Shown in pieces: positions 1 to 64,000 of a stretch of DNA of 64,000 bases; within the stretch, counting starts at the first letter, position 1; every line of letters starts with the position of its first letter. Origin of the DNA: Halisarca cf. caerulea. Lineage: Eukaryota > Porifera > Demospongiae > Chondrillida > Halisarcidae. Position numbers and translations under genes: made by a program. The stretch covers positions 10,182,801-10,246,800 of the forward strand of contig CAUJGJ010000397.1 in assembly GCA_963170055.1 (NCBI GenBank). The letters are read 5' to 3'. The notes beneath the pieces were generated by a model that was given only the letters and a program-made list of their open reading frames with translations, ran no database searches and was not told the origin of the DNA.

Positions 1-136
1 GGACGATTGTTTTGAAAACAATTGCCATATTTGGCAATTGTTTTCAAAACAATTCCTATAACTCATTCCTGTATAAATTCATACTTCTCTATTACTATTA
101 TATAAATTCTCTATTATAAGACTTTTCTTCAAATCC

Positions 137-183
<47 letters not shown>

Positions 184-262
184 ATATATATATCGGACGA
201 GCGTTACACACCGGAAGTCCAAATGAAAACAATATAGGGGCTGCCTGTGGCAGCCCCTAAAA
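1..262 (+). repeat. Double-hairpin element, copy A (subfamily 1)
   Basis: Non-coding repeat, nearly identical to 18468-18699. It opens with a compound palindrome (about 8-53) whose two arms are each themselves near-palindromic (AATTGTTTTGAAAACAATT and its reverse complement, separated by GCCATATTTGGC). An AT-rich body and a (TA)n run follow, then ACCGGAAGT, then AACAATATA and a GC-rich terminal hairpin (GGGGCTGCC-tgt-GGCAGCCCC) at about 236-258. No protein is encoded. The left end may be cut by the window edge. Confidence 0.8.
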
Positions 263-475
263 ATACTGTCACATGTTATGTATACATACAAGCCGTATAT
301 ATACAAGTATATAATATTACGCAGATAATGAAATTATAATTAAGTGCATCAGCTTAAAATAACAATTATTACGTATATGTCATGCAGGCAATTGCATGCA
401 TGGACATATGCCCAATAACTTAAAGCACATACAAGTCACATACAACAATGAATTTATTACTATAGAAAATTAATA

Positions 476-1041
476 TTAATATATTGTGAGACGCAGAGTC
501 AATGGTACATTAATCGACACTGTTTCCATATAATCCTGCATAGATTCAAATTGCATAGGAATAGTAAGCTGAGCGCAACGATTTGCTATTCTGTGGACTG
601 GAAGAAAGCTCCATTGACATGGAGGGATCGCTAAGGTCTCGCAAATGTGACCAACATCAGTGGGCATATCATCCGCATTGGGGTGAGGCTTGTTCCATAA
701 TACATAAGCAAAATAATATTTTGCTTCCGTGACGAGAGACTTGGCATTGTCTGTAGTCTCGTTGATAGTTGAATGAGTGACTACTACCTCTAGAAAATAT
801 TGGACTTGTCCAACACTGCACACGGGTTGGCTAGACAGAGGAGTAGCAGGCCAATTAGCCATGATAATGGAAGAGTTGGCACTACAACCTGGCATCTTGG
901 AACCAATAAGGTCACTTCCTAGCATCAATTTACCAAATTTGAGATAATACACAGATTTAAGTTTCGTCGGTTCAGTAAATACGTGACTAAATACGTCCGA
1001 TAATCTTCCTATTTCTGCTTCTGTCAGTACTTTCTCCTTAA
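476..1041 (-). pseudogene. EnSpm/CACTA transposase C-terminal fragment, 3' part
   Basis: Open frame on the minus strand, running from the piggyBac insertion site down to a stop near 476. It resembles the C-terminal region of the EnSpm transposase at 26030-33938: a FGKLMLGSDLIGSK block, an ANSSIIMANW block, GQVQYFLE, then a W-x-KPHP block and a SFLPVHRIANRCA block. The frame is open right up to TTAA at 1038-1041 and continues, after removal of the piggyBac, into 4571-4690. The rest of the element (N-terminus, catalytic region, termini) is not visible nearby, so this is a remnant. The family call rests on eye alignment with the other two EnSpm-type genes in the window. Confidence 0.6.
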
Positions 1042-1056
1042 CCCTCTGACCCGCGC
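1042..1056 (+). repeat. piggyBac left terminal inverted repeat
   Basis: CCCTCTGACCCGCGC, preceded by TTAA at 1038-1041. It is the exact reverse complement of 4556-4570. Confidence 0.93.
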
Positions 1057-1546
1057 ATGCGGAAAAGAATTTTTCACCGGATGTGCTTTCTAAGGCGCTT
1101 ACAGGGTATTCGTTAGGTGTATCAATACGTAGTGGGTACCATTTTATAGAGGATTGATAGAGCTATAAACAGGTACTAAATACAACAGAACAGGCTGAAT
1201 CCCTAATCATATACGTAGAATATATCAACTCGCGCGCGCTTCGAAGGAGTTTGAGAATTTATTGCTGCCGTTTCAGAAGAAGGATTGGACCAATCGTCAT
1301 ATCATTGAATAGCTTATCATACCAGCTATCGTTTGTTGTCAAGCTTTTGGCGTTACGAAGTTCCTCTCCACAGATATTTGACGTTTTCCGAGGTGAGTAT
1401 ATTTACATTCCTCTTCCATGCGCACATGGGAGAAACGTACACTTTTGGTTCTAGAACATTAGTGCCATAACATTGGTAAGCACATGATTGTAATAAGATC
1501 AGCGTACGGTTTATTTGTTTAGTGTCTATGGTTTCATGGTGTCATG

Positions 1547-4321
1547 TCAGTGCTTCAAGTTTTGTTCTCTTCTCTTCTTTAGACTCTTCCTCCCTAAAGG
1601 TCTCCCTCGCTTGCTTGCTGCCGTTAACTCATTGGTGCTTTGTTGTCTTGCCCGTTTCCTGAACCACTGCTTCCTTGCGCTTGAACTGATTGCCTCATGC
1701 CAGAGAGAATGGCAATCTCGCCCGGGAACCTGACACAAGGAAGGTTCGAACGGACAGTTCGGGCAAAAGCCTTGACTTTTGTTGGTGTGGCAGTAAGCAC
1801 ACTGATTCTTCTTCCCATCAAGCCTAAATCTACTTCCATGCATGATAGTGAAGTCCTCTGCCTCCAGTATGGTCCTGCCAAACTTGTTCACGATTTCTTG
1901 CACAAGACCATCCAGGAATGTAGTCTGTGACACTCTCTTCAACCCCGACTCCATTCTCTTCCAATTATACAGAATACAGGAATTCGTAGCTACAATCTCC
2001 AGCAAATGGAAGAAGAACGTCTTCCAGTATCTCACCGTCTTCCTCAAGACCCGGTTATAGCTGATGTACTGGTCCGACTTGTCAACTCCTCCCATATATG
2101 AGTTGTACATCTGTACTGCGATGGGGATTGATACATCTTGTGTGTGTGACACGCCAGTGGACACCTTCACTCTCCGCTTCACCGTACTGCTGCTGTGTCC
2201 TGGGTATCCCGTTGACATCACTGTGACACACTTACTATCCTTCCACACAATGTACACAGTCCTGGAACCCCTGGGCCTAATGTAGTATCCCGTACCCCGT
2301 GGTACATGTGTCTTCTCCAAAGCCTCCTTCAACAATTTAACTTCTGAAGGAACTCCCATCCGATTTGTCTTCACAGTGCCTGTTGCGGTAATTCCATTCT
2401 CAAGGAGGTCGGAAAACAGGGAAGAGCTAGAATAAAAATTGTCGCAGTAAACTTCGTATCCCTGAAAGTGAAACGGAGCAGTCAGTTTGGCTACAACATC
2501 ATAGCCAAGTCCCTTCCCTGATGGAGCATCGTTGGTGCCACAGTAGATATCGAAGTCTACTGTATAGCCAGTGGGGTCAGCTAAAATCCAGTACTTATAC
2601 CCCCACTTAGTTGGCTTGTTCCGTATGTACTGGCGAAACTGTGTCCTTGCCTTGCTCCTCACCATACGTTCGTCAACTGAAAGCTGTTGGAGTGGTTGAT
2701 ACAGGTCGAGACACTTCTTCTTGATGGCATTGTGTAGTGGAAGAATCTTCCTCAGCTTGTGGGACGACAACTCAGTCTCTTCTTCTTCAGTTACAACATG
2801 GAGGAAAGCACCTATCGCCTCAAAACGATCACGAGAGAGCATGCGGAGGAGTTGTGGCAAGTGCTGGCTACTCTTCTTGCTCCAAGCTAAACGATAGTTG
2901 CGTACGGAGTTGATGCTAAGCAGTACAAGGCAACCAAGGTAGCGCATCATTTCATCAGGTGTGATGGGATGTCGTTTGAATCTTTTATACATATTCGGCT
3001 TCTTGGTACGGTTCTTGTCAGCATAGTCATTCGTGGATTTGACCAATCGCTCAAGGACAGAATCATCAATAAAGAGCTGGACCAGATCCAGCCCTGATAC
3101 CTGATCATCAGCACCCTCGGGAAGATGTGGACCGGGAACTCTGAGAGGTTGGAATATGTCTGCTGCTATGTAGTCGGAGTCCACCTGGGATATAGGTGCC
3201 GAACATGCTGGAACCCCCTCAATGCTCTGACTATTACTCAGTTCACTATTGCCTAGACTTCTGCCCCTACCTGCGCCACGGCCTCTACCCAGACCACCTC
3301 TGCCACGACCTCTACCCCGACCACCTCTGCCACGACCTCTACCCCGACCACCTCTGCCACTACCTCTTCCCTGACCACCTCTGCCACTACCTACACCACG
3401 ACTTGTGCTACGACCACCTCTGCCACGACTTCTGCCACGGTTGCTGCCACGTCCGCCTCTGGAACCACCTTCGCTACATGTACTGCTGTTATCAGAAGAC
3501 TTGTCATTGTGGCTAATATCATCATCATTACCATCACCAATCAAGCCTTGCTCATTGTCACCCTCATTTCCTCCATCATCACCCATCAAGCCTTGCTCAT
3601 TGTCACCCTCATGTCCTCCGTCATCACCCATCAAGCCTTGCTCATTGTCACCCTCATGTCCTCCGTCATCATCCATCAAGCCTTGCTCATTGTCACTCTC
3701 ATGTCCCCTATCATCACCCGTCAAGCATTGCTCATCGTCTCCCTCATGTCCTCCATCATCATCCATCAAGCCTTGCTCATTGTCACCCTCATTTCCAGTG
3801 CCACCATCCATCAAGCCTCGTGCAATGTCGTCCTCCAAAACATTCTCACCACCATGCACCAGACTTTCCCCTTCATCACCTCCATTACCCTCTTGTATTA
3901 CATGGTTATCCACTTCTGAATCAGCAAAATCCCCCCCTTCATTATCATCATCCCATTCATTTTCAGTCTCATCACTTCTTACTATGTTGCTTTCCCCACT
4001 ACTTGTTTCACCTTCTTCTTCAATTGACTCGTGTTCACTTCCCGCTGAATAATCGCTGCTACTTCTGTCTCCTGACCTTGTGCCAACTGCACAGTTACTG
4101 CTTGTTTGCTCTTCCTGCAGCTGAACGTTCTGCACCGTCGCCAAAACTCCGAATTTTGCTCTTTTGGCGATCGAGTTTTCATCTGATTCGATACCACCCA
4201 ACTGCAATTCATCCTCTGACCCTTCGGTAGATGTTGCGCTGCTTTTACTGTCCGTACAGAAGTAAGCGAGAACCTCTTCCGTTGAATAAAACCGTTGGCG
4301 AGTATCTTCTTTGGAAGCCAT
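1547..4321 (-). CDS. piggyBac transposase, intact
   Basis: A 924-codon open frame for a piggyBac-family DDE transposase (DDE_Tnp_1_7 type), which cuts and pastes the surrounding element at TTAA. From the N-terminus: a short head; an acidic region with about seven 15-residue repeats (GDDGGHEGDNEQGLM-like, roughly residues 160-265); an Arg/Gly-rich stretch (about 285-360); then the catalytic core. The acidic triad is visible as SVDERM (D about 550), VYCDNFY (D about 627) and GGVDKSDQY (D about 747, with a further D three residues on). The C-terminus has a cysteine-rich CxxC-x6-CxxC finger (about 865-905) and a basic tail. It is longer than the classical 594-residue protein because of the N-terminal repeats. 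The start at 4321 is the first ATG inside the right terminus. No stops or frameshifts. Confidence 0.95.
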   Translation of the reverse strand: MASKEDTRQRFYSTEEVLAYFCTDSKSSATSTEGSEDELQLGGIESDENSIAKRAKFGVLATVQNVQLQEEQTSSNCAVGTRSGDRSSSDYSAGSEHESIEEEGETSSGESNIVRSDETENEWDDDNEGGDFADSEVDNHVIQEGNGGDEGESLVHGGENVLEDDIARGLMDGGTGNEGDNEQGLMDDDGGHEGDDEQCLTGDDRGHESDNEQGLMDDDGGHEGDNEQGLMGDDGGHEGDNEQGLMGDDGGNEGDNEQGLIGDGNDDDISHNDKSSDNSSTCSEGGSRGGRGSNRGRSRGRGGRSTSRGVGSGRGGQGRGSGRGGRGRGRGRGGRGRGRGRGGLGRGRGAGRGRSLGNSELSNSQSIEGVPACSAPISQVDSDYIAADIFQPLRVPGPHLPEGADDQVSGLDLVQLFIDDSVLERLVKSTNDYADKNRTKKPNMYKRFKRHPITPDEMMRYLGCLVLLSINSVRNYRLAWSKKSSQHLPQLLRMLSRDRFEAIGAFLHVVTEEEETELSSHKLRKILPLHNAIKKKCLDLYQPLQQLSVDERMVRSKARTQFRQYIRNKPTKWGYKYWILADPTGYTVDFDIYCGTNDAPSGKGLGYDVVAKLTAPFHFQGYEVYCDNFYSSSSLFSDLLENGITATGTVKTNRMGVPSEVKLLKEALEKTHVPRGTGYYIRPRGSRTVYIVWKDSKCVTVMSTGYPGHSSSTVKRRVKVSTGVSHTQDVSIPIAVQMYNSYMGGVDKSDQYISYNRVLRKTVRYWKTFFFHLLEIVATNSCILYNWKRMESGLKRVSQTTFLDGLVQEIVNKFGRTILEAEDFTIMHGSRFRLDGKKNQCAYCHTNKSQGFCPNCPFEPSLCQVPGRDCHSLWHEAISSSARKQWFRKRARQQSTNELTAASKRGRPLGRKSLKKRREQNLKH
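3535..3835 (-). repeat. 45-bp tandem repeat inside piggyBac transposase
   Basis: About seven in-frame 45-bp units encode the acidic GGHEGDNEQGLM-type repeat. Units differ by a few substitutions, some silent, so the array expanded before the latest changes. The low-complexity opposite strand gives spurious Ser/Leu-rich open frames. Confidence 0.85.
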
Positions 4322-4555
4322 ATCCGTAATTTTACGAAATTATGCGGAAATAATGGTTCTTCACTCGGTGAATCGGGAGCGTTTTTCAAAAGCGGTTTCC
4401 TCAGCCGTTTTGCTACTATTTTGTTAAAGCTTTGCATCGAAGATAAGTGTTACTAATGTATTATCAGCTTGTGTAAATGATTTATCGTTAGCTATGCCGC
4501 TATCGTAGGAATAAAATCTGGAAGTTGTGGAACTGTAGTTCCCTATTTGTATAGG

Positions 4556-4570
4556 GCGCGGGTCAGAGGG
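4556..4570 (-). repeat. piggyBac right terminal inverted repeat
   Basis: Reverse complement of the left terminus, followed by TTAA at 4571-4574. Confidence 0.93.
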
Positions 4571-4690
4571 TTAAACAAAGAAACAAAGCTTTCAGCAGTC
4601 ATCTCACCTGTTCCCAAAGCTTTCTTTGACCTTTTCGTGGCTTTTGTAGACTTCCACGGTAACGTAACATAAGATTCTTCGGTTTAGCTC
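4571..4690 (-). pseudogene. EnSpm/CACTA transposase fragment, 5' part
   Basis: Minus-strand frame that reads through TTAA into 1038-476 once the piggyBac is ignored. It is basic (WKSTKATKRSKKALG) and then acidic/hydrophobic (TAESFVSLFKEKVLTEAE across the junction). The joined frame has no stop for more than 200 codons, which supports insertion of the piggyBac into coding sequence. Upstream (4690-4870) the frame closes and I see nothing recognisable. Confidence 0.5.
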
Positions 4691-4869
4691 TCCATCTGTG
4701 GACATTTTCGTCCTAAATACTAAGTCCAAGTTCTCTTTCGTATTAGAGGAGGCGTCAGAAGAGCTTTTGTCAGTTTTCGAGTCCTTCCAAAACTTTTTTG
4801 AATGAAGAGAACATCTTTAGACTTGTTCGCATACCTATACAACTTGAAGGCCCATGGAAATTTTTGGAG

Positions 4870-5012
4870 CTACTTGAAACTTTGTAAATAACTCTCAAAC
4901 AAACTCCTTATGGCTAGAAGATTCTTCGCTGACAAAAACAAGAGCAAAGACACAAAGTTCACTAAAATACTACAGCGATACCGACTACCGCCTAAAAGTC
5001 TGCCATGTTGTT

Positions 5013-5049
<37 letters not shown>

Positions 5050-5112
5050 ACGTTCCGGACACTTCCGGTGAAAGCAAAACAATATAGGGGCCACCTTCGG
5101 TGGTCCAATAAA
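4870..5112 (+). repeat. Double-hairpin element, copy B (diverged)
   Basis: Diverged copy of the 6856-7172 element. It shares the body, the phrase tgccATGTTGTTGACA before a (TA)n run (5018-5046), the sequence CACTTCCGGTGAAAG, AACAATATA, and a terminal hairpin GGGGCCACC-ttc-GGTGGTCC. The stem sequence differs from the other copies, but pairing is kept. The 5' hairpin is missing or unrecognisable. Confidence 0.75.
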
Positions 5113-5422
5113 AAGTTAGTAGATACGGTTAAGCAGGCCAAGTGCAGCTGCTGTTTTGCACGATTACTGTTTCCTACATGGGGAAAAGAAGAAACAATAT
5201 GCATGTGTGACTGGAGCAGGAGGTGGAGGGCAAGGACATCTTATTGGATCCAGGATCCTCCTCTCTTGCCTCCTGTATCTGTAGTCCTTTGAAGCTGATG
5301 CTTTACAATAAATGAACCTGTCATACAAAAAATACAAAATAGCAATTGTACTCACCACAAGATAAATTTCTTCCTTATTTCGTATTCTAGTGAGAGAGAA
5401 AGAGTGTACATAAGGAATGCCC

Positions 5423-5423
<1 letters not shown>

Positions 5424-5498
<75 letters not shown>

Positions 5499-5524
5499 AC
5501 ACACACACACACATACACACGCAT

Positions 5525-5592
<68 letters not shown>
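5424..5592. repeat. (AC)n microsatellite
   Basis: About 170 bp of AC dinucleotide, interrupted by short variants near 5492 and 5513-5526. The Thr/His and Cys/Val open frames over it are artefacts of the repeat. Confidence 0.97.
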
Positions 5593-5875
5593 GCACATGC
5601 ATTGCACAACATATGGATATACAAATAAATTCACCAGCATGCATATATCAGAAGCACCTGTTCACACACGTATATAATTATACACATAAACAGTAAACAC
5701 GCATAATGACATTGCATTAATTCACAAGTACAGTACTGCTATCAAACTCACTATCCTTTCCATTTGGGATTTCATTTATTTTTCCTGTGAACATAAAGAA
5801 ACACAATGTAGCACAATAATCCCATAAAACCATGCATTACTAACCGGAATCTTTCAATTCCATGAGGATGATTTC

Positions 5876-5937
5876 CAAGTGATTGGAGTTTACAAGGCCA
5901 TAAGCGGCCCACAAGTTTTTTAAATTCGAATCACTTG
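5876..5937 (-). repeat. Solo 5' hairpin of the double-hairpin family
   Basis: A 62-bp inverted repeat: CAAGTGATTGGAGTTT paired with AAATTCGAATCACTTG, enclosing smaller complementary blocks (GGCC...GGCC). It matches the 5' hairpin of the elements at 6856 and 55694, but no body or GC hairpin is attached. So this hairpin occurs on its own. Confidence 0.75.
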
Positions 5938-6184
5938 TTTTACTTTGTTCGCATAGATATTTGTGCAAGTTTGTGTGATGGTTCTTCCCTGGATTTTGAA
6001 GGCATAGTCTCCCCAACCCCCCTGGTAGTAGATAAAGGATGGTGGATTTGCAGTGTGAAGCTTTTGCAATCCACAGTATGGTTCTGCTATAAGTGGTTTT
6101 GTATGTGTGTTTGCAATTTAAAAATGTATACACAATCAAACTGAAACATGTCCATACATGCTCACTGAAACATGTACATGCACA

Positions 6185-6353
6185 CACACACACACACTGA
6201 GAAATTACAGAAAATTTATAAAAATGGAAGGTACAGCACTCACAGTGTAAAGAATAGTGGCTATGTTAAGACATAAGCACAAACACTAAGACATGTACAC
6301 GCATACACACACACAGAGAGACATGTAGACGTGACACACACACACACACACAC

Positions 6354-6406
<53 letters not shown>

Positions 6407-6582
6407 ATGCGTACACACACACTGAAATAATTACAGAAATTTGTAAAAATGGAGGGCATAGCACTCACAGAGCATAAAGAATAGTGACTATGCTAAGGCA
6501 TATACACAAACACTATGACATGTATATGCGTAGACACAAAGAGACATGTACACATGACATACACACACACTCAAACATACAC

Positions 6583-6617
<35 letters not shown>

Positions 6618-6620
6618 CAG
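6185..6620. repeat. Interrupted (CA)n microsatellite cluster
   Basis: Several CA runs (6183-6198, about 6329-6402, 6548-6620) lie among three diverged copies of a roughly 240-bp unit containing acatgtacacgcatacacac and gaaattacagaaa. The recurrence of cacacactgaaat...acagaaa...gtaaaaatggagg at about 6190 and 6415 suggests a local duplication. No gene is present from 5940 to 6855. Confidence 0.8.
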
Positions 6621-6855
6621 GGAGATGTACTTACATGTACATGACTTTACTTGGTGTTACAGTAACATAATAATGTTCAAAAAAGTACAAGTAAGACAAG
6701 AATGATACAATATAAACAGTCTAACCGTGTTGATCAATGATGCCATCGAAATACAAAATAGATGTCGGCTATCTTAAAAATGATAAGTAATCACTCAAGG
6801 CCATCATACACAGTGCAACATTGCAAGCAATAATTCCATGCAACCTGTGAACAAA

Positions 6856-7064
6856 CAAGCGGTTCGAGTTTAAAAAACTCGTGGGCCACCTACCGCCCTG
6901 GAAACTCGAATCGCTTGGAAATCGGCGTTATTCACTAAAATAATATTTCGAAGAACTCTTCTGGTCTAAAAGACCCTTCACTGATAAAATCAGGAGCAAA
7001 CAAATGAATTTCACCGAAATATAGCCGAAAGATTTTGTACCGACTTCGCGTCCGCCATGTTGTT

Positions 7065-7099
<35 letters not shown>

Positions 7100-7172
7100 A
7101 CATCGTTCTGGACGTTCTGGACACTTCAGGTGAAAGTAAAAACAATATAGGGCCGCCTTCCAGCGGCCCAAA
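6856..7172 (+). repeat. Double-hairpin element, copy C (subfamily 2, full length)
   Basis: A 317-bp repeat, near-identical in inverse orientation to 55694-56005. It starts with a compound hairpin (6856-6917: outer arms CAAGCGGTTCGAGTTT / AAACTCGAATCGCTTG; inner GAGTTTAAAAAACTC and GGGCCACCTACCGCCC). The body then contains, on the minus strand, ACAACATGGCGGAC. Next come (TA)n and the ETS-like box, degenerate here (CACTTCAGGTGAA). It ends with the GC hairpin GGGCCGCC-ttcc-AGCGGCCC. It lies directly upstream of the Harbinger start at 7208. Confidence 0.85.
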
Positions 7173-7789
7173 AACAAGCAGTATGTTGCATGCAATCATC
7201 ATTAAAAATGGCTGGAGAGTGCTTTTTTCTATGTGCAGTTATTATAGCCATAATTATGAACAGAAGGAAACGAAGACATAGGAATAGAACAGTGTGGACC
7301 AGAGACTGGCTCAAGAATCGTAAAAGACATGGATCTGTCATACCATCATCTGCTGCAGGAATTGAGAGTTTCTGATTTAGCTTCTTACAGCAACTTCTTA
7401 AGAATGGATGTTTCGACTTTTGAAGAACTGGTGAGGGTTACAGCTCCTGCAATCACATATCAGGATACTAACAAACAAGATGCCATATCTCCAGGGGAGA
7501 GACTGGCTGTGACATTAAGATATTTGGCTACAGGTAAATATTGTGTACTGGGTGTATGAGTGATCATTAATGCCATGACAACTGTGTACATTATATTTGA
7601 TACCCAGGGGAAACATATACAAGCTTACAGTACATCTACAGAATACCTGCTCAATTGGAAAGATTATACCGGAAACATGTTTAGCAATCACAGAAGCACT
7701 CAAGGAATTTTTGCAGGTACAGTCACTGTGATTCAACGCCAAAACACCACCATAACTATAGCTAATTAATGGGAGAAATCATAATGCTA

Positions 7790-8141
7790 AAGGGTGTATA
7801 AAAACATTTAAAAATGGTACAAGGATGTAGGATTGACACGGGATCGTGTAAAAAGCCATTATCAAAAAAGGGATGCGGGATGTAGGAATTTGCACAGTGT
7901 GCACTCAGTCCAACTAAACTCCGTCTAGCCCTATACCTGTCTAGCCTCATGTATGTGTAGCCCTATGCTCGTCTAGCCCTATGCCTGTCTTGCTCTTTAC
8001 CCAACTAGCCCTGTACCGGTTTTGCAACTTACCCTTGTTCCAAGTGTTTTTGGAGAATCCTTTTTTGATAATGGCTTTTTGCACGATCCTGTGTCAATCC
8101 TACATCCTTGTACCATTTTTAAATGGTTTTTATACACCCTT
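7790..8141. mobile_element. Foldback MITE in Harbinger intron
   Basis: A 352-bp element with about 85-bp terminal inverted repeats starting AAGGGTGTATAAAAAC; the arms differ at only a few positions. The centre holds about five imperfect tandem units of a TCTAGCCCTATGCCTG-like motif. No coding capacity. The flanks show no clear target duplication. A fragment of the arm (GTGTCAATCCTACAT) recurs near 8812. Confidence 0.88.
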
Positions 8142-8220
8142 GTTCGTGTGGTTTTTCCTTTTATAGCGAAAAGGTTGCTTGAATAGGTTTCCACTGCAGT
8201 TGAGAAGGAACACGATCAAA

Positions 8221-8920
8221 TCTTGTAAGATAAAGAAACTAGAAATTTATGCAGTTACCTGACTAATATCAATGTACCCATCTAGAAACAAATGATCGAA
8301 CAAAAAGAGCGCTGAAGTTGATAATCATCGAAGTGCAGACCTTGTGTACGTACATGTATGTCTAGTCTCGCACAGCCATTTCGCTGATCCGAAAATGGCT
8401 GATCTGGCGAATGTATGGGATTTGCCTATTAATTTTTTTCTTGCTTTAGAATTGTAGGTGTTGCTTCAAAACCTACAAAAGGCACTTCGCGCTAACGATC
8501 GGAGCTCACTGGCAAAAGATGAGACCTCTGGACCTTTCGTGGCGACCTGTAGCCCAGTTCGAAAAAACGACGAGAATAATAATAAGAATAAGAATCTTAA
8601 AATGGTACTGGTGTTGCGTAACTATACATTTTCATCTAAAATTTCAAAGTTCTTTGAAGAAATTGGCCTACGAAGGGTTTTAACTACTTCATCTTATAGC
8701 TAGTGTGTCAAAAGGCACCAATATCACTTTTAAATGCTACTAACTGTACTGCATTGTTAGTTTTCAGACGAAAACAAAATTTTCACTAATGTATGGTGGC
8801 CATGTTTATCCGTGTCAATCCTACATATGGAGTACTACCGTACTCCATAATAATGATCACAAAATTTATCAGTTCCTTTGATCTGTGCTTGCAGTAGCAA
8901 TTGCCTTGTAACCTCATGTA
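8221..8920. other. No gene seen
   Basis: AT-rich remainder of the Harbinger intron. Apart from the arm fragment near 8812 I see no coding sequence, repeat or conserved motif. Confidence 0.6.
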
Positions 8921-10872
8921 TTATGGGCCATCGAAACGCTCATCTTGGTTAGTGTGGGAAATATCTGTTGAGCTTGTGCTGCTGCGTCGGGATGTTATAT
9001 ATCCCCAGTTAACATCCAAAGGTTGACAGTGAGTGTGGCTTGGAGGGGTGCTTTGCCAGCCAACTGTTGTAGTGGGAAGATGCCAATGGATTTGGACTGG
9101 AGATGCATTTGGCATTTGAGGTGGCTGCTGGTTGAAAGAATGAAATAGTGCACTTTGTATGCTAAACTTGACCATGCGTTTGGCATTACAATCAGTAATT
9201 GATTTTAGTTCACATGCCACATATTCACCAAATATATCATCAGCATCTCTTGTTGATGATCCAGTCTTCGTTGCATTTGCACTTTGTTCCATGCAATCAA
9301 TGACCTTTAGTAAAAGTTAATCCTCATTATCTTGTACTCTCTTGGGAGGCCTTTTTCCTTTGCTACCTGTTGGCCTTTTTGTGGACTGAGTTTCTTCAGA
9401 GCTCTTTGACTCTGAACAACTAGGCTCAAGTTGGTCATCAACAAGAATTTCTTCATTGTCTTCCTAAAAGATATAGCAACATATAATATAAAAATAAATA
9501 GAATTGCTCAATATGTATTAATACAACCTGCAATTCACTTTCTATAGGTACCTACCCAGGACAGAAGAAGAGTGGGTGACCATTGCGAACAGTTTTGACT
9601 CACAGTGGCAGTTCCCACAATGCATAGGAGTAATGGATGGGAAACACGTTCTTATAAAGCCCCCACCAAATAGTGGATCATTCTTCTTTAACTACAAGCA
9701 CAGTTTTAGTATTGTGCTGTTAGCTCTAGTTGATGCTGACTACAAGTTCTTGTATGTGGATGTGGGATGCAATGCCAGAGTAGCTGATGGTGGTGTGTTC
9801 AAAAATAGTACACTCTTCACCGCCCTGGAAGAAAACAAACTGGCACTACCATCTCCTAAACCCATAGTGGAAAATGGACGATCAGTCTCCTACATGATTG
9901 TGGCCGATGATGCCTTTCCACTTAAAGAGTACTTACAAAAGCCCTACAGCCAATTGGGCTTAACCAAACAAAGGCACATTTACAATTACAGATTGAGCCA
10001 AGCTCGCAGAATTGTAGAAAATGCCTTCGGAATATTATCCAATAGATTCAGAGTGTTTATGCCACCAATGGGATTGTCGCCAGAAAAAGTTGAGATGATT
10101 GTGATTGCATGTTGCATGCTTCATAACTTCTTGCATTCAAGGTCAAACAACACCTATACACCACCCGGAAGTCTGGACACTGAGAGTGATGTTACCCATG
10201 CAGTAACACTGGGTCAGTGGCAACATGGACCACAACCGCAGGGTCTAATTGCAATCGAAAGACAAGGCAGCAATCACCATTCAAATGCAGCCAAAGAAAC
10301 AAGAGACTACTTGTGCAGCTATTTCAACTCTGATGTCGGGTTGGTATCATGGCAAGATGCTATGGAATAAGCATGTAGTCAAATTTTATTAAATACCCAT
10401 AAGGTCTGTGGACTTGTGTCGGTGACCTAAGTATAGTGGTGTGTATTATCATTTGCCTGAATTATTTACCTCCAAATTGGATTGAGTGGACCGTGCTGTA
10501 GTATGGTCATCCAAGAAAGTCAAGCTATCATAGTGCCGCCATTTGCTTTTGTACAACTCATCTGTACCTGCCCCTGATTTTGATGTGTTAGTCTTCTGTC
10601 TTTCACTGGAATACTGGGTGTGAAGGCTTCTAATCTTCTTCTTTACTTCATTCACTGAAACAGAGGGATAGAATAGGAGCACTCATCAGTATAGACACTA
10701 CTACATTCACGTTAATAGCACAAGATTGAGTCTGCACTTGTTATCTTACCTGAAAATCCTGTTAAAGCAGAAATTTCAGTAAGGGCTTTACTTCTTTCAT
10801 CCCTGTTATGATTACCCTTATGCTTAACATTGTATAAGTAGGGTTTGTCCTCATAGAAGTCGATTAAAGCCG
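8921..10872 (-). pseudogene. Harbinger MADF/BESS second protein, broken
   Basis: Myb/SANT-like MADF DNA-binding partner of the Harbinger transposase. The MADF domain is split over exons at about 10750-10872 (LIDFYEDKPYLYN) and 10480-10667 (VKKKIRSLHTQYSSER...SKWRHYDSLTFLDD). A Ser/Lys-rich linker exon (about 9320-9465) leads into a BESS-like motif (DDIFGEYVACELKSI...MVKFSIQSALF) at about 9120-9245. A TAA at 9317-9319 lies in frame between the linker and the BESS part, so the reading frame is closed unless that stretch is spliced out. The gene encloses the last transposase exon on the opposite strand. Confidence 0.72.
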
Positions 10873-11195
10873 CATTCACAATATGCCGCAGGGTATCGCG
10901 GTTCTGGAAACGGCATCACATGACGCATCAGCTGCCGCCCACACTCGTGTTCACAAAGTTAACGGTCGCAGATAGAAGAGAAATGAGCAGCAGCAGTAGT
11001 GATGACGACCTCGAAACAACTCTTACGCATGTGGGACATGTCCATAAACTTAAAATCTCAGTGGAGGCGCCAATTAGAAAGAATTTCGCGACTTTAGATG
11101 GCTTTGTGATGAAATGTCATGTGACCAGTCCGTGACTTAGGAAAATGTTGCTGTACACATAAAGATTCCAAAACAGCCTTATATGATATGTTAAA

Positions 11196-11549
11196 ACGGC
11201 AAGATCGACAGTTATTCCAGTCAAACGGCCCATTATTGCTGAAGCAGATAATGTTGTCACATTCACGAAGGCCACTATTGCTTTGCACAATTTCCTTCGG
11301 ATCCGCGAATCATCAACATATTGCCCAGCAGGATTCTCAGATGGAGAGGATGCAGACAGGAATGTTAAGTGAGGTGGCTGGAGGGACGAAGTGGAGAGTT
11401 CTAATGGTGGTATGGTAGGCATTGGTCGCTCAAGCTCCAATATGCATACCTTGAATGCAGCCACAAACCGTGATGCTTTTCGGGAGTATTTCAACAGTCC
11501 ACAAGGCTCTGTTAGTTGGCAGTTTACGCATGTGAGGCGTACCAGCTGA
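11196..11549 (+). pseudogene. Second Harbinger transposase, C-terminal remnant
   Basis: A plus-strand frame carries the C-terminal Harbinger block (RPIIAEADNVVTFTKATIALHNFLR), a YCPAGFSDGED segment, and an ending with REYFNSPQGSVSWQ. One in-frame TGA lies near 11367. The catalytic D-D region is absent, so this transposon cannot supply its own transposase. It is paired with the MADF/BESS gene at 11761-13020. Confidence 0.78.
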
Positions 11550-11760
11550 ATGATTACAAATGATTGACTCTCATATTTCTTATATGCAACTATATTTTAT
11601 TCTTAATTCCATATATATTGCATGCATGCAATTATGACATTTCATCTTAGTACATTGCATGCACTATTACTAATTATAATATTTGGTTGAAAGGGTAGTC
11701 TAATGACAAATTGAATATTAAGAATACATAATCATGAAATCAATATGAAGTTGCATAAAG

Positions 11761-13020
11761 TTAGGTTTCTTCTGAGAACTCTGTGTCAAATAGCAGGGAA
11801 GAGATCTTAATTTTCACCATTTCACGCTGGCGTGCTGGAAGGCGGCGAAGAGTGCCTGCAACCTGCTCACCAAATACAGCCTCCTGGTCCTTGGCCTCCC
11901 TATTCTGCTGCCTCCCTTGTAGGTCCTTCAGGCTGTTCAGGATAGCTTCATCCACTTCATTATCCTTGTCTTTCTTCCTTTTTGATGGTGGCTTCCCTGA
12001 ATCAATTGAACTGGACAATGTGGTTACTATTACAGTAGGACCTGCCGTAGGACTGGTTGTGGAAGCAGACTTGTCCACTGATGTCGCAGTATTATCCATC
12101 GATGTAGAACTATGGAGCAAAGAGAATGTGTATGTCGGCAGCTATTATTACAGTATCAGAATATTGGGAGTCCATCAAATTGACAAATTGAATGTATTTA
12201 TACCTTGAAGTTGGAGGGTCATCTGTCAGAGGAGATTCCACATCTTCAATGATGCTTTCTTCAGCTGACGATTCCACAGGACTGAAGTTACTACTGGTCC
12301 TGTATACAGAGGGTATGGGAATAACTTCAGGAATGCTTTGGCATAGTACATATATTTACAACTTACACGCGATGGCGGATGGAATCAATCAAAAATGTTA
12401 AAAGCTGGTAAAGCTTCCACCCAGATTTGTATGCTGGATCCCCACTTCTGACATCAGTGACTTTCTTGTGCTCCTTCACAAACCTATCTCTATCTCTGAT
12501 ATTCTTCCACTTCTTTTGACATTCTTCCACAGTTAAACCCGTCTGCTCAAGAAGTTATAATAATAAGTACTGATTTTGTGTCCCTTTGAGTTGTTTGTAC
12601 CATTATTATTCAAATCAAGGAATAACATGATGAAAAAGAATGCCTCGGACACAGGATTGACCTACGTTGCATGGCTTGGTTTCACCATTTAGTGCAACGC
12701 GGGGTCCTGGCAAGGCAAAGAAAAAGAGGTGGGTAACCAGGCCTATACTAGTAAGCAAATTTCAATGGTATACACAGGGACAGAATGATGAGTACTTATT
12801 ATCCAAAAATATGTACTAAATCAGGTACTCACTAAGCAAGTTTCACAGTGATTGTATAAAGAAGATCTACTACCATCTGTGCTGCTATAGTGTAGTGACT
12901 CACCTTTTTCGCTAACTCCTTCCATGTATTCTCTCTAGCACCTGAATCCTTGTAGTTATTGTGCCCAAACTTCCATAGAATAGGGAACTCTCGCACTGCT
13001 TTGACCAAAGCCTCATTCAT
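11761..13020 (-). CDS. MADF/BESS protein of second Harbinger unit
   Basis: Four-exon minus-strand gene starting at 13020 (MNEALVKAVREFPILW). The MADF domain spans exon 1 (about 12902-13020) and exon 2 (about 12398-12545: VEECQKKWKNIRDRDRF...AYKSGWKLYQLLTFL). An acidic linker exon follows (about 12206-12300). The last exon (11761 to about 12105) has a KRKKDKDNE nuclear-localisation-like stretch and a C-terminal BESS motif (EAVFGEQVAGTLRRLPARQREMVKIKISSLLF). No stop or frameshift is apparent. In Harbinger elements this protein binds the element ends and takes the transposase into the nucleus. Exon edges were read by eye. Confidence 0.8.
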
Positions 13021-13613
13021 TGCTAAACGTCTTCACACTCTCTGCTTCAGCTGTTGGCCGTGGTACGCGGGCAACAAGGTCTGACTCTGTGAGACTAGCT
13101 ATTCTACACGTAACCATATACCTTCACGGAAATCCTTCAAAATCAACTGCTCGGCAACACATTTTTGGTGCTAATGCAAAAGTATGGACTTGTTCTGACT
13201 CCTTGTCTCTTAGGGAACTCTTTCGATCCATTTATCATCATTTTACAGTCAGGAAAAAAGCTTGCCTTTGTCGTGGCAAAGCGGAAAAGTTAAATAGATT
13301 CAACTCTTGCGTTTTGTGTGCGGCGCAGTAAACGTTGTGATGAATTGATAACGTATCATGTTCAGAATATGACACACTGCTTGCCGCTTCCGCAACGCGT
13401 GGCAATGTGGCATATTGTGAACGCGGCTCAACTCCTCAACTTTCTCTGTACTCCAAGATCCAGCCATTTTGTTCAACCAAATGATGACTCAGCTAGCAAA
13501 TTAATGAAATTCATGGACAGTCCTTTTGATGTGGTCATGCAAGAAGTTCCACAGAATAGAAAGTGTTTCTGTCTGCAACATCTTGCAACATGTTGCATGG
13601 AGCAATTATTTCC
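13021..13613. other. No gene seen
   Basis: Region upstream of the MADF/BESS gene. I see no conserved coding sequence; it presumably includes that gene's promoter and the end of the Harbinger element. No terminal repeat was recognised. Confidence 0.5.
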
Positions 13614-13678
13614 ATCATGCACAGTGCAACTTTCTTGCGTGCAATTATCGCATGCAAGAAGGTTGCACTGTATGATGG
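13614..13678. repeat. 65-bp hairpin
   Basis: Inverted repeat CATCATGCACAGTGCAACTTTC...GGTTGCACTGTATGATG with arms of about 24 bp and a short GC/AT spacer. Just upstream a second smaller palindrome (GCAACATCTTGCAACATGTTGC) shares the TTGCA motif. Function unknown; possibly an element terminus. Confidence 0.7.
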
Positions 13679-13981
13679 GCTTCATTATGACCACACAGGG
13701 TATGCAATAACAGATTTACCTTTCCGTGGTATACAAAATTAAGATAAAGTTCCTTTTAACTCTAGTAGAAGTGGAAAGTGCAAACAAGTCCTTTTGGCGT
13801 ATTCTCCCTAATTCAACAATTGCCCCCTAGTCAGCAAGTGAATAACAATTCCCTACAAAAGAAGCCTAAAATAGATAAAAAAAAGCCCAACCAAAGAATC
13901 ATAGGAACAGTACGTGTAACTCACCAATATTCTTCGCGCAACACACATTGTTGCTCTATGTGATGAACAATCTAATCTTAA

Positions 13982-15926
13982 AGGACCACTGACACCTTCA
14001 GACAACCTGGCTCAAATCGCGAGAGTATCCTCTAAAACCAGCGAAAATCGTAATAAAAGTTGTTTGTGAGCTTTCGTTAACGAGAAAATCGCTCACTTCC
14101 AGTAAGATCGCCTGAAAATTCCGCCATTTTGGTTGTGACGTCACAGTGGGAACTGGTTTACATTAGCGCTATAGTGTTTACATATTAAAACCTCTACATT
14201 TGGGAACAAAATTGCTCAAAACTACTCACAAGGAACAATGTCACAAAGCTGAGTAGCTGGAGAGTGCAGCGGAAGACTTTGTGAAGGAGAACCTGTGCAA
14301 AAATTCCAAAAAGGGGCTTATCTCAGAACCAAAATTGCCAAGACTCATCAATGTACACCAGGCAGACTGGACTTTGCCAACCAGCAACTCAGCACTATGC
14401 AGCCTGCACTTCAAAATGGAAGTGTAGAACTCGAAAACTGTGCTGTAGAAATAGATAGGATTGTCTTGATGAGAGCTGGCTTTCAAATAAGATGCAAGAA
14501 AACCATTTGCTTGTGGATAAATGTGCTGGCTACCATTTCTCTTGGTCTGTATTGATACAGCTGTGCAGCAACTTTTGTAATGACCTCCCCTCAACTCACA
14601 CACACTTCAGTGCAATCATTAGCATGTTCTGTTTGGAATCCATTCTACATATTAGACAACAGAACTCCAGCTGAAGTTTTACTGACTGAGACTCGTGATG
14701 TAATGTCATTAACTTCAAAGATTTCCAAACAACTAAGGAATAGAGCAAGTCACTGATATTCAATGAAATCCAGCATCAGTTTTCAAACACCCGATAGCTT
14801 GCCTCCCTTTTCAGAAGTGAATATGAGGAGCCAAACAAGACAAGACCACAGACAGCTAAATTACATATACTGACATCTTGTAATTTGGAGCTGGAGATAC
14901 CTGGGCAAGCACAAGGGAGTGGTGCTACTCTCCTGTGCACTCCCCATGTGCATGACTCAGCCATCAAGTTAGCAAACAATTAATTAAATTTTCGGTTGCA
15001 ATTGGTGTATGTTGGTACATCTGACAGTGTATACTACGCATGCAATATGAAGTTCTGAACCATAATGCATACTAAACAGAACAAATTTATGCTCCACTGC
15101 AACGTTTATATTAGCTATGTAAGGGTGATTGATGCTTCGCAATGGCCTTCAGTTTCAACACACATTGTCATCACTATATTATATCAAATTAGAAATGTAC
15201 GAGGTTTGGTACTGCATAGGATACGACACCATGCAAAATTATGGATGTAATCATGACATATTTGAAATGTTGCTCGTTCCCAGACCTAGCTTCAGATGCA
15301 GTCCAACAACAGGTGTCTTGACGTATAATTTACTGAGTCATTTCATCATCATTCTGACGAATTTCCCGACACCAAACAAACACGCACTGCAATGTACTGC
15401 ATGAACATCTACGTACAAGAAACAGAAAAGAATCGATAGCGTACTCTATACCAGGTACTATTAAGTTGATGAACTTGTTCGCTGTCTTCAGAATCTTCGT
15501 CTGAATCGTCATTTTCTTCTTCACTGCAGTCGTCCTCGCCATTGGTGCTGCTCGTATTGGTACTGTCCTACCCCTTGCTTTTCAACTATCCCTTCGTAAT
15601 ATCCATAAGTATGTTCTTCTTTGTCAGTAAAGTGAATTTTAAGCTTATTGTAAGACGTACCCGAGCAGTACAGACTGATTTCTCCTTCGCGCTTGCTATC
15701 AAACATACATAAGTTGCTCAACCGGTTCCCACTGTGATGTCACACCACCCTTCGACACTGTTCACCGGAATACCGCAACTCGCCCACGCATTAATTGGAT
15801 TTTGATCACCTTTTAACCACTGTAACTCCCCCACCAAATGTGGGGGTGCACTAAGATTGGTATCAAATTGTATCATTTTTTATACTTCTTCATATATCAA
15901 AAAACTGTGTAGGTGTCAGTAGCCCT
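13982..15926. mobile_element. TTAA-flanked element with THAP remnant (Kolobok-like, non-autonomous)
   Basis: A 1,945-bp element. Its ends are AGGACCACTGACACC and, inverted, AGGGCTACTGACACC, with TTAA directly outside (13978-13981 and 15927-15930). A second, subterminal inverted pair (TGACGTCACAGTGGGAACTGG near 14137; complement near 15723-15745) extends the symmetry. Inside there is only a THAP-like coding remnant (about 14285-14425) and no catalytic region. The TTAA target and AGG start match Kolobok-type elements and the neighbour at 34368-38994, but the end sequence is a different family. Confidence 0.75.
14285..14425 (+). pseudogene. THAP-domain remnant
   Basis: A short plus-strand frame reads KRGLISEPKLPRLINVHQ, then ADWTLPTSNSALCSLHF, then stops. 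The spacing of W-T-x-P and C-S-x-H-F is that of the second half of a THAP zinc finger, the DNA-binding domain at the N-terminus of Kolobok and P-element transposases. The first C-x-C half and the downstream transposase are not seen. Confidence 0.55.
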
Positions 15927-15930
15927 TTAA

Positions 15931-16439
15931 ACAAATCAAATCTTCAATAAATATCTCTAAAAGTGTAAATAGTAGCTATTTTAATACAACACTGACTGCA
16001 TTAAGGCTATGGAAAGTATCTATGAAGGAAATTTCTTGTCGATAGCAAACCAACATTTCACACTTGGCAGATTCATAGATTCCCCTACTTTAGTCACGTG
16101 ATAAAGCGATTACGTAAGTCTAAGAATCATACGTAAGAATTATTATGCTAAAAACCGTTACGTACTCAAACACAGAGTAATCGAATCGCTCCTTTTTGTG
16201 CGTATTTTCACTCTATTGGTGTAAGAGTTTTTTATATTGGTTTGAACCTTGCACACCAATTTCTAACATTGTATCTCACACTTACACATCGTCATATACA
16301 TATACGTATAATATGTACTATAAATGAGAATATTGTGTGAAATATACAATGTTTATACTCCACAATCATGTACCCCATGTATGCATATAATATACTGTTG
16401 CACTAACATACCTTTTATTAATGCACTAAAATTGTACAC
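15931..16439. other. No gene seen
   Basis: AT-rich intergenic DNA. A phrase containing ATATAATATACTGTTGCACTA near 16385 is repeated near 16572 on the far side of the next microsatellite. Confidence 0.55.
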
Positions 16440-16441
16440 AT

Positions 16442-16506
<65 letters not shown>

Positions 16507-16660
16507 CACTCACATCTGTGTGCAAGAATATGTAAAATCTACGATTATACTACACAATCACCCCACACATACATATAATATACTGTTGCACTATCATACC
16601 TTTTTCTACTGCAATATACACTGTACACACAAACACACACACACAATACACACACACACA

Positions 16661-16752
<92 letters not shown>

Positions 16753-16775
16753 CACACACATACATGCGGGCACAC

Positions 16776-16822
<47 letters not shown>

Positions 16823-16845
16823 CACACACATACATGCGGGCACAC

Positions 16846-16899
<54 letters not shown>

Positions 16900-16910
16900 A
16901 CACACACACA
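16440..16910. repeat. (CA)n microsatellite complex
   Basis: Two CA tracts (16441-16504, 16625-16910). Within the second, a 70-bp unit with TGCACACACATACATGCGGGCAC is present twice (about 16750 and 16820). The flanking phrase near 16385/16572 shows that the microsatellite block was duplicated together with unique sequence. Confidence 0.93.
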
Positions 16911-17213
16911 TATATATACATATATGTAAAATATACAGAGTTTATACACCGCAACCACCCCACATACTCATACACTAACATACCTTTTCTTACTACGCTA
17001 CATCCATACACACAACAACAAACAAACACACACACATAGCACATAGATATCCTTGTCCAACTTGGCCCAGAGTTGTCTGGGATGCCTTAAGGCTATCCTG
17101 GGATTCTTGGACATACCGGGATATCCTTACATAGGGCTTCCTGGATGTTTAGGATCAACACAATACTCAATGTGCAAACACTTGTGGACACCTAGCAAAT
17201 TAAATTGAGGTAA

Positions 17214-17450
17214 TGAATTTATTTGCTTATTTTCAAGTCTGAAGTATAGATCGCTGGATAGTCCTAAGTACGAGTGCACACCATTGCAAATTAAACGGAA
17301 GCAATGAGTTCATTTGTTTATTTTCAAGTCTGAAGTATAGATCGCTGGATAGTCCTAAGTACGAGTGGACACCCTTGCAAATGGAAGCAATGAGTTCATT
17401 TGTTTATTTCCAAGTCTAAAGTAAATATCTCTGGATAGTCCTAAGTACGT
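17214..17450. repeat. About 86-91 bp tandem repeat, three units
   Basis: Three imperfect units centred on TTTTCAAGTCTGAAGTATAG and CTGGATAGTCCTAAGTACG. The shared GGATAGTCCTAAGTAC phrase links them to the 79-bp array that follows, so one family probably gave rise to both. Confidence 0.85.
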
Positions 17451-17456
17451 ACACAC

Positions 17457-17860
17457 ATTAATGGATGGCTGAAAAGTCAAGTCCAGAGTATCCTGGGATA
17501 CTTGGGACAATCCCAGGATAGTCCTAAGTACACACACTAATGGATGGCTGAAAAGTCAAGTCCGGAGTATCCTGGGATACTTGGGACAATCCCAGGATAG
17601 TCCTAAGTACACACACTAATGGATGGCTGAAAAGTCAAGTCCGGAGTATCCTGGGATACTTGGTACAATCCCAGGATAGTCCTAAGTACGCACAGTAATG
17701 GATGGCTGAAAAGTCAAGTCCGGAGTATCCTGGGATACTTGGGACAATCCCAGGATAGTCCTAAGTACGCACAGTAATGGATGGCTGAAAAGTCAAGTCC
17801 GGAGTATCCTGGGATACTTGGGACAATCCCAGGATAGTCCTAAGTACACACAGTAATGGA
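17457..17860. repeat. 79-bp minisatellite, five units
   Basis: Units start at about 17457, 17536, 17615, 17694 and 17773 with exact 79-bp spacing and few differences. Each contains TATCCTGGGAT-acttgggaca-ATCCCAGGATA, a perfect 11-bp-arm hairpin. A single diverged hairpin of the same kind is seen near 17088-17130. Regular spacing and dyads could suggest CRISPR, but the repeats are contiguous with no spacers. Confidence 0.95.
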
Positions 17861-18349
17861 AGTGATAATGTGAGTAGAAAGACCTGTTTTGTATGGATAT
17901 GAACACCACGCAGTTATAGATGAAGTAATTGCAGACGAACCTAATAGTTTAAGCATGTGTACTGTCTATATAGTTAAGCTGTGCATGTGTGTTAGAATAT
18001 AATTGGTACGTTCATACTAGTCCTCTTGAAGAATGTCAGCTTAAACGGGCCTCTTGTGTGGGGATGTTCTTGGCAGTCTGTAGGGGTTTGATGGAGCTAC
18101 TTGAAGTATTGGCTACCCATTCAAGTTTAGTTACTATAGCCACATGTACGTACATACTTACAGAGGTGACTCTGTGGTCTTCATAGTCACTAATGCTTAT
18201 ATACATGCAGCTTTGCAAGCTTTTGTGATAATGCCACATTTCCCTCTTGTCCCTCAAGGACCACTGCCTTTTCAAATGAATAGTGTTACACAATAATAAA
18301 TATCTATAATTTATACACTGCAGCAAAGAAACAGATTGCACCATATCAA

Positions 18350-18407
18350 CAAGTAATTCGAGTTAAAAACTCGTGGGGGCTGCCGCCCCACGCACTCGAA
18401 TCACTTG
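18350..18407 (+). repeat. Solo 5' hairpin of the double-hairpin family
   Basis: CAAGTAATTCGAGTT...ACTCGAATCACTTG with inner GAGTTAAAAACTC and GGGGGCTGCCGCCCC stems. It lies 60 bp before a full subfamily-1 element. The inner GC stem resembles the terminal hairpin of subfamily 1, so the two hairpin types appear mixed here. Confidence 0.75.
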
Positions 18408-18467
18408 CAAAGCATTGAAGGGTAAGTGCACAGCTGAACATTCATAGAACATACTGTTTATTGTAAC

Positions 18468-18699
18468 TGGACAATTGTTTTGAAAACAATTGCCATATTT
18501 GGCAATTGTTTTCAAAACAATTCCTATAACTCATTTCTGTATAAATTCATACTTCTCTATTACTATTATATAAATTCTCTATTATAAGACATTCTTCAAA
18601 TCCATATTATATATATATATATATATATATCGGACGAGCGTTACACACCGGAAGTCCAAATGAAAACAATATAGGGGCTGCCTGCGGCAGCCCCTAAAA
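18468..18699 (+). repeat. Double-hairpin element, copy D (subfamily 1)
   Basis: Same element as 1-262, differing by a shorter (TA)n run and a handful of substitutions. It ends with GGGGCTGCC-tgc-GGCAGCCCC. It abuts the 3' end of the DUF3987-type gene and may have truncated it. Confidence 0.88.
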
Positions 18700-18719
18700 A
18701 GTAATTTAATTACATACCT

Positions 18720-20680
18720 TGCTAGTACCCCTTGCAGCCACTGATTCCTTCAGTACACCTAAACCTTGCTTCTGAAGGAACTCAAAGGCCTTGATCACCC
18801 CCTCCTTGTTACCCCTTCCCCTAAACTTCTTGTTTGCTAGAAGTGGAGTCAGATGCAGTTGTGGATCTGTAAGGAGCAGACAGTATGCTGCTGTCTGCGC
18901 CACATGATCCTCTTCATGTGGCTGAAACTCTGACATTCCTGTAAAATTATAATATGACGCTATAGTAGACACATGAGGTGAAGCAATATCTATAACTGTA
19001 TGGTACAAGGCCACATGGTACCATGTATCATAGACCCTAAATTCCACTATTAATATGTACAATCATAGACACTCTATACAATTCCCAATACCACTACTAA
19101 TATGTACAATTCTTACCTCCTTTAATCTTGTCCACAACTTCTCTTAACAGTGCCCTTTCCAGCCATCAGGCTCGTGTGATCAGCACACACTTCTGTAAAG
19201 TTGATAGCAGCATCGATATCTTCTTCCTTTAGATCGTATTCTATGTCAGTGTTGTCATCCAGTGTGAATAAACAATGGAAGATGGCAGCCAGTCGCAAAA
19301 CCTGTCCTTTCTGTTTACTGAGCATGCCTGATAGGAGATCATCCTGTCCTGAAAGGATGCTCAGGGCAGCTTGATTCTCATCAAACTTTCTCTTAAATGA
19401 AGTGCATGTACTCTCCAGGGTATATGTCCTCATCCCAGGCTTACTTCCATTCAGAACTAATTTTCTAAAGAGTTTCACTGTGTAAAAATAATATTATAGA
19501 AACAAGTAATCTGGGTTGAAAACCCTGAATCAGTAATGTTGAGCATGCAAAATTACATATACTGTACACATGTGCGTGAGTAAGTCACTTACCTAAAGCA
19601 TCATAGAAATCTTTGTCTATTGGTTCCAGAGTTTCAAATGAAGCAAATACGGGTTCAGGAAAAATCCACAAAAATTGTTGCTGCAACCCTTTCTCGGCAT
19701 GTCCTTGGGTATCGATGATTTGACGAGCTACTGCAGGTTGCGTAAACCCACCAACGGTCAATACAGTGCTCTCTATTCTAAAATTTGTACCTGAAACTAT
19801 TGCAAAGAACAAGGCAAAATAGGTACTTACACATATGTTCATTTGACATTACAATAGTACTGCAATCAAGTTGGTAACAAGAGTTCATCTTCATAGTATG
19901 GCCTATGACTATTGAGCATAAGCATAATATATACATATACATATGCATGCATACATACGAACCTGTGTTTCGGCTCTACCTGCTTCCATTGTAAAGTGCT
20001 AGTTCATGTGAATTAACGAGTCCTTTCTGTCTATACACATTAATTCGTGCCATGAATGTCACAAGCTCATCGTAGAGCCCTAGCAAACATCCATTATTGG
20101 CTGCCATCAGCTCTCCCAATTTCTCAAATGTGATTTTGTCAACAGTCCACTGGGGATCCATATCATACAGCCCACACTTGCAACGAACATCCTGTACAAT
20201 GTTGTTCAGGAGTCGTAGTAGTGGAGACTTGCCAGAACCTGATGCCATTGCAATGGCCAACCAAACATCCAGTGGTTCAACCCAGTCAGTACCAGGAATG
20301 GTGACCACTGTCTGGCCATTAAAGAAGGCTGTCAACAACACCAAACCACCCAGCACAGCAATGGCAGGAATGCTGAGTGAACGCCCAAACTGTTCACATC
20401 CCTGAAACAATTAGGAAATAAATTGCAGAGTGAGTGTTTAATTTACCTGGTTGTGATTCTGCTAATATAATTACAATAATGAAGCTATTCAGTTTAGTAA
20501 ACGTACTTTAAGTTACTGAACTGAACTGAAATATACTAGTGGGACAACAAGCACAACTGACCTGCTTGACTACTTTAGGATACTTGTTCCAACAAAGATC
20601 AACTTTCCAGCAGCTAGACAATAGACTGTGGGTGGATTGCTTGCCAAATAAAGGAGAGCATGCCATAGCTAACTTCTTCT
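18720..20680 (-). pseudogene. DUF3987-type P-loop ATPase / primase-helicase-like protein, decayed
   Basis: Minus-strand multi-exon gene. An upstream exon (about 20571-20750) gives a basic stretch ending in NKYPKVVKQ. Exon 19980-20401 holds the P-loop (WLAIAMASGSGKSPL) and a later acidic LLGLYDELVTFM block that suits Walker B. The exon at about 19595-19790 has LTVGGFTQPAVARQI and FLWIFPEPVF, the exon at 19130-19476 has VLRLAAIFHCLF, and a last visible exon (18720-18937) ends at the hairpin element. This order (ATP site, FTQP, FxWxxP, LA-x-FH) resembles DUF3987 proteins of phages and plasmids, which are linked to primase-helicases. A one-base frameshift near 19155 and a phase mismatch between the 19980 and 19595 exons suggest decay. 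Function in animals is unknown. Confidence 0.6.
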
Positions 20681-20865
20681 TCAGAGAACACAGAGACAGT
20701 TTACTTATGTAGTAGGCTTTCTGATATGAGCCTTTTGAGATCTTTCATCATGTAGGAGCAGTGTTGCCATAGCATCACCATAGTAACACCTTGCATCACA
20801 GACAGTGTTGCCAGGCATTTCCAGAGTAGTACTTATTATCACAAAAGGTGAGTAAGCAACCACAG
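20681..20865. promoter_or_regulatory. Shared 5' region of a divergent gene pair
   Basis: The ATPase gene reads left and the cysteine-cluster gene reads right from this interval, so it probably contains both promoters or first exons. It contains a direct repeat of CAGTGTTGCCA about 40 bp apart (20759 and 20803). No TATA box was recognised. Confidence 0.35.
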
Positions 20866-22760
20866 ACCTTCACTTCTTGTGAAAAGAGTGTATCTGAAGC
20901 TCCAGTGATGTTAAAGAATTTGACTACCCTAACCAATAGTGTGGGCTTTGGGTGGAAGCTGAGTTTTGTAGCTCCCAGGATTCCTGACAGCACATCCAGT
21001 AAGTGGGAAATTGTAAGAGATTTTGTGAGTAAGGATCAGCCACGGCTAACAGCTACTCCCGAAACCTTGAAAACCCTTTGTGAAAACATTGCTTACTTTG
21101 AAGAGGATTTTTTTTTAAATGTGATGAACAGCTTCAAAAAGAGTTGGATTCCCTGTCCAGTGTGTTTGCTATTAGTCTCAACGAGATTCTCATTTCTGAG
21201 AAAGTTAATTGCCAACTGTGTGGATCACCTTTACGTGTGAAGGCGGACCGGCCCAGTCGAGTAGTACTGTACTCTATAGACCAAGGTACGATTGTTGGAA
21301 GCTATTACCACAAGATATGCAAACGAGGATCATGCAATCTGGTACAGCACTATGGCTATTCTAGCAAAGGTAGCGAAAGTGTCTATTTTGACTGTGACTG
21401 GAAGGAAAACAAGTAGTGTTATCAACTCGGGAGACAGGTTTTGACATGAAAATTCCTCAAAAAAATTGATGCGGAACTTCTAATTGGCCAGGTCTCCTAT
21501 CATCAGAAGGCTGATATATACAATTATCAGAATGGATACGACACCACTTGTAAGGCTCAGTGCGAGACAAACGTGTCTGATGTGCCGAAAAAGGGAAACT
21601 CTAGGTTAGTTAGTCTTGTTTGCTTGTAGATGTACTAATAATACATGAGTTGGTGTGCACAATTGTGTTTGTACATGTAGATCAATGGATCGTCAGCCAC
21701 TTGACAGAAGAAGGCTGGAGTCGGCCCACTTCCTTTATGCAGTATTGTCGATAGTACAAGAGCATCCTGCAGACTTTTCCTTGACGGACATAAACATTCA
21801 CCATGGGGATATCGATCGGATTTTGGATAATGTTACCCCCAAGTACCACAACATCTTCTCAAAGATTTATTCAGGTATATTATGTCTTTATATGAATAGA
21901 TGCATGTAAACGTTCACTTTACTTGCATTCCATGTTCAAACACACATACCAGATCATGCCTGTGAGTACAGTGGGTGCAGACATGTACTTGTCATTGATG
22001 GCAACATGAAGAATCACAGAGACACCTGCAAAGCAGTTGATGCAGGATACATACAATTTGATGGACTTCCAGGTTTGTTCAAGACTGGTTGCACGAGAAC
22101 ACCTGCCTATATGAACAGGTTCTGTCATGACCATGCTCCTCGAGTATGCCAAATAAGAACCCTTACTGAGGATAGTCCATCACCAGCAGAAGAGGGAGTA
22201 GTTGATTCTGTGATCAGCAAAAAGACTCTCAGGAATGTGACATACTACAAGGTATATTCTTCTTATAGACTAATAACTATGGCAAATGCCATATTATATG
22301 TACAATGTCATGTATACCTATGCCATGTGTTTCAACTACAACTGCACTGTATTATTATTATTGTTCCCTACAAAGGTTCTTTTATTGGGCAGCAGTAGTG
22401 TTGAAGAGAAGTGGGTGGAGTCTTCCAAAGTGCCCAAGAGTCTCATTGAAGAATATGAACAGGAGAAAGCTAGTGATATTGCCATACAGAAGTGTAGCAG
22501 CAATGGCATGAATGTTTATACAGCTGTTGTGCAGCCATGCAGTGACACTGAGTCCGTGCCTCCTTCGAAACGGCGTCATAGAGAGCAATGGTCTGTTCCA
22601 TCAGACTCAGGGTAAATCCTCATTCGATTGTTATGTAGTTTATCAACATGGTTCTTTATAAAATATCCTATCTCTACATGCAGTGTGTTTTCACCAGCTG
22701 AAATTTCAGGGGTCAAGCTATCTTGCCGAACACTGAAGGACAAAGTGAAGGAAAGACAAA
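20866..22760 (+). pseudogene. Cysteine-cluster / chromodomain protein, decayed
   Basis: Plus-strand gene of at least five exons. First exon: leader, then a cysteine cluster (VNCQLCGSPLRV...YYHKICKRGSCN, about 21200-21330) and a KIDAELLIGQVSYHQKADIYNY block. Exon 21681-21874 is helical. Exon 21953-22251 holds a second cluster (ACEYSGCRHVLVIDGNMKNH...TGCTRTP...RFCHDHAP) and then begins a chromodomain-like segment (VVDSVISKK...VTYYK). This continues after a 124-bp intron at 22376 (EEKWVESSKVPKSLIEEYE). The paired clusters recall CxC5/CxC6 clusters associated with KDZ transposases. Small indels break the frame: a T9 run at 21109-21117, near 21414, and an A4 run near 21447. The 3' end is cut by the Gypsy fragment. 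Confidence 0.6.
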
Positions 22761-22767
22761 TTGGTGT

Positions 22768-23900
22768 CCATAAATGTACATATGAAATTTCTTCACTCCA
22801 AAAATGATTGCCAATGCCTCTTTATCCAAATGTGGATACTTCCGTTCACTTGAGGGCAGTGTTTGCGAGGCAAATGCTATATATAGGCCGCTCTGAGCCA
22901 TCTGGGTACTTGTGAGATATAACTGCCCCAATACCATACGCTGATGCATCTGCTGCCAGATACAAGGGCAAACTAGGGTCAAAGTGAGCCAATACCTTCT
23001 GTGATGATAGAAGATCTTTAGCTCTTTGAAAAGCCTGTTGACACTCACTTGACCACTTCCACGGTTCACCCTTGTTAAGCAACCGATTAAGTGGGAAAAT
23101 GATGAATGAAAGATTGGGAATGAATTTAGCATAATAGTTCAATAATCCCAGGAATAATCTAAGCTCTGCTACATTTGTTGGAACTGGGGCCTCTTTTATA
23201 GCTATAACCTTGTGTGGCAGAGCATGCAATCCTTGAGCGTCAAGTTTGTGCCCAAGGTATTCAACTGATTCTCCCAAAAACACACACTTATTTTGGTGTA
23301 CTCTGAATCCATGGGTCTGCAACTGGCTGAGAACTGCCTCCAATGTTTTCAAATGATCCTGATTCCCGTTATCAAAATGTCATCAATGTAGCATACCATG
23401 GTATTCCTTGTAGAAGACAATCCATGTTTTTTTGAAACAATGCTGGAGCTGAAGCAACCCCAAAAGGGAGCCTTGTATATCTGTATAGCCCTTTGTGGGT
23501 GTTTATTGCAACCAACGTTTTGGAAGCTTCATCCAGGTGAAGTTGCTGATACGCTTGGGATAAATCCAATTTAGTAAACTTGTGTCCTCCGACTAACATG
23601 GTAAACATCTTCTGGTTTGGGCAGAGGGTGTTAATCCACTTCTAGGTGAGGGTTTATGGTGACCTTGTAATCCCCACATATATGCAGCTTGCCATCTTTT
23701 TTAGGAACAGAAACTATGGGTGCTGCCCACTCGCTGTATTCAACTTTCTCCAAAATTCCTTCCACTTCGAGACAATCAATTTCCTTTTCTACTGCTTCCT
23801 TCATGGCAAAGGGTACACTATGTGGGCGACAAAACTTGGGTATGATGCATCTGCCTTCATGGATAGGCTCACCTCTGGTGAAAAACAACTGCGGGAAATA
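22768..23900 (-). pseudogene. Gypsy reverse transcriptase / RNase H remnant
   Basis: Frames at 23631-23888, 23372-23608 and 22846-23352 together carry the RT palm: an AAPIVSVPKKDG block, KLDLSQAYQQL, LPFGVASAPALFQ, and a YIDD catalytic box that falls at the frameshift near 23370. The thumb (GHKLDAQGLH) and the connection/RNase H start (ADASAYGIGAVISHK, YPHLDKEALAI) follow. At least three frame breaks. It stops abruptly near 22768 at the boundary with the chromodomain gene. Confidence 0.87.
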
Positions 23901-23951
23901 GCCTTCATACGTGTCATACCAGCGTGCTCACAGTTAAGATCCTCCAACATC

Positions 23952-25309
23952 TTAGAACGGCAATTTCCTGGAATGACAACTTGAATACCCCATAGTATAC
24001 AATTTCTTTCCACTGATAATTCTTCCCTCTACATTCTTCATGGTACCTAACTCAGGTCTAAACACTTCCTTGTATCTCGTCAGAAGGGACTGTAGTGCAA
24101 CAGATGGAGCTCCCTGCCAATTTAATGAAATTTGTGCAAGCCCCTTCCAATCCAACCGAATTTGAGACAACCAGTCCCGACCCAGTAAGCATGGTCCATC
24201 TCCCTCGACCACCAACAATTTCAATTTCGCTTGTTGAGCCCCATACGTGACATCCACTGTCATCTCTCCCATACTAGCCAGCTGCTCTGTGGAGTAAGTG
24301 CGCAACACAACTGCAAAATCCCTCAACTTTTCTCCTGGAAATAGCTGCTGATGCTGATTTGAGGACATCACTGTTCGTGCAGCTCCTGTATTGATCTCCA
24401 TGTCCACAACCTTCCCATTGATAGTGACAGGCACTACTATGGGCTGCACACCTCTTGAGCCTATATGAAAAAATGGTTCTGGAGATGAGCTTCTTTCTTT
24501 CTCTGTGTATAAGTGATATTGTTGACTTTCGAACTTAACCCTCCCTGACTTGTGGCAAACTTTGGCCAGATGCCCCACTTTGTGGGAACTGTGACAAACC
24601 ATATCCTTGTGCCTGCATTTGTTTGCCTTGTGCTTAGGATTTCCACACCTAAAGCACAGCTGCTGCTGAATTGGCTGACCTCTTCTAATTACTCTGGGAC
24701 TCAAAGTTCCCGCAGTATGGCTTCCCCCACTTTTGGATGGTTTCGGTGCAGACACTTGTTGCACCGTTAACTCTGAGTTGTTCAGCTGATGCATATTCTT
24801 CTCAGCTGCTTCAATGGCCAATGCAATTTCTAATGCCTTGTCTAGAGTAAGATCGGGTTCAGCCAATAGTCGTTGCTGAGCTCCTTGACTACGCATTCCG
24901 AAGAGTGGTCGATCCCGCAGCGCCTCTTCCATATGCTGACTGAAGTTGCAGTTCCGTACCAGCTTTTTTAATTCAGCCACGTACTCTGTTACGGATTCTT
25001 CTCCCCATTGAGTCCTACGGTGAAAATGAAATCTCTCAATCCCAAGCCAGTGATTACCACTGGCTTGGGATTGAAATGTGCCTTTAAGGCCGCTGTCAGC
25101 TGATCATACGTCTTTTCGTTCGGCTTCTCTGGAGCTAACACATTTCTTAAAATCCCGTAAATCTTACTTCCGATGACACTTAGTAGTACTCCCACCTTTT
25201 TGTCGTCTTTAATACTGTTGGCGTCGATAAACAGTTGCATTCTTTCGAGATACGCCTCGATGGTTTCATCTTCGGACTTGAATTCCTGTATTTTCCCTAG
25301 CGTGGCCAT
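23952..25309 (-). pseudogene. Gypsy gag-protease region
   Basis: Starts MATLGKIQEF at 25309. Gag is broken after FNPKP by a 17-bp inverted duplication (25036-25074), then resumes (VAELKKLVRNC...). A CxxC zinc knuckle (CFRCGNPKHKANKC) and a degenerate second one follow. The aspartic protease region is recognisable around MEINTGAARTVMSS, where the expected catalytic D of the D-[TS]-G motif reads N, so this protease should be inactive. The ending shows the LLGRDWL block found downstream of the protease flap. Confidence 0.85.
25036..25074. repeat. Perfect 17-bp-arm hairpin in gag
   Basis: TCAATCCCAAGCCAGTG, loop ATTAC, and the exact reverse complement. Its left arm matches no expected gag coding sequence, whereas its right arm does, so the left arm is probably a templated inverted copy that shifted the frame. 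Confidence 0.9.
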
Positions 25310-25482
25310 CTCCCATCCTCGTCGCCAAAATGTACTATCATGAACCTCAAACACTTGAACAATCAGTAACTTTCCAAAGAATAGCAATCACTAACAATTT
25401 CATTACTACTACACACTTTCCTAACCTACAACATAATAAGAACTATAGCGTTCCAATAAGAATTAATTTTGTCCAACGTATA

Positions 25483-25700
25483 CACTGCAAAAAAAGAGGG
25501 ATTTCCTGAAATGAACACGTGCAGGAAATGTCCAGGAAATTTCCAAAGTATATTTCCTGTACATTTTGGTGACATTTCAGTGACTAGGATAGGTCAACTG
25601 TCAATGACATTTGTGTAATGTGTCAGGAAATTCCACATATCCTGATGAGTCATGGAATTCCGCATGTCCAAGCCTCTGTCATGTACAGGAAATTAATGGT
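25483..25700 (+). repeat. EnSpm 1 left terminal and subterminal repeats
   Basis: CACTG start, then at least six AGGAAAT or ATTTCCT motifs within 210 bp in both orientations. These are typical transposase-binding subterminal arrays of CACTA elements. 25700-26029 is AT-rich with no gene. Confidence 0.7.
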
Positions 25701-26196
25701 GTGCATATGCATGCAAGACTATAATAATAATATATACCAAGTTGTGTGTATATAGTATATACATGCATGCAATTATTGAAAAATCATCTTTGTATGTGTA
25801 TATTATATAATTACATACATGCAGTTACAATCGCTGACATGCCAAACATTAATATTAGTGCAATATAATATTATACTCTGCATGATGCATCATAAATGAG
25901 CTAAGCCTTATAACACAAAAATCCAAACATATAAATACATGCAATAATTGATTTCCACAGATTATATAAGCAAAAAAAAATAATAAAGTATAATATAGGG
26001 GCATATCCACCCTGCACTGCTGAAATCACTTATTCTACTAGAGGTACTACAACCAAAACAGTTTGGTTCTCAAGCTTGGTCACACAATGGGCACAACGAC
26101 TTTTCAAAAATTGAAGTGGCAAAAATATCTCATATTGGTCATGATGCCAAACTTGGGCTGGCTTACCAATTCTGTTTTTGGATTAGTGCGGCTTAA

Positions 26197-26222
26197 ACGT
26201 AGACCGCGAGTATAAAAGGGGC
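26197..26222 (+). promoter_or_regulatory. K1 left terminus containing a TATA box
   Basis: The terminal repeat runs directly into GAGTATAAAAGGGGCG (26208-26223): a full TATA box about 340 bp before the transposase ATG at 26553. The opposite terminus has TTTTAAAAGG at the same place, ahead of the convergent gene. Confidence 0.5.
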
Positions 26223-26552
26223 GTTGCTCCTCATCGAAACACGTTTTCAGGAAAAAAATGGCGCAGCATCAGCATTATAACAACTGTACGGGCACTTAGT
26301 AACAGCTACCCATACAAATGAGGGCTTTTATGCAGCTCTTACATATAGAAACACAAAAAGAATATTGGCATACAAATCTATACAAATTCTTATCGCACTT
26401 GACACGATCAATTCGCTTAGAATCGTCGAATTCTTCCAAAATGCTTTGATTGGTACTGATCGACGCTTATGCTGGTGCTAATTCGCAAATTCCTCAATCG
26501 ATAGTAGAAAACTTAAGACAATGTTCGACAAGAATGTTACTATTAGAACGGT

Positions 26553-29483
26553 ATGGCGGCGAAACGTCCATGGGTCTCGTGCTACGCCCAAGATAGCGAG
26601 GACAGAGATCGCATATCGAGACGTCTTGAGGATATCAAAAGGACGTTACCACTGAATTCATCCATGAGGGACGTCTTTCTACTGCTGCTGGATTTTTATG
26701 AGGAAAAGTCTGGCTCTCCTACGTATACGCGTTTGCAGCAAGATCAGAACAGACAAATAACCATTCCCAATCCGGACCTAGACAACCAGTTGTTCCTATG
26801 CGAGCAGCAACAGTTGGAGGTCCTGGTCAGTGAGTCTGCTTCACTCTGCATAAAGTGTAAAGCTGTGTCATGGAAGCTGAAGGACTGCATCATGCGAGGG
26901 CATGTCCTCACAGGTAACATAGTCTGCTCCAAATGTCAACACACAAGGAGATGGTTGAGCTCTTCAATCATTGGAGATCGCTATGCAGTCAATGCAAGGT
27001 TGGTTGAATTGATACATTTGTAGCATAATAATGAGATAACTACGAACATGAAAGAGATAAAGCTTCACTTTTCCCCCGGCATAATCTGCAGAATGGTGCA
27101 TGCATTTACATCATGTGGACTGCTTCCGCAGCAGTACAAGTCCATGGGCAAGGCTGCTCGAATGGGGTTTGTGAACGACCATTACATTGCAGGAAGTAAG
27201 AGTCAGGGTGCTGATGATACATCAATGTATATGCATACATATTAGGCTCTTGTTTGATACTGTTCATATCTCCATTGTAGTGTACCATACACAACGTTAC
27301 ATGGACATAGTGAAGCAGCAGGCTATGTGCTCTATGGAGAGAGCAATAATTGAATGTTGACAGGAGAAAGAAGGGGCAGAAGTAAGTATCCAAGATGTTG
27401 TACCATATACGTATGTGCTGGTATGCACACAGTTGTTATGTACCTTCAATGTGATCTTTGTAGTGGGTCATATGCGATGCACGCCATGATTCCACTAGTA
27501 ATGCGTACCACACGACAGTGCCCTGTCTCATGGGCACAACCCATCGGATAGCTGCTGTACAGACACTATCCAGGGAGACACACCGTGTGGCACAAACCCG
27601 GGAAGTGGATACCACAATGCTTGTATTAGAGCAAGCCAAAGCCAGAGGTATGCACGTAATAATACTATCAAATTTTATAAAATGAAAGTGTGAATGTGGT
27701 GCATGTGATTGAATTGCTTTGGCATGCATCCTCATGTAGGACTGGACATAAATGAAATAGCACATGACACAAATATTCCGCTGACAAGAAAGATCACAGA
27801 AAAGGGCTACATAAACAGCTATGATACATGGCATGGTAGGTACATATGACTCTTTCTATTGCAGCAGCTATATGTATGTCATGGACAATATTACACATGC
27901 ATGCTGCAGGTATCTTGTCCATGTTGTCATAATTAATGTTCTGTCTGCGTATATATATTATTGTAGGAACCATAATGCACAAACTAACTATAGCGTTTTG
28001 TGTTTTGTATGCAATCAGTGCCTTGTATTTCTCAGTTGAATCTATATTGAACAGTATCTATTTTTGCATGTTTTATTATTATTGAATCTGTGTATTACTT
28101 CATTTTTGTACAAATTCTTTCACTGGGTGCCTTGTAAAGTAGCCCCTGGCTAAAGGCCTCCCCAGTTTAAATAAGTTACCTGACCTGACCTGACCTGACC
28201 TAACTAAAGGAGTAGCCAATGCCCTCAAGAGCATTACCGCTGGTCCAAAGAGAGACATGGAAAAGAAGTGGTTTTCCCAGCTGAGTGACAAACGTCAGTG
28301 TCATCATCATACCTATGACTATCTACATGTGATCTTTACTGGGTAATTTAAATGTTTCAGGTGCTAGCACGAAGCGACACGCATATTGGGCAATGGCCAA
28401 TTGCGAGGGATCTGGAGCACGTCTAAGGGAACTGCTGTTGAATATTGTTGAACACTACAAGGTGACAAATTCCAAATCCTTACCTATGCATGCAATATAG
28501 TTACACATGCATTGCAAGTGAATATGCTTGATCATCAGGTTTCACTATTATTATACTGATTTATAGGGAAATCACACAGCCTGCCATGGATCGTCTTACT
28601 ACAAGCGACATGAATACATACCAGCCAGGACGGTCATCACTGATGAGAGAGCAGCAGAGGTCTTTGCCAACAAGATTAAGTCTCTCGCAGTGTACAGATA
28701 TGCGGAGAGCTATGCCAGAGTGAGTGTACATACAGGATGCACTATAAAACTAGTTACTACAGCACACATGCATTTGCATAATCCGCTTCTTCCCAACAGT
28801 GTAGGGACACCTTTTGGGTTGAATCGTTCAACCACGCTCTACTTATCTACCTCCCAAAGCGGATTCATTTCGGTGACATGACATATGACATGCGGATGAA
28901 CTTTGCTGTCATGGACTGGGTGAGTAAATACATGCATGTTGAGATTCATGACAGAAGCCTCGTGATGACTTTATAATATTCTATTATATGTTTAATAACA
29001 GAATGAGAATGTGGACAGGGAGGTAACAAGCCAGCATGTTGTGGTTGACATAAGGAGACCCAATCGGCGCACTCCAATGAAGAGCAGAAAGACAAAGACT
29101 TATGGTTTCCGCTGGGCAGTCTGGAGGAGTTGGTGCCATCAAGTCCTTGAATCTGGGCTAGCAGACACCTCTGTGGCCGAGGAGTCTGCATGCCATGGGT
29201 TAGTCAAATATGGTGATTACAGTTCTTGTGTGTGCAAAATGATTTATGCAGATTGTGTAAACTCGACATTTGTATGTATATAGGATTGTGGACGAAAACA
29301 ATCCCTTGGCGGACATATTTCACTCAGAGCCGCTTATTTATGAGGAAGATGACATGGAAATTGTGAGTATTCTCACATACCATAACCATGCATTTGTTTT
29401 TTTGGTATACACATAACTTATGTTACGTATTTTATGATTATGTTTTTGCTGTATTCATATACATGCAGGACGTGGACTGCTAG
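26553..29483 (+). pseudogene. K1 transposase (12 exons, one nonsense codon)
   Basis: Exons read by eye: 26553-26998, 27092-27195, 27281-27381, 27464-27647, 27740-27835, 28210-28293, 28361-28461, 28567-28719, 28800-28919, 29002-29198, 29284-29362, 29469-29483. All have GT-AG ends and the phases agree, totalling 560 codons. A CIKCKAVSWKLKDC...CSKCQH zinc cluster lies near residues 105-140. The putative catalytic residues are CDARHDS (D about 222), AHDTN (D about 287) followed by YDTWH (a D-x2-H signature of the Kolobok/hAT/P group), and FWVESFNH (E about 431). The C-terminus reads NFAVMDWNENVDRE. The single defect is TGA at 27358-27360 in exon 3. It is related to the K2 transposase but clearly another family. 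Confidence 0.75.
28115..28201 (+). mobile_element. 5'-truncated LINE 3' tail in K1 intron
   Basis: GTAGCCCCTGGCTAAAGGC...CCCAGTTTAAATAAG followed by repeats of CTGACC. It matches the end of the LINE at 62770-62847 (GTAGCCATTGGCTAAAGGC...CCCAGATAAAATAAG, then ACCTAACC). Only about 85 bp were copied. It makes this intron 374 bp, against 70-110 bp for most others in the gene. Confidence 0.8.
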
Positions 29484-29613
29484 GATTCTGCCCAGTGGAT
29501 TTTTATTGAACACAACAATACCGACATGCAACATACACACATGTTGCATGGTCAGTCAGAATTCAATCATGGCAGAACTAGCTAAATTCAGTGATGTGCA
29601 TCAATGTCAGTGT

Positions 29614-30117
29614 TCAATAAAAATCTGGACTCCATTTGTGATCAGTATATGGGATGCCTGGCGGATTTGGAAATCTTCGGCGTACTTCCTGCAACATTCA
29701 AAGCAGAATTGAAACTCAAAGATAATATTATAATATACAGTGGTGTGGAGTGGTAGTGACAGGCTCAAGACATACTTGTTTAATGCACTCTGGGATAATA
29801 TCCCGTGGTGATCTGCCATGTCCAGTCACCCTCTTCCTCTCCTTGTACGGAGCAAAATCCCACAATCCCAGTTTCCTCAAGTATGTCCAGAGCTTCCTAT
29901 ATATCCTGTATCGCTTAGCAGCATTGCCAGGGTTGGCAGGAGAGGCTCCCTTGACACACTCAGGGAGATGTGCCTGATTGCTGATGCATGGGTCACAGTA
30001 GCAGAAGTAACAAACTTCTGTTGATGCTGGCCCACCACCGAGAAAATGCGTGGTGTTGTTAGGCCTTCTAGAAGGCGGTAAAGTGTCCCTTGTTGGTTCC
30101 CTTACTCTTCGCGCCAT
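29614..30117 (-). CDS. K1 convergent protein, P2X7-ballast-like domain
   Basis: Two exons, 29776-30117 and 29614-29688 (donor GTATGT, acceptor TTGCAG), giving 138 residues. A basic head comes first, then a cysteine group (VCYFCYCDPC), KRYRIYRKLWTYLRKLGLW, and IIPECIKQ joined across the intron to EVRRRFPNPPGIPYTDHKW. The order (Cys cluster, Y/R-rich helix, R-x-x-x-P-x-C, then IR/VR-x-x-FP and an aromatic end) is that of the cytoplasmic ballast domain of P2X7 receptors and free-standing invertebrate homologues. There is no receptor part and no membrane segment. The gene runs toward the transposase gene and ends 131 bp from its stop. Role unknown; perhaps a zinc- or nucleotide-binding partner of the transposase. 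Confidence 0.68.
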
Positions 30118-33100
30118 AATCGCTCTATACAGCAAACCGCATCAGTTTCTGGACGTCTAGCAGCGATTATATCAAAAAATCGCCGTGTGGCACGAAATTC
30201 GAACGGTCCGAAGTGTTTGATAAAGATTCGGCGACATACAATCTATACTCTTCTTCGCGCTTTTTTTTCAAATTTGAAAACGTCCGCCATGTTTTCAGGA
30301 TCCTCATCCCCTTTTTATACCTGTGCGAAGTTGTGCGGATGCAAAAACGCGTGACCCGCACACGGAACGCACACATTCCTAAACGCGTTGCCTTTTAAAA
30401 TCGCGGTCTACGTTTAAACCACTCCACTACAGCCACCAGCAAGTGATCTTCAGCGGGTTTCGATGTCTCCGTGGCTACGTTGAAATACACTTTGATGAAG
30501 TGGGTGATTTTGACAGGGCGTAACCTTGAACTTGGATGTGAATCATCTACAGGTGTAGTGGGTTGAGCACCAAAGATGACCTGCTCCCACATGGCCATGG
30601 CGATGAACGGGCGCGAGCCGGATACATGCCTGGACTTACTGGAGCCAAAAGTACAACCTTTGAGGCTAATAGAAGCATATTGTACATGGATGGAGTTTGC
30701 AGTTACTAATCCACACTCTGTAGTATTGAGTTTGTCATACAGTTCAACCAAATACGCAGCATCATCACTATCAAGTACTCCTCTGGTTGCAACATCAGGG
30801 ATAACCACATCAGCATGGGAAGGATCATCTTCAACCAGTGATGAATCCCTCAGGGATCCAACCATACACTGGTCCGTACGACAAACATCCTTGAAATCAT
30901 TGACAAATTCCGATGGAAAATCAAAGGAAAACACTACATTGTCTGTAAGAAATCTCTTCAATAACTGACTCTCAATTTCTCGGGAGTTTGTTGTTTGGCT
31001 TCCCAAAATTCCATTGTAGCGTTCAAAAGAAAAAAGCCAAAAACCAAAAACCGGGCCATAGTCTTCAACAGCTTCCTTTAGATGACAGTGCAGATGTATG
31101 TTGGGTGTGATGAATGAATTACCATAGATATGTTGTGAGCGGCGACAGAATTGAAGCAGGAGGGCATCAGAGAGGGCAATGTCCTCAGAAGACAACTGAC
31201 ACTTGCATAGAATGCGACAGGCAAGGACAAATTGGCGCCAACATTCCAGCTGCTCGAGTGGAATAATTCCATACAATGCAGGAATTGAAAAGTACATAAT
31301 CCAATTCTTAAATTGATCGGCTGTGAAGCTTGAAAATCCGGAAACAATCTTATGTGGGATACGACCAACATCAGATGGTACAACCATGCTATCGACAGAA
31401 GCTTGAACCAGGGAATATTGGCTCCTACGGATAGTTTTATTATCCAACCAAAACTGTAGCATGTGCTTTCCAGTTCCCAAGAACAAGTTGTGCATGGGGT
31501 CTATAGCTAGCATCCTCGGTGCATCAAAATATGGTAACTACAACAAAGCCGAATAGCGACATCCAAGTGATGACTCCAGAGTGGTTTGCTCAATTTTTGT
31601 TGTAGCTTGTGCTATTCTCTGTACACGATCCCTGTGCTCTCTGTTTGTCCTAGGTAACCAGCTACTCCGACCAAAACCACTGTAGTCCATGGATCCCACC
31701 TTACCTGGAAAAGGCTTGAAGCATTTAGAACAACCAAGTTTCGCAGAATGACCTACAATGCCACACAGTTTTCGTCCAGCTGGGAGATCACAGGCCACGC
31801 ATAAACATGCTCCTCGCACAACTATTTGTGATGGAGATGAACCTACGTTTAGCTTGACACCAGTCCAAAGATCATTCAGCTCTTCAACAATTGGCTCAAG
31901 GTAAGAATTAATATCGTGTCGAGGTTCTGATGGACCTGGTAAAATGCTAACCAAAATAACATTGTTTTGTTTGAAACGCACAGCACGAGGAAGGTTCATT
32001 ATGGTTAGATAAACAGCCCCTACAGAGTATGTTAAATGCTTATAGGGTTGAAACCAATCTACATTTAGCATAAGGCCTAAACCAAGAGAATCCTTGCAGG
32101 ATAAGAAAGGTTTCCCATCCACAACTTGGAAAGACTCCCAGATTTTCCCATCATAAACATCTGATTTGATACCCAGAACAGATACCCTAGACTTCCACTG
32201 CTGGCACAAATCAACAAAACCAGGGCACATGAGAAAATGTTGAAAGGATGAAAGAATAGGCTTGTACGGATACGTTTTGATAGGGACAAGATTTTTAGCA
32301 CCCGACGACAACTTCACAGACTTAAGTAGCAAGGAGCCACAGGGGGTTCTTTTATTTAAGTGTGGATGGTTGGGGTAGCGAACAAATGAACATCGTTTGC
32401 TAGAATTGTATCCTCCAGAAAAAATTACACAATCATTAAAACGATAAACTTTGTGGCAGCTGGGACATATCACAAATTTTGTGAAGGTCGTTTGGTGACT
32501 TGATGACTTCCGTAAACTATACAGTGAAGAAGGAAATGCAGCAGCAAATTTGGCTACAAAAAAATCTGAAAATTGGCCCATGACCGAGAAAAATACTTTT
32601 AAGAATCGTATAATAGCAGTTATAACTGCATCAGATGTAGAATGAACAGCTTGCAAAAGTAGTAAAAATCCCGTCAGCCAGATAACTAATGATTTGATAG
32701 CCAAATCGGATTTGGAAGTGTTGCGGTCTTCCAAAGAGGGAGCCGGTGGGTCCAGTAGTTCCGAATCAGATGTCTCATCAACGTCAATGCCATGACTGTC
32801 CTCCCAGATTTCCTCTATATCACTATAGACTGGAGCTATTTAAAAGAATGGGATATCAAAATAGCATGATAGTATGGCAGAATATTCACCGTTGTAACAA
32901 AAAGGTGAATATGTATACGTACATACTATGCATGCATGAACGTATACTGCTAACTGCATAAAGTGAACTATATAAGTGAGGGTCTGATCTTTGATCACAA
33001 CTAGTAATATGTAAAACTCAATTTAACAGCAACGCTCTCTTTCTGCACAACTCATAGCAACTCAATTAAGAGTTAACATCCTTAAGCATGCTGCATAATT

Positions 33101-33514
33101 ACTTCAGTAACACTGTCACATAACATACCTTCAGGAAGAGCTTCATGATCAGAGTCACAGTCATCTCCCCAGCACAGTCAGTACATTCATTCGATTCACC
33201 ACTATTCTGGCAGGGAGGGTCATCATCAGCATTTAAAGAGGAATCCATGTCCACAGGGAAATCTAGTATAAGCCGGGTTGAATGAAGCACACGTGCATAT
33301 TAAAATGACAAGGAGGTATAATATTATCTTACTTCAGCAAACAACACATGCAGCCACTATGTATGCAATTTAAATTGCCCCATTTACTGAGCCGACTATA
33401 CTGCAAATGTTATGTTAAACTTTAACTTGTACTATTTGGTAAGAATATGGACGACCGTATGTTATTATTATGGTTATCACTTCTGAATTAGTAAAATTAA
33501 AGGCAGGTATAAAT

Positions 33515-33530
33515 GGGGGGGGGGGGGGGG
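33515..33530 (+). repeat. G16 tract
   Basis: Sixteen consecutive G in the first intron of the EnSpm transposase gene. It could form a quadruplex or be a slippage tract; its length is likely uncertain in the assembly. Confidence 0.9.
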
Positions 33531-33938
33531 ACGGGACATCACAGCAAAACACACTGGGGCAAAGCACGGCAGCCCGAATAGCTATTAGGCACAACTGACT
33601 CAAGTTGACTCGATTCAAATTTATTGCTAACCTGGGGCACACAAGTCATTCTGCCATTCGGCATCTGAGTCTGTACTCATCCAAATCCGATCCACATTGG
33701 AGTCACTCTGGTATGGAAAAAGACTCTTGTGTTTCTTGCGGGTTTTTTCACTCACATAACGATCGCAATGCTCGCAGAACACGTCAGGATTTCTCCTCTT
33801 TGAAGAAGATGGATATTGTTCAAGGCGATACTGGAGTAATGACAACTGTCTCGTAGAAGTTGATGGCTTAGAAGTGTCGTCAGGGTTCTTCACTGCAGAA
33901 AAACTGGCATTATTCACTGGAGGCGGCTGGTCGGCCAT

Positions 33939-34140
33939 TTTCGTATGTCACTCGTGCTTGCGAAAACACTAATTTTAGCAATGTAGTCTAAAAATAGCTT
34001 TAATCGTCTATACTGAAAATAGACAATGGGTGTGAACATCACCAAATAAAGTTCGCACGTGATCCAAAAAGCGGGCAATTTGAGTTTCAACGCGTTGCTC
34101 TCTACTGGTACGAGCTCTTGTTCAATCACAATCTTTGATC
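33939..34140. promoter_or_regulatory. Bidirectional promoter of EnSpm 1
   Basis: The transposase start (ATG at 33938, minus) and the second gene start (ATG at 34141, plus) are 202 bp apart and point away from each other, so both promoters must lie here. The sequence is AT-rich in the middle with no perfect TATA box. Confidence 0.6.
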
Positions 34141-34367
34141 ATGGACGGTTGGAGTGAGGAGGACTTGTTTCCATCTGATGAGGATGACACTAGAGAACCC
34201 ATCTCTGAAAGGGAATATTACAAGTTAATCGCAAGTGGGGCCAGGCGACCACCTAAAGGCTATGTGCTACAAACGAGTGACTTGACATCCTCAGAATCTG
34301 ACAAGGAGCCACCACAAAAAAGGCCCGTGAGAAAGTGTCCAGCTAAATCAAAGAGAGAAAACTTTAA

Positions 34368-34386
34368 AGGGACAGTATCGCCGATT
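34368..34386 (+). repeat. K2 left terminal inverted repeat
   Basis: AGGGACAGTATCGCCGATT, exactly matched by the reverse complement at 38976-38994. TTAA lies outside both ends. Confidence 0.92.
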
Positions 34387-34540
34387 TGCGCACGCGTAGG
34401 ATATTTCCGTATACACGCTCCAAATTGGACCAATCAGAATAAGGATAGAGAATTTGTTACAACTTCTCTATCTCGTACTCGATTCGCTGTCAGATGAAAA
34501 TGGCGGTCGATCGTTGTCCACTCGTGCGAAACGCTCGATA

Positions 34541-37500
34541 ATGGAACAGAACGTTTGCCCGCTCATAGGGCGTTCTAGAAGAGGAGGAAATGCGTGTAAC
34601 CCTGCTGCTCCACCACTTCAATATAATTACAAGGTAATTCGCCTGAAAGACGCTACTTATGCGGAACTTCGCCAACTAAAGGTGGTAATCGGTACCAAAA
34701 CAGACGATGAGGTGGTCAAGTACTTACTTCGGAATCAACATCGTAATGACAAGTAAGTCTTTGAGATGTAACCTGTGCGTTGTTTATATTATTTTGGTAT
34801 ATCTCAAATTTAATGCTCCGTAGACCAACGATTGAAACGGCTAGCTTTCCCCTGCCAGCACCGCCCCAACAAGATTCACGTTTCGATATTTCGAGGCGTG
34901 GGCTTCCTGCTAACCTCATGACTTCCACTCCAATAAGACGAAGTGGTCAACCGAGCGAGATCCGCGCTATGCGTAGCGAAGCTGGGGCAATCCAAAGGGT
35001 AGCTGACAACAAGTAAGTGTGTCTCAACATGAATGACATGAATTTCGGTATATTCCACTGTGTATGCAATGTTAAACTTTTTGCTATGATCCGCAGCACC
35101 ACCATGGGGAGTATGGAGCTGCTCTGCGGTGAATCCCCTCCGCCTATGCCTTGTACCAGTGACAGAGACCCTGGAGAGCAAACCACAAGTGAAGGAACTC
35201 ATAAGGTGGCTGTCAACAAGTGAGTGTCTCAATTTGTACATATTCATGTATTTGGTGTTCAATTTTTTGTAACATTGTTAGTACCACGATGATGAGTATG
35301 GAGCTACTCTGTGGCGAACCCCCATCCCCTATGCCTTCCGATGAAGAGGATGGAGACCCTGGAGAGTGCAAGGATTTCAGTGTTTATTGTGCCCCATCTG
35401 TTGTGGATGAGACATTAAATGACAGTGGCTCTGAAGAAAGTGTTTATTCAAGGTACATGAGACAGCAATTATGTTTTTGATGTCATGCATAGATCATATT
35501 TTACCTGAACTAGCTGTATACCACAGTAATGCTGACGAGCTCAACAGTGATGACAATGACGATGACGATGATCATGTGCAACAGATGTCTGACCGTCATA
35601 GTGTAACTGAAAGAGTTGAGTCTATATCAGTAGGTTAGTGAATGTGCTGGCTATGAATTTCCTCTTGTTACTACTTGCTTCCTTGTCCATGGCATGCATT
35701 GTATTTAGGCAGTGAGAAGATATTAAGTGCCATCCAGCTGGTAGAACCCCAGACAAAGTACTTCATTGTGCATGGAGGACAGCTCCTACAGCTTCTGGGT
35801 AGTTGTTGTAGAAAGCCTGGATGTACATCAACTGTTGTGGTCGATCAACGAAACGTTGGAATGGTGGTGATACTAACAGCCGTGTGTAGTGTGGGTCATG
35901 AATTCATGTGGGCATCGTCTCCTCAGCAACAATTGCACAGTGGTGCTTTTATCTATACCTCAAATTACTTCCTACCATCATCAATATTGCTGTCAGGTAA
36001 CAGTTTTGCTAAGATATCTCTTATGTTCAGGTATATATATGTTTCACATTCTGCCACAGACTTCCTGTGTTATACACTTCATAACTGTAAAAATTATGTT
36101 TGTTGTATTGTATAGGTTTGCCAACATCCTCTTTGTAAGCAAACCTAGCTATTACCGGTATCAGAAACAACTGTACATTCCTGCCATCCAGTCAGCATGG
36201 GATGCACACCAACAAGATGTATTCAGGAAGGTGCAGTCACCAGTAATTGTCTGTGGAGATGGACGATGTGATTCTCCTGGAAATTCAGCTAAGTTCTGTA
36301 CATATACATTGATGGACTCATCCAGTGGACTTGTCCTCAATGTGGACACAGTTGACAAGAGGGAAGTTCAGGGGAAGTCACCCAACATGGAGAGAGAAGG
36401 GCTGAGAAGATGTCTGTCACAAGTACAGCAACATTGCAGTGTGACAGAGATAGCAACTGATGCTTCAACGTCTGTTGCTAAAGTTATAGGTACTAAGTTA
36501 ATTGTCATGATTGTACGCATGGAAATCATCTTAGATTAGCCTTTTAAATTAGTACTTGTTTTATAATATGTAGCTACTGAGTTTCAGAATGTTGAACATT
36601 CAATGGACATCTGGCATAAGTCCAAAAAGTTACGCGCTGCTCTACTGGAGGTATGTTTGAGTTGAAGTCGTGAGTGGGTGATGATTTTTAAACAGACTTT
36701 ATCAATTTGTGTAGGCTGGAAAGACAAAGTCCAACATAAAGATTGTGAAATGGACTGATTCAATTGTGAACCATTTTTGGTGGTGCTGCAAAATATGTGA
36801 TGGAGAAGTGGAAACATTGAAGGTATTGACACTATATACCAGACTGCACGAGTCCTTGTACAAAGTGTATGTTCAAAATTGAATGCCTTAATTTATATTA
36901 TAGAGGAAGTGGGAAGGTGTTCTACATCATGTATGTGGAGAACATGATTGGATCATGGACAGCTGCGAACATGATGCTTTGGAAGAGCCTTGCAGGGACA
37001 GATACGGAAATACATTAGAGTATTTCTCCAAAGGTGACTCCGCCCACACCACCTTGCAAGATGTTGTTCTCAACACGAGGTGGATGAGAAGTCTTAAATA
37101 CTATACAAAGTTCAGGTATGCATGGTAACCATTATTGCTCATTATTTTTGTGATGATTGTCTAAAAGTTCATTTGCATCATGCATACATTTCAGGCACAC
37201 TGGATCACTGGAAATGTTCCACAGCTTATTGTTGATGTACGCACCAAAACGTATTGCTTTTCAGTAAGTTTACATCCATTTTTGTAAGTGTGCAACCAAG
37301 TGTTTTTTGTGTCAAGTTCATGTTACTAATATATCCACAGGAATGATGCTTACCATACACGGATAATCCTAGCAGCCTTGGATCATAACCACCACAAGGA
37401 TACGGCACAGGAATGTACCCAGGGTGGCACTTACCTACATCATCGTAGGTGGAGGAAGACCACGAAAAGGTGGGATGTGGTACCAGTGATGGAGAAAAAA

Positions 37501-37883
37501 TCTTACACATACATTAGGTAAGCAAGTCATGCAAGGTGTAAAACTTGCAACAATGGATAATGACAAATGCTTGTTTATTTATTTCTCTGTGCAGTGATAT
37601 CCAAGTACTAATCTTTAACATCCGTACTGCTTTTCAAGGGAAACTATCTGCAAGTGGATTTATTGCTGCCAGTCATCCAGCAACAATTCAATCCACAATT
37701 GCTGCAGTTCCACCACCTCCAACAGATGTACTTCTTCTTGACAAACAGAGTAGGTTTTAGCGTATTTCAAGACTGTCGCAATTCATGCATCATGTTGATG
37801 AACTAACATAATTGATTTCAGAATCTATTGATTCAGTATTAGGAATGGCTTTGAAGCTGGTTCAATACACTAGTACGGCCTAA
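34541..37883 (+). CDS. K2 transposase (14 exons, frame intact)
   Basis: Model: 34541-34752, 34824-35012, 35097-35219, 35282-35452, 35527-35633, 35709-36030, 36116-36489, 36574-36650, 36715-36822, 36904-37115, 37195-37263, 37341-37517, 37595-37749, 37822-37883. All introns are GT-AG and the sum is 2,358 nt (785 residues) with no stop. Exons 3 and 4 are duplicates (TTM-SMELLCGE-P-PMP in each). A cysteine/His cluster (CCRKPGC...CSVGHEF) precedes the RNase H-like core: CGDGRCDSPGNSAKF (D about 423), ATDAST (D about 489), MDIWHKSKK (D-x2-H, about 511), WWCCKICDG, and TGSLEMFHS (E about 637). TTAA target, AGGG ends and the D-x2-H box fit the Kolobok superfamily; no THAP finger is present. Start chosen as the first ATG giving a spliceable exon. 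Confidence 0.8.
35097..35452 (+). repeat. Tandem exon duplication in K2 transposase
   Basis: Exon 3 (35097-35219) and exon 4 (35282-35452) begin with almost the same sequence, coding for NTTMxSMELLCGExPxPMP, and share the upstream intron phase. Exon 4 carries extra 3' sequence. A recent local duplication of one exon is the simplest reading. Confidence 0.82.
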
Positions 37884-38566
37884 AACCCATGTACTGGCCC
37901 GTTGCTGAAGGAAAGTGCCTTCTAATTTGCTTCACAACACATGAAGGAGCCACCTTCCTGTTGCCTCTACCTAAGTGCTTGTGTGCCCATAAAATATATT
38001 GTCTATATGCTGCCTTCCTATAGCTTCGGTCAGAGAAGTCTGCTGGGTTAGCCCTGATGTCCGCCCTGTTGAGGATAGCCACACCAAGGACATGTGGATC
38101 CAATACTATCTTGTAAAAGATATTGTAGGCCGTGACACACCGACTTCGACCACAGCATTTCTCCTCCACTGGCTGTGGCATTGGTATGCACAGACCACAT
38201 TTACACCACGCAGGACATTCTGGTGGTTGGGGAGGGTGTGGTTCCTGAGGTGGAGCTGTATGCAAGAGGCATTCAGCTAATGAAACTCCCCCTTGTCCCG
38301 GCAACAGCCGGACACATAGCTGTCTACATTGTTCTGGTGGTAGTTGTTCAACATGAGCCTACAAGCCACAACGATAAAAATTATTCTTATCAAAACTCTT
38401 CAAATCACAGAGCTGAATAAGCTGTCAGGCGCTTTCTTACTTCTATTTCTCTTACTTCGCGTTGCAAGTCGACGTCCGAATCAGCGTTTCTGGTGGGTAA
38501 TCTGGGGCCTGATCTGGTAGGGGCTCGAACAGCTAATAGGGGGCCGATAAGATCACGATCGGCCAT
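37870..38566 (-). CDS. K2 convergent protein, P2X7-ballast-like domain
   Basis: Exons 38441-38566 and 37870-38358 (donor GTAAGA, acceptor TTGTAG, phase 0), 204 residues. The N-terminus is acidic/basic with an LPPEQCRQLCVRLL helix. The second exon encodes CPAWCKCGLC-x10-EEKCCGRSRC, YNIFYKIVLDPHVLGVAILNR, YRKAAYRQYILW, GNRKVAPSCVVKQIRRHFP and a QYMGF ending. This closely follows the ballast (cytoplasmic C-terminal) domain of P2X7 receptors: the zinc cysteines, the Y-R-x-A-Y-R helix and the PSCVV-x-x-IR-x-x-FP end. No channel part is encoded here. The start at 38566 is the first ATG of the exon. Its stop overlaps the last transposase codons on the other strand. A role in transposition is inferred only from linkage. 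Confidence 0.82.
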
Positions 38567-39140
38567 TGATGACTCGCTTTCGTTTAATTCTACTTCGCCC
38601 CGGTTCGTGCAGCATCTTGTTCCCGTCACTCTGCACGAGCAAAGAGGCGTACAGAATGCCTTTGCTGTTTTGCAAGGGTAGCTGCCGCGTCCAGACGCTC
38701 TAGCACACTTGCCATTACAAGAACAGAATACGATCTACATGAGCACGGATTGGTAGGTTATGAACACTACGCAGGTATAAAAACAGACAAATTGCGAGTA
38801 TTGCTATATTATAGAAGGCTTACACTTTCGTCGGCTGAGGAGTCCATGGCAATAACAATCGAAACCATCCAAACAACCGTCGTATAGAGTATCCATGGTA
38901 TAACTATCGAACGCATTCGCGTAGTAGTTACGCGAGTGCGTTCGGGTAATGTGTGACGTAACAGCAATATTGCGTAATCGGCGATACTGTCCCTTTAAGA
39001 GAAAATCACGAAGTAATGGCTCCAAAGTCTCTACTACTGAGCGCGAGTTCTAATAAATTCATTCACTATCTGAGGCTACTAATTGTTAAAGGTTGTCTTT
39101 GCTAACATTTTTTAACTATCCTATTATGTTCCCCTTATAG

Positions 39141-40489
39141 GGACCAAATTTGGCTGACAAAGAATCACCTCTGGGAGCTCTGGACGAAGATTAACTCCTC
39201 CTCAAGGAGTAGACAGTGATCAAGGATCTCTAGGTGAGTGGTCCTGTGAAATTGATCCTGAAGCTTCAACCAGTCTTGATCTGAAACAGGTGCCTCACAA
39301 AATGCTCCAAGTAAAAGTAAATCTGATTGTTCCAAAATGCATGGAGTTTAGTCATATGACACAGCATCTAAAAATAGTTCATGACGTCTTACTTCCTTAT
39401 ACCTATGTAGGTAAACCCCACATGCAGTTTATACAATTTTGTGCTCATTGTTTGGTTTTACTGCCTAGCTATTACGGTTGTCATTGTGTTAAAAACATAA
39501 AACAGGCGTAAAATACCTACTAGGTAAACTGTAGACTCTTTGAGGCCAAGTTAATGATGCATCTTCTTGCTATTCCCGTCCTCCAGGAGCAAGCAGTGAT
39601 CAAAGATCTCCAGGTAACTGGTTCTGTGTATATTTGTCATAGGCTTGCAGGTATTATGTATACTACTCTCAAGAACATTCTAATTCCTACTATACACACT
39701 TCTTCTATAGAAACACCTCATGTTCAAAAGAACACCACATCCGGGAACTCTGGACGGAGACTGACTAGTCCTCCAGGAGCAGGCAGTGATCAAGGACCTC
39801 CAGGTGACTGGTTCTATGTATTTGTCACAGGCTTGCATGTACTTCTTGGCACACATAGATATGCAGTAGTATACGACACCCCATATCTCTTGATTTTTTT
39901 CTGCGGAGAACACTGCAATGCTTACAGTGATTCAGAAGTAGAACTAGATTACAGCCAGGTAAAGCTGTAATGCGAGAGACAAACCAGTAATCGTTATTGC
40001 GACAAGTTCTTGTCCTTAGAATCCTACAGTACTGTACATCAAAGAGTTTTAGCTACCCCGTGGTCACTACCCTTTGCTTAATCTCCAACTGCCCGTCTGT
40101 GATACTTTCTCATACTTGGCTTTTCTTATTTCTATTCCTCTAAACAAATTATAATAACTTGCTTCGGAGGTAGGTTCTAAAGAAACATTTGAACAAGACA
40201 GATTCAGAAGGGATATTGCTTCCAATGAGACTCGACTACTTAAAGGTCACTTTTAACCTCGTATCAAGCCATGTGTTAAACCAGTCCCTCTCCCATTGCA
40301 TTGTGTGCCTATAGGATTAATATTTTTGAGTCATTCCACTGCGAAAATAAACCACCCACGAAAATTTCCACCCTTACTGTAATTTCATTCTTCCAGTTCC
40401 TCATGTCCAAAACAACACCATATGTGGGAGCTCTGAGTCAAGACTGACTAGTCCTCCAGAAGTAGACAGTGAACAAGGAGGATCTCCAG
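39141..40489 (+). repeat. Array of duplicated 93-bp exons
   Basis: Three exons of exactly 93 bp (39141-39233, 39711-39803, 40397-40489) plus a partial fourth ending at 39613. Shared core: GGGAGCTCTGGACGAAGACT, then ACTAGTCCTCCAGGAGCAG, then GCAGTGATCAAGGA and a donor GGTGACTGGTTC. Introns after each copy also share GGTTCTGTGTATTTGTCATAGGC-like sequence, so exon and intron were duplicated together. Confidence 0.85.
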
Positions 40490-40539
40490 GTGACTGCATG
40501 CATGGTTCTGTGTATTTGTCATAGGCTTGCAGGTACCAT

Positions 40540-40995
40540 GTGCTCGGAAATTTTCGCAGTACTAAATTTTCGCGGACACAACACTTGAGGATTTTCGCGG
40601 TACTAAATTATTCGCGGATGCAGAATTTCAAATTCACGGATCATAGATTGGATTTTATATTAGCTCAACAATATGTAATCCTATATAAATTATACACTGA
40701 AAAATGGCTGCTCTGTTTGTTCGCGTGGTTGTTAGTCCGTGGAACGGTTATCAATACAAGTGCAAATTGTTGCAGTTGATCTTCTCCAGCTGCCTTACAG
40801 ATTTTAGTCAGATATGGAGCGTCTGATGGGAGTAAAGAATACTTGATTGACATAACGGACGAGAAAACGCACGGTTTAATATACGAAACGTTCGACACTC
40901 CTGCTTCTTTGTTCTTTACTAAGACTCTTGTGTATAGCGCGGAACATAAGGGTCGTATAGGGTTTTCGCGGATTTAATTTTTCGCGGATGCATGT
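40540..40995. repeat. TTTTCGCGG-rich repeat
   Basis: Five copies of TTTTCGCGG / TTCGCGGATG within 455 bp, three at the left side and two at the right. The same word forms the ends of the 60032-60602 MITE. Copies here are in direct orientation, so the element is different or rearranged. Located in an intron of the EnSpm second gene. Confidence 0.65.
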
Positions 40996-42779
40996 AGCTG
41001 GTTCAGATGTGTGTGTATAAGTTCTAGTTTCGTCTCAATATGCAATATTTTACGAATGCATGCAATGCTATTCTTTTATTTCCTCCTAGACTAAACTACA
41101 AAAGTCAATCCAATCAGGCAGTTGTGAACTGCCTTGTAAAAGAGGTACAAGCTCTTAACCCCATATTTTTAACACAACACATTGCCAGTAGGCTTACTGA
41201 TATTGGTTTATATACATTAGGCATGTTTGATGTATGTATGTCTATGTCTAGATGCTGCATACCGATACTACTTAACATGTGCAGAAGCACAGTTGTTGAA
41301 GCAAAGGGGAAAGGATGTTCAAAGGACTACCAGTAGGAGGAGAAGAGAGCGTCTTCTGAGAGTATGTTGTATGCTTTATGTTTAAAGTCTGATTTGCAAT
41401 GTGACACTGTCTCATCATATTGTAATGATGCTGGCCAATGATTGCATGTATAGATTCTGAAACTTTTTCCATTCAAGCATCATTATGATTTAATCATGTA
41501 ATGCTATGAAACAAAATCATGGTTGACCAGCATCATATGTGACGTGCACAGCGAAAAGGTACCCAAATCGTCTACAGTATAAACAATGCAAACAAGGCAA
41601 AACCAAAAATGTCTCTGGTGATTTTCAGGTCCATCCGCCCTGTAGTTTGTTAGTTTCAAAGACTTGAAGTTTTCACTCAGTGACCATGACTATTATAATG
41701 TCGATTACAGAGAATACGTCACAGTCACAACATTATGAATATAATTATCTCGCTAGCCTGCCATTGTAAATCCCCATACATGTCATAAATCATTGCGAAA
41801 TAATATGCGACGTCGCGTCCACGGACAGTATACTAAAGAACGGAAATAAAACTTCGCGAAGCCTTCCCTAGCAATGGCTGATTCTGTGCTACAGTTATAA
41901 ACTTGGTCAGTTTGACGTTTCCTGTAGGAATACGGAAGCAAAACTTGCTCACATAGCTGATACATCATTGTAGCCTAATATAGTTGTAACAAAAACTCGA
42001 TTTTGAAAAGAATCGGTTTGGGTACCTTTTCTCTGCGCAATCACATATCATACATAATATTTTTGAACTTAGTCTAGCTATATAGGGCCTGGCATTACGT
42101 TGTTATATAGTGGTGCTACCGGTATCTAATCATTACCGTCATCATGATAGACATACTTGTCAGTGATGTGCTTTAACTTTGTTGCACATGCTGTTTTTTG
42201 TGCAGAAAGTGGCTCAAAGAAAAGCTGAATTGAAAACAATGAGCTTTCGCAGTGAAAATGCCAAAAAGCAGTGGATTAAGGTCATGACCTCTGAGTACAT
42301 GTCAAGCGATGAAAGTGGCATGGAAGAGGATGATGACACCTTAGTTATTCACCGTCTTTCTTGGCGTGCAAAGGCTGTAAATGACCTTTTTAAATATTTG
42401 GACGACAGAATTTGGACAAAGAAGAGTGCATTGGCTAGGCGCCAAACACGGAAGAGGGTTGTTTCAAGCACCCCTTCTAGCCGCCCACAGCCTTCTTCAT
42501 CTCCCGATTGGGCCATAGTGTAAGACTGTACCTGAACAGTAACTGTTGTATTGTATTTAGTATTTCTTAGACAACTATATAGCAATATACTGTTACATGG
42601 TATATTATTATGTTGTGTTTTATCATGTTACTGTTCAATTAGTTTGTGTAGACTAAGTTCAACTCGGTGTTATAATAATTGCAATTTTTAGCATACATAT
42701 TGTATTTTTGTGTTGAGTATTGTACTATTTGATTATAATAATACAAAAAGTAAATTCGCAGATGTGAAATTTGTGCATT

Positions 42780-43092
42780 ACATGTATACAGCATGCATGT
42801 AGCAGGAAATTCCAATGATTGCTGTTCTACTGTCTGTAGGAAATCTCACTGAATATACATATTTTCTGGTACATTAAATGTACATGAAATCTGATGTTTC
42901 CTGTACATTTTTTGACTGTACCCAAAATACCACATTTCAGGGTAGTGCAGGAAATTGTACTCGATAGTTGCTCTACCGTAGGTACAGGAAATGTCACTGA
43001 CATTCTGAAATTTCCTGAATCCCAAAATTCACAGGAAATGTGGAATTTACTATACATTTCAGATATCAGGAAACTCCATTGTTTTCCCTGTG
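42780..43092 (-). repeat. EnSpm 1 right terminal and subterminal repeats
   Basis: At least eight AGGAAAT/ATTTCCT motifs, TTTCCTGTACATTTT shared with the left end, and an outer end whose complement starts CACAGGGAAAACAATGG. The CACTG hallmark has changed to CACAG. Confidence 0.65.
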
Positions 43093-43900
43093 GTATTACA
43101 ACTCATTCTGGTGCAACTTGCATATAACATTGTGTATTTCTACACTTTATCAGTACAGTCCTTCCATTAAGTGAATATATGATGACTTTTACTGTGATGG
43201 TCAACAAAGCAAATTTACAACATATTCAAGTTTAATCATGAAATAATACTATCGCATGTGGAACATGTCCGAATCTGCCCTGCGTGCTAATTAGTTGGAA
43301 TCCGAGCCAAAATGTTATTCAATGGCTTCAAGTCATGTGACATGTGCATGATAAATCGTGAGGATAATATGTGTACGCATTAAGTTTGTTTCTCTGCAGC
43401 AATCATTTTGCATTTTCTGTACACTTGCAAACGTTCATCCCGATAAAATTCGTTCAATCGTATTCATTCTGGGAAGAAGGTTGGCTAAAGTGCGTTGATA
43501 ATCAGTATTTTAATATCCCGGAAACAGCAAGACGTTCCGAGATGGCATGCTATTTTCTCTCAACGGGTTCAATTCGAACCCATTGAGGAGAAAAATGAAG
43601 ATAGGCCATTCTATTCTAAAGTAAAACATTCGTTATTTAGATTCAAAAGCAACGGCTACCGCCGGATATTACGCACCTTACTTCGACTCTGATATCCGAC
43701 GTTAAAGTTCTTTGAATCGTCGTCAAAAGTATCCTCCTCCTGTTACAAATGTTCTGACTCCTTTAAAATGTATTTCGTTTGGCGTATCATTCACTGCCAT
43801 GCTCGTCGTGTCTTCAGACCAAATTTAGTCCTCACGTCCACTGTAGTACATCACGCGCATGTCATGTGACAAAATGGCCTCAACGAGTCATTCGTTAAGG
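43093..43900. other. No gene seen
   Basis: Intergenic. Short open frames have no recognisable motif. Possibly flank of the EnSpm insertion. Confidence 0.55.
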
Positions 43901-43912
43901 TGTATCTTTAAT

Positions 43913-44199
43913 GGCCGGGAGCCAAAAAGTTAAGGCCGATTAGCCTAGTCTTTTTAGATTTTTCGAATAATCATAGGCAACTTTAGACTTTCCATGTGGG
44001 GGATTTTGATTGTTGTCTTCCTACAAAAGTTACAAGCCAAAATGTGAGTGTCTGTTGTGTCAATTTATGGTTTTCAGTGATTTTCTCAGTAACTGTTCCA
44101 CGTACAAAAATCCCCCACATGGAAGTTTTAGATATTGCTATAAGGAACCTCTTTACCCTTTTTGGTCTCCATAGCTTTCAATCTCCAGTGGCTCCCGGC
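43913..44199. mobile_element. Foldback element, about 290 bp
   Basis: Outer inverted arms GGCCGGGAGCC (43913) and GGCTCCCGGC (about 44189). Inner inverted arms TTCCATGTGGGGGATTTT (43990-44007) and AAAATCCCCCACATGGAA (44107-44124) are placed symmetrically. Between the paired blocks similarity is weak. No coding potential. A non-autonomous palindromic element is the simplest reading. Confidence 0.65.
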
Positions 44200-44878
44200 G
44201 TTTTTGTGCCTTTAGATATGGTGAAGAAAACTACTTCTAACTTCGTCTTCACATATGCTATTACTTCGATTTTGGGCTCAAAATGGAGACAATACAACAC
44301 GCTACACGATGATATTTCTTTCGAAGAGATACAATAGACCTACAAAAAGAAATGGGACCAAAAGCGAACCTGAATTTTTTCGCAACCTGAAGACTTACAA
44401 GTGCAAATGGACATGTTCCACATGCGATGTCTCAATTTACATTATTTTTGAGTTGCTTATATGCAGTTTTCAGATGCTTAGTAGTAGACTTTTTCAGGTG
44501 ATTAGTGTTGGTTAAATGAAATGAATACAGTATAATAGAGTTTCTGGGTACATTCTGCTCCCAGTATCTTTTTTCTCCTATCTTTATGATCCGGAATTTT
44601 ATAAGGTGACCAAGGTGAAGAATAGTCACCCTGGTGCCACCTCAGACGGATCTCTGTGGGCATAACCAGCAGACACTCTCCTATTGCAGGCACATCAGAG
44701 TCACCCTCCATGTACACTGCAACAAAATGCCCAGTCTGGAGTTGTTCTGTTCCAGACACTGGCCATGATTGATTGGCTAGGTGGTCGATAGCGGCCAATG
44801 TACACCTACAAATGGAAAGAAGGAATTGATAATACCAAATTCCTATTCCTCATGTGTATTTCCTAGACACTAGACTGT

Positions 44879-44941
44879 TTGTGCAAATTTGCACTACCAA
44901 GTAATCACATGGGCAAAAAGCAAGAGTGCAAATTTGCACAA
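44879..44941. repeat. Pair of GTGCAAATTTGCAC palindromes
   Basis: A perfect 14-bp palindrome occurs at about 44879 and again at about 44927, 48 bp apart, just upstream (right) of the last exon of the DUF7869-type gene. The core ATGCAAAT-like word could bind an octamer factor, but this is only a resemblance. Confidence 0.6.
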
Positions 44942-45407
44942 TGTCATTATGCAATAAAATTATAGGATTGTGCAATTTGGGTGCATCACACGTGTTCTCA
45001 TTCTCACAGATTAGCTCCCCCACCTAATATAAAATGGAGGGCGGAAACGGGCATAGGAACAAGACAGATCAGTAGGGCCCTTAGTGTTCCGAGCGATCTA
45101 CAGGCTGAATCATTCAGGATATTTATCGTATGCGCCGATTTCCATCTTTTTTCGTGGCTATATATGGAAAGAATTGTTCATATTACGGACTTTACATCGC
45201 GGTACGGTAAGGTACGTAAGTGGATACACCGTTGTTGTAGGGTCTATGGTCTACGTAATAAGGGAGTGCATGTCAAAATATCACATGTGTCTCAATGTTC
45301 AATGCTAAAAACTTCACAATGACGATGTAATATTGCCACATATTGTTAGTACATACAGTGGACTTTAAGTAAGTACGTACCTTCATAGTTTATAAGGTGA
45401 AGAACCC

Positions 45408-45525
45408 AAATTTCGTAAAGCCTGTTAATTCGTGCATAGCCTTCAAAAAGTATTTCAACTTGAATAGAGTGGGTTAGATTACGCAGGGTCTATGCATGAA
45501 TTTAGGAGCTTTACAAAATTTGGTA
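45408..45525. repeat. 118-bp inverted repeat (MITE-like)
   Basis: CCAAATTTCGTAAAGC...TTCGTGCATAG at the left and its diverged complement CTATGCATGAATTT...GCTTTACAAAATTTGG at the right, arms about 35 bp. It is in an intron of the DUF7869-type gene. Confidence 0.7.
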
Positions 45526-48474
45526 CCTTTCCTTACCCTTCAGACCTGCACTTTGGAAAGGGGGGCATACAATATGGGGGTGTAAGGGAGTAGGCAACTA
45601 TACTTAGGGTTTCTTTTCAGAAAGCTAGGGGGAATTAGTCTGTGGTATTTTCTGTCTCCTTAATGTACATCCTAAGCCAAGTAAGTTTCACTGTATAGTA
45701 ATAAGCATTGTTACAGTATGTTTTACCCCAAGCTTACATTTGATTCCGTTGTTTCTGATTCAAATATGTCACATGTGGTGGTGTCTCTTGTGCTTTCTAT
45801 GGGAGGAGTGACTCTGTTGCTGGTCTTCCTGATCAATTCAGGTATTAACCACAGAGACTCTGCCATGCTCTGGTCCACCTTATCATCAAAGGTGGGGAGG
45901 ATGTTGCTGAGGAAGTCCTTCCACTTAGTTACGGACAGACTGTCAAGCCATTTATACCATCGAGGAATGTCCCTCTCCAGAGCTGTTCCATCCATTTTGA
46001 CGGTGTTGGACTGAAGTAGACCAGGAAATCCTCTGGGTTGCCCCTAAACAAGGATATATATTATGTAAGTTCAATTTTGTATTCGGCAGAAGCACACATA
46101 CGTACATATTTGGAGAAATTTAAAGCAAGTACAGACACTACATGGAGGAGCATGCATATGCTTGTGGTACATGTTTTTCTGGCCTTTTATGGTATGCAAT
46201 GTGTATTGTGTCCAAATAATATTTCATAATATTGTATAATAAAGCGTAAATGGCCTATACGTACGTACACAAATGATCTGCTCAAACACACCGTGAGTAG
46301 TGATCCATGTTCTTACCACTCAGAATGGCTCCATCTTTTGCTGCAAAAGACTACCTTACCAGTGGCCTCGTCCACTGCAAACTTGAAGCAAAGGGGCACT
46401 GAATGCCCATGCACATCAGCAATGTGAGGTCTGAGCCATTCCTTCACATCAAACACTAATTGAACTGTCTTCACTGTTGGTTCAGAGGTGGATGATGCCA
46501 CAATAGAATTGACCAGTGCTACATATGTCATGCAAATCACACATTAGTGATTGGGATATTTGGGAATGGGCAATAGCAGCAGTGTCATGCAATCTTTTTT
46601 GCATGTGCTTTACACACCTTGCAGAGTTTCTGCACCTGTACGTTGAATGTTTGGTGCTATTCTGCTAAAGAACTGGTCCACATCCTCATGCGTGTGTCCG
46701 ACAGGGAGGAAATTCAGTTTGACCTGTAAACAACTTGGGCATTGCTTTAGTGGCTTACAAGAATGATTATCATTGAACTTAAAGTCTTTGTGAAGGTACG
46801 TATCTACGGTATAGTATATTCCAATACACTGACCTTACAAAATACTTTGGCTTTGACTAAATAGCAGCAAAATCCCAGAAGATACTGGTTTTTGTTTTCC
46901 CGGCAACTGTTATCCATTTGAAGATACAGTACAGGTGGAAGGGTCTTCTGGTCTGCCAGCACTTCCAACAGCACTTAAATTGTCAAATTCGTGTCGTGTG
47001 GCCATTGGTAGAGGTCAATAAAGGCATAAACCCTTTTCCCTCTAGTAGATTTGGTATAAACCAAAGCACCTGTAGTTCGTTATACGTATGTAGGAATATA
47101 TGTTCCATTTACATATGTACGTGTTGTACACACAGAGACTCAATATTTATTTTGTAATGTTACCTGTCACATGAGTCCCCAAGCGCCACAAGTTTTGGGT
47201 GGACTTTGCTTCCTGAGGTAGCTGCGGGACATTTGTCTTGCTTTGGTCCATACCGTCTACAATGATGGCTAAATACTTGTCAGGGGAAGTACGGGCTTTG
47301 TCGCGGTGCTTGTAGTACTTCATCCTTTCCTCACTATAGTATGTCAATTTGGTGATAAAGGGTGTATAATAGAGATATTGCCAACAGTACCCACTTGACA
47401 TGCTGGATATGGCTTTTGTACCCCTCACACAGTGCCTTGGCTGCCTCGGACTTCCCAGTCATCTTCCGTTTCTCCTTGCTGTACTGCACGCAAATGTCAC
47501 ACTTGCTGAACCGACTCTTCTGTGGGATTGAAAAGGATGTTATTTACTTGAAGGTTTGTTATTGTTGTGTAATACTAGTAGAATATGTATGTACTTACAC
47601 ACCTCCTCAACAGTTAAGTAGGTCATATAATATTATATGTATGTACATGTTCCCAATGTTAAACATTTCTTATTGGGCTACTTTATTCATAGCATAGGAT
47701 GCACTGACCTTTGGAATCACTACATGCTTAAATTCCTCCTTCCAAACTGCTGTGAAATGCTCATACGTAATTATGTCATCTGGGAACAATCCAGCATTGC
47801 AGAGAGATTCTGTAACCATGAACAAGCATATAGTGTTGTGTATTGAATTTGCATCTGCAGAAAATTGTTATCTCTATCCTTGTAAGTGTAAGCATAATAA
47901 TACTAAATTGTGCATACCCCATGTTTGCACACACGTACATACATATGATATGTATGTATGTACAGTACCTTTCATCATCATGTACAGAGATTTCTTTGTG
48001 TGTCCAACTGGGAGGTGGATCTGTTGTACATGAAGCATTTCCTCCCCAAAATCCTTCGTGTACATATCAAACCATGAGACACAGTGTGTGTACTTGATAG
48101 ATTTCCTTCTAATCCTGCTTGCTTTTGTAACCTTTCTGACCCCATCTACTGTCATCTCATACATTCTTTTTAGATGGGCTTGTGAGATGGAAAGAATTCT
48201 GCAGACAGCTCTCCGACATATAATTCTTCCCTGGACTTGGAATGTGGCTTCAAGGAATGAACCGTCACAGGTTCCCGACAAAAGAATCTGATCCAGGAGA
48301 AGCTGCTGCTGATCTTGTTGAGATTTTGATTGGAATAATGTGAGGAGCTGATGCAGTTCGGCAGGGGAGAAGTGGTCAACACACTGAAAGGAGCAGCAGG
48401 TGCCTGTACTTTGCTTGTTAGTATCCTCATCTTCCTCTTCCACCTCTTCAGTGTCAAGATCCACAATACCGTAC

Positions 48475-48790
48475 TCCACTTCCCTACACTCACCCTCTCC
48501 ATCATCACAGCCATCATTGTTGTCCAGTTGAACCATACCATACTCCACTTCCCTACACTGGTCCTCCCAATCATCACAGCCGTCATTGCCGTCCAACTGA
48601 ACCATGCCATATTCAACTTGCATACATTGACCTTCTCCATCATCACAGCCGTCATTGTCATCCAATTGAACTATGCCATACTCCACTTCCCTACACTGGC
48701 CCTCTCCATTATCACAGCTGTTGTTGTTGTCCGACTGAACCATGCCGCATTCAACTTGCATGCACTCCATCATCATAGTTATCATTGTTA
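48475..48790 (-). repeat. 69-bp coding tandem repeat
   Basis: Four and a half units of 69 bp coding for CREVEYGMVQLDDNDGCDDGEGQ-type repeats in exon 1 of the DUF7869-type gene. The first unit (YVEYSMVELDGDNNDNYDD) is in another frame, which locates a one-base frameshift near 48769. Confidence 0.85.
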
Positions 48791-48840
48791 TCACCATCCA
48801 GTTCAACCATGCTGTACTCTACATACTTTCTATCTGACAT

Positions 48841-49686
48841 CTTCTTACAGGTCCATGAAGTCAGTGCAGTTCGTCAGGGAAGGCTGTTGTAGGAGTAGAA
48901 TGTGAATACATGACTGAATTGCTACCATAACATTCTAGGAACTTTTGTTTTGATGTAATTAATTATTATTATTGTGATACACTATTGAAGAGAAAATGGA
49001 GACAAAGAATTATAATTGTATATCCGGATCCTATCTATAGATTGCATGAAAGTCACAGGTGTAAAAAGGCGTATAATATGTACTGCATTACTCCTACTTG
49101 CAAGTTATATCTTCTATGTGTGTATACAATGCATGTGCACGGCTATAAACACTGTATAGTATCGCGTTATCAAAGGTTTCATGTAAATAACCACTTCAAC
49201 GCGGAAATTTCAATTAAGTGACCAATGCACACAGATATCTACGACCATATGAACGTACCGATATAATGGTATTTGAACTTGAAATATCTAACTAGTCAGT
49301 AGATTCGAAGACTCTTCCAGCAGCACAGAAACATCGAAGCCGTAACCATGGATAGGGTAATTTTGTTGTCTAGCCTATGAAATCGCCGTGTTGAGCTAAA
49401 AGTGGGCGCGCGAAGAAGGCGCTATTGGACGCCAGCTGCAGTGCAAACTCCGTTGCTCTGGTTCTGGTTGAGATGGTGAAGCATTGGTTCTTTGAAAGAA
49501 AGGAACAGGACGTGTTTGTGAAGTACGTCGACGGCAGTGAAGTAATCAACAGCTTGACCAATACTCCGTTCGGCGCTGTGGAGAACGTGACCTGCTGAGC
49601 TTACAACCCAGAACGAGATGACGCTTTGGAGGTATAGTATACCAGTATCTATTACAGTATACTTGTATTATAATTTATTATATATA
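48841..49686. other. Mostly featureless; possible short exon on the plus strand
   Basis: No conserved gene recognised. A plus-strand stretch near 49428-49600 reads ALLDASCSANSVALVLVEM, then VKHWFFERKEQDVFVKYVDG, and closes after NVTC before a donor-like GGTATAG at 49632. Its codon use looks protein-like, but no family is recognised and there is no upstream exon, so I do not call a gene. Confidence 0.35.
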
Positions 49687-49935
49687 CCCATATGAAAATG
49701 ACTACCTTGTCACAACCTTGTCCCAAGGTTGTCCCTACCATGTACAAGCTTGTTTGGAGATTGTGAAGATTTGATACTCCATGTAGCCAGCTTGTACAAG
49801 CTTTTTTATGGTTGTGACTGAATGTATGAATGCCAACAACCTTGCTCACTTGCAAGCACAACCTTGTACAAGCTAGGCACAACTTGTAGACTAGCTTTGT
49901 CAATAATATATTGTCAACCTTGTACAAGCTTGTAT
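49687..49935 (+). repeat. Element 2 left end: terminal repeat and ACAAGSTTGT array
   Basis: CCCATATGAAAATGAC followed by about nine ACAAGCTTGT, ACAACCTTGT or TTGTACAAGCTTG words in both orientations. The same words recur at the other end (62980-63160). Confidence 0.82.
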
Positions 49936-50896
49936 ATATTATATTATTATTTCATCATTATAATAAGCTATACACATAATTATTTTATTATGCTCGCAGT
50001 ATATTTACATTATTATCTCTAACATTATAATATATATATTATGTATACATATATCTATAATATATTATATTATATATATATATATATAATCAATTATTTA
50101 TATAAATACTATATATGTAGCAGCTGATTATGTATTAATACTGTGGACCTGGCCCTTGTAGGCCGGACATGTACATACATGCAGACATGGGATCCCAGAT
50201 ACTAGATCATTCCTCATATTATATTAGTTGAGTGAATATTAATGGTTGACATATAGCTGTACTTGTCCATGCAATTAGTGTGCCCCCTAAACATAAAATC
50301 CAGGAACTGGAGGTGCTTCCTTTGAAGAGAAAAATACAAATTCTTAGACCTGCTGTCATCATTAGAAGCTAGGGTGCTTATAGCAATAAAATCAGTTTTT
50401 CGTCCTGGAGGCTCTTCATTGAAATGAAAAATAATATACCTTCGAGTCAAAAGGGCGCCATCATTAGAGGTGCGCTATAATTGGAACAATAAATACGATT
50501 AATTACCCCGTATGTATCCTTAATTCTGAAACATGTCCTTTTTGTACTATTCTGGAATGTCTGCATGAATTCAGAGTGTCCATACATATATGTAACTTAC
50601 AGCATGCCAATAAACACAACCACTGATGATAATAATATGTACAAATTTACTCATGCAATTCTGTTACAAAGTGCATGCATTACACCCATTACAACTCTTC
50701 AACATTGTTTGCAAAAGTGCACACATATATTAAGTCTTGGCGTAACTCTAAATACAAACATTTCTGGAGTACATTCTCCACAGGAACAACTTGTATGTTC
50801 GGATAACTAAAGAAAGACCAATGGCATTAATACTACATGCACTCTTCCTTCTTTCTATACAACACAATTACAATGTCATAATTAATACACTTGATA
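49936..50896. other. AT-rich, no gene seen
   Basis: Includes an AT/TA-rich tract (50025-50105). No coding sequence recognised downstream of the transposase gene here. Confidence 0.6.
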
Positions 50897-51857
50897 TACG
50901 GTAGGCGTCAAAAAAAGGTTCCGTATCGTAATCGTAAAATGGTAAAATTACGATTACGTTCCGATATGATTACGATTTTGTTGATAAATCATGAAGGCTG
51001 AATTACGGTGCTAAAGTAGAGAAATTACGGAAATCCCAGATCGAATTACGCTAGCGATATGCAACGAAACTAAACAGAAGTGAATCAGGACGCTGCGCTC
51101 GCAAAATCATCAGATTGAATTACCTTCATATTCGATCCCCATACCCTTTGTGTAAACAAGCTTGTTTAGCACTTGGAACACAGCTATAGCCGTGCATGCA
51201 GTGTCTCTGCGGGTCGAACTGCATACGATTTTTATTATCTTGGAGATCGAATTACCGTCATGAAGGATGGTCGTTGGGTAGAGATGGTGAGCTAGCCTAT
51301 ACGATGATCGGATCTTCGAGATCCTGAGGATAGGATGGACCTCAGTAAAAGGGATCACTTCTGGTCTAGATCTGCTGATCGGATTACGATTTACTTTTGA
51401 CTGCAGATCGAATTACCCTCACGACGATGACCAAGGGTGATGGTCCCCGCTTCGAGATGGCGAGCTAACCTATACAACGATCGGATCTTCGAGATCCTGA
51501 AATAGGATGGACCTCAGTAAAAAGGATCGCTTCTGGTCTAAATCTGCTGATTGGATTACGATTTACTTTTTGCCTGCAGATCAAATTACCCTCACAACGC
51601 TGATCAAGGGCGATGGTCCCCGCTTCGAGATTGCGAGCTAGTCTACTAGTCTACGATGGTCACAGCTTCAAAATCGTCAGATAGGATGAACCTGGGTGAT
51701 CGAATTACGATTTCTATAAGCTTTTAGATCAAATTACGGTGATAAATGGCATCCAAATGAAATTATGATTTTCACTACGCACACCGTAACTACGATTACG
51801 ATTACGGTACGTTACTTAATGATTACGCTACGGAAACTTTTTTTGATGTCTACCGTA
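50897..51857. mobile_element. 961-bp element with internal 172-bp tandem repeats
   Basis: Inverted ends TACGGTAGGCGTCAAAAAA (50897) and TACGGTAGACATCAAAAAA (inverted, 51857), continuing through TTCCGTA-x-CGTAATC, with TA on both sides. The interior is built from GATTACG/GAATTACG words. About two and a half 172-bp units contain CGGATCTTCGAGATCCTGA and GATGGTCCCCGCTTCGAGAT. Non-coding, non-autonomous. Confidence 0.82.
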
Positions 51858-52363
51858 TACAGTATCTGCATGTTAAACATATTTCCTGTCTCTCTGAACA
51901 GAGTGAACATGATTTACTCCGCTGCCACAAGGTGCTTGGGGTATTTGATGCTCTGCACTTCGTACAACTAATGGGATTACAAGCAGCATACATTTTTTGT
52001 TCTTGCTTACAAGAATTTTGTCCACCAGTCCATAATTAGAGGGACAGCTAATTCCATCACAAGGATCCCGGAAAGCAATGCAGGAATCATTACATCTTGT
52101 CTTGTTAGAAAATTTTAAGGCTTTGATGATTCTCCAACCAAATTTCAATTTAGCATATTCAGATACTTCAGAAAGGTTGTCATAGTACAAGGAAAGTATC
52201 TCAATATCATATTGAGTAAAACTTGGGGTGAATGGCCTTTGTAGAACACTTACATCAGTGGATATCAAATACTCATACCTATAGGGTGTAAAACAATCAT
52301 CATGTGTATGTACATATATACAATAATAGTTATATATATACACTGGAAAATGGCATACACATA

Positions 52364-52554
52364 CAGTGGAACCTCTGGATAAAGGATACTGTCATTTGGG
52401 AACAACTGTCTTGTCTTTTGTAAAGAGGTTGCATGTCCTCTTTTAGAGGTTCAAACTGCTTCAGAAATATTGAAAAGTTTGGGACCTCAAGTTGTCATTT
52501 GTAGAGAGGAATTGTGTCCCCATTTCAAGGAGCCCACTATCGGAGGTTCCACTA
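52364..52554. mobile_element. Mariner/Tigger-type MITE
   Basis: 191 bp, starting CAGTGGAACCTCTGGATAA and ending with the complement GAGGTTCCACTA, flanked by TA (52362-52363, 52555-52556). The GTGGAACCTCT end is common in pogo/Tigger-derived MITEs. Intron of the element 2 transposase. Confidence 0.72.
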
Positions 52555-52889
52555 TACTAGAAACAATACACACAGTGCATATACCCATGAGAAGCATGAC
52601 TGTCCATAACATCGAGATTAGACGTGAATGCATCATCAGGTCTGAGGTAATCACTGAGGACTGAAAACTTCTTCATTATGGAAAGAGTGTTCACAATCTA
52701 TAATATAGGGTAACAGATAACTGAATGGTGCTTGCACTTCACACACTATCAACAATTAATATAATGCCAAGAGGCTGGCTGTAAAATAGCAGTCAAAAGT
52801 AGCTACTAACCAACAGTTGCCCATGCATTTGGCCATGCAAATATATAAATACAAGGGTTGATCATTCAGATCTATAATAAATAATGTGT

Positions 52890-53077
52890 ATAGTAATAAT
52901 GAAACCTCTATACTTAGACACTTAATGAGACCTGAGAATATGACAGATTTGGAGGTTGTCGGATTACAGAGTGCCTCTATCCATACATCTATATGCATGA
53001 TAACTGCACCTAATCAAATGGTCAGATTAGAAAGAATGTCAGATTATAGAAGTGTAGGATTAGAGAGGTTTCACTAC
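52890..53077. mobile_element. Second GAAACCTCT-ended MITE
   Basis: Inverted ends GAAACCTCTATACTTAGACAC and GTGTAGGATTAGAGAGGTTTC, about 185 bp apart. Related in design to the previous MITE but with ends different enough to be another family. Interior rich in CAGATT / GGATTA words. Confidence 0.65.
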
Positions 53078-55693
53078 ATGTACATATGTATATATGCATG
53101 TATACACGATTTCAGAAAATCTTTGCATTAAGATGCATTACCTCCCCCCCACACATACACTGAAAAAACATTCAATAAGTATGTATATGTATATATAGCA
53201 CCATCCTTTTTATACCCATGGCCTATCCCTTTAACAAATGATCAGCATGCACTTACATGGTTGGTCTGCCCCATGTCAACTTCAATTTTGGGAAGTGCAC
53301 ACCAAGCACACGTAATTACATACACATTCACAGACCTGCTTATCCATTTGCTGCGAGCCATGAAAAAGTGACTTTATTATTCCGTTCATGTTTTCAAACG
53401 TGAAGCAGGAGTGACACCACAATGGACCCAAGTTACGTACATTTTCAACCAAATGCAACAAGCTGTGTACATTAATCGTCAGCTGTTCATCACCTATTAT
53501 TTACAAGCAATTAATGCATGATAACATGTCAATCCATCCACAATAACAGCTACATAAGAAAGCCTATAATTGGTAATTATTACTTACCATATTAATCGGC
53601 GAAAACTGAACAATAATACTCAAAACATGACTTGGCTGTTATGAGATCCGCATCTTCAACACAATCTTTTAAAAGGCAATGGAGTCCACAGACAAGAGCT
53701 ACATGATGTTTCAAGTAGTCTATTGGAATGACATCTTTCAGAATTGGGAGCGAGTAATAAAGTAGCCAAGTCTGAATTTCATGGGCTATATGACGGCATA
53801 CAACAAATATGTACACATAGACAATAAGCAAGCACTATATAATTATGGTACACAAAATAAAAAAAGTTCACATCTCATGCCCGTAACACAAAATTATGGG
53901 TGGGGACTTTCTCCTGTTTTTATGTCCATAGTTCAAAAAAATTACGGGCAGCGAATACTATGTGCACGTGATTGTTGGGCATTTAGAAATGACAAAATGA
54001 CTATGGATTTCATTGATTAGAAGGCAACACCCACCCACAGGCTGAAAGAACACAGGCACGAAACCCATGCATAGAGGGGTCCTGCATTACCCAGGACAAC
54101 ACACATAGTAAAAAAATGTGACTTGGATATGAAGGTATATAATAGTCAAGTACACTGCATGTAAACAATATTTCCAACCTTTCCAAAATTTCATAGTGCC
54201 AGCAATATTTTGGGGCAACCTGTGGATCTCCTTTGATGGACAAATAGCAACAAGTTGAGTGTCAATCACCTGGAGCTTAGGACCAATGTACCGTGGATAG
54301 CCATGATATTTTGACAAAAACCACAGCTTCAATAATTGCCTTCCGACACCTAGAATTGCTTGGTGCATGTAATCCACCGATGTTCCATGAATAATGTCAT
54401 AGTGAGGTAGCTCCATTGTGCATGAAACTCCCTTGGTGCCAAAAACCTTCATAACAGCAAAACAATATACATGTACTAAATACATGCATGTGCAAATTCT
54501 AAACTTTAATTAAGACTGACTGGTTGAGATGTAGATAATGCATCACTGCAATATTGATGGTGATTCTTGGCTGATCGGGGTGGGCCACTAGGGTTGTTGG
54601 GGTTAAAAGGGTACACATGCACATGCCCACCACTGCTGGTAGATATGGTACGACCTGGATATAGATTATGAAATATATAGGTGTAAACAAACAACAGTTA
54701 CTACGTACCAATCAAAGTACGGACAAGTCTGCGCACCTTTCTGTAAACATTTTGGACAACCATATAGTCCATTGAACTGCATCATATTCAGAACAGGAGC
54801 CTTTGCCACTAGGTCTAATGAGCCTCTAATGACGCACACTTTGCACTGCAGCACACTATTTGATGTGGTAATTGTTATACCTGCAAGAGATAAATTATAG
54901 TAACACTATTATATACATTTAGTTAGGTCTATAAAAAGGCACTCTAAGTTTAAATACCTTCTTCATATAACTTTTTCATGGAAACCACAAAGGATTGGAG
55001 GAAGATAGACATAGGTGGCTTCTTTATACCTGACCACAAACCTGCTACTAATAAATATTCAGGTTTTTGCCTTATTGAGGAGCCATGCATGCATGTAAAA
55101 AAACTATATCACAGTAAGTTAGTATGCCTCTACTGCATATACACTAGATATACATTAAAAATACCTCAGGTGGAATGGAAGTTTATTAATCATTAGAAGG
55201 ATCGGCCAAATAGAAAAACCTGATAACTTAAAAATAGGTATTCCATCTGTATTCCACACCGTGGTCAGGTTACAACCATTGTCAAAAAAACCAGACTGAA
55301 TGACTGTCTTGTAGCATTGGCCATCTGTTATATCCCTACATCCTGAACGCTGTGGATCTCAGTTCTGACATAAAATGGCAGATACAAACTTTTCCTCTAT
55401 GAATTTACAAAACGATACATCATTTAGTGCATACATGTGCATGGAGATGCATTCAGTATTCTCCTAAAATCAAAATATTAAGTTAACGTACTTTGGAATA
55501 AAGCCTTCAACTGATCTTCAATGCTCATGATTATAAACTGTGATTTAGAAGAGGCCTCCTTTAAAAATGCACCACAGTTAGTGCAGTTGGCAGATTCTTT
55601 GCTTAATATTTCTGTGGAACACTTAGCACAATACTGATGTGAACTATCAGATATGTCTGTGTCATTGGAACCATTTCCATTCTGAAACTTTTT

Positions 55694-56005
55694 GGGCCGC
55701 CGGAAGGCGGCCCTATATTGTTTTTACTTTCACCGGAAGTGTCCGGAACGTCCGGAACGATGTCAATATATATGTATATATATATATATATATGTCAACA
55801 ACATGGCGGACACGAAGTCGGTACAAAATCTTTCGGCTATATTTCGGTGAAATTCATTCGTTTGCTCCTGATTTTATCAGCGAAGGGTCTTTTAGACCAG
55901 AAGAATTCTTCGAAATATTATTTTAGTCAATAACGCCGATTTCCAAGTGATTCGAGTTTCCAGGGCTGTAGGTGGCCCACGAGTTTTTTAAACTCGAATC
56001 GCTTG
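55694..56005 (-). repeat. Double-hairpin element, copy E (subfamily 2, full length)
   Basis: Inverse copy of 6856-7172. On the plus strand it reads GGGCCGCC-ggaa-GGCGGCCC, TATATTG, CACCGGAAGTGTCCGG, a TA run, ACAACATGGCGGACACG, the body, then the compound hairpin ending CGAATCGCTTG. It is inserted in a transposase exon of element 2 between FLNK and FQNGNG codons, with two or three A/T bases as possible target duplication. It shows that the element is mobile. Confidence 0.88.
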
Positions 56006-57130
56006 TTTAGAAAATAACGAGATTTACAACAGTGGCTTGGATGGATACAGTGTGCATCAATTAGATTTAACAGATCCTTCACAGCAGAATGTGTTAACTT
56101 GTGCTTCATTGCAAATCTGGAGATCAACAAATAGCTGACTCCCTGGGTTAGTGTAGCACCCTCATACAAGGGTCTTCCATACACTGTGATATTTGGAAGA
56201 ATACCATAATTACTACATGTCATTACACAATTAAACTATATAAACTACAAATGAATCTGAAATTAATGTGAAATAAAACAATCCAATTATGTACTGAATA
56301 ACATATAAGATTGCCATATCTTGAAAATTTAGGAATATACAATTGAAAGCTCTAATAGCCACAAGTTAGTCTTATAACCTAATTTGCTGCATAAACAACC
56401 GAGTGATAGAGCAATGAGGTCCACTTTGGCATCAATCTATATGCAGTTGCTAACTATTAATCAGTAAGAGCTAATATCATCAAATACAAATTTAAAGGCA
56501 TAGCTACAGTGTACTCTGGCGTAGCTCAGACTCAATCTTGCTCGGCAATTTTCAGGGACTGACGTCACCAGATGTCACAGAGAGCATGGGTCTGGCTACA
56601 CGGGACTAGGCTACAGTGATTGGGATTAGGTCACCTTCTCAGTACCTTACTAATGACCACATCATAATGGTTATAACAATGGGTACCCAAATGCAGGTAC
56701 ATCCACACATGGCATATGTGCACACAAGGAGCTACATGTGTCATGCAATCTATGATGCCATCATAAGAAAACTTAGTCTAGTTAACACTGCTAAATAGGG
56801 TGCCAACATACTAGTCCAATCAGTTGCCTGTTCTGAAGTTTCAGGTACACCACAATCTTCATCCGATTGCTCATTGGGTGTATCATGCCCCGCAGACTCA
56901 TCTTCATCACTGTCATTTGATTCACTAGGTGAGTAGCAAATGTAAGGCGGCCCGTCCAAGTCCACTGTGGTAACGTTTAAAGGATCCTGTACATGATCAT
57001 CATCCACACTGCCACTCTGATCAAGTGCACGTTTCTTTCTGCGATGCAAAGTTGACCTACTAGCATACTGAATAGGGTCATCAGCAGCTAATCTCAAATT
57101 GTAATGCCCTTTCGAACGATTGGCAGCCAT

Positions 57131-57255
57131 TGCGAACGCCCGCAGGCATATACGCATGTGATTTTGCGCATGCGCAATGAATTTGGCGCAATTGGGCGGT
57201 TTAGACTGGTTTTGTCTGAAAGTGGGTATTTGTAGGATTAGTCTTTTTGGTAATT
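57131..57255. promoter_or_regulatory. 125-bp bidirectional promoter of element 2
   Basis: Start codons at 57130 (minus) and 57256 (plus) point away from each other. The interval includes repeated GCGCA words (CATGTGATTTTGCGCATGCGCAATG), containing the palindrome TTGCGCATGCGCAA, which resembles an NRF1 site (GCGCATGCGC). Confidence 0.65.
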
Positions 57256-60200
57256 ATGGCAGTGAAACCATCTATGGTAAACCCGACAACAAAGATTCCT
57301 GAATCGTTTGCACTCATCGAGTGGATAGGAGAGAATATGTTCAATGTACTTCCTTTGTGCGACGCGAAAGATATCAACAAGTGTAGAGCAGGCGTCTGTA
57401 CTGATTTCAAATGGATGGATCCCAGCACAAAGTCCAAGAAGAAATCAAAGTATTTCAAAGCTTTGATCCTGAAAATTTCTCGTAAGTCTTGAATGAAACA
57501 GGCACGGTGCTCTTGTGGTTGTTTGTATAATCGCTATTTTTTTGGCAGGAGACAGACGAGAGTTGAAAGAGCTGGAAGACAAGATTATCGACGAGGAGAT
57601 CTCGCCAGATGACATAGCTGGATTAGAAATGGTGAAGGAAGAACAAGTCATAGACTCAACGACACCTGAACAACCACGCAAACGGACTGCTAAATGGGAA
57701 CCACTTGAAAGGATTGACAGTGAAGAAGAGTATCATTCCACTCCAAAGAGGCCCCTAAGCAGTGGTACTGCTGGTATTGTCAACAAAATAAAAATGATGG
57801 GGAAGAACTCAATCAATGTAAAGGTTGCTTGCAATGGTGAGTAAGGTACCCTGATTCAGAAAACCAGATCTCCTATCCAACACAAAAAGGTCTCATGTTT
57901 TTATTCTTTGGTCGCTGTTATGTTCTGTGTCAGTGGTAAGAAATTCTAGAATAAAATGTCTCGAACTATAGTTCCTAAATTCAGGAAAGACAGTTTTCAG
58001 ATTTACTTTAGTATGCATTAGATAATTTTGTTGCTTGAGATTATTACTACACCTTGTTTTTAGGTGTCTCTACAGTAACTTTCCCCATCTTTTGTCCCCT
58101 TTACCATAGAATATATTAAACGTTGTGTGTTTGGAAACTTAATAATTTGTGTGTTAACCTGACAGTTTGATTGACCGAGGTACGTATTTGTAATAGGCAA
58201 ATGTGTGTTGCGAACTTTATGCACTTTTAAACAGTTGTGCGGGTATATGACATGTCCATGCTTCTTGAACAAGTTAACTTTATAAGGGGTTTCCTACTGT
58301 ATACAGTGAAGTTTGTCTCAATACCTGGGAAGGAAGTAAAAAGAAGATCCAATCAATATTCTTCAGTGATGTTTTTGGCAAATTGAATGTCTGTAAATAT
58401 TCTAGAGTACTAACTGTTTATCAATGAAAACTGGTAGATTCTATTGCATGTTTACATTTCAATAGATGCATATGGGTATAACCGGTGTAGTTAGTAGATG
58501 AATTTTGGTGTTTATTGCCATTTTTGACTCCGTTGGTAAAAAAATAATATACTTTCCATCCAGCTGTATGTTTTACATCCCCCCTCCAGTAATTGTAAGT
58601 CCAAGGACTGAGAAACTTTGTGCGCTAACCCACCATTTTATTATGTTTATACTTTGTATAAACATATTCCTATCCTGGTTCTGCATGCCTTCCCTACATA
58701 CATGGGTATTTGGGTAAAAGTGTCCAGTTAACGATGCATGCATGACTGAATGAACAATTAAGTACGAATTGCTGACTGTTGGTTAGGCAGGCATATCATG
58801 TAGAGGTCTTACTAGGAAATGTCCCCTGTTCACGGAGGACATTTGTAGAGTATTCTTGCATTGCAGCAAGACGAATATATTACATATACATCATAGAACT
58901 TGCTATTTGGCAGAAGTACCAGTTGTAGTTTAGTTGCATGCTTTTGTTTCGTTGTCAGATTCCACTGGGTTTTTGATTATTTTCTCCATGTCATCCAGCG
59001 GTTTATGGACTCTATCGGATCCTGGTCCTTTAGCAATAGTTTTGCCTCTTTATTGAAAGATATCCCCAACTTCAACACAATATTTTCATACACATTCAAG
59101 GACCTGGTGCTAATTTGACAGAATCCTCAAGCGTCCTGGAGCCAAGTACTGAAATGGGTGTTAGAAACCCGTAGAATGTTCAGTTTTTAATACATGCTTT
59201 GTGCCATATATATTTCTCAATGTTTGGTGCACATCCATAATGTATAATACTATCGGGCAGGATAATTATAACATGTGGCCATGCATGAAAACAGCACCGA
59301 GTAGACTCATAACGTCTGACAAAGTAGTGTTGTACCATGAATACACATGCCACATTCACCTTTCCGAATCCAAGAGAGACAATTTTCCAGTAGCTTTCAT
59401 GCAATATTTGTGTGAGTCACTATAATTTCTGTAACAAGATTGTACTGATAACTGATCATTTGGAACTTTGGGATGTTATTTGCAATATGTACTGTAGCAG
59501 CTTACATATTCATGCACAGTGTGGTTTGGTCAGTGAATGGGTTTTGGAAACCTCTTAAAAGGTTATGACACCTAGTCACTCGTCTGATCTCTGTTATTAC
59601 ATACTAATTCCCAGGATGATTCAGGGTTCCTTGATGAAGAAATGCATAAGAAGGATGAGAAGATCCAAAACCTTAGCCACAGGATACAAACCTTAGAAGC
59701 TTTGCTTAAAAAGCAGGTATGCATGTGTTTGTTTTAGTTTGCATAATATATATCATGTTAATATTAATATTAATTTAATTCATATTACAGAAAAGGACAC
59801 ATCAAGAAGATACGTGGAAACCTAGTAGGACACCGGAAAAAGATGAAACTGATGAAAATGATAAGTCAGGTAAGGCTTTATGTATTCTCTTTACAGCTCT
59901 ATGCAAGTATTGTGACCTTTCTCTGTTTCCTTGTATCAGTAGGTTTTAAAGACTTTTCTTCTGTAGTTGCAGAAGGGAAAGGGAAGGTTAATTTGGGAAT
60001 GTATAATGTATTTTGTATGATGTTGGCTTATATACCGTATGCGAGTTAACTTTCGCGGGACTAAACTTTCGCGGTATTCGCGGTTCGGGAGCCATCCGCG
60101 AATAATTCCGTCCGCGAATATTAAAGCAAAGCGCACGCATTGAAGATCTTCTCCAATAAGAGGAGTCCACCGTGCCCCATAAACATGATATCCACGTACA

Positions 60201-61012
60201 CAACTCTCCACTTCGAACATCATGAAACTGCCGATCATAGAACTGGCAAAGTTCCCACTTCATCTGTGAAAGTCGAGTATCCATGGTCACAGGCTGATAC
60301 TTGCGGCGGTCTAGCTTCCCGTTCAAAGGTAGGCCTATTTCGTCCGTTGAGAGACTTCTAATCGGCGAATCATTACCACCAAACCTCAAGACAGGAACAG
60401 AATTGGACTTGGTTCGCTAATTTCGACGCTAACAGAAAAAAATCCACTCAGCTTCATTATTTTTATTAGTATAGATATACTAGTGCATACAAGTAATATA
60501 ATATTAGTGACCCCTGCATCCGCGAAAATAAAAACCGCAAAAATTTGAAAATCCGCAATCCGCGAAAGTTTAGTCCAGCGAAAGTTAACTCGCATACGGT
60601 ATTTTAATATATATGCCTGTACAGTTTCCACTGGTTCCGGGGTACACTGTGTATGTTACACAGCCGCAAGTGGATGAGGTAGTTGATTCCAGTGGTGGAT
60701 CTGCAACTAAAATGATGCAGAATCCTTTGATGGTCTTTTTCACTCCAAATGTTCTCGCAAAGTCCAGTTGTTTTGGGAGTAGAAAGTTTCCTGGTCTTCA
60801 AAAGGACATTGTTACCGCTTGTCTGAGTAAGTATTTATGTAACAGTCAGTGCCGTTTATTGTTATTTTACAAGATTTATCACTTTCCACAGAGTTTGTGA
60901 TGACCAAACACCCTCATGTGCCACAAAGTACTCTAGTGGACGCTGTCAATGACAAATGTGCTAATTTTCGCAGGAACAGGGTTTCAGCTAAGCCTTCAAG
61001 AAGTCAACCCTG
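57256..61012 (+). CDS. Element 2 second protein with coiled coil and BEN-like C-terminus
   Basis: Exon 1 (57256-57481): TKIPESFALIEWIGENMF...CRAGVCTDFKWMD, a compact domain. Exon 2 (57549-57836): acidic helix and basic KRTAKWEPLERIDSEEE. Exon at about 59614-59716: coiled coil (EKIQNLSHRIQTLEALLKKQ). Exon at about 59791-59869: charged. Exons at about 60625-60821 and 60893-61012: SRKFPGLQKDIVTACLKF...HVPQSTLVDAVNDKCANFRR, spaced like a BEN domain, then a basic tail. Splice phases around the 57836/59614 and 59869/60625 junctions do not agree in my reading, so an exon is missing or the copy has a frameshift; a MITE (60032-60602) sits in the last of these introns. Likely a DNA-binding partner of the transposase. 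Confidence 0.55.
57845..59600. other. Long intron, no feature seen
   Basis: AT-rich. No coding motif recognised, although a small exon is suspected because the flanking phases do not match. Confidence 0.45.
60032..60602. mobile_element. 571-bp MITE with TTTCGCGG ends
   Basis: Terminal inverted repeats of about 42 bp: ATACCGTATGCGAGTTAAC, then TTTCGCGGGACTAAACTTT, then CGCGG (one mismatch between arms). The left subterminal part has further CCGCGAATA words. No coding sequence. Confidence 0.88.
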
Positions 61013-61039
61013 AAGTAACTGATTCGCAACTATCCAGTT

Positions 61040-62847
61040 TTTAATCATCATGGCATTAGGTCAACATTAAGTGTTAGCTCTGCCACTGGTGTTGACAACA
61101 TCCCTTCTCGTTCCCTCAAAGCTTCTCGGTCTGTAATATGTTATCTCCCCGCATCTATCCTAAATGCCTCCATCTCTTCCTCTACCTTCCCTCACTCCTG
61201 GAAATGCAGTTCTATTAGACCACTCCACAAAGGTGGAGATCGAAACTGCCTTACAAACTACCGACCCATTTCCATTCTTCCAGCTTGTAGTAAACTTTTA
61301 GAAAAACATGTCAAAGAGCAACTTTCCAACCACTTAGAATCAAATTCTCTTCTTCATTCTCATCAATCTGGTTTTCGCTCTAATCACTCAACTCAATCAC
61401 TTCTTCTCTACTGTACAGACAGATGGTATAAAGCACTAGATAATAAGGAACTCACTGCTGTCCTATTCCTAGATGTGTCAAAGGCCTTTGACACCGTAAA
61501 CCATCCACTTCTTCTCTCCAAACTCTCGAAACTTGGTATTGCATCCTCTGCCCTTTCTTGGTTTCAGTCCTATATCTCCGACCACACCCAAGTTACTTTT
61601 CTCTCTGGCTCCACCTCCTCTCCTGGCTTCCCTACTTCTGGTGTTCCACAGGGCTCCGTTCTTGGGCCTACACTCTTCTCCGCCTTCATAAATGACCTTC
61701 CCAAAGTTCTGCCCGATGACTCAACTCTTCTCTTTGCAGATGATACCACCATCTTTATCTCTGGAAAGGATCCTCAGCTTCTAAATCACTCACTACAATC
61801 ATGCCTTGATCTAGCAAACAATTGGATGGAAGACAATGGATTCATACTAAATGTAAAAAAGTCCAAATGTATGCTCATTCACTCTCCTAGAATAAAAGGG
61901 ACCACTCCACTCCTTCACATTCATCTTGGTGGCACAAAAATTGACCAGGTTTCCACTTTTAAGTTTCTCGGCATCCACATTAATGATACTCTAACATGGA
62001 ACAGTCATATTGATCATCTCATAGGCAAAGTCTCCCGTAGTGTAAACCTTCTCAGGCGTCTTTCTTGGTTCCTTCCTTGTTCTGTTCTTACTCTGTACCT
62101 TAAATCTTATATCCTACCCTGCCTTGATTACTGTGATGTTGTATGGAAAAGTTGCACTAAAAATGACTCCCAAAACTCCAAACCCTCTTCAACTATGCTT
62201 GTAGAATTGCCCTTCATTGTCCTCGGTTGCACTCTTCTTCTGCTCTATGGTCTGAACTTGGTCTGACTCCTCTTGATGTTCGCAGAAATCTCCACCAGGC
62301 TGAAATGATGTACAAGTGTTTCAATTCTCTCGCTCCTCCATATCTCTCCTCCCTCTTTCAACCCCCTTCTCATTCCTATCAAACTCGTACTCGACACCTA
62401 CCAAATCTTCCTCATGTCAATACTTCTTTTGGTCAACGTGCTTTCAGCTACTCTGGCCTCTCTCTTTGGCGTTCCATACCATTATCACTACGATCAGCTG
62501 AATCTGAAACCACCTTTTCAAGACTTATTCGCACTATGCAACAAACAGGATTACTATTATAATAGTAGTTTGCATGTCCTGCATGATAAACTGATTTGCC
62601 ATATTTCTATTTAAATCTTCCTTAGACTACTTACCCTTGATCTACTGATACTTTATTTGCATGTCCTTTATTTTAATTCATTGCATTGCCAATTTGATTC
62701 ACATAAGACTTTTTAATTCATATTTTCTTCCTTTTCTATCCTTTTTTATCTCTGTTTTTGCTTTTTGTATCTTTTCCTGGGCGCCTAGAATAGTAGCCAT
62801 TGGCTAAAGGCACTCCCAGATAAAATAAGCTTACCCAACCTAACCTA
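61040..62847 (+). mobile_element. 5'-truncated CR1/Jockey-type LINE
   Basis: The RT domain begins abruptly, so the endonuclease and ORF1 are lost. The 3' UTR (62566-62847) ends GGCTAAAGGC-x-CTCCCAGATAAAATAAG with a tail of ACCTAACC-type repeats rather than poly(A). A tail-only copy of the same family lies at 28115-28201. Inserted just after the stop of the element 2 BEN-like gene. Confidence 0.88.
61049..62565 (+). pseudogene. LINE reverse transcriptase remnant
   Basis: Carries RT blocks in order: VDNIPSRSLK, WKCSSIRPLHKGGD, NYRPISILPACSKLLEK, HQSGFRSNHST, AVLFLDVSKAFDTV, GVPQGSVLGPTLF, LLFADDTTIF (catalytic DD) and FKFLGIHI. After the thumb one base is missing in an A run near 62168; the frame continues as LGLTPLDVRRN...YLSSLF and ends at 62565. 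The LDVSKAFD and FADD boxes and the C-terminal LW-x-SIP block are those of CR1/Jockey-group LINEs. The 5' truncation and frameshift make it inactive. Confidence 0.9.
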
Positions 62848-62979
62848 AAGTGTACTTTTCCAGCTTTATTTCATTTTGCAAGTTGTGTTTTTAATGATGT
62901 AGCAATGATGCCAACAAATAACTATAATGCAATATAGGTATAATATAAATTCAACGAGCAAGTACATGCTTGTAACATA

Positions 62980-63174
62980 TGATGACAAGCTTGTTTCAAC
63001 CTGCAACATATGATAACAACCATGGGACAGTTTCAATTCCATAGTTGTCAAAAGCTTGTGACAAGGTTGTTGACAAGCTTGTGAGAAGGTAGTCACAAGC
63101 TTGTACCAAGGTTGTTGACAAGCTTGTGACAAGCTTGTGACTACTTTGTCACAACCTTGTCATTTTCATATGGG
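62980..63174 (-). repeat. Element 2 right end: ACAAGSTTGT array and terminal repeat
   Basis: About ten ACAAGCTTGT/ACAAGGTTGT words ending in the complement of CCCATATGAAAATGAC. Spacing of the words is 10-20 bp. Confidence 0.82.
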
Positions 63175-64000
63175 TAGATACGTATATTCACGCATGCCCA
63201 CAATTCAATAAGTTAATTTGTAATCATTGCAATTTCTCACATAATACATTGAATTTCCAAATATGTAATATATAAACATGCAGAATACAAAACCAAAACT
63301 TAACTATAAAAAACATAAAAAGGATCCTTATTACACATGTAAAAAATGACTTCATAAGTACATTAGTCTCAAAATATAAAATCACAAACATCCACAGCAA
63401 CATTGACAATAAGTACATTATAACATGCTGAATAAGATGATCACCATTTACTCTCTACACAGATCCATTGTACTGACGGACACAAGGCTATACTGAGTGT
63501 ACAGAACTTCAACTTCAGTGAAAACATCTATTGCAAGAGCTTTGCAGGATGGACAGACACCAATGCCAGTTTTGTGTCATAATGGAAATCCCTAAAGGAG
63601 AAAGAAGGTAAGCCATAATATTCTAGGATGAAGCCATTACTGGAAACATGTACTAACAGACAGTTAGCTACACAACTGCACAATTATTTTGGATAAACAC
63701 AGTCAACTTAAAGTAAATTGTGGGATTCACTGCACTAAATTCTACAGAAAATTCTGTGCATGGGACCGAGTACAGGTCACAGAGTACCACCTCTACCTCC
63801 GGTAAGTAAGCAATATTACTTGTGGTGGCAGTAAGCCACGATGACCATGTGATTGTGTCCTATACAGTCACAACTCTTTATTCCGGCTTTTGATAATCCA
63901 GAACCCTTGCTATCTAACCAGTAGAAATATGTACCCAATGTGCACAGTGCACTGTAAGAAGATTAAACTTTGTTAATCCAGCATCTTTTAGTGTAACGAA
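63175..64000. other. No gene seen
   Basis: AT-rich flank to the window end. Short open frames have no recognisable motif. A phrase AACTCTTTATTCCGGC...GATAATCCAG near 63871-63900 resembles mariner-type MITE ends but has no visible partner. Confidence 0.5.

Follow-up and report, generated by a model that had tools for sequence, protein, structure and literature searches.

The 64,000-nucleotide window analyzed here, from the demosponge Halisarca cf. caerulea, contains two transposons, K1 and K2, each of which carries a transposase gene and a smaller second gene converging on it (Table 1). K1 is 4217 bp long with a 13-bp exact terminal inverted repeat, ACGTAGACCGCGA, and K2 is 4627 bp long with a 19-bp exact repeat, AGGGACAGTATCGCCGATT. 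The boundaries proposed in an earlier sequence-only reading are exact to the base, and its statement that the repeats are unrelated holds; both lie inside TTAA duplications. Copies related to K1 also start at TTAA, and the TTAA|AGGG start is found in two copy pairs related to K2. Searches for empty sites with the joined flanks of K1 and of K2 returned just the two flanks of each element. The sequence TTAAACGT is found 5′ of the second gene at 21 of 30 K1-type loci and at 0 of 30 Kol0-type loci, while TTAAAGGG is found 5′ of the second gene, KolX, at 19 of 30 Kol0-type loci and at 0 of 30 K1-type loci.

Table 1. Features of the two TTAA transposons in the window.
Feature	Position	Strand	Remark
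TTAA target-site duplication, left side of K1	26193..26196	.	related copies start at TTAA too
K1 element, assigned on balance to a Kolobok-like lineage, ACGT...ACGT ends	26197..30413	.	13-bp exact inverted repeat
K1 transposase	26553..29483	+	11 exons, GT-AG reading
K1 second gene (putative short KolX relative), exon 2, contains EVRRRFPNPPGIPY	29614..29688	-	
K1 second gene (putative short KolX relative), exon 1	29776..30117	-	
TTAA target-site duplication, right side of K1	30414..30417	.	
TTAA target-site duplication, left side of K2	34364..34367	.	
K2 element, assigned on balance to Kol0-type Kolobok, AGGG...CCCT ends	34368..38994	.	19-bp exact inverted repeat
K2 transposase, open	34541..37760	+	13 exons, GT-AG reading
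KolX gene of K2, exon 2, encodes P2X7 cytoplasmic ballast domain; each of the three clusters has its cysteines	37870..38358	-	PF20478 6.2e-29
KolX gene of K2, exon 1	38456..38566	-	
TTAA target-site duplication, right side of K2	38995..38998	.	

The spliced transposases, compared without the N-terminal part of the K2 protein, are 24% identical, in agreement with the strong divergence reported earlier. The K1 gene contains two in-frame stops, whereas the K2 model is open. Both encode DDE transposases with a C/DxxH motif and a zinc finger before the E; in K1, the D, D, DTWH, zinc finger, and E are all present and can be aligned with Kol0 transposases across D, D, DxWH, zinc finger, and E (tblastn matches down to 5.6e-9 among the 89 loci compared). 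No THAP domain is matched in the K2 transposase by Pfam up to E 0.1. This domain is described in the part of PMC6004289 consulted as usually, not universally, present, and its absence is therefore not counted against Kol0 membership. Inspection by eye of the K1 transposase revealed no CCHC finger behind the first D. A piggyBac identity for K1 was considered and rejected, as DDE_Tnp_1_7 gave no Pfam match up to E 0.1.

K2 has the TTAA duplication, the 5′-RR...YY-3′ ends (AG...CT), the Kolobok transposase, and the ballast-bearing second protein KolX that characterize Kol0 Kolobok transposons in the text of Kojima & Bao (2022, PMC9587614), a lineage reported there from sponges among others. No difference of kind from that group was found, and we lean toward reading K2 as one further family of Kol0-type Kolobok whose second gene is KolX. 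K1 shares the TTAA duplication; K1 and its relatives end in AC...GT, outside the RR...YY pattern, and for this reason K1 is labeled Kolobok-like and is not placed in Kolobok proper. It is somewhat more probably than otherwise a member of a separate lineage with ACGT ends, compared here with the published Kolobok lineages through their text descriptions. Like K1, the KolobokP, KolobokE, KolobokD, and KolobokH elements described in the text of PMC9587614 are TTAA elements with a DDE transposase and an accessory protein. Their accessory proteins are nucleases or a RecQ helicase, whereas that of K1 is a putative short KolX relative, and K1 differs further in its AC...GT ends and in showing to the eye no CCHC finger past the first D. 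A likeness to K1 is also found in some piggyBac families, which, according to one sentence of the same paper, target TTAA and carry a KolX-like C-terminus without most cysteines; unlike them, K1 has a transposase without the piggyBac domain. A literature search, including the text of PMC9587614 apart from its figures and supplement, returned no published account of the K1-type lineage and its short KolX relative. Overlapping 3′ ends with a poly(A) inverted repeat were considered for K1; this feature is present in its close relative L061 and unseen in the other families examined, and was dropped on that account.

The KolX gene of K2 encodes a protein of 199 aa that matches the Pfam profile P2RX7_C (PF20478) at 6.2e-29. 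A profile built from five KolX proteins matches solved P2X7 chains, with values between 9.8e-20 and 4.1e-17 for the four distinct sequences that they represent. The ZCD, or ballast, is defined by three cysteine clusters, PxWCxCx2C, LCCRx3GxC, and PSC...IRx2(F/Y)P (Rump et al. 2020, PMC7016195, read in part). That paper treats the P2X7 ballast and Nanor; in the K2 protein, each of the three clusters is represented by its cysteines, as PAWCKCGLC, KCCGRSRC (with a spacing shorter than the consensus), and APSCVVKQIRRHFP. Judged by its sequence, the K2 protein is a true ballast-domain protein, a full homologue of the P2X7 ballast. In the text of Kojima & Bao (2022, PMC9587614), the ballast domain is already reported from the KolX proteins of Kol0 Kolobok transposons, and the tail of P2X7 is traced to them as a captured copy of the full form. 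The earlier suggestion that the ballast came from such elements is therefore right and not new.

The second gene of K1 encodes a protein of 138 aa across a GT-AG intron. It had been read as ballast-like as well; this part of the claim, which stands for K2, is not supported for K1, whose protein has no significant Pfam match, P2RX7_C included. The protein is not poor in cysteines, having CxxCxCxxC and PxC, but is without the second cluster. Compared with the ZCD, cluster 1 is represented in part by CxxCxCxxC, without the tryptophan and with a variable middle cysteine of CxC (present in 10 of 15), cluster 2 (LCCRx3GxC) is absent, and cluster 3 (PSC...IRx2(F/Y)P...Y) is present in K1-type proteins as P-x-C(I/V)Kx(V/I)RxRFPNP..PY. 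In an alignment of 16 short forms, close copies among them, four cysteine positions are kept in 15/15, 14/15, 15/15, and 16/16 sequences. A PDB sequence search with K1-type proteins gave nothing significant (best E 0.52, unrelated). Foldseek against the PDB found no match for a model of one relative of the K1 protein (P0008, pLDDT 76.9), in a comparison where the single-sequence control model of KolX was poor (pLDDT 47.2); among viral models it found two matches, at E 5 and 7.5, and none better. The K1 protein is accordingly not supported as a ballast-domain protein. It appears instead to be a short KolX relative in which four cysteines and the P-x-C...R..FP module at the C-terminus are retained and the ballast middle is not.

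Both second genes end in the P-x-C(V/I)-x3-(I/V)RR-x-FP motif noted in the sequence-only reading, which can be read through whole in K2 only, since an intron splits that of K1. The two-exon structure was also noted, and each gene does have two exons and converges on its transposase; because the intron positions differ, this structure is not a character common to the two. In the window, the C-terminal half of this motif, searched as the pattern (I/V)R..(F/Y)P-x4-8-Y, occurs at just two sites in six frames, the second genes of K1 and K2. Relatives of both genes are found in the assembly (54 matches in 33 places for the K1-type gene; 45 and 47 matches in 52 places, some partial, for KolX; merged by eye), and the two genes are therefore not products of chance. 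With pI values of 9.85 and 9.23, both proteins are basic. An hhalign comparison of K1-type second proteins with KolX gave a probability of 83.1% and a score of 40.8, while the maximum over 1000 column shuffles was 25.5; the probability falls to 59.1% without three bridging sequences, and the aligned part covers only 25–55 columns. Lenient extension of the alignment reveals a common order of cysteine motif, YR helix, IP-x-C, IR..FP, and PY. The profile–profile match, on which the homology rests, supports a relationship between the K1 gene and KolX.

The pairing of second gene and transposase recurs across the assembly. The counts rest on 32 K1-type and 40 Kol0-type transposase fragments, merged by eye, as were the gene places; some merged entries are pieces of one element, and loci L085 and L089 are one place. 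The K1-type transposase search gave at least 166 matches, with five weak ones that coincide with Kol0 transposases excluded. A convergent partner gene of the same type lies within 8 kb of 31/32 K1-type fragments (among the matches listed) and 32/40 Kol0-type fragments, and within 1.5 kb of 25/32 (among the matches listed) and 30/40, respectively. The earlier claim that the second gene is conserved is thus supported; KolX is absent within 8 kb of the remaining 8/40 Kol0-type fragments. Among the matches listed, no crossed pairs of K1-type and Kol0-type genes occur, and there is one non-convergent case. Most copies of either lineage retain transposase and second gene as a convergent pair, with no exchange of partners between the lineages. 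dN/dS was computed for 10 of 13 chosen pairs. Three diverged pairs of second genes, whose dS is saturated (1.5–2.8), give 0.109, 0.109, and 0.105, and these low values between families are indicative of purifying selection on the second gene. A search for related proteins gave 52, with hits in Halichondria, Ephydatia, Amphimedon, and Oculina, and 14 of the 52 were placed in a tree. Co-divergence of second gene and transposase was rejected, the correlation being weak and not significant (r 0.20, p 0.10, n=7 representatives). A search of the assembly in which 116 of 507 first-look candidates were scored also gave at least 119 piggyBac matches, in at least 116 places. Just one of these lies within 3 kb of any of the 33 K1-type or 52 KolX places, for genes strong enough for these searches, and it is inserted within a K1-type element, between transposase pieces; a role for either gene as a piggyBac partner in this assembly was rejected on this basis.

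The explanation we favor, if by a modest degree, is that K2 is a Kol0 Kolobok with KolX, that K1 is Kolobok-like with a short KolX relative, and that the second proteins are accessory transposition factors. As small, basic proteins of zinc type, KolX and its short relatives are likely accessory components of the transpososome. They would bind nucleic acid, the transposase, or both by way of the module conserved at their C-terminus (P-x-C, arginine helix, FP), and would help to assemble or finish TTAA-specific cut-and-paste. Two zinc ions are predicted for full KolX, as in P2X7, and probably one for the short form with its four near-invariant cysteines. The same two-gene logic is found in PIF/Harbinger transposons, in which the transposase is accompanied by a Myb-like second protein, a DNA-binding helper; their proteins are unrelated to those of K1 and K2.

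The second genes could alternatively be regulators, either transposition repressors or blockers of host silencing, kept for the tuning of copy number. A separate convergent transcription unit retained beside most transposases fits this proposal equally well. We consider it rather unlikely, as a repressor would give its own copy no direct benefit, yet the gene is seldom missing (31/32 among the matches listed, and 32/40), and a dN/dS near 0.11 across families would also argue against it. That the gene is instead a useless passenger spread by hitchhiking might be suggested by the 20/52 KolX places for which no transposase match lies within 8 kb (among the matches listed). Stops are present in 12 of these 20 lone places, as expected if they are dead non-autonomous copies, and the retention just cited and the low dN/dS between families speak against a passenger, which seems very improbable.

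A different doubt concerns K1 alone, whose gene could be unrelated to KolX, the P-x-C...R..FP tail being convergent in two lineages that acquired different helpers. The missing Pfam, PDB-sequence, and fold matches for the K1 family, the differing introns, and the short alignable stretch are consistent with such an origin. Against it stand the 0/1000 shuffles that reach the observed score, the same order of parts under lenient extension, and the same convergent position, and we regard independent origins as improbable.

On a wider view, KolX and its short relatives could represent one ancient second-protein family of TTAA-targeting transposons. It would span two or more Kolobok-like lineages that are deeply split and whose ends are unrelated, as well as, following one sentence of PMC9587614, some piggyBac elements. 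The C-terminal P-x-C/arginine/FP module would then be the working core, and the remaining ballast fold a later or lost elaboration; we offer this wider proposal tentatively, at less than even confidence. A 2021 review (PMC8410900), in the part consulted, describes the role of the GDP- and zinc-binding sites of the P2X7 ballast as still to be established. The putative shorter version of KolX, kept by elements whose ends differ, reduces the question of the role of KolX to a small shared module, and this short form may hint at the original purpose of the ballast.

Both K1 and K2 lie between TTAA duplications, and their inverted repeats show no evident similarity to each other. In each element, the plus strand encodes a multi-exon transposase, towards which a small two-exon gene of the minus strand converges; the element positions and convergent gene pairs described in the sequence-only reading are confirmed, with the K1 and K2 coordinates exact. 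The K1 transposase reading contains two in-frame stops, and that of K2 is open. A 16-bp inverted repeat in K1 (29502 and 29616) supplies a poly(A) signal to each convergent gene, so that the two messages would overlap; among the loci read, this arrangement is shared only with locus L061. The window holds several further transposon frames, including a piggyBac frame that constitutes its third TTAA-type element, and the assembly is very rich in piggyBac. K1 itself seems to be inserted at the 3′ end of a Tnp2/EnSpm-like frame, since the frame at 30395-31537 (minus strand) runs into the K1 inverted repeat. When the flanks of K2 are joined, the assembly shows no other copy of them.

Transposable elements and transposon-related frames in the window
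Feature	Position	Strand	Detail
piggyBac transposase domain	1547-4339	-	uninterrupted 930-aa reading frame; 1.6e-72
DDE_Tnp_4 (Harbinger-like) frame	9522-10370	+	
gag/aspartyl protease frame	23952-25103	-	
K1 element	26197-30413		between TTAA duplications; 13 bp exact inverted repeats
Tnp2/EnSpm-like transposase frames	30395-32839	-	Transposase_21 6.6e-20
Open frame interrupted by K2	34140-34367 and 38995-39060	+	MDGWSEEDLFPSDEDD...
K2 element	34368-38994		between TTAA duplications; 19 bp exact inverted repeats
Reverse transcriptase frame	61019-62266	+	

The second gene of K2 matches the P2X7 cytoplasmic domain, as had been proposed: exon 2 by itself hits Pfam P2RX7_C (6.2e-29), and a profile from five such proteins of the assembly matches solved P2X7 sequences (9.8e-20 to 4.1e-17). 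The available part of Rump et al. 2020 (PMC7016195) defines the domain (ZCD) by three cysteine clusters; K2 has the cysteines of each, with the second cluster more closely spaced. In the available part of Kojima and Bao 2022 (PMC9587614), this gene is named KolX, is assigned to the Kol0 lineage of Kolobok and is equated with the P2X7 ballast; the authors conclude that P2X7 arose when a P2X4-like gene became fused to KolX. On that account K2 is a known kind of element, and the main hypothesis of the sequence-only reading, that the P2X7 ballast came from or was spread by such transposons, is already published; the interpretation as a whole is partly right, its extension to the K1 protein being unsupported. 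What was available of Rump et al. reports that Amphimedon and further animals have the domain, and the main text does not contain the stem “transpos”. Its Figure 6 legend describes “two markers” with an ancient linkage to ballast genes in different animals; these may represent the transposase of the transposon itself.

The K1 second gene encodes 138 residues and belongs to a family with 54 matches in the assembly, merged into 33 places, and 24 proteins in the database, several of them partial. Conserved parts are VCxxCxCxPC near the N-terminus, a KRYRLYRKFW helix, IPWC(I/V)K and (V/I)RxRFPNP..PY; four cysteine positions are near-invariant (15/15, 14/15, 15/15 and 16/16) and a fifth is present in 10/15. 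Compared with KolX, the K1 protein lacks the middle part, namely cysteine cluster 2 and the helices that follow. Profile-profile comparison of the two families gave a probability of 64.7% with 7 versus 5 sequences and 83.1% with 16 versus 9, changing to 85.5% without P2X7 and 59.1% without three bridging sequences. None of 1000 column-shuffled profiles came up to the score of 40.8 (best shuffle 25.5; reversed-profile control 14.6), and a lenient alignment places the parts in identical order across the whole length. Pfam gave no match for the K1 protein (one relative hit a DUF at E 0.15). Counting against the relationship, PDB sequences gave no significant match for the family, and a model of the relative P0008 (pLDDT 76.9, pTM 0.66) had no Foldseek match in the PDB. 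We read the K1 protein as a diverged, shortened relative of KolX and not as a ballast domain.

The aligned K1-type and Kol0-type transposases have in common both catalytic D residues, DxWH, a C/H zinc finger, and the E with its surroundings, and tblastn with the K1 transposase finds Kol0 transposases down to 5.6e-9 (among 89 loci). A tree of 22 sequences separates the two types with full support and long branches; being midpoint-rooted without an outgroup, and taking in 14 of 52 database proteins, it is silent on which type has the closer affinity to the remaining Kolobok lineages. The K1 transposase has relatives in Halichondria, Ephydatia, Amphimedon and the coral Oculina, from which a sponge origin of the window is probable. 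Upstream of the second gene, TTAAACGT is found at 21/30 K1-type loci (two of the 30 being one place) and 0/30 Kol0-type loci, and TTAAAGGG at 0/30 and 19/30, respectively. Because the ends differ by lineage, the Kolobok rule of RR...YY ends, as given in the available part of PMC9587614, holds for K2 and not for K1.

Each lineage holds a conserved pair of convergent genes. Counted from the coordinates of matches across the assembly, a convergent K1-type second gene lies within 1.5 kb of 25/32 K1-type transposase fragments and within 8 kb of 31/32 (among the matches listed); for Kol0 fragments and KolX, the counts are 30/40 and 32/40. Most copies therefore retain the second gene. Crossed pairs in convergent position number 0/32 for K1-type fragments with KolX (among the matches listed) and 0/40 for Kol0 fragments with the K1-type gene, and a single non-convergent pairing occurs among the matches listed. 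Conversely, a transposase lies within 8 kb of 29/33 K1-type second genes (among the matches listed) and 32/52 KolX places. Diverged K1-type gene pairs have dN/dS values of 0.109, 0.109 and 0.105 at saturated dS (1.5 to 2.8), and for one further pair dS is undefined. Among six recent pairs, one has a dN/dS of 0.29, three have dS 0 and two dN 0. Second-gene and transposase distances are weakly correlated (r 0.20, p 0.10; 7 representatives).

Stops are present in 12 of the 20 KolX places that have no transposase nearby. Two of these lone loci, L011 and L013, resemble the L008/L010 family, and they and the others are perhaps non-autonomous derivatives retaining KolX alone.

The second proteins of K1 and K2 are basic and cysteine-bearing (pI 9.85 and 9.23). 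Such a protein is likely to assist transposition by binding nucleic acid or the transposase within the complex that carries out TTAA cut-and-paste; the C-terminal module would be the core common to KolX and the K1-type protein. A role as repressors fits nearly as well.

Among the matches listed, 1/116 piggyBac places has a K1-type or KolX gene less than 3 kb away, and it sits inside a K1-type element. In the text of the published literature searched, we found no K1 lineage with a short KolX relative. The possible novelty is this lineage with its second protein, K2/KolX and the P2X7 origin being known from the available part of PMC9587614. The same part of that source mentions some piggyBac families with a protein resembling the C-terminal part of KolX; K1 would be another such TTAA lineage, consistent with a reading of KolX-type second proteins as one family across TTAA transposons.
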